A DNA stretch of 34,660 nucleotides from positions 1 to 34,660 of the IMG/VR virus record IMGVR_UViG_3300046689_000283. One strand, 5' to 3'. The notes beneath the pieces are model-generated. The model was not told the DNA's origin. It worked only from the letters and a program-made list of their open reading frames with translations, and did not search any database. The position numbers and the translations under genes are program-made. Below, piece after piece: positions 1 to 34,660 of this stretch. This DNA comes from a virus. Within the stretch, counting starts at the first letter, position 1. Each line of letters begins with the position of its first letter.

Positions 1-514
1 GCTACTGACATGACATGAGGGAGACATGGAAGTCATGGGAGGTCTTCAACACCTACGGTGTTGCCCTCACATAGGGTTCGGCGACCTACCCCTAAAGGGG
101 GTAGACATGGGGATGGGGTTAGAGACCCCGCTTCCGGTCGGTGGCTGAACTCAGTTCCTTAGAACTGAGTGACACGTGACCTCCAGTTCCTTGGAACTGG
201 ATGCACCTGCGCATAGACCTATGGACCTTGGTCCATAGGTCGCCGTGACTGTCAGCCCCATCACCGAATGGCCATTGACCTATAGCCTTGGCCCTTAGGC
301 CAATGGCTATAGGTGGGGGATAGTGAGAGCAACAACTTCGTTGTTGCTCACACCGTGCGCCCATACATACACAGACCTCGGTCTGTGTATGTACTCCGCG
401 CCGAGGCCAGAAACTCCGCTGACGCTCAATCCCCACCCCCACCACCTTTGGTGACAGCGAAGTGTGTGTGTGGAATGCTGCCCCTCTAGAACGTGAGGCC
501 CAGTGATGCGTAAC
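1..514. other. Gene-free left region filled with hairpins
   Basis: I see no credible coding gene here. The open frames that cross it run straight through perfect inverted repeats and have no ribosome binding site. Positions 1-46 repeat short GACATG/CATGA words. Positions 47-393 hold the hairpin array described separately. Positions 394-514 hold only a short CACC/GGTG hairpin near 443-453 and a TG-rich run near 463-471. The region lies immediately downstream of the leftward operon that ends at 515. If the molecule is circular or concatemeric it would also face the end of the rightward late operon, that is, a convergent intergenic zone. No U-tract typical of a simple intrinsic terminator follows any of the stems. 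Confidence 0.75.
47..393. repeat. Tandem array of at least eight hairpins
   Basis: Stems read directly from the sequence: 47-53/57-63 (7 bp); 86-92/98-104 (7 bp); 115-119/125-129 (5 bp); 149-157/162-170 (9 bp, loop CTTA); 182-190/193-201 (9 bp, CCTTGG centre); 216-227/230-241 (12 bp, CCTTGG centre); 278-293/298-314 (16 bp with one bulged T at 304, loop CTTA); 327-336/340-349 (10 bp, loop TTC); 364-377/380-393 (14 bp, CCTCGG centre). The cores at 152-167 and 184-199 differ by one base, in the loop. The stems at 216-241 and 278-314 share ACCTAT/ATAGGT ends but differ inside by paired, compensatory changes. This suggests selection on base pairing. Possible roles are a bidirectional terminator cluster, a structured non-coding RNA, or a replication or packaging site. 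Confidence 0.8.
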
Positions 515-901
515 TCAGGGGTTACCGACCACCTCGACCCTCAGGTAGAACCGTGTCTCGCCAGCGACCACGTCGTAGAGCGCCTCGATGTCCACCCCGT
601 GTGAGCGCAACCACACGACGATTGGTCCCACATCCCAGCCAGCGTTCAGTTCGTACTCCTCCTCGCTCTCTCCCAGTGCCCAGCACTCCCTCCAACTCCG
701 TCCGGTCTCCAGACTCCCAGCGAGGAAGCGATAGAGCAGCACAGCCTGAGGACGCCGCTTGGCGTCGTACTCCTCCTGCGCCTTGCTCCCACGACTCCTG
801 ACCGGCGCACTCTGCGTAGCCGGACGTTCTGGCGGCTGGATGCTGAACGTGCCACCCGGTGCGACGGCGAACACCAGCGGGCTGTCGTCATCCACCCTCA
901 C
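515..901 (-). CDS. Small winged-helix-like hypothetical protein
   Basis: This 128-aa protein is the last gene of the leftward operon. The start is GTG at 901, chosen because a strong GAGGAGGTGA ribosome binding site abuts it. That site lies inside the last codons of the upstream gene, and the two genes overlap by 14 nt, so translation is probably coupled. The N-terminal 50 residues are polar and probably disordered. Residues about 54-123 read like a compact helix-turn-helix or winged helix: a hydrophobic helix (LLYRFL), a second helix (SWRECWAL), then WDVGPIVVWLRSHGVDIEAL and a beta hairpin ending in RFYLRVEV. This pattern resembles small phage HTH proteins that end in an LRxxGxxI...Y-L wing. 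The DNA-binding role is an inference from the pattern. A regulator of the replication operon is plausible. Confidence 0.45.
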   Translation of the reverse strand: MRVDDDSPLVFAVAPGGTFSIQPPERPATQSAPVRSRGSKAQEEYDAKRRPQAVLLYRFLAGSLETGRSWRECWALGESEEEYELNAGWDVGPIVVWLRSHGVDIEALYDVVAGETRFYLRVEVVGNP

Positions 902-1481
902 TCACCTCCTCGATACAGCGAGCGCAGAACCGCGCTCCCTGACTGCCCGGACCAAGCACGAACTCCTCACAGCGTCGAGCAGCCTCGATTGGCCTGACCG
1001 GTCCTCGACAGCGGTACATCACCAAGATGGTCTTGCACGGGCACAGCACGTGGACTTCTACGTCGAACACGCGCTTGACCATCGTCGTCCCACTGAGGTG
1101 ACCAGCAGAGAGATGACGCTGGAGTTGCTCGTGCGTGAACACCGGTGTGTGCAGCGTGGCCAGTGCCCACAGGGAGTCTTCGAGGTCACGCTCTAACTGG
1201 CTCTTCGACATGTGACCCGCTTCGTCCCACGAGATGCCCGTTACCTGTCTGCCCTGAACTTGATTGAGGGGCACACCCATCAGCGTGGCTGCCCGCCTCA
1301 ATGGTCCGCCTGTCGGGACCACTGGACTGTTCTTGACGAGGTCGCGTACCTGCGCCATCGCACCCTCGCTCAGGGTGATGCTGGTGGGCGGTGGGGTGCC
1401 TCTGGCCTGTGCCGCTTGGATGGCTTCGATGGCCTGTTCGATGGGTGTCTTGGGCTTCGGGATGGGGGGCACCAGTCTCAC
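888..1481 (-). CDS. Hypothetical protein with C-terminal cysteine cluster
   Basis: This 197-aa protein is not recognised. The start is GTG at 1481; an internal GTG three codons later is an alternative, and the ribosome binding site (CTGGA) is weak for both. The N-terminus is proline-rich with an alanine-rich helix (residues 12-27). The middle holds a PLNQVQGRQVTGISWDEAGHMS stretch, split here as PLNQVQGRQV then TGISWDEAGHMS. The C-terminal third has CPC, a lone C about 10 residues later, a further C, and CARC near the end. That spacing could form a zinc ribbon. It sits between the primase-helicase gene and the winged-helix gene, so a replication accessory role is possible but unproven. Its start codon region lies inside the TGAGAC repeat array, so its expression may be controlled through those repeats. 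Confidence 0.6.
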   Translation of the reverse strand: MRLVPPIPKPKTPIEQAIEAIQAAQARGTPPPTSITLSEGAMAQVRDLVKNSPVVPTGGPLRRAATLMGVPLNQVQGRQVTGISWDEAGHMSKSQLERDLEDSLWALATLHTPVFTHEQLQRHLSAGHLSGTTMVKRVFDVEVHVLCPCKTILVMYRCRGPVRPIEAARRCEEFVLGPGSQGARFCARCIEEVSEGG

Positions 1482-1590
1482 TCCAGTCTCACGTGCAGAG
1501 TCTCACGTAGTCTCACGTCAGTCTCACTCATTTCGTGCAGAGTCTCAGTCCAGTCTCACACCGGTCTCAGAGCCAGTCTCATCAGTCTCA
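1475..1590. repeat. Iteron-like TGAGAC (GTCTCA) repeat array
   Basis: Ten copies of GTCTCA (TGAGAC on the minus strand) begin at 1475, 1486, 1500, 1510, 1521, 1542, 1553, 1564, 1576 and 1585. The steps are 11, 14, 10, 11, 21, 11, 11, 12 and 9 bp, so most copies lie on the same face of the helix. A 14-bp word, CGTGCAGAGTCTCA, occurs at 1492-1505 and again at 1534-1547, exactly 42 bp apart. Three more copies in the opposite orientation occur at 1614, 1620 and 1647, beyond a CCCCCC-GTA-GGGGGG hairpin at 1594-1608. The array covers the end of the primase-helicase gene, the 63-bp gap and the start of the next gene. Such phased short repeats suit a cooperative DNA-binding protein: replication iterons or an operator cluster. 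Confidence 0.75.
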
Positions 1591-3506
1591 CCACCCCCCG
1601 TAGGGGGGTTGGGTGAGACTGAGACTGGCGGCTCCCCCAGAACCAATGAGACTCTGGGTGGGACAGCAGACCGGCCAAGGTCCGTCAGGACGATGACCCC
1701 GAACTCATCCCTGACGATGAGACCGGCCTCGTCCATCTGCTTCAGGTGCCGGAACATCGTCGCCCTGCTGGGGACGGGCAACTCGTTGGCCGCGAGGTAG
1801 CCCGTCACCTGCTCCCACGTCGTGCGCCCCGCAGCGATGGCCCCGAGGATGGTCGCGTGTTCCTCGCGGGCCACCACCGTCGCTGGCAGCCGCTTGGCGT
1901 CCACCCGCGCCCAGCGGTCGGGGGCGTCGGGGGTCTCGCGCTTCAGGGTCAGGTCGCTGCGCGTGACGCGCTTGCGCACCCTGAACAGGACCACGTCATC
2001 GTCATCGGTCTCCGACACCAAGAGCAGCACGTCCGCGCTCCGCGTCCACTGCCCCATGACATCGGTGATGGTCCGCTCCAGCGCCTTGCCCACCGTCTTG
2101 CCGTCACGTGGCGGCTTCACCAAGTGGACGACCAGCACGATGGCGCAGTCGTGCTTCTCCTTCATCGCCTTCAGGAAGGCGATGACCCGCTTGAAGTCCT
2201 TGCCGTGTTCCTCGCCCACCATCGCGCCAGCCGTGTCGAGGATGACCAACTGTGGGGCGTACAGGGTCAGCAACTTGTCGAACACCGACTGGTCAACGAG
2301 CGACTCCAAGTTGAGACCGCTGTAGTGGACCCGGTGGTACAGCGCCATGTGGGGGTCGCGCTTCAGGTCGAGTGAGGCCAACATCGCCTCCTCCCGCACG
2401 AACTCCTCGCGCTCCCCGTTCTCCTCGTCAAAGAGCAGGACATCCCCCGCCCTGCCCATCGGGTAGGTGTCGAACAGGGCACCGTGCCCACACGCATAGC
2501 GGATGCCCAACTCCAAGCGCATGTTGGATTTCCCCACACCCTCGGTGCTGGCAAGGACCACCAACTGCCTCGGGCGGATGAGGTCCACCACCATCCAGTC
2601 GTCGATGTCCTTGGGGGCGACTGCGCTGATGGCGTCGATGACCGTGGGGAAATCTTCGAGGCGCTCCTCTGCTTCCTCCTCGACCTGTTCCGGTGAGGGC
2701 AACAGCCTCAGGGGGTCGGCAGGGAACTTCGTCTCGACATCGCCGATGGCCCGCTCGACCTCCTCCTGCGTCTTGGGTGAGGGCAACTGAGCGTTCAGCG
2801 CCATCACCGCGTTGAGCAGTGCCTCGCCTGTGAGCCCGCCACCCCTGAGCGTCCGTGCCCGGTCGCGCAGGTAGTCGTGGCGGGAACCCTCGGTGATGCT
2901 GCTGGGGTCGGGCGGACCACCGACCGTGATGCTACTGACCGAGGCGAGCCGCTGCTTCGGGAAGCCCTCGGCCACCCAGCGGTCGGGCAGGGGCTGGATG
3001 CCGCCCTTGCCGTTGAGCAGCCCGTAGGTCACACCGCTGGCATGGAGTGAGCCCGGTCCCAGCGTGTAGCCCTTGGCCTTCTGGCTGCGGGTGACGAACC
3101 CGAACAGCCGCTTGCCGATGAGGTCCGCTGGCACCCGGTAGAAGTAGTGGTAGCCGTTGGCGGTGACGACCGTCAGGGTCGCGGGCAGCGGACCGTACTG
3201 GTGCTGCAGTTCATCCCACCGCTGCTTGCCCTCGCCGTCCACATCCACCGCGACCACATCGACTGGCGCGACCAGTCCGTAGTTCGGGGTGCCGGGGTTC
3301 TGGAGGAAGGTGCGCACCTTGGCGATGTCGTCGGTCGCGTCGAGGAACCCGTGGACAGACGCGGGGTGCTTGCCCTTCTGGTCGCAGCCTGCGCCCTTGG
3401 GGCAGCGGCACGCGCCGGTGTCGGTGACGCCCCACACGGGGAACGCCTTGAACCCTTGGGACAGGAACCACTCAGCAGCCTTTGCTGCTGGGATGGGGTC
3501 GGACAT
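1545..3506 (-). CDS. Bifunctional primase-polymerase / RepA-like helicase
   Basis: This 653-aa protein probably primes and unwinds DNA for phage replication. The N-terminal 180 residues match the PrimPol (AEP) fold used by bifunctional DNA primase/polymerases: a CxC-x5-C then GKHP zinc-type segment (C33, C35, C41, H47), the catalytic DVDG (88-91), a YHYFY segment (119-123) and GPGSLHASG (150-158). Residues about 215-265 resemble the helical PriCT linker. Residues about 290-520 form a RecA/RepA-like ATPase with Walker A STEGVGKS (about 318-325) and Walker B LVILDTAG (about 418-425). Residues about 555-625 look like a winged helix (TTWEQVTGYL ... RATMFRHLKQMDEAGLIV). The start is ATG at 3506 with GAGG 8-11 nt upstream. 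The last residues, rich in E, T and G, are encoded by the TGAGAC repeats, so the tail may be a by-product of a DNA site. Confidence 0.85.
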   Translation of the reverse strand: MSDPIPAAKAAEWFLSQGFKAFPVWGVTDTGACRCPKGAGCDQKGKHPASVHGFLDATDDIAKVRTFLQNPGTPNYGLVAPVDVVAVDVDGEGKQRWDELQHQYGPLPATLTVVTANGYHYFYRVPADLIGKRLFGFVTRSQKAKGYTLGPGSLHASGVTYGLLNGKGGIQPLPDRWVAEGFPKQRLASVSSITVGGPPDPSSITEGSRHDYLRDRARTLRGGGLTGEALLNAVMALNAQLPSPKTQEEVERAIGDVETKFPADPLRLLPSPEQVEEEAEERLEDFPTVIDAISAVAPKDIDDWMVVDLIRPRQLVVLASTEGVGKSNMRLELGIRYACGHGALFDTYPMGRAGDVLLFDEENGEREEFVREEAMLASLDLKRDPHMALYHRVHYSGLNLESLVDQSVFDKLLTLYAPQLVILDTAGAMVGEEHGKDFKRVIAFLKAMKEKHDCAIVLVVHLVKPPRDGKTVGKALERTITDVMGQWTRSADVLLLVSETDDDDVVLFRVRKRVTRSDLTLKRETPDAPDRWARVDAKRLPATVVAREEHATILGAIAAGRTTWEQVTGYLAANELPVPSRATMFRHLKQMDEAGLIVRDEFGVIVLTDLGRSAVPPRVSLVLGEPPVSVSPNPPTGGGETDETGSETGVRLD

Positions 3507-3562
3507 GACTGGCCTCGATGACGAGCGGGGTGGGCCGTGGACGGACGGACGACAAGGGGTTG

Positions 3563-3590
3563 ACTATACTCCGGTGCGGTATGATGTGCA
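3563..3590 (-). promoter_or_regulatory. Candidate leftward promoter of the primase operon
   Basis: On the minus strand a TGCACA box (3585-3590) is followed after 16 bp by TATAGT (3563-3568). Transcription would begin about 45-50 nt before the primase start codon at 3506. The -10 matches sigma70/SigA consensus at 5 of 6 positions and the -35 at 4 of 6. It overlaps a rightward TTGACT box, so the two directions may compete. This is assigned by eye only. Confidence 0.35.
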
Positions 3591-3628
3591 TGTCCTCCGA
3601 GCGCAGGCTGTGGTAGGGCGATAAGGCG

Positions 3629-3680
3629 CGAAGCCCCCTGATGGTGTTGTTCCCCCCGCAACACTTGACAGGGGGTTTCG
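3629..3680 (+). promoter_or_regulatory. Two-tier hairpin upstream of SSB-like gene
   Basis: The outer stem pairs CGAAGCCCCCTG (3629-3640) with CAGGGGGTTTCG (3669-3680): 12 pairs including one G-U. The inner stem pairs GTGTTG (3644-3649) with CAACAC (3659-3664) around the loop TTCCCCCCG. It lies 71 bp before the ATG of the SSB-like gene and downstream of the first rightward promoter-like unit. It could therefore be a leader structure (attenuator or mRNA stabiliser) or a double-stranded protein-binding site. No U-run follows it, so a plain intrinsic terminator is less likely. Confidence 0.5.
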
Positions 3681-3751
3681 TGTATCATTCATCTGCGCAC
3701 GAGCGAGGGCATGAGCCAACCGCCACCGCGCAGGAGCAGGAGTCGTTCCCC

Positions 3752-4291
3752 ATGACCTTCAGCATCACCGTCGGTTCGGGTGTCCCCGACGACCAGTTGC
3801 CACCCGGCAACTACCCCGCCTCGCTGACCTCCGTCGTGGAGCGCACCATCGAGGTGAAGGGCGAGTCCCGCGACGTGTTCGAGTGGACGTTCGCCGTCCC
3901 CACCGTGAACGACGATGGTAGCCCCGGCGACCCCATCAGCGTCTCGGGCCTGTCGTCCCAGATGACCGGGCCGAAGTCGAAGACTGCGGCCTTCCTCGTC
4001 GCCCTTCTCGGACCCAGCGCGGTCCAGCCCGGTGCGACGTTCACCATGAACGACCTCATCGGCAAGACCTGCCTCATCCAGACGGACCTCAATGACTCGG
4101 GCTACGCCAAGGTCATCGGGGCCACGCCCACCCCCGTCTCCGCCACTCCCACTCGCCCGACCAATCGGGCCGCTGCGGGCGAGGCTCCGACGGCGAGTCC
4201 CGCTAGCGCCCCGGAGGTTGTGAGCCCGAGGAAGGCTTCGGCGGCACCCGTCGCCGTTGCCGATGACCCCGACGCGGACCTCCCCTTCTGA
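3752..4291 (+). CDS. SSB-like single-stranded DNA-binding protein
   Basis: This 179-aa protein starts at ATG 3752, not at the upstream ATG 3641, because an AGGAG lies 10 nt before 3752 while 3641 falls inside a hairpin without a ribosome binding site. Residues 1-125 are beta-rich (FSITVGS, YPASLTSVVERTIEV, DVFEWTFAVPT, LIGKTCLIQTDL, YAKVIGATPT), the pattern expected of an OB-fold of the phage DUF669/gp2.5-like kind. Residues about 126-170 are a Pro/Ala/Thr linker. The protein ends DDPDADLPF, which copies the acidic amphipathic tip of bacterial SSB (DDDIPF) that recruits replication and repair partners. It is divergently transcribed from the primase-helicase, with which it would share the replication fork. 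OB-fold membership is inferred; the tail motif is seen directly. Confidence 0.65.
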   Translation: MTFSITVGSGVPDDQLPPGNYPASLTSVVERTIEVKGESRDVFEWTFAVPTVNDDGSPGDPISVSGLSSQMTGPKSKTAAFLVALLGPSAVQPGATFTMNDLIGKTCLIQTDLNDSGYAKVIGATPTPVSATPTRPTNRAAAGEAPTASPASAPEVVSPRKASAAPVAVADDPDADLPF

Positions 4292-4308
4292 GCGGAGCCG
4301 AATGAAGC

Positions 4309-4416
4309 GAGGGTAGTTGCGGACCGAGGGGGGCTCGCACTACTCTCAAAGCGTTCCCTAGGGATGGGGAAAGCAACGAACGCCCCGGCTTCCTGCGAAG
4401 GCAGTCGGGGCGTTCG
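4309..4416. promoter_or_regulatory. Structured gap upstream of terminase genes
   Basis: The 140-bp gap between the SSB-like gene and the small terminase candidate holds three structures. The first is an imperfect 12-pair stem, 4309-4321 with 4336-4347 and one bulge. The second is the palindrome TCCCTAGGGA (4355-4364). The third is a perfect 11-bp stem, CGAACGCCCCG (4377-4387) with CGGGGCGTTCG (4406-4416), enclosing a small inner CTTC/GAAG hairpin. The last could end the early transcript (an actinobacterial-style terminator without a U-run). Location just before the terminase also allows a pac or cos recognition site. The two roles cannot be separated by sequence alone. Confidence 0.5.
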
Positions 4417-4431
4417 TGTACCCTGCGGGGC

Positions 4432-4974
4432 GTGGTCGAGTTCATCGAGATAGGCGAGGACGACCTCCCCGTCGCGCCCGTCACACCGCCTGTTCGCCCG
4501 ACGCCGATGGCTGCGTCTTCTCCGCAGGTGCATCGCGTCGGGCGACCCCGGACAGCCGACGGCTGGGCAGCCCGAGCGTCCCGTCAGAACCGCAACGACC
4601 AGCGTGCCATCGCTCGCGGTGACCCCATCAAGGTCGCTGACCCCGCGACTGCTCCCGACATCGTCCCCGAGGATGTCATCGCCGACACTGATGACCTCGC
4701 TGCGACCGTCGTTCGTCGCACGATGAAGCAGATGGCCGCTGGGAAACTCCAACCCACACTCCGCGATGGCCTGACGGCCCAGCAACTGCTCGACCGACGC
4801 GCTGAGAAGGCCGCTGACCGCTCGTTCATGCTCAACTTGGCGGCTGCGCTGGCCGGTGGTGGGTCCCGAACGCCCATCAAGTACCTGCCGAACCCCCAAG
4901 ACGTGGACCCGGACATCATCGAGGGCTCCTACAGCGAGGAGAACCTCGCCCCTGACCACCTGCGACAGGGCTGA
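4432..4974 (+). CDS. Putative terminase small subunit
   Basis: This 180-aa protein ends in a TGATG overlap with the large terminase gene, the usual place for the DNA-recognising small subunit of the packaging motor. The N-terminal 45 residues are Pro/Ala/Arg-rich, likely disordered and perhaps DNA-contacting (VGRPRTADGWAARASRQNR). Residues about 85-150 are helical: an acidic stretch, then VVRRTMKQMAAGK, LTAQQLLDRRAEKAADRS and FMLNLAAALAGGG. This resembles the oligomerisation helices of actinophage small terminases. The C-terminus (PDIIEGSYSEENL) is acidic and could contact the large subunit. The start GTG 4432 lacks a clear ribosome binding site; ATG 4507 is an alternative but has none either. 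The call rests mostly on context. Confidence 0.5.
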   Translation: MVEFIEIGEDDLPVAPVTPPVRPTPMAASSPQVHRVGRPRTADGWAARASRQNRNDQRAIARGDPIKVADPATAPDIVPEDVIADTDDLAATVVRRTMKQMAAGKLQPTLRDGLTAQQLLDRRAEKAADRSFMLNLAAALAGGGSRTPIKYLPNPQDVDPDIIEGSYSEENLAPDHLRQG

Positions 4975-6653
4975 TGCCCCCACCGAGGACCCCAGAGAGC
5001 AAGCACGGGTCCCGCCAGCGGGCAGATGCCAGCAAAGAGGCGGCGTTTGACCCCACTGCCCTCGTGTCGGGGGCGTTCGCGCACGATATTGCCCGTGGTC
5101 GGTGGGACATCGAGTTCTTCGCCGCCCGTTTCTTGGGTGTGACCCTCCATCCGGGGCAGATTGAGTTCGCGCACGCCGTCCTGATGCGCGACCTGACCGG
5201 ATGGCGACCCCGTTACTTCGACATCGCCCTCGCGGCGGGTAATCGTGCGGGGAAAACCCTCATCGAGACGATTTGCCACTTCCATTCGACGTTCTACAAG
5301 TTGGGATTGCCCCCACCGAGGCTGTCTTCGCGCTCATCACTGGCGAAATGGACCGCCCAAGCCTACGAGTGGTACCACTTGGCCATCGCGCAGGAGACCT
5401 CGGAGTTGGCGTACATCGAGTTGCGCCGTCTGCTCCAAGGCAACCACGAAGCGCAGAAGAACGGCTGTCCGCTGACCCAAGAGTTGGGGCCACAGGTGGT
5501 CGAGATGGACAAGAAGTACCGTTCCGAGTACCTGTGGGCGCAGATACACCCCGTGTTCGGCGGTGGGACCATCCACTACCGGACGACCGGCGAGAAGGCC
5601 ATCGGCTCGCTGGGCAAGGACATGAACGGGATTTCCTACGACGAATGCGGGTTCGACCCCAACTTCGAGTTCGTCGTCAACGAAGTTCTCCACATGCGAC
5701 GGTTGAGTACCGGTGGACAACTCTGGCTGGTGGGCACCGCGACCGAAGGTCTCACCGCATTCGCCGATGCGTGGTACGAAGGCGACCCCACCGCACCTGA
5801 CCGCAAGCAGGACAAGATGTCCCTTCGGATGTCTACTCGCCAGAACGTGGGCTTTGGCATCGACGAAGCCGTCTTTGACAGACTGGTGTCACAGATGCCG
5901 GTCGAGTTGGTCCCACAGAACATCGACGGCGAGTTCCTCGAAGGGAAGAGTTCGTTCTTCGCCCAGAGCGCAGTGGACGCGGCGTTCGTCGAGGGCTACC
6001 CACTGGCCATCGCGGCGTTGCCCTCACATCGCTACGTGCAGGGCGTGGACCCCGCGCTCACCTTCGACTCCACGTGGTCCATCGTCTTGGATGTCACCAA
6101 CCACGACCACGTCTTCGGGGTCAACGCGCAGCACCAGACCGGGCGGACCACGGGACCGGTCATCGCCGCGCTCGTCACCAACCAGCACATGGCCTACACA
6201 GGGAAGGGCGTGTCATGCATGACGGGCGTAGACACCACTGGGTTCGGCGGGGCGCTGTTCCGCGACTCCTTGCCCATCCCCATCCGCAGCGTCGAGTTCG
6301 GTGGTACGCGGGGGAAGAAACTGAAGTTGCTCATCGACCTGAAGCGGGCGCTGGAGACCTCGAAGGTGAAGTTCCCGAGGGAGGGACCGTGGCTGACCCT
6401 GCGCCGCCAACTCCTTGGCTACCGTCTGGACGACAAGAAACTCCAGACTGACGCGGTCATGGCCCTCGCCGTCGCATGGTCGATGGTGAAGTTCGTCCCG
6501 GCCAACGGGGTGCGCTCTGCGCCGTTCGACTACTTCGGGGCTTCGCCCCGTGGTGTACAGTCCCGTGTCAGTAGCGGGCCACCCACCGCAGCGTTCGGGT
6601 CTCGGGTCGCCACCTACTCCTCCGTCACCGACATGGAACGTCGCCGAGGGTAG
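4974..6653 (+). CDS. Terminase large subunit
   Basis: This 559-aa ATP-driven packaging motor and headful/cos nuclease is of normal length for the family. The ATPase shows Walker A AAGNRAGKT (residues 87-95) and Walker B ISYDE (220-224, D223 and E224). A QxxWL-V-TATE segment (about 249-258) follows as the coupling region. The C-terminal RNase H-like nuclease shows GVDPALTFDST (357-367) with acidic D359 and D365, a second acidic site near GVDTTG (418-423), and DAVMALAVAW (493-502), the typical third acidic motif. The N-terminal 40 residues are basic and polar. ATG 4974 overlaps the previous stop by one base, giving translational coupling with the small subunit candidate. All expected catalytic positions appear present. 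Confidence 0.93.
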   Translation: MPPPRTPESKHGSRQRADASKEAAFDPTALVSGAFAHDIARGRWDIEFFAARFLGVTLHPGQIEFAHAVLMRDLTGWRPRYFDIALAAGNRAGKTLIETICHFHSTFYKLGLPPPRLSSRSSLAKWTAQAYEWYHLAIAQETSELAYIELRRLLQGNHEAQKNGCPLTQELGPQVVEMDKKYRSEYLWAQIHPVFGGGTIHYRTTGEKAIGSLGKDMNGISYDECGFDPNFEFVVNEVLHMRRLSTGGQLWLVGTATEGLTAFADAWYEGDPTAPDRKQDKMSLRMSTRQNVGFGIDEAVFDRLVSQMPVELVPQNIDGEFLEGKSSFFAQSAVDAAFVEGYPLAIAALPSHRYVQGVDPALTFDSTWSIVLDVTNHDHVFGVNAQHQTGRTTGPVIAALVTNQHMAYTGKGVSCMTGVDTTGFGGALFRDSLPIPIRSVEFGGTRGKKLKLLIDLKRALETSKVKFPREGPWLTLRRQLLGYRLDDKKLQTDAVMALAVAWSMVKFVPANGVRSAPFDYFGASPRGVQSRVSSGPPTAAFGSRVATYSSVTDMERRRG

Positions 6654-6656
6654 GTC

Positions 6657-8735
6657 TTGTACGTTCTCGACGTACATCAGGGCGCAGCAGTCGCCGAACA
6701 GCAGGGCAACGACGAAGAGGCCATCAATCTCCTCAACGTGTTGCATGGCCGACGGCTCGCCACCGAGCCCGAGCAGCGCGTGTTCGCCACACTGTGCGAC
6801 CGCTGGGACAACCTCTACTACCCGCAGGTCTTCACCGCTGGTGGGGCCGACCACTGGGGCACCGACTTCAGTGCGCAGCCGGGGTCGGGCATGGCCCACG
6901 TGTCGGTCAACGGTTACGCCCCGTACGTGGACATCCCCGCCGCGCTGACCTCGTTCCAGCCCATCGAGAACGTTGTGCCCACCGCGCAGACCGATGCGGG
7001 CCGGACGACGGCGCAACTGGTCGAGCGCCTGTACTGGGCGTGGAAGGACCAGAACTTCTACGAGATGCTCTGCCACCGGGCCTGTGTGACCAAGGGTCTG
7101 TATGGCCGGACCGCCTCGAAAATCACGTGGGACAACGACGAGAAGATGCCCAAGTTCGAGGTGGTGGACCAGCCTCGGAACCTGTATCTGGGCTGGTCAT
7201 CGACCCAGTACAACCGCTTGGACTGGGCGTGCTACTCGTACTTGGTCACACCCGACCAAGCACTGGAGGACTGGGGCGTCACCATCGAGCAGGGCATGAC
7301 CGCCGACGGTGAGTCCTACCCCTACGTCGCCTACCCCCAGCGACTCGGGATGGTGGACAGCATCACCGGTCTCGGCCCGTACGACCCGTATCCCCTCGCC
7401 AACTGGACGCCGTCCACCGACCTGCGCATCGAGGTCAGCGACTACTGGTACCGCAAGCCCCGTGCCGATGCCCGCTGGGAGTACGGCAAGCCGGTCAAGT
7501 TCGAGACGTGGAACGCCATCTTCGTCGGCAACTGCATGGTCAAGAACGAGGTCCACAAGGAGTACCGGGGCAAACTGCCGTACGTCCCACTGTTCAACTC
7601 GTTCATCCCCGGCCTGCCCAACGGTAAGAGCAACTTCTGGGACATCGAGCAGTTGATGCGCGAGAAGGACGAGAGGCTGTCCGAGAACGCGCAGATGATT
7701 CACCGGGCCATCGCGGGGCAGATGTGGCAGTTGACCGGAGCCGAAGCGCCGAGTGAGGTGGACCCCAACCTCCATCCCACGCCCAATCAAATCATCGCGC
7801 CCGGTGGGGGGAACAGGGTCGAGGCACTCCAGCCGTGGATGCCCGAGTTCCAAATCGAGCAGTACATGTCCCGCGTTGACCGCGAACTGGTCGATGTCAG
7901 TGGGCTCAACGACCTGATGCGCGGCATGGCCCCGACGCAGGTGATGAGTTCGGGCAAGGCCGTGGCTGCACTGGTCAGCAACTACGAGACCCGGATGACC
8001 ATGCCGCGTGACATGTACTACCAGTGGCGGCAGGACAACTGGGAAATCGCCCGGACCATGTTCATCGAGAAGATGCCCGAACTGAAGCCGATGCTCGAAG
8101 GCACGACGAAGTTGTACATCGAGTCCCCGTCGTTGACCCCACGCGACGACGCCGAGATGTCCACCATCGCGCTGAACATGAAGGAAGGCAAGTTGTGGTC
8201 GGCCAAGCGGGCGATGGACCGCACCGGCGTGGACGACCCCGAGGCCGAGCAGGATGTCATCCGCGAGGAGCAGACCGACGCGACCCTCAACCCGGCCAGC
8301 GTTCAGGTCATGGTCAGCCTCATGGCGATGATGCAGCAGTTGCAGCAGCAGCAGCCGCAGGGTCTGCAGCAGCAGGGGCAGGAAGCCGAGCAGGGCATGG
8401 CCGCGAACATGGCCGCGCTCCGGGGACAGGGCGGGGCGCAGGGCACGCCATCGGGCAACGGCCCCGGCGAGTCGCCCAACACACCACCTGAGCAGCAGCC
8501 CGGTAACACCCCCGAGGGAGCGGCTATGGGTGCCGCTGGTCCCGAGGGCATGGGTGGGCCGGGTGCTGCCCCACCGCCACCGGGCGCACCGGGCGAGACC
8601 CCCGCGCCGAATGCGCCCGGTGCCCCCGGTGGCCCGCCGGTGCCGAGCCAGATGCTCAGTCAGGTCCGCATCCAAGGCGGGCAGAGCAAGCCGCGCATCG
8701 TGAGCCAGAGCCAGATACAGAAGTCGGGACGGTAA
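6657..8735 (+). CDS. Portal protein
   Basis: This 692-aa protein is the dodecameric gateway for DNA at the capsid vertex. It starts at TTG 6657, three bases after the terminase stop, behind GAGGG. The family assignment rests on the mixed alpha/beta body and position: LCDRWDNLYYPQ near the N-terminus, VVPTAQTDAGRTTAQLVERLYWAWK, a beta-rich wing (FEVVDQPRNLYLGWS), the long stem-like helix region around YETRMTMPRDMYYQWRQDN, and a terminase directly upstream. Residues about 557-575 are glutamine-rich (QQLQQQQPQGLQQQGQ). Residues about 595-692 are Gly/Pro/Ala-rich and certainly disordered. Most portals lack such a 130-residue low-complexity tail. It could line the capsid interior or contact the two giant proteins encoded next. 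Confidence 0.8.
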   Translation: MYVLDVHQGAAVAEQQGNDEEAINLLNVLHGRRLATEPEQRVFATLCDRWDNLYYPQVFTAGGADHWGTDFSAQPGSGMAHVSVNGYAPYVDIPAALTSFQPIENVVPTAQTDAGRTTAQLVERLYWAWKDQNFYEMLCHRACVTKGLYGRTASKITWDNDEKMPKFEVVDQPRNLYLGWSSTQYNRLDWACYSYLVTPDQALEDWGVTIEQGMTADGESYPYVAYPQRLGMVDSITGLGPYDPYPLANWTPSTDLRIEVSDYWYRKPRADARWEYGKPVKFETWNAIFVGNCMVKNEVHKEYRGKLPYVPLFNSFIPGLPNGKSNFWDIEQLMREKDERLSENAQMIHRAIAGQMWQLTGAEAPSEVDPNLHPTPNQIIAPGGGNRVEALQPWMPEFQIEQYMSRVDRELVDVSGLNDLMRGMAPTQVMSSGKAVAALVSNYETRMTMPRDMYYQWRQDNWEIARTMFIEKMPELKPMLEGTTKLYIESPSLTPRDDAEMSTIALNMKEGKLWSAKRAMDRTGVDDPEAEQDVIREEQTDATLNPASVQVMVSLMAMMQQLQQQQPQGLQQQGQEAEQGMAANMAALRGQGGAQGTPSGNGPGESPNTPPEQQPGNTPEGAAMGAAGPEGMGGPGAAPPPPGAPGETPAPNAPGAPGGPPVPSQMLSQVRIQGGQSKPRIVSQSQIQKSGR

Positions 8736-8738
8736 TCC

Positions 8739-11585
8739 GTGGCCCGCAGTGGGACCTTCGGGCGCATCCCGAAGGCAGCACCAGACCTGACCAACACCAT
8801 CGTTGCGCTGGTCCGTGAGGCCAACGCGCAGGAAGACCAGAACTTCGTCGATGCGTGGAAGAACGGCGGGAAGGTCGATGGCAAGGGCGTGACCGACTCG
8901 CGCCTGCTCGACCACATGAAGATGCGGCGGGACCAACTTGACCCCACCGACCCCAACTGGGACCAGTGGAACAACAACTACATCCAGTACGACTTCAGCA
9001 TCAACGAGTCGAAGATGGTGCTGAAGAACGACCAGAAGAAGGTCAGTGACGCCCAGATGGCCCAGTTCTACAAGAACTGGGCAGCCCGCCCCGACGTGCA
9101 GCAGGACAGTGAGTTCTACCGCTCGCTGCTCGACCGTGCGGCCAAGTGGAACGCATCGGCCACGGCCAAGAAGGCAGCGGGCGGGGCGCGGAGCGCGGCT
9201 GCCGCGCACGCCAACTGGGTCAACGGCTTCTACAAGGGCCACGTGCAGGGAGCCGAGGAGGCGACACAGGACTTGGTGGTCATCGCCAAGTTGTACGGGG
9301 CCATGCCGCAGACGGGCAACAACCTCGACGACATCGACGAGAACAGTGCGGGCTACGCCAAGTTCCTCGATGTCCTCGACAACGGCAAGGCCGAGGGCAA
9401 CCCTGCGGTGCAGGGTGCCATCGACGCGATGAACGCCAACATCAAGAAGACCAATCCGAACTGGACGTACAGCCGCCAGAACCTGACCGACTTGCTCTCA
9501 CGCGGGGACTCGGGGCTGGCCACGCTGGTCGGCAAGTCCACCTCCGACACCGAGCGCAAGGGCTGGACCAAGCGGGCGGGCGAACAGAGTTACGCCGGTG
9601 CCCGCATCCGGCAGGCCGACGCGAACGAGCGCGTCCAGATTGCGACGAACAACTACATGAAGGACCTGAGTGACTGCAACGGCGACCCGTTCTGTGCGAG
9701 GAACGCGACCCAGACCTACCACGACAAGTTGGTCGCCGAGGCGAAGAACATCACGGTCACCAAGGGCGGGCCGCTGACGCTCTCGACGGTGGACGTGAAG
9801 ACGGCGAGTGCGTTCATCGCCACCCTCGGTCAGGTCAATCAGGCGCTGAGCGACCCCACCAAGCCCATCGAGGCACCCGGTGCGCGGACCGCACAGGCCG
9901 CACCCGGAGCGCAGGGCAAGGTGCCCGGTGACGACTACACCATCTTCGACGCGGCGGCTGGTCTGTCTCCGGGCAACCCGAGCGGCTTCCTGCAGAACCT
10001 GCTCAACGGCATGAACTCCGACGCGGGCAACCTGACGCAGGGCGGCTGGATGTCCACCGACCCCATCGTGGACGCGAACGGTGTGATTGCGCTCGACGGC
10101 AACGGCGACCCCCTCTTCAACTACCACATCCACAGCCCGAAGGAGCCGACCCCACCGGGGGCTGTCGCCATCCCCGGCACGTCGATGTTCACCGATGGCT
10201 CGCAGTCGGTGCCGGGTCCTGACGGCACGCCCGGTCCGCACACCGTTGTCCCCACCATGTACGTCACACCCATCCCGGCCCAACTTGCGCTGGTCGATGC
10301 CAACGGCAACAAGATTGACCCGCAGCAGACCGGGCAGGTTCACCTCACCAATGGACCGGGTGTCCCGACCAACGCGCCGTGGGTGGAAATCCACGGCGTG
10401 AAGGGTCCCGACGGCGTTGGCCGCACCCTGTACCGAACCGGCGATGGCAGCGCGGGCGACCCGTTCATGTTCCACGAGCAGCCGCCGGTGTCGGCCACCA
10501 CCCCCAAGAACACCGCCGGTCAGGTCATCGTTCCCACCACGGTGGGCTCCGACAGCACCGGCAAGCCGCTGGCGACCGCCGACATCGCGGGCATCGTGAC
10601 GGGCGTTGCCGGTGCCCGCCGCCCGCTGGCGTCGGGCAACTTCCCGATGGGGACGTACGGCACATCCGGTGCGACCCAGACCTCACTGGCCGTGGGTGCG
10701 CTGTTCCACAAGCAGGACCCCAACGCCCAGCGGCTGGCCGACCAGTACGTCACGACCTTCCAGCAGTCCATCGCCGCCATGCCGTGGAACGACCCGAACC
10801 GTGCCGCTGCCCTGCGTGACCTCAACCAACTCCACACACGGGTGGACCTGTACAAGTCGGGCACGTCCGACAACGTCATGGCCACCACCTACGCGCAGGA
10901 CAACCAGTACAACCCGCAGACGCAGGTGCTGCAGAGCCAGTTGGCGCGGTCGGGCATCACCCCGTCATCCGTCGGACAGGCTGAGTTCGACCGCCGCCTG
11001 TCGATGATGCAGGGCATCGACGAGGCCAACCTGCGGCTGCAGAACGGCAACATGCAGAGGCTGGGTCTGAACCTGCTCTACGGTGTCGCCACTCCGGGTG
11101 ACCCCAACGCGAAGGCGAACCTCGACCAGCAGAAGGCCAACGTCCTCAACCCGTCCATCTCCCTCTCCAGCATCAAGGTGCCGGGGATGCCGCAGATGTT
11201 CCAGCCACAGACCGGCGTTCCCGGTTCGGTCAACCCATTCGCGCCCGACTGGATGGGCGCACTTGGGCAGACGCCGGGTATCGGGATGCCGCAGACCCCG
11301 ACGCCGTACGTCGCACCAATCCCGAAGGCACCCGGTCAACTCGGCCCCGGTGTCCCCGGTCCGTCCACGGCTGCTGTGCCCAAGCCGCCAGCGCCACCGG
11401 CACCGCCCAAGCCGCCGCCGTCTGTGGTCCCGCCGCAGGGTCCGCCCGTCGTCGTTGCACCGAACCCGCTGCCGGGTGGCCCCGGCATCAACCAGTACGG
11501 CGGAGCGGGGACCGAGCCGTACGGCCCACCGACCACCGCACCCATCGCACCGTTCGACTACCAGCCGCACGGCAGCGGGGCGTAA
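8739..11585 (+). CDS. Large virion-associated protein, function unknown
   Basis: This 948-aa protein starts at GTG 8739, just after the portal stop. I do not recognise a family. Residues 1-320 are rich in Asn, Gln, Asp and Lys with long helices (LVALVREANAQEDQNFVDAW, KKVSDAQMAQFYKNWAAR). They contain two nearby cysteines (CNGDPFC, about 313-319). The middle part (about 400-650) is beta-rich with Gly/Pro turns. Residues about 700-830 are helical again with many Gln. The C-terminus from about 865 is a proline-rich linker (PKPPAPPAPPKPPP) followed by a GGAGTEPYGPP tail. No signal peptide or membrane span is evident. Its place between the portal and a multi-enzyme giant suggests an internal virion or ejection protein, perhaps the partner that packages or delivers the giant. 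That role is inferred. Confidence 0.55.
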   Translation: MARSGTFGRIPKAAPDLTNTIVALVREANAQEDQNFVDAWKNGGKVDGKGVTDSRLLDHMKMRRDQLDPTDPNWDQWNNNYIQYDFSINESKMVLKNDQKKVSDAQMAQFYKNWAARPDVQQDSEFYRSLLDRAAKWNASATAKKAAGGARSAAAAHANWVNGFYKGHVQGAEEATQDLVVIAKLYGAMPQTGNNLDDIDENSAGYAKFLDVLDNGKAEGNPAVQGAIDAMNANIKKTNPNWTYSRQNLTDLLSRGDSGLATLVGKSTSDTERKGWTKRAGEQSYAGARIRQADANERVQIATNNYMKDLSDCNGDPFCARNATQTYHDKLVAEAKNITVTKGGPLTLSTVDVKTASAFIATLGQVNQALSDPTKPIEAPGARTAQAAPGAQGKVPGDDYTIFDAAAGLSPGNPSGFLQNLLNGMNSDAGNLTQGGWMSTDPIVDANGVIALDGNGDPLFNYHIHSPKEPTPPGAVAIPGTSMFTDGSQSVPGPDGTPGPHTVVPTMYVTPIPAQLALVDANGNKIDPQQTGQVHLTNGPGVPTNAPWVEIHGVKGPDGVGRTLYRTGDGSAGDPFMFHEQPPVSATTPKNTAGQVIVPTTVGSDSTGKPLATADIAGIVTGVAGARRPLASGNFPMGTYGTSGATQTSLAVGALFHKQDPNAQRLADQYVTTFQQSIAAMPWNDPNRAAALRDLNQLHTRVDLYKSGTSDNVMATTYAQDNQYNPQTQVLQSQLARSGITPSSVGQAEFDRRLSMMQGIDEANLRLQNGNMQRLGLNLLYGVATPGDPNAKANLDQQKANVLNPSISLSSIKVPGMPQMFQPQTGVPGSVNPFAPDWMGALGQTPGIGMPQTPTPYVAPIPKAPGQLGPGVPGPSTAAVPKPPAPPAPPKPPPSVVPPQGPPVVVAPNPLPGGPGINQYGGAGTEPYGPPTTAPIAPFDYQPHGSGA

Positions 11586-14500
11586 GTGACCCTCGGCGGC
11601 ACGTGGGGCGCGAACGCGGCAGCCTCCACCTCGGGTGGGGGGTTCGGCTTCGGGTCGGGCTCGAACGCACCCGCGAGTTCGTACGGCTTGGGGCCGGTCT
11701 CGACCCGCAACGGCGGCAGTGCGGTCTACTACGGTCCGGCTGACGGCAACACGCAGGTCCGCCAGTTCGCCAGTGTGGGCAAGGAGGACATCAACCTCCT
11801 CGACCCGCTCTCCACCTCGCGCATGAACTCGCCCATCCCCATCGACCCGGCACAGGACAACAGTCCGCTGGGGTCGGTGGCCCGGTACTACTCGCCGAGT
11901 ACACCCGGCGGGCTGTTCGCCGGGCTGCTGGGTGCGGTAGGGTCAACGGTCGGCGGCATCTTGGGGCAGGGCGGGGCAGGCCAGACCATCGGGGCCGACA
12001 TCGGCAAGACCATCGAGGCACCGCTGTCCATCGCTGGCGGGGTGGGCATCCAGAGCGTGCCGTTCCTCGCACCAATCATCGACGCGGCCAACAGTCAAAT
12101 CGAGCAGTTCACCCCGTACATCCTGCGCGACACGCTGAAGATACCGACCAACATCGGTGGCGCATTCCAGTCCATCCTCAACATCCCCGGTCTGGTCGGT
12201 GAGGCCATCCAGCGCACGTACGCCGGGATGTCTGGTGCGCGTGGGGCGCTGCCCGACGACATCCAGCAGAAGATTGACTCGGGCGAGTGGACCCGTGACC
12301 GGGCCTTGGATGAACTGGTCCTGTCACAGCGCGGCTTCACGAACGACCCGATTGCCAACACGGTGTGGTCAATCCTGACCGACCCCGTGAACTGGGCATC
12401 GCTGGGCGTGGGCGCGGTGGCCGGTGCCGTGGAGGGAACGGCTGACATCGCCCGCATCTTCTCGTCGGCTGCCGCACGCGAGGGCAGCACGGTCGCCGCG
12501 CTGGCGGGGGACGGCAGCCGAGTGGGCGAACTGGCCAAGTTGGCGCAGGACGGGCAAGACCTCAGTGCGGTCAACCTGTCGCGTGGGGACCTGAGCGTGA
12601 TGAAGCAGGCCGTCAACCACGACCTGCTCGACCGTGTGGCCAACGGCGAGGACATTCCCAACCACCTGAAGTTGAAGATTTCGGAGCGCATCGGGACGAG
12701 CGCCCTCGGTCCCATCAGTGACGCGGCCACCCAGAACATCATCTACAAGGTGGCCGACAAGATTGCGAAGGCCAGCGACCCGGTCAACTTCTTCAGCGGC
12801 TCGCGGGCTGCGCAGCGGTCGATGGAAGCCCTGCACATGGCGGCGTCCACGGCGGTCGTCGCGGCGCTGAAGCCCAAGGTCGTGCGCGACCTCACGTCCA
12901 TCGCCGACGACCTCGCCACCGATGGCGGCGACCGCATCATGGAGGCGGTCGGGACGTGGGGCGCGAACGGGATGCAGGAGACGGCAGCGGGCGAGACGGC
13001 CAACGACGCGGCTCGCATCAACGCCATCCCCAAGCACCCGACCCTGAACTCCGCCGAGGCCACGCGAGCGCAGTTGGCCGGTGGGGCGTACGACACCAAC
13101 ATCGGGAAGTACATCGAGACGCAGGTCGAGAAGACCAAGGACATCCGGGTTGCGTCCCTGCCCGCCGACCAGATGCGCGAGCAGACCGTCAACAAGTTGG
13201 CTGCCATCCTGCAGGTGGACCCAGCCAAGGTGGCGGCTCGTGTGGGCAAGGTCAGCGCCGACATGGCGATGGCCGTCCACGGGCTGTACTACTACACCAA
13301 GGGCAAGGTGCTGCACACCAGCGTGATGGCTGCCATCAAGGACGCTGCCGTCAAGGGCGTGCTACCGAAGGACATCGACCCGCACGACATCACGATGATT
13401 ACGCCCCGCACCCTGACCAACCTCCGGGTCAAGGAGTTGGACGCCGCCATCAAGGCTGGCGACCTCGCCAAGGTGAGGGCAATCACCGAGTCCTACGACG
13501 ACTTCAACTGGATGAACCGTCAGACCGTCAAGGACGCCACCCTCATCCATGACGTGAAGGACTACCTCGATACCAACCGCTCGTCGCTGCCGCAGGAAAT
13601 CAACCTGAAGGACGCAGCCGGGAACATCCGCACCGACATCCCGCAGGAACTGCAGGACTGGGCGAGGGACGGCTCGAACTTCGAGTACGGCCTCGCCAAT
13701 GGCATCCCTGAGAACGCGCCGCTCGAAGCCCAGTGGCGCATCACCCACAACGCCGACGGTGGCATCAAGAACGCGCAGCCGTGGCTGCAGTTCTGGGCGG
13801 ACGGCATCCCGGCTGCACAGCGGGTGAGCCGCTGGCAGTCCATGAACATCTCGATGTTCCGGGGCATCCGGGGTGAGCGCATCCTGTGGAACCAACGCCG
13901 CCGGTTCATCACCGACATGGCGTCCAAGGAGTCGGGCAACATCGACCTGCCGCCCGCCCTCGCCGACCGCATCTTCAAGGCGTTGATGTTCGAGGCGCAG
14001 GAAGGCCGGTTGCTCCCACGGGGCATGTCGCCCGACCAGATGATGGATGCCGTTCACGGTGTACTCGAAGATGTGCGCTCCAACACCGGGACGTACGGCA
14101 ACGTTGCCGCCAAACTCACGGAACGCCAAGTGGTCACCGGCTTCCTCCGGGCGATGGAGGGAGACGTGTCGATGGTGGGGGCAACACAGAAACTGACCGG
14201 CATGGTCAAGGCCCGAGCGCCCGGCGCGGCAGGCAACTACTGGGGCCAGTTGTCCGAGAAGTTGTACCCGCTCATGCGCTTCACGCTGAACCCGGTGTTC
14301 ATGTCGATGGAGTTGGTCGAGCCGTACATCCTCGACTACATGCGCGGCGTTCCCCTCCCGCTGCGCAGGGAGAGTGAGAAGTACCAGCAGGGGCTGGCGA
14401 CCTACAACGCCATCCGCCAGTACGTGTTCGCCTCACGCGAGCCTGACGGCCTCTTGGCTGAGAACGCCGAGATGAACGCCATGCGTATCTACCAAGCGGC

Positions 14501-17500
14501 CACGGCTCGCAAGACCTTCGGTCCGGGCACCATCTGGGGCCGCATCAAGGGCACCAAGCCAGCCATCGCCGAGCGCAAGCAGGCAGCCGCTGGCATGGAG
14601 GCACGCCGCCTCATCGGTGACAACCTGTACGCGGCGTTCCACGAAATCTGGGGTGACCAGTTCGAGCGGAACTGGGGCGACCTCGCCTACGAGTACGGCA
14701 CCGTGGACCGGGCCGAGATTGCCGAACGCTGGCTGTCGAGCAACCTGTCGCTGATGGACAAGGACGGGCGGCGGGTTGGCCTCCCGATGGACCTGATGAA
14801 CCCCGTCAACGTGGGCCAGCGGCTCAGGTTCTCGACTGACGGTGCCCGCCCCGGCGACTACACCTTCGGTGATGTCGAAGCCATGCTCGACTCCGTGGAG
14901 CGCCAGAAGGCTGCTCCCGGCACCCTGTTCGAGGACGCCGGTCTGGCTCCGGGCGAGGCATTGCTGACACACCTGCGCGGCACATCCGAGTCCGACTGGC
15001 TGGACCGGGTCGAGCGGGCTGGGTTGGCCCCACGGTTCGAGCGGGTATCACACTCGGCTGCCTCCGATGTGTGGCGGATGGCCAACGGCCCGAAGGTCGA
15101 GCCCTTCTGGAAGGACTACCGCTCGACCTATCTGCGTGGGCTCAAAGGCCCGGATGCCGTCACCACTCGCCGCCTGCGGGACCAGCAGGTTGCGTCTGCC
15201 CGAGCGTTCGTGCAGGCGGCAGCCAAGGGCAAGGGCGTCAGCGAGGAGGAGTTCCTTGCCATGCACTTCGAGCGGACGCCCGAGTGGCTGGCGAACTACG
15301 TCGCTGACCCCAACGGCGTCCAGCAGGTTCTGACGGACATCCGGGCGGATTGGGGTCACGCCGTCCTGCGTCGGTCGGACGGAGGCGTGGAGGCGTACGA
15401 CGTGACGCCGCTGAAGTGGGCGGCACAGGCGAAGGCGTTGGAGGAGCCGGGCTACGCCTCGTCCGTTGCGGGCCTGCGGTCGGGCAACGAGAACCGGGAC
15501 TTCCTGTACCTCTCACTGACCCGCCAGCGGATGGATGCGTTGGCTCGTGCGGCCAAGGTCGGTTACGGGGACACGCTCGTGGGGACGAAGTACGCCCCCA
15601 TCCACAGCGACCCCATCCGGGCGATTACCCAGCGATACGCAGGCACCGGGGCGATGGTCCGGGTGCGGCGTGATGCGGTGGAGGCAACCCGAGAGCATCC
15701 GCAGACCAACCTGAAGCGGATGAAGTCGCACGACTTCACGCTCGACGATGACGTGTATGCCGAGAACGCTGCGCAGAACGGGCTGGAGGTCTACACCGAG
15801 AAGGGCTGGGTCCCGTGGGCCGACTACCTGAAGGACGGGAGCGGGAACGTCAGGGTTGACCTGCGCAACGAGCCCAGCGAGGAGTACCTGAGCCACCTGT
15901 TCGAGTCGGACCTCGGGGCACCCGGTGCGACCCAGCCGTACGGCATCGACTTCCGGGCTCTGTCCAGTCTCGAAGAGAAGGCTGCGACCAACGACTACGA
16001 GGGTTCGGGTCACGGTCCCCTCAACCGCTTCCTGCGTGGCATCAGCAAGCCGAACGAGTACGACTGGAACGCTGGTCGCAAATGGACCGACGACAAACTC
16101 ATCGAGATGCGGGACCACCTCGATGCGCTCGTCCAGCGGGGTTCGTTCCGTGAGCGCAAGACGCTCTTCCGGGGGACCACCCTGTCGCCCGAACATGTTG
16201 GCGAACTCGACAAGCGGGTGGGTGAAATCGTCCACGACCAAGGCTTCGTTTCCACCACCGACATGGTGGATACGGCGCAGGAGTTCGTTGACTTCGGTGA
16301 GGCGGCGTACAGCGGCGGTCAGCAGTTCCTCATCGAGTACGACCTCCCGCCGGGGTTCCACATGAACCTCATCGAGGGCGGGGAGGGCGAGTACCTGTTG
16401 GGCCGGGGCATCGACTTCGAGGTGGTCAATCGGGGTTCGGCTCACATCGGAGGCCAGCAGACCATTACGCTGCGTCTCCGGCCCGTGGGTGTCGAGACGA
16501 TGCCCCGCATGGAGCGCGACATGATGGGCGCACCGTTGCTCCATCGCCGCAACGAGGAACTGGCGCGGCACCTTGCCGCCACCGACCCCGACCAACTCCT
16601 CGCTCGTGCAGCCGCTGCGCCAGAGGACCTGCGCGAAGGTCTCACCGAGGTGGCCAAGGAGTACATCGCCAAGGCGGAGGCAGCCCGACCCCACAACGAC
16701 ACGGTCGTCGGCGGGCGGCGCTTCGGTCTGTTGACCCCACAGGACACGCTCGACGAAATCACCCAGCACGTTCCCGAGGAGGACGTGCCCGCCTACCACG
16801 GGCAGTGGGCCGATGCTCGTGGTCGGGTCGAGGAACTGGCGCAGACCGAGGGCTACGACACGTGGGCCGGGGTCCAGCCGGGGCGCATCTACAACAGCAA
16901 CGCTGGGCGGATGCTGGTCGGGCTGGGTGCGGCCATCGCCGAGAAGGGCGGCGAGGGGGCGCTGGCCATGTTCGTGTCCACCTTGGAGCGACTGTGGCAT
17001 CGCGGTCCGGTGGACGCGGAGGGTGCGGCACGGGACATCCAACTTGCGAACTTCCAGACCCAGAACCTGCTGCGTGGGCTGAAGCACCCGATGGGCAACC
17101 CGGACGTGAGTGCCCGTATCGACGACGCCATCGACACGGTGCTGGGCAATGACTCGCGGCGAGCGATTGGTCGCACCGACCTGACCCAGCCCATCGTGGC
17201 CGACGAGCGTGCGTACGAAGCAGCGGGCTACCTGACGCCGGATACGCTCGCTGAACTTCGGACGCAGGGCCACCTGCCGCCCGAGGGCGTTGCCCTCACA
17301 CCAGAGGCCATCCCCGAACACGCGATGACCGAGGTGACATCTCTCGGTGGCACGACCGGGGAGAAGGGCGCAGTACAGGTCCGCGACAAGGCGACCGGCA
17401 AGTCGTACGTCGAGAAGACCGGCGACAGCCCCGGCCACATCCGCAACGAGTACGCCGCCGACCGGGCGTACGAAGCAGCGGGCGTCCCGGTGCCGCACGC

Positions 17501-20279
17501 GACGATGCTCCCCGGTGGGACCGTCAAGCGGGCGGAGATGCTGCATGGCGCGACCTCGCTCGAAGACTTCTGGCGCACGGCGACACCCGTCGAGAAGACG
17601 GCGATGAAGGAGCAGTTGCAGCAGCACTTCGCGTTGGACGCACTGCTGGCCAACTGGGATGTCATGGGCCTCGAAGGCGACAACATCCTCATCAGGGACG
17701 GTGTGGCCTATCGGGTGGACAACGGCGGGGCTCTGGCCTACCGGGCGCAGGGTGCGCCCAAGGGTGGGGCGTGGAGCGGGAACGTCAGCGAACTGGAGCG
17801 GATGCGCTACTCGGGCAACGAGTGGGCGCAGCGCATCTTCGGTGACCTGCCTGACGCCGTCGTCCGTCGGCAGGTGCTGGACCTGTCCCCGAAACTGGAC
17901 GCCATCGTCGCGGCTCTGCCGCCCGACCTGCGCGACACGGTCCGTGCCCGGTACGACGACATGCTCGCCAAGACGGCGGGCATCACGCCCGCTCCTGAGA
18001 CTGCCGTCGCTGCTGCTCCCGCCGCGCTGGTGCCCGATGCCATCACCGACGCCAGTCACGCCAACCTCGTGAACCACTACAACGAGTTGGCTCGACTGGC
18101 CAACGAGCAGGGGCTGGGTGGGTTCAAGGACTGGAAGGCCGGTGACTTGGCCTCACTCGCTGGGCGTGCCCGCGAAGAGCAGGGTCGGGCTCCTGCCACG
18201 GGACTGACCGATGCCATCACCAAGCAGACCCAGACCGTCATGTCGGAGGTCTACTTCCCCGAGGGTTCGGGGCTGGAGTGGATGAACCCCGTGCTGGACC
18301 TGCTGAACCAGCCCGGTAACGAGGCTGCTCGTCATGCCGTGGTGAGCGGAACGCAGACGGTGCTGTTGCACAAACTGCGCGACGAGTACGGCATCGTCGT
18401 CACGGCGATGAATGACAGGGGCATCGGCATCTGGGGTGACATGGCCGCACAGCCGATGGTCCCACTCCAGATTTTGGCGACCGGTGGACGCGGTGACGAA
18501 CTCGCCGACATCCTGTCCTACGCCATGCGGCAGGCCGAGGTCTGGCACTTCAACCCGGTTGACCTCACATCCGACTGGGCCTCGCATGAGGCTCGCGTGA
18601 CCATCCAACTTCCAGACCACGGACCGGAGGTGGCGAAGGCGCTGCCGTTCGCCAAGGGTGCGACCGCCATGCAGCAGCCGGGAGGCGGCTGGCTGCTGAC
18701 CATCATCGACCACGATGGCTTGCTCCCACGCATCAAGGAGGGGGCCACCGCCGGTCAGGTTGACCAAGAGGCCGTCAAGCGGATGGTCGAGGACACGGGG
18801 CAGGGCATCGCCGACGACCTGCACTCCGAGACCTTCGTGGACTACGGTAAGACGTACGTCGCCGGACCGGCGCGGTTCGACGACGGGACCTATGACTGGG
18901 AGGGGCACCTCGATGCCACACTCAACAAACTTGCGGCACGGGGAACACCCTCCAACGGGGCTGTCCTCGATGGTGTTCGCTCCACGTTCGAGCGGACCCT
19001 CACCGACCACCTCACCGATGCCGCCCCCGACAACCTCGTCCGAGCCCGACGACGTGAGCCCATCACCGACCACCTCGAAGACCGACGAGGCGGACAGGTC
19101 TTCGGCACCACCACCCCCGTCGGAGCCAGCACCGCTCTCGTCCGGGGGTATGGAGCCGCCGACGCCCTGACGGGGATGCACGAACTGGTCCACGTCTTCA
19201 GCATTGCTGGGCTGGACCCGTCCATGCGTGAGGCGTTCGGGCGCGAGTGGACGCAGCACGTCACCGATGTCCAGTCCCGCATCGCCACACTCGAACAGCG
19301 GATTGCGACCCACCCGAACCCGAGTGTGGTGACTCGTGCCCGCAACGAGGTGAACGCCCTGCAGGCTGGTATCCAGACTCCAGCGAACGGGCACTGGACC
19401 AACGCACAGGAAGAGTTCTTTGCTCACACGGTCCTCGACTGGGTGGACCGTGGCGTGACCACCAACCCCGACCTGTCCAACGGGCTGGAGCATTTCCGCA
19501 ACTGGCTTCAACTCCAGCAGAAGCAGCGTGCGGCCAACGGCCTGCCTCCCATTCAGGCGTCACCCGCCATGTCGTCCGCACTCGACCGCATGTTCAGCAG
19601 ACCCGGCATCGACACGGTGCCGTACTCCAACGAGCAGGAGGTGCTGCGGCAGGCTGGTCGGCAGGTGGTGCGCTCGTCGTGGGAGGAAGCCCACGCCACC
19701 CAGTATTACAAGCACGACCGCTCGATGTTCGAGCGCAGCATCAACCACCCGTACATCGGGCTCTATCCAGCCTCGTACATGTGGGGGAAAATCCTGCCCG
19801 AGATGGTGCGCTTCCTCGCACTCCGTCCGTTCGGCATGACCACGCCGTTCCTCGCGTGGAACGTGGCCCGTGAAATCAGTGACACCATCAGGGTCCAGAG
19901 CCAGAACGACCCGTCGTGGAAGAAGTTTCTCGACGACAACAAGCAGGCGTTCCTGCTGATGTCGATGATGTTTCCCGCCACACCGAACGACATCCCGGCC
20001 AACGCCTCGCTGCCGGTGCGACGTATCGCCGAGCAGGGTCTGGACAACGAGGCGCTGCAGGCGCGGGGTCTACCCATCAAGCCCATCGACTACACCAAGG
20101 GTGCGATGGATGCCGTTCAGTACGCAGTCGGCCCACTGGGTACCATCCGCACCGCCAGTGAGGTCGTGGGGATGGGCGGGGAACTGCTGAAGTCGGCGGG
20201 CCAGTTCATCACCGGTCAGGGTGCGAACATCGAGGACCAGTCACAAGCACCCGTTCAGGACGTGTTGCCCGTGAGGTAG
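11586..20279 (+). CDS. Giant multi-enzyme protein: ART, kinase fold, zinc peptidase
   Basis: This 2897-aa protein is a probable virion-packaged effector. The start is GTG 11586, directly after the previous TAA. Residues 1-60 are Gly/Ser-rich. About 107-169 is a glycine-rich hydrophobic segment that could cross or disturb membranes. About 1450-1632 is an ADP-ribosyltransferase domain: LFRGTT (about 1526), GFVSTTD (about 1552-1558) and GEGEYLLGRG with E1600 and E1602, which is the complete R, STS and ExE set. About 1920-2130 is a kinase fold: K1944 (YVEK), E1955 (RNE), catalytic D2025 (ANWD), N2033 (DNIL) and D2045 (VDNGG). HELVH (2532-2536) with E2609/E2610 (QEEFFAH) suggests a zinc peptidase. 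The C-terminal 180 residues are hydrophobic and aromatic. T4 Alt is a known packaged ART. Combining three enzymes in one phage protein, and its injection, are inferences. Confidence 0.75.
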   Translation: MTLGGTWGANAAASTSGGGFGFGSGSNAPASSYGLGPVSTRNGGSAVYYGPADGNTQVRQFASVGKEDINLLDPLSTSRMNSPIPIDPAQDNSPLGSVARYYSPSTPGGLFAGLLGAVGSTVGGILGQGGAGQTIGADIGKTIEAPLSIAGGVGIQSVPFLAPIIDAANSQIEQFTPYILRDTLKIPTNIGGAFQSILNIPGLVGEAIQRTYAGMSGARGALPDDIQQKIDSGEWTRDRALDELVLSQRGFTNDPIANTVWSILTDPVNWASLGVGAVAGAVEGTADIARIFSSAAAREGSTVAALAGDGSRVGELAKLAQDGQDLSAVNLSRGDLSVMKQAVNHDLLDRVANGEDIPNHLKLKISERIGTSALGPISDAATQNIIYKVADKIAKASDPVNFFSGSRAAQRSMEALHMAASTAVVAALKPKVVRDLTSIADDLATDGGDRIMEAVGTWGANGMQETAAGETANDAARINAIPKHPTLNSAEATRAQLAGGAYDTNIGKYIETQVEKTKDIRVASLPADQMREQTVNKLAAILQVDPAKVAARVGKVSADMAMAVHGLYYYTKGKVLHTSVMAAIKDAAVKGVLPKDIDPHDITMITPRTLTNLRVKELDAAIKAGDLAKVRAITESYDDFNWMNRQTVKDATLIHDVKDYLDTNRSSLPQEINLKDAAGNIRTDIPQELQDWARDGSNFEYGLANGIPENAPLEAQWRITHNADGGIKNAQPWLQFWADGIPAAQRVSRWQSMNISMFRGIRGERILWNQRRRFITDMASKESGNIDLPPALADRIFKALMFEAQEGRLLPRGMSPDQMMDAVHGVLEDVRSNTGTYGNVAAKLTERQVVTGFLRAMEGDVSMVGATQKLTGMVKARAPGAAGNYWGQLSEKLYPLMRFTLNPVFMSMELVEPYILDYMRGVPLPLRRESEKYQQGLATYNAIRQYVFASREPDGLLAENAEMNAMRIYQAATARKTFGPGTIWGRIKGTKPAIAERKQAAAGMEARRLIGDNLYAAFHEIWGDQFERNWGDLAYEYGTVDRAEIAERWLSSNLSLMDKDGRRVGLPMDLMNPVNVGQRLRFSTDGARPGDYTFGDVEAMLDSVERQKAAPGTLFEDAGLAPGEALLTHLRGTSESDWLDRVERAGLAPRFERVSHSAASDVWRMANGPKVEPFWKDYRSTYLRGLKGPDAVTTRRLRDQQVASARAFVQAAAKGKGVSEEEFLAMHFERTPEWLANYVADPNGVQQVLTDIRADWGHAVLRRSDGGVEAYDVTPLKWAAQAKALEEPGYASSVAGLRSGNENRDFLYLSLTRQRMDALARAAKVGYGDTLVGTKYAPIHSDPIRAITQRYAGTGAMVRVRRDAVEATREHPQTNLKRMKSHDFTLDDDVYAENAAQNGLEVYTEKGWVPWADYLKDGSGNVRVDLRNEPSEEYLSHLFESDLGAPGATQPYGIDFRALSSLEEKAATNDYEGSGHGPLNRFLRGISKPNEYDWNAGRKWTDDKLIEMRDHLDALVQRGSFRERKTLFRGTTLSPEHVGELDKRVGEIVHDQGFVSTTDMVDTAQEFVDFGEAAYSGGQQFLIEYDLPPGFHMNLIEGGEGEYLLGRGIDFEVVNRGSAHIGGQQTITLRLRPVGVETMPRMERDMMGAPLLHRRNEELARHLAATDPDQLLARAAAAPEDLREGLTEVAKEYIAKAEAARPHNDTVVGGRRFGLLTPQDTLDEITQHVPEEDVPAYHGQWADARGRVEELAQTEGYDTWAGVQPGRIYNSNAGRMLVGLGAAIAEKGGEGALAMFVSTLERLWHRGPVDAEGAARDIQLANFQTQNLLRGLKHPMGNPDVSARIDDAIDTVLGNDSRRAIGRTDLTQPIVADERAYEAAGYLTPDTLAELRTQGHLPPEGVALTPEAIPEHAMTEVTSLGGTTGEKGAVQVRDKATGKSYVEKTGDSPGHIRNEYAADRAYEAAGVPVPHATMLPGGTVKRAEMLHGATSLEDFWRTATPVEKTAMKEQLQQHFALDALLANWDVMGLEGDNILIRDGVAYRVDNGGALAYRAQGAPKGGAWSGNVSELERMRYSGNEWAQRIFGDLPDAVVRRQVLDLSPKLDAIVAALPPDLRDTVRARYDDMLAKTAGITPAPETAVAAAPAALVPDAITDASHANLVNHYNELARLANEQGLGGFKDWKAGDLASLAGRAREEQGRAPATGLTDAITKQTQTVMSEVYFPEGSGLEWMNPVLDLLNQPGNEAARHAVVSGTQTVLLHKLRDEYGIVVTAMNDRGIGIWGDMAAQPMVPLQILATGGRGDELADILSYAMRQAEVWHFNPVDLTSDWASHEARVTIQLPDHGPEVAKALPFAKGATAMQQPGGGWLLTIIDHDGLLPRIKEGATAGQVDQEAVKRMVEDTGQGIADDLHSETFVDYGKTYVAGPARFDDGTYDWEGHLDATLNKLAARGTPSNGAVLDGVRSTFERTLTDHLTDAAPDNLVRARRREPITDHLEDRRGGQVFGTTTPVGASTALVRGYGAADALTGMHELVHVFSIAGLDPSMREAFGREWTQHVTDVQSRIATLEQRIATHPNPSVVTRARNEVNALQAGIQTPANGHWTNAQEEFFAHTVLDWVDRGVTTNPDLSNGLEHFRNWLQLQQKQRAANGLPPIQASPAMSSALDRMFSRPGIDTVPYSNEQEVLRQAGRQVVRSSWEEAHATQYYKHDRSMFERSINHPYIGLYPASYMWGKILPEMVRFLALRPFGMTTPFLAWNVAREISDTIRVQSQNDPSWKKFLDDNKQAFLLMSMMFPATPNDIPANASLPVRRIAEQGLDNEALQARGLPIKPIDYTKGAMDAVQYAVGPLGTIRTASEVVGMGGELLKSAGQFITGQGANIEDQSQAPVQDVLPVR

Positions 20280-20346
20280 ACTCCCGCCGTTGCCACCACC
20301 ATCTTGAAGACGACTGGTCGCAGCGTGTATGGTGAGGTCAACGCGA

Positions 20347-20967
20347 GTGGACGACATCCAGACTCCACCGTCAGGGACAGACTCAGCCTCCCAGCCCAAC
20401 GGCCAGCCCCCTGCTGATGGGGCGGGCGGAACGGATGGGACGCCCGGAGTTCCCCTCACGGTCGAGGAGGTCGAGAACCAGTGGAAGCACCGGGTCTCGC
20501 AGAAGGACCGGGCACACGCGGCAGCGGAACAGGCTCTCCGCGACGAGAACGACGCGCTTCGACGGCGGCTCAATGCCACCACCGCGCCTCGTCCCCAGTC
20601 GAGTGGACAGTCGGGTGAGACCACCGACTCAGCAGTCGAGGCTCTCAGGCAGGAACTGGACGAACAGAAGAGGGCCACGGAGTCCGAGCGTGCGGCTCGC
20701 GTCGTCGAGCAGCGCAAGGCGAAGTACCCCTCACTGGCTCGTGGTGTCGGACCGGCTGGAGACAGCATCTTCAGCACGGCAGACGAGGCCACGCTCGCCA
20801 AGTTGAACGCCCAGTACGACGACGGTTCATCCACTGGTACGTTCGCTCCGACAGCCCCGCGCCGGACTGCGCCTCTGCCCATCAAGCCGATGGGTGAGAT
20901 GAACAAGGCGGAACTCGAAGCCGAGATGAAGAAGGCGGTGGAGCGAGGCGACCTGAAGCGGCCATAG
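20347..20967 (+). CDS. Capsid scaffolding protein
   Basis: This 206-aa protein likely acts as internal scaffold during procapsid assembly. I place the start at GTG 20347 because GGTGAGGT (20331-20338) sits about 9 nt before it. The in-frame ATG 20329 lacks a ribosome binding site and would add six residues. The N-terminal 40 residues are Pro/Gly/Gln-rich. Two charged helical segments, about residues 40-72 (VEEVENQWKHRVSQKD ... LRDENDALRRRL) and 94-125 (VEALRQELDEQKRATESERA), have coiled-coil character. The C-terminus is basic and Lys/Glu-rich (AELEAEMKKAVERGDLKRP), like scaffolds that dock on capsid through a helical tail. It is directly upstream of the major capsid gene, the canonical place. 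Confidence 0.72.
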   Translation: MDDIQTPPSGTDSASQPNGQPPADGAGGTDGTPGVPLTVEEVENQWKHRVSQKDRAHAAAEQALRDENDALRRRLNATTAPRPQSSGQSGETTDSAVEALRQELDEQKRATESERAARVVEQRKAKYPSLARGVGPAGDSIFSTADEATLAKLNAQYDDGSSTGTFAPTAPRRTAPLPIKPMGEMNKAELEAEMKKAVERGDLKRP

Positions 20968-20987
20968 CCGCGAAAGGGACTTCGCAC

Positions 20988-22094
20988 GTGGAGCAGTTCT
21001 TCGGCGGGCTCGTTGCCCGTGAGTCCGGCTGGGCGGACTACTACCCAGCCAACGCACGTGGGGCCAAGGGAGTCATCCCCGGCTTCATCCTCGCACCCCA
21101 TGCCAACACCGGCGGGCAGGACGCCGCCGGTTCACTGGCCACCCCGCCGGGCGGTACGGACACCGCCCTTGGTGTCACCGGCACGGCCTACGCCGGTGTG
21201 CCCAACGCGGCCACGAACTTCGCCAACATCGTCACGGCGCTGGTCGTCCGCAACATCATCGACAACCTGCGGGACAAGGCGGTCTTCCTGCAGGAGGGCC
21301 AGTTCATCAAGGCGTCGTCGGTTCCCGGCACGAACCAGTTGCGCTACACCTCCTTCGCGGACATCGGCCCTGCCGAGACCCTGCTGGAGGGCGTCCCGCC
21401 ACAGACCGAAGGTCTGCAGTGGGACACGCAGGAGTTCACCGGGGCGCAGAAGGGCAAGATTGTTGCCATCACCGACCTCGCGGAGCAGTTCAGCCCGTTC
21501 GAGTTCTACCGCATCGCCGCCGAGAAGTTGGCGTGGAACGCCATCGACACGGCGGAGAAGGATGCGGCGGCGCTCGTGCAGGGCGCGAACACCGGCGTCA
21601 CCGTCGTTGGTGTCACCGGCAACGCCGCGCAGTCGGTCGTGGCTGCGGTCGTCGCGCTGAAAATCGCCGACGTGCCGACCTTCCCCGACGGCACCTACCA
21701 CTCGCTCATCAACCCGGCGGAGTCCGCCGCGCTGATGAACCAGACCGGTGAAATCGGCTGGACCGACACCATGAAGTACGCCAACGCGAAGGCGCTGCTG
21801 ACTGGTGAAATCGGGACCCTTCGGGGCGTCCGGTTCATCGAGTCCAACCGGGTCGCCGGGAACAAGACCGTCATCTTCGGCCCGGACGCCTTCATCTGGG
21901 GCGACTACCAGACCATTCAGGCGTACCGCGTTGCGCCCGGTGGCGACCACTCCGACCCGCTGGCCCAGCGTGGGCTGGTCGGCTGGAAGGGCATGTGGGG
22001 GCTGAAGACCAACGAGGTCGATGGCACCCCGGCGATGGGTCCGGCCACCAACATCAAGGCCCAGCGGTTCGCGGTGATGGACCTGACGACGTAG
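20988..22094 (+). CDS. Major capsid protein, N4-gp56-like
   Basis: This 368-aa protein is the likely HK97-fold shell subunit. The pattern fits the N4-gp56 capsid family: an N-terminal arm, NIVTALVVRNIIDNLRDKAVFLQ (P-domain helix entry, quoted as NIVTALVVRNI then IDNLRDKAVFLQ), RYTSFADIGPAETLLEGVPP, then GKIVAITDLAEQFSP and IDTAEKDAAALVQGA. Towards the end are LINPAESAALMNQ, GTLRGVRFIESNRV and KTVIFGPDAFIWGDYQ, typical of capsid A-domains. GTG 20988 is preceded by AAAGGGA about 9 nt upstream. The gene follows the scaffold and is followed by two hairpins, as highly expressed capsid genes often are. No separate protease gene was seen nearby. The HELVH peptidase in the giant protein is a conceivable but unproven substitute. 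Confidence 0.82.
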   Translation: MEQFFGGLVARESGWADYYPANARGAKGVIPGFILAPHANTGGQDAAGSLATPPGGTDTALGVTGTAYAGVPNAATNFANIVTALVVRNIIDNLRDKAVFLQEGQFIKASSVPGTNQLRYTSFADIGPAETLLEGVPPQTEGLQWDTQEFTGAQKGKIVAITDLAEQFSPFEFYRIAAEKLAWNAIDTAEKDAAALVQGANTGVTVVGVTGNAAQSVVAAVVALKIADVPTFPDGTYHSLINPAESAALMNQTGEIGWTDTMKYANAKALLTGEIGTLRGVRFIESNRVAGNKTVIFGPDAFIWGDYQTIQAYRVAPGGDHSDPLAQRGLVGWKGMWGLKTNEVDGTPAMGPATNIKAQRFAVMDLTT

Positions 22095-22103
22095 CCACTC
22101 GTT

Positions 22104-22171
22104 CCACCGGGTTCGCTGGTGGGACGATAGGTGAACTGGGGACCGGTGGCAGGCATGTGACCGGTCCCCAG
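22104..22171 (+). terminator. Two hairpins after the capsid gene
   Basis: Stem 1 pairs CCACCGG (22104-22110) with CTGGTGG (22116-22122), loop GTTCG, one G-U. Stem 2 pairs CTGGGGACCGGT (22136-22147) with ACCGGTCCCCAG (22160-22171): a perfect 12 bp with a 12-nt loop. No U-run follows either, so they may be weak or factor-dependent terminators, or 3' stabilisers that raise capsid mRNA relative to downstream tail genes. Confidence 0.55.
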
Positions 22172-22196
22172 CAACTTCATCAGGAGGGTCTGTCAC

Positions 22197-22898
22197 GTGG
22201 TGTTCTCCGCGCCTACTCGCAGCGAGATGCAAGCCATCATCTGGCGGGCGCTTCGTGACCCCAACGGGACAGTCTTTCCGCCCGACACCATCAACGACTT
22301 CATCGCACAGGCGCTCTCGGACCTGTCGGGCTATCGGCCCAAGGAGCAGGTCGAGACGGCGGTCTGGCCGCTCGACATCTACACCCCACCGTTCACCGAC
22401 TTCACCGCCATCTGGAAGGTGGAGGTGGTGGTCGTCGATGACCCGACCTCGACCGACATACGGACTATCTCCATCCCGTACGCCGACGCATCGAGTGAGG
22501 TCAACCGGGCTGGCTGGGACTTCTTCGGCGGGTCGCTCATCCTTCCCGCGTTCTGGTCCACGCGCATCGACGCGACCATCGGCGACAACGATGCCAACAT
22601 GGTGGTCTGGGGCTACACCGACCGGGACCAGCCCGACGACGACGACTCCGTCCTCGACCTCGCCGACTCGACCGACTTCCTGTGTGCGGTCAACCACTGC
22701 AAGAGTCAGGGCTTCGAGTTGCTGACCCACGACCGGGCGCTGTACCAGCAGTGGCTGGCCGCGACGAACAACACCGACGTGAGCCCAACCCAGTTGACCG
22801 GCATGTACAACCAAGCCGAGTCGTCGTACCAGCACTCGCGGGCACGCAACACCAAGATGCGCAGGATGCCCACGTCAGCCTTCATGCACGTCTACTGA
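22197..22898 (+). CDS. Putative head-tail connector protein
   Basis: This 233-aa protein starts at GTG 22197 (or the adjacent GTG 22200) behind an excellent AGGAGGGT site. Its N-terminus is helical (MQAIIWRALRDPNG, DTINDFIAQALSDLSGY), which is the usual beginning of head-completion adaptors that dock under the portal. The middle is beta-rich with a WGYTDRDQPDDDDS acidic loop. The C-terminal helices (LTHDRALYQQWLAA, MYNQAESSYQHSRARNTKMRRM) end in a basic cluster. Location between capsid and tail-hub genes supports an adaptor role. No catalytic motif is visible. The assignment is from fold-like pattern and gene order only. Confidence 0.5.
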   Translation: MVFSAPTRSEMQAIIWRALRDPNGTVFPPDTINDFIAQALSDLSGYRPKEQVETAVWPLDIYTPPFTDFTAIWKVEVVVVDDPTSTDIRTISIPYADASSEVNRAGWDFFGGSLILPAFWSTRIDATIGDNDANMVVWGYTDRDQPDDDDSVLDLADSTDFLCAVNHCKSQGFELLTHDRALYQQWLAATNNTDVSPTQLTGMYNQAESSYQHSRARNTKMRRMPTSAFMHVY

Positions 22899-22899
22899 C

Positions 22900-23835
22900 A
22901 TGCTCGACGCCCCCATCCAGTACAACGGGGTGGACCTGAACACGGTCATCGACCTTGGCAACGGTCTGCGGTCCGGCTGCCTCATCGAGTCGTTCGACTA
23001 CGGTGCGAGCCAAGGTGTGGGCTACGTCCAGAAGCGCAGTCAGGACGACGGCATGGACACGAGCGACGTGTACATGGGCCAGCGTCGTATCGACCTCGCG
23101 GGCACGGTCTACGGTGGGACCATCGCGGAACTGTTCGACAACCTCCAGAACATCCGCACCATCTTCACGCCGACCATCAGCCTCGCCACCGACCAGCCGG
23201 ACCACGGGTTCATTCCCCTCACCTTCAGCCTGCCCACGATGGACGACCAGTTCGACTCGGCGGCAGGCGATGGCACCGCGCCATACGTCAAGGAACTGGA
23301 GTTCCGCGCACGCCCGCTGGGCCAGCCACAGTTCAGCATCCGGCGTGACCAAGGCGCGTTCAACGGCGAGGGCTCCGGTCGTGGTGGGGGCATCATCTGG
23401 CGGGCATCGCTGATGTGTGCCGACCCACGGATGTACGTTCGGCCCGACGTGTGGGTCCCCTTCCTCGGACCCCAGACCGCTCATCCCATCGTCAACCGTG
23501 GGGACTACCCGGCACCGCTCGACATCCTGATTGGGGTCACCGCCTCGTCGGCTGGCTCGTGGTTCGAGATTGACGTGGGCGGCAGCACCATGCACATCGC
23601 GTTGGGCGCACTGAGCAACGCGGTGGTGCGCTACTCGGGCACGCTGAAGGTGCTGACCCTGCAGTTGTCGGGCGCATCCACCGACACCCTGCGCATGGAC
23701 ATGCTGTCGTTCCTCAACAACACGACCCACCCCAAGGTGCAGGCGCAGGACGGCATGGTCTACAACATCCGCATGTCCGGGGTGACGACCATCGCGGCTG
23801 GCTCCCGACTGATGTACTCCGAGTCGTTCGCCTGA
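22900..23835 (+). CDS. Distal tail (Dit)-like protein
   Basis: This 311-aa protein starts at ATG 22900, one base after the previous stop. The N-terminal half has the Dit pattern: a short beta start (IQYNGVDLNTVIDLG), a glycine-rich strand, then RRIDLAGTVYGGTIAELFDNL and IRTIFTPTISLATDQPDHGFIPL. That is the belt-forming domain which replaces the tube end in siphovirus tails. The C-terminal half is a beta-sandwich-like segment (APLDILIGVTASSAGSWFEIDV, cut here as APLDILIGV and GSWFEIDV) typical of evolved Dit proteins. It is followed by the hub/fibre gene in a TGAATG arrangement. In the family, Dit links the tail tube to the baseplate. Here no tube gene is visible, so it may attach to a short tail. 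Confidence 0.6.
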   Translation: MLDAPIQYNGVDLNTVIDLGNGLRSGCLIESFDYGASQGVGYVQKRSQDDGMDTSDVYMGQRRIDLAGTVYGGTIAELFDNLQNIRTIFTPTISLATDQPDHGFIPLTFSLPTMDDQFDSAAGDGTAPYVKELEFRARPLGQPQFSIRRDQGAFNGEGSGRGGGIIWRASLMCADPRMYVRPDVWVPFLGPQTAHPIVNRGDYPAPLDILIGVTASSAGSWFEIDVGGSTMHIALGALSNAVVRYSGTLKVLTLQLSGASTDTLRMDMLSFLNNTTHPKVQAQDGMVYNIRMSGVTTIAAGSRLMYSESFA

Positions 23836-26800
23836 ATGGATACCAAGAGCCTCAGCCCTATCGCGGGGACCAGCCTTAGGTCTCACCGCTCGTCGAAGAG
23901 TGCGGCCTTCACCGACAACTGGGCGCAGGCGCGGGGCGAACAGCACATCCTGACCGGCTACCACGTCAACGGGCTCGACCGTTTCCGCCACCTCCTCCAC
24001 TTTGACATGGGCGCAGGCACGTGGAGCGACGTGGACACCCTGCACTCGGCGGTCCTGCACACGTTCACCGCCGCCGACCACGCGGGCGTGGCCACCAAGA
24101 AGACGACCGTCAACAACTTCAAGGTGAACTACCACACCAAGTCGTGGGCCGAGGGCGGTGGCGGCGAGACGGTCTGGACCGGCGACATGGCGGCTGGCCA
24201 GTGTGAGGGCAACGACACCTACCGGGCGTACAAGAACGTCAGCGACATCGCCCTCCACGAGAACGTCCTCGATGTCACCGCCATCGTGCGGGCATGGGCA
24301 CCCAAGAGCGTGAAGTGGGCGTCGGGCGGGACCGGCTACGGCCACGCCAACTACGGCTTCCTGATGCAGGTCGGCGGCGGGAGCAGTGCGCAGAACGCGG
24401 TGAACATCGCGGCGCAGGCGTCGGACAACCACGTCAACACCGCCATCCGCCCGTTCCTCGTCCTCACCTACGACCGCAAGGGTGGACCGGGTCTGGTCAC
24501 GTTGACCGCACCGGACGGCGACATCGCTCGCGGGACCCCACAGTTCTTCACGGGCGAGTACGAGCCCGGTCGCGTGGGCGACAAGATTTCGTCGGTCGAA
24601 GTTCAGGTGACAGCAACCGGGGAGCCGACCAAGACATGGAAGACGACAGCCTCCAGCAACGACGTGGCGACATCTACTTTCTCGGTCGCAGTGCCCGTGT
24701 CGCTCAAATCAGGGACGCAATACAACTGGACGGCACGGGTCTACAACCAACGTGGGGAAGTGACACCCTATCCAGCCGTCGCACAGGTGCGGTGGACACA
24801 AGCAGCGGGTGGCCTGACGCTGCCGAGTCCGAGCGGGACGGTCCAGACCTTCGACTCGGTCCGCTTTCGAGCGATGTACACCCCCTCGGCCACAAGCCAC
24901 TCCCCAGCCTCAGCATGGAAAATCCAACTACGTACCCCACTCGCCCCTACGGACCCGACGTGGGGGGACAGCCTGCTCTGGGACACCGGCTGGCTGGTAG
25001 TCCCGCCGCCCCGACACGGGGTCAAGGAGTTCGAGACCTCATGGTCGGCGGCGACCCCGGCAGTCCTGCTGACGCAGGGGCTGTCGTCTCTGTACGGGGG
25101 ACCGGGCCTGCCCGCTGGGACCTACAACTTCAGGATGATGGCGCGGGACGCACTGGGGGCGTTCTCGGGCTGGCTGTACGGGACGGTGACCCTCGCCCAG
25201 CAGTACGTCCCACAGCCGGGGGACCTGCTCAACCTCAGTCGATACGGGGGGACGCCCCCGTTCCGTATCCGTATCTACGCCGTGGACAAGACGGCGGGCA
25301 AGGGTAGGGGACCGGGCACCCTTCTCGCCGAACTGACCGACGCCGCCAACGTCGGGGCCAGTGAGTTCTACAACACCGCCGGTGAGTTCTACTTCACCCT
25401 GCCCGCCATCCATCCGCAGGCAGCGGTCATCGAGCCGTACGAGTGTCACTACGAACTGCAGTTGCACACGGGGCAGGGCTGGCGTGGCATCGCGTTCGGG
25501 CTCATCACCGACTTCGATGCCACCGACGACGAGGTCGTCTTCTACGGGCAGGACTACCTCGCCGTGCTGGGTCGCATGGTGGAGGAGCGGTTCAGTTCGG
25601 TCGATGCCGAACTGACCGTCGATAAAGGTGGGGCCAAGTACGCCGACAAGGCCATCGACTTCATCGTCAAGGACCAGTTGACCAAGGAGCAGGCCAAGCC
25701 CAACAGCCCGCTGGGGTTCATCGCTGTCGGTGATGTGGCGGCAATGACCGAACACGTCACCATCTACGCCTCATTCAAGCAGCGGCTCCCGTTCATCGCC
25801 GGTCTCATCGACAGCAGCCGGGCTGGCACGGGGAGGGCAACCCGGCTCGTCGCCGAGCGTGATGTCAACGGCAACTGGAAGTGGCGGGTCCTGCTCAATC
25901 CCGGTGTCGTGCGCGACAACCTGCGGATGGAGTACGGCGGGCTGGTGCAGGGCTTCCGCACGGTGGCGTTCGGCGCGTGGGGCACGGCTGTCAACGCGAC
26001 CGGTCGCACGGTGCAGGGGCTGAAGGTCTACTCCGCCCGCTCCGTCGCGCCCGGTATCAGCGAGTCCACCTACGGGGCATGGCCCAGCACCACCCTGTTT
26101 CAGGACATCGACGACCTCAACGACCTGCAGCGCCGGTCTGCTCAGGCAGCGTCGAAGGTGGCCAAGGTCGGCAAGCAGTTGGGCCTCGGGCTGCGGGTCG
26201 GTGGGCTCAACGTCAAGGACTCGTGGGACATCACCGACCACATCCCCATGCACATCGTGCGCGGTGTCGTTGACACCACGCGCTTCGGCTCTGGCTACTG
26301 GACGGTCTGGGGCTGGACGTGGAACTCGCATCAGGACGGGCACTCGAACCTCGTCCTCTCTGTCCTGCCACGGGAGGACACGGTTCCCCCCAACCCCGAC
26401 CTCATCCCGTCTGCGCCCATCCTCGACATCCCCGAGTGGCAACTGAAGGACCACCCGCCGACCACCGACGACGACGGCATTTACTGGCTCGACACCGACA
26501 CGGGTCTGGTCTACGAGAAGCAGCCCGACGGGACGTGGGAGGAAACCGGTTCGATGGCCGGGCCACCGGGACCACCGGGACCAGCGTCGGGCATCGTCGG
26601 GCCGTACGCATGGATGGGCGTGTCGGCTGGCAGCATCGCCGACGGCGAGGTGGGGGCAGCAGTCACGGTCGTGGCTGGTGGGGCCAACACTCTGCAGGTT
26701 GCCAAGATTGACAGCGCCGCCCATGACCACACGGCTGCGTGGGGTTCGGTCGTTCCCGGCGACTTCATCATCTTGGACTTCACCCCGGCTGGGCTGCTGC

Positions 26801-28299
26801 GCCTGACGGTGACCGGACCTCCGACATCGGGCGGCATCTTCTACAACATCCCGGTCACGTGGCCGACGGCCACACCGCTCACACCCGTGCTGTACGCCAG
26901 CGTGAACGCATCCATCGCCATCCCCGGACCGACTGGTCCGGCTGGTGGGAGTGGACCGCCCGGACCGACCGGACCTCCGGGTCCTACCGGCGCGACCGGA
27001 AGCACTGGTCCCGCTGGCCCGACTGGTCCTGCGGGTGCGCCCGCCACCGTTGATGTCACACCGCCGCCGACTCCCGTCCTGAAGAGCGTCACCTCGCAGT
27101 CCATCCAGCAGGGAGATGGGAGTTCGCTCACGAACTTGGTGGCGGTCGTCGGCTACACCACCCCGCCTGTTGGTCTCACCGACCTCGACCAGTTCATCAT
27201 CCAGTCCACGCGCTTCGCCTCGGGCGGTGTTCCCGACTGGACCTTGGCCACCCAGTGGCAAGCGCAGAGCGCGGACAAGACCGGCACGCTCGACACGAAC
27301 ATCATCCAGCCGTCGGTCCTTGCCGCCACCACGTACTGGGTCCGGGCCTATGCGGTGGACTCGACCGGCAACCGACAGGCGACACCGTCGAATACCATCA
27401 CTCTCGTCACCGACTCGGACGATACGGGTCCGACTCCGCCGTCGGGCATCCAGACCTACCCCGGCAACAACACGTTCGCGGTCAACTGGGACCCGAACCC
27501 CGCACCCGACCTTGCGTACAACGAGGTCCAGTGGCGGGTGACGGGGTCGGGCGTGTCGTGGTCGTCGTCGCAGGTCTTGGGCACGGTCTTGGTCGTCGCC
27601 GGTGTGAGCAACGGTGCGTCCTATGACGTGCGCGTGCGCTCCGTGGACACGTCGGGCAACACGCTCAACGACACGGGCGCGGACGACACCGACGGCAACA
27701 ACATCTACGAGACGGTCAAGGTCGCCGACGCGGTCAACAACGGCGAGAAGGGTTGGGTCACCGGCGGCACGGTGAGCCCAACGGCCATCCCGGCGGACAC
27801 GCTGGTCTGGACCAACGCGATGATTGCCAACCTGTTCGCCGGGAAGTTGAGCGCCGACTGGCTGACGGCTGGCTCGCTGCATGTTGGTGCTGGCGTCGGG
27901 CAGGTGGTGGCAATCACCGTCGTGGACAGTGGGGGCAACCCCATCGGTACGTGGGACACCAACGGCATCGCGCTGCTCGACCCGACCGACCCGACCTACA
28001 AGATGACGCTCGACGAGGACGGGCTGTTCATCTGGGACCTGACCAATCCCGCCTTGCCGGTGGCGGTGGTGTCTATCACGCCGCTTGGTATCGACGCTTC
28101 GTCGGTCACCTTCGGCAAGATGCGCGGTGGGCACAACCTCGTGCAGAACTCCTCATTCGAGTTGGGTGCCTTCAGCGCACAGGCCACGACCAACAACACG
28201 TGGGACCTCGCCGCCGACTGGAACGCGGCGGGCTCGCGGCAGGGTGCTGACATCAACCTCACGACTGGGGCGTCAACCATCACCATGACGGCTATCTGA
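23836..28299 (+). CDS. Tail hub/fibre with DNRLRE, Gp37-like, collagen, FN3 modules
   Basis: This 1487-aa tail protein is modular. Residues about 22-214 resemble a DNRLRE/beta-sandwich domain (DRFRHLLHFDM, LDVTAIVRAWAP, YGFLMQV, RPFLVLTY). About 219-455 are Ig/FN3-like strands. About 460-850 match the Gp37/Tal-like hub of actinophage tails (VIEPYECHYELQLHTG, LITDFDATDDEVVFYGQDYLAVL, YWTVWGWTWNSHQDGHSN). Collagen-like Gly-X-Y repeats occur near 908-918 and at about 1031-1068. About 1075-1288 are two FN3-like units. The C-terminus has a WTNAMIANLFAGKLSADWL segment and breaks off in the middle of a NLVQNSSFELG carbohydrate-binding-like module. Positions about 24610-25250 use AAA, CAA, GAA and ACA codons more than the rest of the window, suggesting a recombined cassette. 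The stop overlaps the next ATG (TGATG). Confidence 0.78.
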   Translation: MDTKSLSPIAGTSLRSHRSSKSAAFTDNWAQARGEQHILTGYHVNGLDRFRHLLHFDMGAGTWSDVDTLHSAVLHTFTAADHAGVATKKTTVNNFKVNYHTKSWAEGGGGETVWTGDMAAGQCEGNDTYRAYKNVSDIALHENVLDVTAIVRAWAPKSVKWASGGTGYGHANYGFLMQVGGGSSAQNAVNIAAQASDNHVNTAIRPFLVLTYDRKGGPGLVTLTAPDGDIARGTPQFFTGEYEPGRVGDKISSVEVQVTATGEPTKTWKTTASSNDVATSTFSVAVPVSLKSGTQYNWTARVYNQRGEVTPYPAVAQVRWTQAAGGLTLPSPSGTVQTFDSVRFRAMYTPSATSHSPASAWKIQLRTPLAPTDPTWGDSLLWDTGWLVVPPPRHGVKEFETSWSAATPAVLLTQGLSSLYGGPGLPAGTYNFRMMARDALGAFSGWLYGTVTLAQQYVPQPGDLLNLSRYGGTPPFRIRIYAVDKTAGKGRGPGTLLAELTDAANVGASEFYNTAGEFYFTLPAIHPQAAVIEPYECHYELQLHTGQGWRGIAFGLITDFDATDDEVVFYGQDYLAVLGRMVEERFSSVDAELTVDKGGAKYADKAIDFIVKDQLTKEQAKPNSPLGFIAVGDVAAMTEHVTIYASFKQRLPFIAGLIDSSRAGTGRATRLVAERDVNGNWKWRVLLNPGVVRDNLRMEYGGLVQGFRTVAFGAWGTAVNATGRTVQGLKVYSARSVAPGISESTYGAWPSTTLFQDIDDLNDLQRRSAQAASKVAKVGKQLGLGLRVGGLNVKDSWDITDHIPMHIVRGVVDTTRFGSGYWTVWGWTWNSHQDGHSNLVLSVLPREDTVPPNPDLIPSAPILDIPEWQLKDHPPTTDDDGIYWLDTDTGLVYEKQPDGTWEETGSMAGPPGPPGPASGIVGPYAWMGVSAGSIADGEVGAAVTVVAGGANTLQVAKIDSAAHDHTAAWGSVVPGDFIILDFTPAGLLRLTVTGPPTSGGIFYNIPVTWPTATPLTPVLYASVNASIAIPGPTGPAGGSGPPGPTGPPGPTGATGSTGPAGPTGPAGAPATVDVTPPPTPVLKSVTSQSIQQGDGSSLTNLVAVVGYTTPPVGLTDLDQFIIQSTRFASGGVPDWTLATQWQAQSADKTGTLDTNIIQPSVLAATTYWVRAYAVDSTGNRQATPSNTITLVTDSDDTGPTPPSGIQTYPGNNTFAVNWDPNPAPDLAYNEVQWRVTGSGVSWSSSQVLGTVLVVAGVSNGASYDVRVRSVDTSGNTLNDTGADDTDGNNIYETVKVADAVNNGEKGWVTGGTVSPTAIPADTLVWTNAMIANLFAGKLSADWLTAGSLHVGAGVGQVVAITVVDSGGNPIGTWDTNGIALLDPTDPTYKMTLDEDGLFIWDLTNPALPVAVVSITPLGIDASSVTFGKMRGGHNLVQNSSFELGAFSAQATTNNTWDLAADWNAAGSRQGADINLTTGASTITMTAI

Positions 28300-31200
28300 T
28301 GGCATCCACCAGCGTCGGCAGCGAGGCGAGCGCAGCAGTCTGGGCGTCACCCGCGTACGGTGCCGGTCAGGGTGCCCACCTGCCGGTCGGCACGTGGGGC
28401 TCGACGCGCTACCGCTCGATGATGCGCTTCCCTGTCCCTGCTGGCTGGCAGGGCTGGACCTCCATCGACAGCGCGACCATCACCTTCTACATCACCGACT
28501 TCCAGCACGTCGGTGTGCGCAACTCCCAGATTTACTGCCGCCGCCTGACGGTCGCGGGGCTGTGGCTGCGCGGCGCTGGCTCGCAGTCCTGCGAGTCCGG
28601 CTTCAGTGGGAGCAACACCACCCAGTGGGCCGACACGTCGGGCTTCACGGGCACCGACCAAGTCCAGTTCTCGTCGGGCACCACCGCCAACCGGACGGTG
28701 ACCCTCGATGTCACGGCGGCTATCAGGTACTACTGGCAGAACAACGCATCGAAGATTGTGTTCGGGTTCGACCAAGTCTCGGGTTCGGACTACTCGGAAA
28801 TCTGGTCCGACCAGCACTCGAACTCCGTCGTCACCATCAACTACAGCGTCCAGTCGCCGCCTGTTGCCCCCACCCAGAACCTCCCTGCTGCCGGTGCTGC
28901 GTCCGCCACCCAGACACCGACCTTCACGTGGACCCACTCCGACCCACAGGGTGACCCGCAAGCGAGCGCACAGGTTCGGGTCTGGGATGCGACTGGCACC
29001 ACGCAGGTTGGTGCCACGCAGACGGTGACGGGCACTGGTGCCTCGCTGGTCTGGCCGACCGCGCTCCCTCGCGGTGTGTCCTACATGTGGGACGTGGCCA
29101 CGGCTGACGCCGCCAACGGGTATGGGCCGTTCAGTGCCAAGCGGGCGTTCAGCGTCAAGGCCAACCCGACCGTCACCATCGACACGACCCGGTACATGTC
29201 ACTCGTTGCGGGCGTGCCGCGCCTCACGGTGAAGTGGACCGTCGGGTCGGGGACCCAGTACAAGTACCGGGTCACGGCTCCGGGCTACGACTCAGGCTTG
29301 GTGACCTCGGGGGCCACGAGCCTGCTGCTCAGCACCCTTACCCTCACCAACGGCACGCCTGTTGCCGTCACGGTCTACGTCGAGACGAGCGACCCGCTGA
29401 ATGCGACGGCCACCCAGTCTTTTACGCCACGCTGGGGGCAGACCGTCCACCGGCGTGACCTCGGGGCTGCACCCACCAGTTGGGGCACGCCGGTCGTTGG
29501 CAGCACCGTGCCAGCGGGAGCCTCGCTCGTCATCGAGTACGGCTCCAGCGCCACGGCCACGGCCACACCCTCGCCCAACACGTGGTACTCGACCCTGTCT
29601 GGTGTGCCCAAGGCACGCTACGTCTTCTACCGGGCGACGTTCATCCCGTCCGCGACTGCTGGCCCGACGCTCGACAAGGTCACCATCCCGTCGTCCACCT
29701 CGGTCGAGGTCGCCGACAAGTGGTCCACCGTTCCCGGTGGGGCGTTCGTCCTCAACGCTGCTCAGGGCTTTGACATCGACACCAGCGAGTACGTGTACGG
29801 CTCACGTTCGATGCACTGCACGGTACCGGGAGTCGGTCCATACGCGATGTACTCCGCGCCCATTCAGGTCCGCGCTGGGAGGTCGTACATCCTGACCGGA
29901 CTGATGAAGTCGCTGGGCAACTCGGGTGCCCAGTTCAGGCTCGTTGACATCACCGGTTTGACCATCAGCAACCCTGATGGCACGGCCATCGCCAGCATCA
30001 TCGACCCGGTCACGATGCAGCAGGCTCTCTCGGGTGACGCCGACTGGTTCACGACCGACCAGCGTGATGTCAACCGCTACGCCACACCCATCTGGGTTGC
30101 GCCCAACGACACGACCGTGTTCGTGATGCTGCGGTCGGGCAACGTGGCTGGTGCCCAGTGCTGGTGGGACGGCATCAAGTTGGAGGAGTCCTCGGTCGCC
30201 ACGCCGTGGGGTCCGAGTGCGGTCGGTGCGGTCATCATCGACGCCGGTGGCGTGCAGGTTGACGGCTATGACGGCGGCATCCTGCGCTACCGGGGCACGG
30301 CTGGCGGTATCCGTGACCTCGTCGATGGTGGGGCCAACGGGCTGAAGTTCGGCGGTGACAGCAACCTCTGGTCGCCGATACAGGGCCACCTCCAGACCGA
30401 CGCCTTCATCGACACGCCGCGTGGGTTCATTCTGCCGGGTTCGATGGGGTCGGCCGACCTGCGGAACTTGGTGCCGAACCCCGGCTTCGAGACCCGCGAC
30501 CCGACCTCGTCGTGCAACTGCCGTGGCTGGATTGCGTCCAACGCTGCCCCGCGTGCCGACGCCCACAGTGTCTACACGCGCTCCGGTCAGGCGTCGTTGC
30601 AGGTGGCTGTGGGCGGAACGCAGACGTACGTCACGTCCGACCGCTTCCCGGTCGATGGTCTCACCGACTATCTCATCGGTGCGTGGGCGTGCGGCTACGG
30701 TCCGAACGGGGATGCCACCGCCAAGGTCGGCATCTCGGTGCGCTGGTACGACTATCTGGGCAACTCGGCTGGTGGCGACTCGGGCTTTGGGGCAGTCACG
30801 ACTGGCCAGACGCAGGCGTGGGTCCCGTTGAACCCGACGCAGGCTCTCGTCACGGCCCCGAGGACTGCCGTGTCGGCCATGTTCATCTTCACGATGCCGC
30901 CCGCTTCGGCTGGCACCCTCTATCTCGACGATGCCTCGATGGTGGAGGCAACCCAGTTCGCCGCACCGATGACGCGGCAGTTCTGGCTGGACATCGGGAA
31001 CGCGGGACTCGACGGTGGGACGCTGGTCACGTCGGGTGCGTCACCGAACCTTGCTCGTCAGGTCAGCCTCGCTGATGCCGCGACACAAGCGCTGTACTGG
31101 GTCGGCTTGATGCCCGCCGACGCCATCGCGGGCAACGTTGACCTCATTGTTCCGTGGCAGCCGGGGTCCACTGATGGAACGGCGCACTCCATCCGCTGGT

Positions 31201-31463
31201 CTATCACGACACGGACCATGAACGTCAACGCTGGCGCGGCTGGCGCAGGGACTACGGTCGCGGTCACCCCTGCTGCGTCCACGACCAGCACTGATGTCAT
31301 CCGGCAGGACACCATTCCGGGCATCACGATGGGCGGTGGTGCGTTCAACCCCGGTGACCGCTTCCGTATCCACCTTCAGCGCCTCGGTGCTGACGCTGCT
31401 GACACGTATGTTGGCGCGTGTAAGGTGCTGGGGCTGGGCATCTCGTACAAGGCGTTCAGGTAG
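28299..31463 (+). CDS. Receptor-binding tail fibre with carbohydrate-binding-like modules
   Basis: This 1054-aa protein starts at ATG 28299 within the stop of the hub gene. Residues 1-188 form a second DNRLRE-like domain (TRYRSMMRFPVP, VTLDVTAAIRYYW, SKIVFGFDQ). About 189-390 are Ig/FN3-like repeats (PTFTWTHSDPQGDPQASAQVRVWD). About 470-640 resemble a carbohydrate-binding module (SMHCTVPGVGPYAMYSAPIQV, quoted as SMHCTVPG and YAMYSAPIQV; CWWDGIKLEES). About 724-885 are a second one that begins NLVPNPGFE and ends TLYLDDASMVEA. The last 170 residues are a beta-rich tip ending GLGISYKAFR. Such modules bind host wall polysaccharide, so this is the best receptor-binding candidate. In related phages it may be fused to the hub protein; here the two are separate but overlapping frames. 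Confidence 0.7.
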   Translation: MASTSVGSEASAAVWASPAYGAGQGAHLPVGTWGSTRYRSMMRFPVPAGWQGWTSIDSATITFYITDFQHVGVRNSQIYCRRLTVAGLWLRGAGSQSCESGFSGSNTTQWADTSGFTGTDQVQFSSGTTANRTVTLDVTAAIRYYWQNNASKIVFGFDQVSGSDYSEIWSDQHSNSVVTINYSVQSPPVAPTQNLPAAGAASATQTPTFTWTHSDPQGDPQASAQVRVWDATGTTQVGATQTVTGTGASLVWPTALPRGVSYMWDVATADAANGYGPFSAKRAFSVKANPTVTIDTTRYMSLVAGVPRLTVKWTVGSGTQYKYRVTAPGYDSGLVTSGATSLLLSTLTLTNGTPVAVTVYVETSDPLNATATQSFTPRWGQTVHRRDLGAAPTSWGTPVVGSTVPAGASLVIEYGSSATATATPSPNTWYSTLSGVPKARYVFYRATFIPSATAGPTLDKVTIPSSTSVEVADKWSTVPGGAFVLNAAQGFDIDTSEYVYGSRSMHCTVPGVGPYAMYSAPIQVRAGRSYILTGLMKSLGNSGAQFRLVDITGLTISNPDGTAIASIIDPVTMQQALSGDADWFTTDQRDVNRYATPIWVAPNDTTVFVMLRSGNVAGAQCWWDGIKLEESSVATPWGPSAVGAVIIDAGGVQVDGYDGGILRYRGTAGGIRDLVDGGANGLKFGGDSNLWSPIQGHLQTDAFIDTPRGFILPGSMGSADLRNLVPNPGFETRDPTSSCNCRGWIASNAAPRADAHSVYTRSGQASLQVAVGGTQTYVTSDRFPVDGLTDYLIGAWACGYGPNGDATAKVGISVRWYDYLGNSAGGDSGFGAVTTGQTQAWVPLNPTQALVTAPRTAVSAMFIFTMPPASAGTLYLDDASMVEATQFAAPMTRQFWLDIGNAGLDGGTLVTSGASPNLARQVSLADAATQALYWVGLMPADAIAGNVDLIVPWQPGSTDGTAHSIRWSITTRTMNVNAGAAGAGTTVAVTPAASTTSTDVIRQDTIPGITMGGGAFNPGDRFRIHLQRLGADAADTYVGACKVLGLGISYKAFR

Positions 31464-31471
31464 GAGGAGCC

Positions 31472-31612
31472 ATGCACACCCCCGAGGACATCGCGTACAT
31501 CATCGGTCTGGTCATCGCGGTCATCGAGGTCATCCGCTCGCGTGGACTCAACTACCTCGCGTGGGCGGTGGGCATCATCTGCATCGGTCTGCTCTGGCAC
31601 ATCGTGGGGTGA
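31472..31612 (+). CDS. Small two-TM protein, holin candidate 1
   Basis: This 46-aa protein has a strong TAGGAGGAG ribosome binding site before ATG 31472. It has a short acidic N-terminus (MHTPED), a hydrophobic segment IAYIIGLVIAVIEVI (about 7-21), a charged turn (RSRGLN) and a second segment YLAWAVGIICIGLLW (about 28-42). Two spans in under 50 residues, just before another two-TM gene and a peptidase gene, fit a holin or antiholin controlling lysis timing. Its stop overlaps the next start by GTGA. It lacks the C-terminal positive cluster typical of holins, so it could be the antagonist of the pair. Confidence 0.6.
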   Translation: MHTPEDIAYIIGLVIAVIEVIRSRGLNYLAWAVGIICIGLLWHIVG

Positions 31613-31785
31613 ACTTGGACGTACACGAGGCAGCCCTCTGGGCCATCATCGCCATCTGTCTCGTTCTCATCGGGGCGTTGCTCACACCGGGGCAGGTCGG
31701 ACTCGACGAACGGAGTGCTGTCTTGGCTGCCATCGCGGCTGTACTCTTGGCCGTGGGTTGGCGCATCCGACGAAGGGGTGACTGA
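31609..31785 (+). CDS. Small two-TM protein with basic tail, holin candidate 2
   Basis: This 58-aa protein starts at GTG 31609, overlapping the previous stop as GTGA. Longer readings in this frame lack any ribosome binding site and cover the upstream gene. Segment 1 (LWAIIAICLVLIGALL, about 10-25) and segment 2 (SAVLAAIAAVLLAVGW, about 36-51) are joined by TPGQVGLDER, and the protein ends RIRRRGD. Two spans, a short polar turn and a basic C-terminus are the textbook shape of a class II holin. The stop overlaps the start of the peptidase gene (TGATG), so the lysis genes are translationally coupled. Confidence 0.65.
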   Translation: MNLDVHEAALWAIIAICLVLIGALLTPGQVGLDERSAVLAAIAAVLLAVGWRIRRRGD

Positions 31786-32735
31786 TGGCCCGGTCCTATC
31801 CATTCGGCAAGGTTCCTGCGTCGGTGGGCACGTGCATCACCGAGTCGTTCGAGCGCCCGATGGTGGACTGCGGCTACTGCTCCACCCAGTTCACCGCACG
31901 AACGGCTCGCGGTGGGGTCTCGTCCAACGGCAAGAGCGAGGGCCACCGTATCAGGGCTCTCGGTGGTAGGGCTCACTGGGCCGGGTCCAACGCCAGCGAG
32001 CAGCGCATCGGTGTGAAGAAAGCCCTCGGCGTGGACATGACCGCCATCCGCAAGACGGCGGTCGAGGCACGGGTGAAGCAGGGCTTTGCCGTCACCATCA
32101 GCCTCCAGTACATCCGCCTCCCCTCATACCTGAAGGTGCAGACCAACGACTTCGGCCACTGCGCCGTCCTGTTCGGGCACCGAGTCGAGAACGGTGTGAC
32201 CTACGTCGGCTACTTCGACCCGCTCTACGCGCAGGGCTCGCAGGGCACGTGGACCAAGTGGGCGGACATCGACCAAGCGTTGTGGGATGCGGGCCACAAC
32301 ACGACCGTCGTCAAGTACACGCCGCCCAAGCCGCCACCCGTTACCCCGCCGACGGGGAGCAGCACGGAGGATGACTACGTGACCACGCCCGCCAAGCCCA
32401 TGCAGGTGGATGTGCCCAAGGGCAAGTGGCTGTACACGTACAGCGACTTCCGCACCGACAACGGCAACGTCCAGATTGACCCCGCCCGCGACATGCCACT
32501 CGCTGGCTACACCAAGGGTGGGGACTACGCGGTGGGCTACGAGCCCAGCAGCAACGTGCCCACCAACCTGAAGGTGATGTACCTGAAGAAGGCGGACGGC
32601 ACGCTGAAGGCGTACCCGCCACCGGCTGCCCCGCCCGGTGCCCCGACCAAGGAGCAGATACTCGCCATCCGCAAGGCGGAGTACGAGCGGGTGACGCGGG
32701 GGTCTATCATCCAGCCACCTGCCATCCCGACGTGA
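31785..32735 (+). CDS. Putative endolysin, C39/papain-like cysteine peptidase
   Basis: This 316-aa protein starts at ATG 31785 in the stop of the holin candidate. Residues about 20-165 have the layout of a C39/papain-like peptidase: MVDCGYCSTQF with likely nucleophile C29, then FGHCAVLFGHR with H125, then GYFDPLY with D145. A TPPKPPPVTPPTG linker (about 178-190) leads to a C-terminal domain (about 200-285) with GKWLYTYSDFRTDNG and MPLAGYTKGGDYAVGYEPS, possibly a cell-wall-binding module. The last 30 residues are helical and charged. Position after two holin-like genes supports a peptidoglycan-cleaving lysin. It has no signal peptide, so it would need the holin. The peptidase fold is inferred from three motifs; a virion maturation protease is an alternative. 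Confidence 0.55.
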   Translation: MARSYPFGKVPASVGTCITESFERPMVDCGYCSTQFTARTARGGVSSNGKSEGHRIRALGGRAHWAGSNASEQRIGVKKALGVDMTAIRKTAVEARVKQGFAVTISLQYIRLPSYLKVQTNDFGHCAVLFGHRVENGVTYVGYFDPLYAQGSQGTWTKWADIDQALWDAGHNTTVVKYTPPKPPPVTPPTGSSTEDDYVTTPAKPMQVDVPKGKWLYTYSDFRTDNGNVQIDPARDMPLAGYTKGGDYAVGYEPSSNVPTNLKVMYLKKADGTLKAYPPPAAPPGAPTKEQILAIRKAEYERVTRGSIIQPPAIPT

Positions 32736-32742
32736 GGGGAAC

Positions 32743-32871
32743 ATGACCGACGAGCGCGACATCCCAGCGGATGAGCCCGAACCCGAAACCCCCATCGCCG
32801 ACGAGGACAAGGCCGAGGACGACCCCGACGACAAGCGTGATGTCGGTGTCGGCACCGACGAGGAGGGCTGA
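32743..32871 (+). CDS. Tiny acidic protein (42 aa)
   Basis: ATG 32743 follows GAGGGGAAC closely. The product is dominated by Asp, Glu and Pro (DEPEPETPIADEDKAEDDPDD) with almost no hydrophobic residues, so it is almost surely disordered. GGAGGG in its last codons serves as the ribosome binding site of the next gene. The function is unknown. It opens a run of tiny charged proteins with alternating net charge. Confidence 0.6.
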   Translation: MTDERDIPADEPEPETPIADEDKAEDDPDDKRDVGVGTDEEG

Positions 32872-32872
32872 C

Positions 32873-33118
32873 ATGACGTGGAGCGTGAGTGCATCGGGCC
32901 ACCACAAGACCGAGACGTGGCGGGACGAGGAGTACGAACTCCTCCGGGCGCTGGTCGAGTCGGTCGATGAGGACGCCAGCGTTGCCACCACATCGTTCAC
33001 GTTCACAGGCAACCACGTCAGCGCGACTTCGCTCGACGATGCGAAGGCGAAGTTGAACGCCTACGACACCGAAGAGGACGAGCCCGCCACCACGGAGAGT
33101 GAGACCAAGGAGACGTAG
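32873..33118 (+). CDS. Small acidic hypothetical protein (81 aa)
   Basis: ATG 32873 lies one base after the previous stop and behind GAGGAGGG. The first 60 residues could fold: TWSVSASGHHKTETW, an acidic helix EEYELLRALVESVDED, a strand SVATTSFTFTGNHVSA and a helix LDDAKAKLNAY. The tail is disordered and acidic (TEEDEPATTESETKET). A beta-alpha-beta arrangement of this size occurs in many phage proteins of unknown role. No motif allows a function. Confidence 0.6.
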   Translation: MTWSVSASGHHKTETWRDEEYELLRALVESVDEDASVATTSFTFTGNHVSATSLDDAKAKLNAYDTEEDEPATTESETKET

Positions 33119-33235
33119 ATGGCCGCTCCCAAACCAAAGCCCAAGATGGACGCCGAGGACCGGGCGGAACTGAAGAAGACCGGCAAGATGCCGAGCAAGG
33201 CCGAAGAGAAGCGTGAAGCCAAGAAGGGCAAGTGA
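33119..33235 (+). CDS. Tiny basic lysine-rich protein (38 aa)
   Basis: ATG 33119 immediately follows the previous TAG, with AAGGAG about 7 nt upstream. The protein is mostly Lys, Ala, Glu and Pro (MAAPKPKPKMDAEDRAELKK; KREAKKGK at the end), net basic and probably disordered or a single helix. Its stop overlaps the next ATG (TGATG). The function is unknown; nucleic-acid contact is possible given the charge. Confidence 0.55.
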   Translation: MAAPKPKPKMDAEDRAELKKTGKMPSKAEEKREAKKGK

Positions 33236-33441
33236 TGGCAACGCTCAACGCCAAGCAGCGGGCCGCGAGCGCCGTCGTCAAGCAGCCGGGCAAGCCCGAC
33301 TCGGCGCAGAAGTTCCCCATCCCTGACAAGGCCCACGCGAAGGCTGCTCTCGCACGCATCGACCAAGCGAAGCCACCGCTGACACCGAGTCAGAAGGCGG
33401 CGGTGAGAGCAAAGGCCAACGCCAAGTTGAAGGGGAAATGA
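33235..33441 (+). CDS. Small basic protein, DUF6582-like (68 aa)
   Basis: ATG 33235 overlaps the previous stop. The central segment KFPIPDKAHAKAALARIDQA followed by KPPLTPSQKAAVRAKANAKL resembles short phage proteins in which a proline-bearing strand leads to a helix starting at a conserved H-A-x-A-A-L/R-A. In those proteins it often forms part of a prohead or virion component; the exact role is not established. It is net basic (many Lys and Ala). It stands alone here and is not fused to a protease or capsid gene. Confidence 0.55.
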   Translation: MATLNAKQRAASAVVKQPGKPDSAQKFPIPDKAHAKAALARIDQAKPPLTPSQKAAVRAKANAKLKGK

Positions 33442-33442
33442 G

Positions 33443-33802
33443 ATGGTCGCCCAAGCACTCCGGTTCATCCAGTTCGGCTGGAACGCAGCGAACCTCGCGC
33501 CGAGGCCGAGCAACAACCCCTCGGTGAACGGGGCTGCCCTCACCATTCCCTTCACGGGTCCCGCGCTGGTCGCCGGTGCGACCACGCCATCCCAGTGGTC
33601 GGCCACCGTGAACGGCGCGGCGGTCGGCGTCACGTCGGCCACCGCCTCCGCTGCCAGCGTGGCCGTCGTCCTCGCCACGCCTGTGGTCAACGGCCAGACC
33701 GTGCGCATCCGCTATGCCGGTGGCGGTGCCGCTCCACTGAAGGAGGTCGGCGGCAACCTGACCCCGCCGTTCAACCTTCAGGTCAACAACGCCACCCCGT
33801 AG
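33443..33802 (+). CDS. SwmB-like Ig-fold protein (119 aa)
   Basis: ATG 33443 follows AAGGGGAAATGAG. Residues about 24-115 read as one SwmB/bacterial Ig-like unit: SVNGAALTIPFTGPAL, QWSATVNGAAVGVTSATA, SVAVVLATPVVNGQTVRIRY, and a closing LKEVGGNLTPPFNLQVNN. This is the pattern of repeats found in invasin-like surface proteins. In phages single Ig-like units commonly decorate capsids or tails and aid attachment to the host surface. It has no signal peptide, which suits a virion decoration. The family match is by eye. Confidence 0.5.
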   Translation: MVAQALRFIQFGWNAANLAPRPSNNPSVNGAALTIPFTGPALVAGATTPSQWSATVNGAAVGVTSATASAASVAVVLATPVVNGQTVRIRYAGGGAAPLKEVGGNLTPPFNLQVNNATP

Positions 33803-33811
33803 GAGGAACCC

Positions 33812-34009
33812 GTGACGGCAAAGGAAGAGACCAAGAAGGCTGAGGCCATCGCCGAGGCCGAGACCATGACCGGGACCGGTCCCGAGCAGTCCGGCCAGCA
33901 GAGCGCGGCCACCCTCGAAGAGGCGATGGTCCTGCAGGACAAGTTGGCGCGTGAGCGCAACGGCACGACCGAGGACGAAGTCCCTGCGGAGGCTCCCGAG
34001 GAGGGATAG
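33812..34009 (+). CDS. Small acidic protein sharing SAATLEEAM motif (65 aa)
   Basis: GTG 33812 follows AGGAGGAACCC. The protein is acidic and disordered-looking (TAKEETKKAEAIAEAE at the start, TEDEVPAEAPEEG at the end). The centre, QSAATLEEAMVLQDKLARER, is nearly repeated in the gene at 34164 (ESAATLEEAMAKQDQMAREA), and 22 bp are identical (33908-33929 with 34212-34233). That central motif is the only part likely to be a stable helix. The function is unknown; the duplication implies the helix matters. Confidence 0.6.
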   Translation: MTAKEETKKAEAIAEAETMTGTGPEQSGQQSAATLEEAMVLQDKLARERNGTTEDEVPAEAPEEG

Positions 34010-34011
34010 TC

Positions 34012-34164
34012 ATGGCCAGCGCCGGGAAGAAGCAGAAGCAAGCGGAGTACCGGCACTCAGACGCGGGTCGTCTTGCGCGGCGCATGTACAACATGCAGCC
34101 CGAGGTCAAGATGAAGGTCAAGATGCGGCGGCAAGCCAAGCAGAAGATGAAGCGAGGTTACTGA
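34012..34164 (+). CDS. Tiny very basic protein (50 aa)
   Basis: ATG 34012 follows GAGGGATAGTC. About 18 of 50 residues are Lys or Arg (MASAGKKQKQAEYRHS, then LARRMYNMQPEVKMKVKMRR and a KQKMKRGY end). There are no acidic runs. The composition suits DNA or RNA contact or neutralising the acidic neighbours. The stop overlaps the next ATG (TGATG). No family is recognised. Confidence 0.55.
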   Translation: MASAGKKQKQAEYRHSDAGRLARRMYNMQPEVKMKVKMRRQAKQKMKRGY

Positions 34165-34577
34165 TGAGCGCCGAACCCGAGACCACCGAAGCCCCCGAGC
34201 AGGAGAGCGCAGCCACCCTCGAAGAGGCGATGGCGAAGCAGGACCAGATGGCTCGTGAGGCCAACGAGGAACTGACCGAGAAGCGCACCACCGAGCGGCG
34301 CGAGGCCGAGGAAGATGCCAAGGCCACCGCCGAGGAACTCGGCGCGGAGCAGGAGGCCCGCGACGACAAGGTCTACGGGCGCGTGCCCGGTGCCGAGGAC
34401 AGGCGACCGGGTGTCGGTGACACCACCGAGTCCGAGGGCGAGAAGCAGGTGGCCGAGGATGCGGCCAAGCCCGCGTCTGCTGGCTCGTTCGAGGCCAAGG
34501 CGCACGACGCGATGGCCCACCCGCAGACGGGGCCGGACACCAAGACGCACAAGGGTGAGGGCAAGAGCAAGGGCTAG
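34164..34577 (+). CDS. Acidic protein, paralogue of the 65-aa gene (137 aa)
   Basis: ATG 34164 sits in the stop of the previous gene; a longer reading from 33951 is rejected because it runs through two better-supported genes. Residues about 11-33 repeat the SAATLEEAM...QD..ARE motif of the gene at 33812. The rest is a highly charged helix (TEKRTTERREAEEDAKATAEEL) and a polar tail (SFEAKAHDAMAHPQTG ... KGEGKSKG). The last eight residues are basic. It looks like a longer, duplicated version of the 65-aa protein, separated by a basic 50-aa gene. The function is unknown. Confidence 0.6.
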   Translation: MSAEPETTEAPEQESAATLEEAMAKQDQMAREANEELTEKRTTERREAEEDAKATAEELGAEQEARDDKVYGRVPGAEDRRPGVGDTTESEGEKQVAEDAAKPASAGSFEAKAHDAMAHPQTGPDTKTHKGEGKSKG

Positions 34578-34601
34578 CCCTCGCGTTGCACGTGAAACAG
34601 A

Positions 34602-34636
34602 AATAGGCCCGGCCCCGCAAGGGGACCGGGCCTATT
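34602..34636. terminator. Strong GCAA-capped hairpin closing the late operon
   Basis: The 11-bp stem AATAGGCCCGG (34602-34612) with CCGGGCCTATT (34626-34636) is continued by CCCC/GGGG with a single bulged A at 34625. It is closed by a GCAA (GNRA-type) tetraloop, so it is shaped to fold as RNA from the plus strand. It lies 24 bp after the last stop. The plus-strand sequence after it has no U-run (only the TT at the stem end), whereas the minus strand reads ATTTCTGTTTC, so it may terminate in both directions. Nothing further is seen to 34660. Confidence 0.7.
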
Positions 34637-34660
34637 CAGATGAAGCGTTGGGCTGCGGCT

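Follow-up and report, generated by a model that had tools for sequence, protein, structure and literature searches.

Gene content and setting

The window, as we call the whole stretch of DNA analyzed here, is a linear fragment of 34,660 bases from a virus record. It opens with an array of small hairpins, followed by replication genes on the minus strand and structural genes on the plus strand. Relatives were recovered by capsid and PrimPol searches of viral contigs, and two of them, G001 (46,788 bases) and G003 (36,049 bases), contain the DNA of window positions 1-890 at 79% and 86% identity, respectively. The genes referred to below are as follows.

515-901 (-): unknown 128-aa protein, the last gene before the hairpins; conserved in G001 and G003, with a DNA match in G004
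888-1481 (-): unknown 197-aa protein of the same operon
1545-3506 (-): PrimPol-AAA replication protein, upstream of the hairpins in the same operon
3641-4291 (+): 216-aa protein, encoded divergently from PrimPol; its match to a phage replication initiation family (NGO0469, E 5.6e-5) is below threshold
6657-8735 (+): portal
11586-20279 (+): giant protein of 2897 aa, no family match
20988-22094 (+): major capsid protein
23836-28299 (+): collagen-repeat tail-fibre-like protein of 1487 aa, with fibronectin/Ig-like matches

An annotated phage collection held no close phage; the portal had no match there and the capsid protein weak partial matches only. Searches of bacterial genomes for capsid or AAA relatives that might point to a host gave none. 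Read by eye, the giant protein contains ADP-ribosyltransferase-like (FRGTTLSPEH...GFVSTT), HipA/PI-kinase-like (NWDVMGLEGDNILI...VDNG), and metalloprotease-like (HELVH) motifs; it may be a polyvalent protein that is injected along with the DNA.

The hairpin array in the window

A first-pass annotation of the window had described a dense array of hairpins at 47-393, and every stem that it named is present, with about 10 hairpins where fewer than 1 would be expected by chance. The hairpins of the window are listed below together with their state in the relatives.

1-12: 3'-arm remnant of a 17-bp perfect hairpin, which alignment shows as cagtagcgcccacttcc-CTCA-ggaagtgggcgctactg in G001 and G003 (L029:4621-4658; L030:3605-3642)
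47-63: 7 bp, loop TAC (TTC in G003)
86-104: 7 bp, loop of 5 nt
115-129: 5 bp, loop of 5 nt; the stem is kept while the loop varies among genomes
149-170: 9 bp, loop CTTA; a compensated C-G/G-C swap in G001
182-201: 9 bp, loop TT
216-241: 12 bp, loop TT; in G001 the inner 7 bp are kept and the outer part is broken
278-314: imperfect long hairpin, 18-nt arms 83% complementary; rewritten yet paired in G001
288-303: perfect 6-bp inner stem within the imperfect stem at 278-314
327-349: 10 bp (14 bp in G001 and G003), loop of 3 nt, TTC/GAA
364-393: 14 bp, loop TC (GA in G001); edge of the hairpins on the PrimPol side
440-453: 5 bp

The likenesses reported among these stems also hold up: positions 152-167 and 184-199 differ by one base (CAGTTCCTTAGAACTG and CAGTTCCTTGGAACTG, family D2), and the outer stem ACCTAT/ATAGGT is common to 216-241 and 278-314. 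We likewise see no gene here, as the ORF at 119-445 (-) is interrupted by indels relative to both relatives and G001 has no corresponding ORF of 50 aa or more. Within positions 1-500, stems of at least 6 bp number 3 against 0.2 expected with 2-nt loops, 2 against 0.1 with 3-nt loops, and 2 against 0.2 with 4-nt loops, and of the 13 perfect stems of 8 bp or more with loops of up to 8 that occur in all 34.7 kb, the segment 149-393 holds 5. Terminator-like sites, scored as a GC stem followed by a T run, number zero in window positions 1-6000, in agreement with the earlier view that the array is not a single terminator, and a tRNA scan found none.

The tract in related genomes

The array is confirmed as real and is larger than first noted. 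The 350-nt extent originally given to it fails, since on the G001 and G003 contigs, which continue past the point where the window ends, the hairpins run for ~7 kb beyond the window's left end and through genes; the window itself covers just the last ~400 bases of the tract. In G001, the tract reaches from L029:4214 to ~11819 (~7.6 kb) and contains 136 perfect hairpins that do not overlap (stem of 5 bp or more, loop of 2-4 nt) at a median spacing of 49 nt, which make up 30% of its DNA. Stems of at least 6 bp with 3-nt loops number 62 in the tract, compared to 2.6 expected, and the flanking DNA is at chance. The left edge is abrupt; rightward, the density declines gradually and falls to zero within the gene at 11554-12957.

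The tract begins with 1.3 kb of non-coding DNA and continues through a small Cys-rich gene, an AAA (MoxR/CobS-like) gene, a gene for a 444-aa protein, a CobT/VWA gene, and small genes; the 444-aa gene, lying between the AAA and CobT/VWA genes, occupies the CobT position. Hairpins are found at 13.3 per kb in coding and 14.2 per kb in non-coding DNA. The AAA gene has 25, against a mean of 2.2 and a maximum of 7 in 200 synonymous-codon shuffles, which preserved the protein sequence and the codon usage. In G001, no excess is seen in the operon's PrimPol gene (2 hairpins, 3 expected). The codon phase of the hairpins was roughly in the ratio of the synonymous shuffles and was uninformative, and GC skew over the tract gave no clear origin signal.

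Neither window positions 1-5000 nor the tract had a nucleotide match among phages and plasmids. Counting stems of 6 bp or longer, the tract peaks at 21 per kb, compared to 8 or fewer in any 1-kb window of ~45 related contigs and to 3-6 per kb in stretches of phage N4, Streptomyces phage Bogota, and MW202444. Five relatives (G005, G006, G012, G013, and G016) also have the AAA and VWA genes and RusA, and their hairpins number 1.6-3.0 per kb versus 9-10. The hairpin tract is thus specific to one uncultivated tailed-phage clade. The gene set at L029:6072-9750, an AAA (CobS-like) and VWA (CobT-like) pair with an intervening gene, recurs in the replication operon of the family, with homologues in G003 and in the same five relatives.

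The endonuclease VII family cuts cruciforms and branched DNA. G001 has an endonuclease VII gene (L029:16497-16838), and G003 has its counterpart; among 13 related records, several of them fragmentary, no other has it. The gene adjoins that of the RusA resolvase, which is found in 8 of the 13 records. The co-occurrence with the tract is a lead that amounts to one evolutionary event and proves nothing.

Stem and loop geometry

With 3-nt loops, stems of 3-4 bp are near chance, those of 5-8 bp are in excess, and those of 9 bp or more are almost absent. Counted by exact length, observed and expected numbers are 93 and 106 at 3 bp, 24 and 1.8 at 6 bp, 22 and 0.6 at 7 bp, 13 and 0.1 at 8 bp, and 1 and 0.1 at 9 bp. 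Over all loops the stems of the tract measure 5-9 bp apart from five of 11-17 bp, short of arms in the tens of base pairs. Loop lengths of 2, 3, and 4 nt are overrepresented, 5 nt only slightly so, and 6-7 nt not at all. With both strands counted, 32 of 82 triloops are of the cGNAg or cTNCg type, ~9-fold more than the 3.4 expected, and the hyperstable RNA tetraloops UNCG and GNRA show no clear enrichment in the tract.

The arms are perfectly Watson-Crick; interior single mismatches, G.U included, are near chance in stems of 6-7 bp. The coding strand is weakly favored, with GNA loops at 31 versus 15 and G.T over A.C at 7 versus 3 in 8-bp stems, an asymmetry that we considered and found weak as a signature of RNA. 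At the outermost pair, 5'-C exceeds 5'-G by 67 to 31 (p=3.5e-4) in a strand-symmetric manner, most strongly in 7-bp stems (24 of 33), and C is favored at the loop-closing pair too. This preference could reflect the site preference of an enzyme.

Differences between two complete tracts

Two complete tracts were available, those of the close relatives G001 and G003, which are ~97% identical in the coding part and have no outgroup alignable at the DNA level, and the changes described here are for that reason unpolarized. The two share 102 identical hairpins. Where both members of a base pair differ, 11 of 14 pairs are still Watson-Crick with G001 as the reference and 16 of 19 with G003, which bears out the earlier suggestion that pairing is maintained. 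In the well-aligned part, single differences occur at 2 of 1528 stem sites versus 53 of 4834 sites outside, a ~9-fold depletion (Fisher 9e-5); clustered differences (41 in stems, 74 outside) are not depleted in stems.

At several places, different hairpins replace one another at the same site. At 4755, ctgaagac-TAC-gtcttcag in one genome corresponds to ctgaggt-TTC-acctcag in the other, and at 7637, acgagtcc/ggactcgt corresponds to acgatgcc/ggcatcgt. At L029:7506-7529, GGCACCAC-TT-GTGGTGCC in G001 is matched by AGCAAC-GGA-GTTGCT in G003, such that one segment is complementary to its right neighbor in G001 and to its left neighbor in G003. Multinucleotide differences that complete an arm as the reverse complement of its neighbor are seen at 7514, 9481, and 9567; in the last case (9567-9573), the arm is completed by three synonymous changes together. 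Other clustered changes in the coding part, at 6587, 7485, 8302, and 9324, touch no hairpin.

Unambiguous two-base loop flips number one in the tract, at the 364-393 hairpin (TC in the window and G003, GA in G001), and one outside it (AA/TT, L029:17177 versus L030); changes such as TTA/TAA and CTTA/CTAA are also single substitutions.

Origin and upkeep of the hairpins

A literature search found no genome with more than 100 perfect mini-hairpins of one geometry filling a single bounded segment, genes included, and to our knowledge none has been described. The tract and its paired arm changes point to an unusual DNA-copying or DNA-folding process; they do not suggest a conventional terminator or RNA gene. 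Whether perfect hairpins originate and persist by copying or by selection, a question on which the evidence from elsewhere is scattered, could be studied here in a natural setting. Extrusion or folding of the hairpins in vivo, should it occur, would mark a phage segment that is single-stranded or supercoiled in an unusual way.

Our preferred reading, held with slightly less than even confidence, is that arm-to-arm template switching, within a bounded segment of the replication operon, wrote the hairpins of this tract at the DNA level and keeps them perfect. While the phage DNA replicates, the segment would time and again become single-stranded or extrude, and stable CGNAG-type loops would nucleate short fold-backs in it. 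A polymerase would then use one arm as the template for a few bases of its partner and switch back, writing new perfect arms, mending broken ones, and sometimes inverting loops. Hairpins could in this way arise, be replaced, and stay perfect with no function required at each site, and the changes that survive would be those that pass the filter of protein-coding constraint.

Template switching is reported to leave homogenized arms, inverted spacers, and multinucleotide clusters (PMC8604942; PMC8794818). We read the tract as a case of arm homogenization because it has perfect Watson-Crick arms with few partial mismatches and multinucleotide differences that complete arms; the loop flip at 364-393 may be an inverted spacer. 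Template switching accounts for the coordinated multi-base arm changes no less well than selection does, and we infer that it drives the tract. Several observations count against it. Template switching normally acts across the whole genome, and here there is a sharp left edge and a stop within the right-hand gene for which no cause was found; the slight coding-strand excess of GNA loops and G.T pairs is what one would expect of an RNA or of a process acting on one strand; and several clusters in the coding part touch no hairpin. Intrastrand switching is also expected to favor G and T on the 5' side (PMC8794818), an asymmetry not seen in the tract, where C is favored instead.

The main rival, in line with the first-pass suggestion of a DNA site under selection for pairing, is selection for DNA structure, in which extruded or single-stranded mini-hairpins are functional and template switching at most supplies variants. 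The tract might then be an origin or transfer region, an array for a hairpin-recognizing protein, a supercoil sink, or a set of N4-like extruded sites. The bounded position next to the PrimPol gene is in its favor, as are the uniform stem and loop geometry, the strand-symmetric 5'-C preference at the outermost and loop-closing pairs, the depletion of single substitutions in stems, and the restriction of the endonuclease VII gene to tract-bearing genomes among the 13 tested; selection might also set the 8-bp ceiling on stem size. However, more than 100 sites are of equal quality across genes and non-coding DNA, hairpins turn over in place, which is odd if sites are individually needed, no binding protein was identified, and five relatives with the same operon do without a hairpin excess. 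We judge selection to be unlikely, if by no means negligible, as the main cause.

A local cause for the restriction to one segment is needed under template switching and under selection alike. It may be that a dedicated local process of this clade writes short hairpins of fixed size with C(GNA)G loops into one segment, genes included, which would make the tract a heritable, self-repairing structural layer of the DNA, independent of the encoded proteins. We give this proposal a smaller chance again; the process would possibly be tied to PrimPol replication or to the extra endonuclease VII.

Structured phage RNAs and hyperstable mRNA hairpins form dense, stable stem-loops in phage transcripts. 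The operon mRNA with its 1.3-kb leader could accordingly have been selected for hairpins that confer stability, protection from RNases or RNA-targeting defenses, or binding of a protein. Window positions 40-400 do fold very stably as RNA on either strand (z-scores of -11.9 for plus and -11.0 for minus), pairs are compensated, and the weak coding-strand bias would fit. Nevertheless, the first-pass suggestion of a structured RNA is disfavored, and the reading fits less well than selected DNA structure; we regard it as improbable. An Rfam scan, one of the checks proposed with that annotation, gave nothing above the gathering score on window or tract (MIR2086 reached 32 bits against a cut-off of 50, on the 17-bp hairpin). 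The loops are 3-nt DNA-type loops in place of UNCG or GNRA tetraloops, interior G.U pairs stay at chance in 6-7-bp stems, and the hairpins, as dense in coding genes as outside them, are indifferent to gene boundaries. Operon genes up- and downstream have no hairpins, though no terminator-like site was seen in the window that could confine a transcript to the tract. Structured phage RNAs differ from the tract, with its DNA-like loops and pairing and its span of several coding genes.

That the hairpins are promoters for an N4-type virion RNA polymerase, at least one per gene, is very improbable. Extrusion of N4 promoters from supercoiled DNA is made possible by a 5'G and a 3'A in the loop and by the C:G closing pair (PMC4496689), a rule that the C(GNA)G loops and short stems of the tract fit, and a 2897-aa protein is encoded in the structural gene region. 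We rejected the idea on the sequence of this giant protein, which has no PHROG or PDB match and no similarity to the N4 polymerase (blastp best E 0.6; hhalign probability 0.4); moreover, more than 100 hairpins on both strands and inside genes are not a promoter layout. Ordinary features, i.e., a terminator cluster, a mobile palindromic repeat family, or chance, are the least credible of all, since, common as palindromes are at gene ends, terminator-like sites are missing from window positions 1-6000, the stems differ from site to site (only 152-167 and 184-199 are closely alike), and counts far above shuffles, seen in independent contigs, already refute them.

Comparison with known systems

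Mitochondrial genes of Nematomorpha have "binary" inverted repeats, either perfect or absent, in coding genes, for which arm conversion or template switching was proposed by the authors (PMC6649704). Like those coding palindromes, the tract has perfect inverted repeats in functional genes, hardly any surplus of imperfect ones, and gain or loss between relatives (PMC6649704), and its genes likewise hold more perfect repeats than preservation of their codons would lead one to expect. The nematomorph repeats are long (up to 284 bp) and spread across mitochondrial genes (PMC6649704), whereas those of the phage are uniform 5-8-bp stems with 2-4-nt loops of the C(GNA)G type, about one in every 50 nt, and restricted to ~7.6 kb of a dsDNA phage genome.

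With template-switch mutations, the tract has in common arm-completing multinucleotide clusters, compensated changes, and perhaps loop inversion (PMC8604942; PMC8794818); such mutations are scattered single events in genomes or RNA genes, in contrast to the ~136 hairpins of one bounded tract. The early promoter hairpins of N4 resemble it in having a short stem and a 3-nt loop with 5'G, 3'A, and a C:G closing pair, extrudable from supercoiled DNA (PMC4496689), but N4 has three hairpins and a virion RNA polymerase that reads them, and the tract has more than 100, on both strands, with no detectable polymerase of this kind.

Other observations on the contigs

Two of the four contigs of the group break at the tract. 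Alignment with G001 and G003 places the start of the window inside the 3' arm of the 17-bp hairpin, and the G004 contig (21,244 bases) ends ~60 bases short of where the 364-393 hairpin would lie. Sequencing or assembly may be impeded by such hairpins.

The loop flip outside the tract lies in a 16-bp hairpin at L029:17177-17210, near possibly convergent genes, with the loop AA in G001 and the inverted TT in G003; this is probably a bidirectional terminator.
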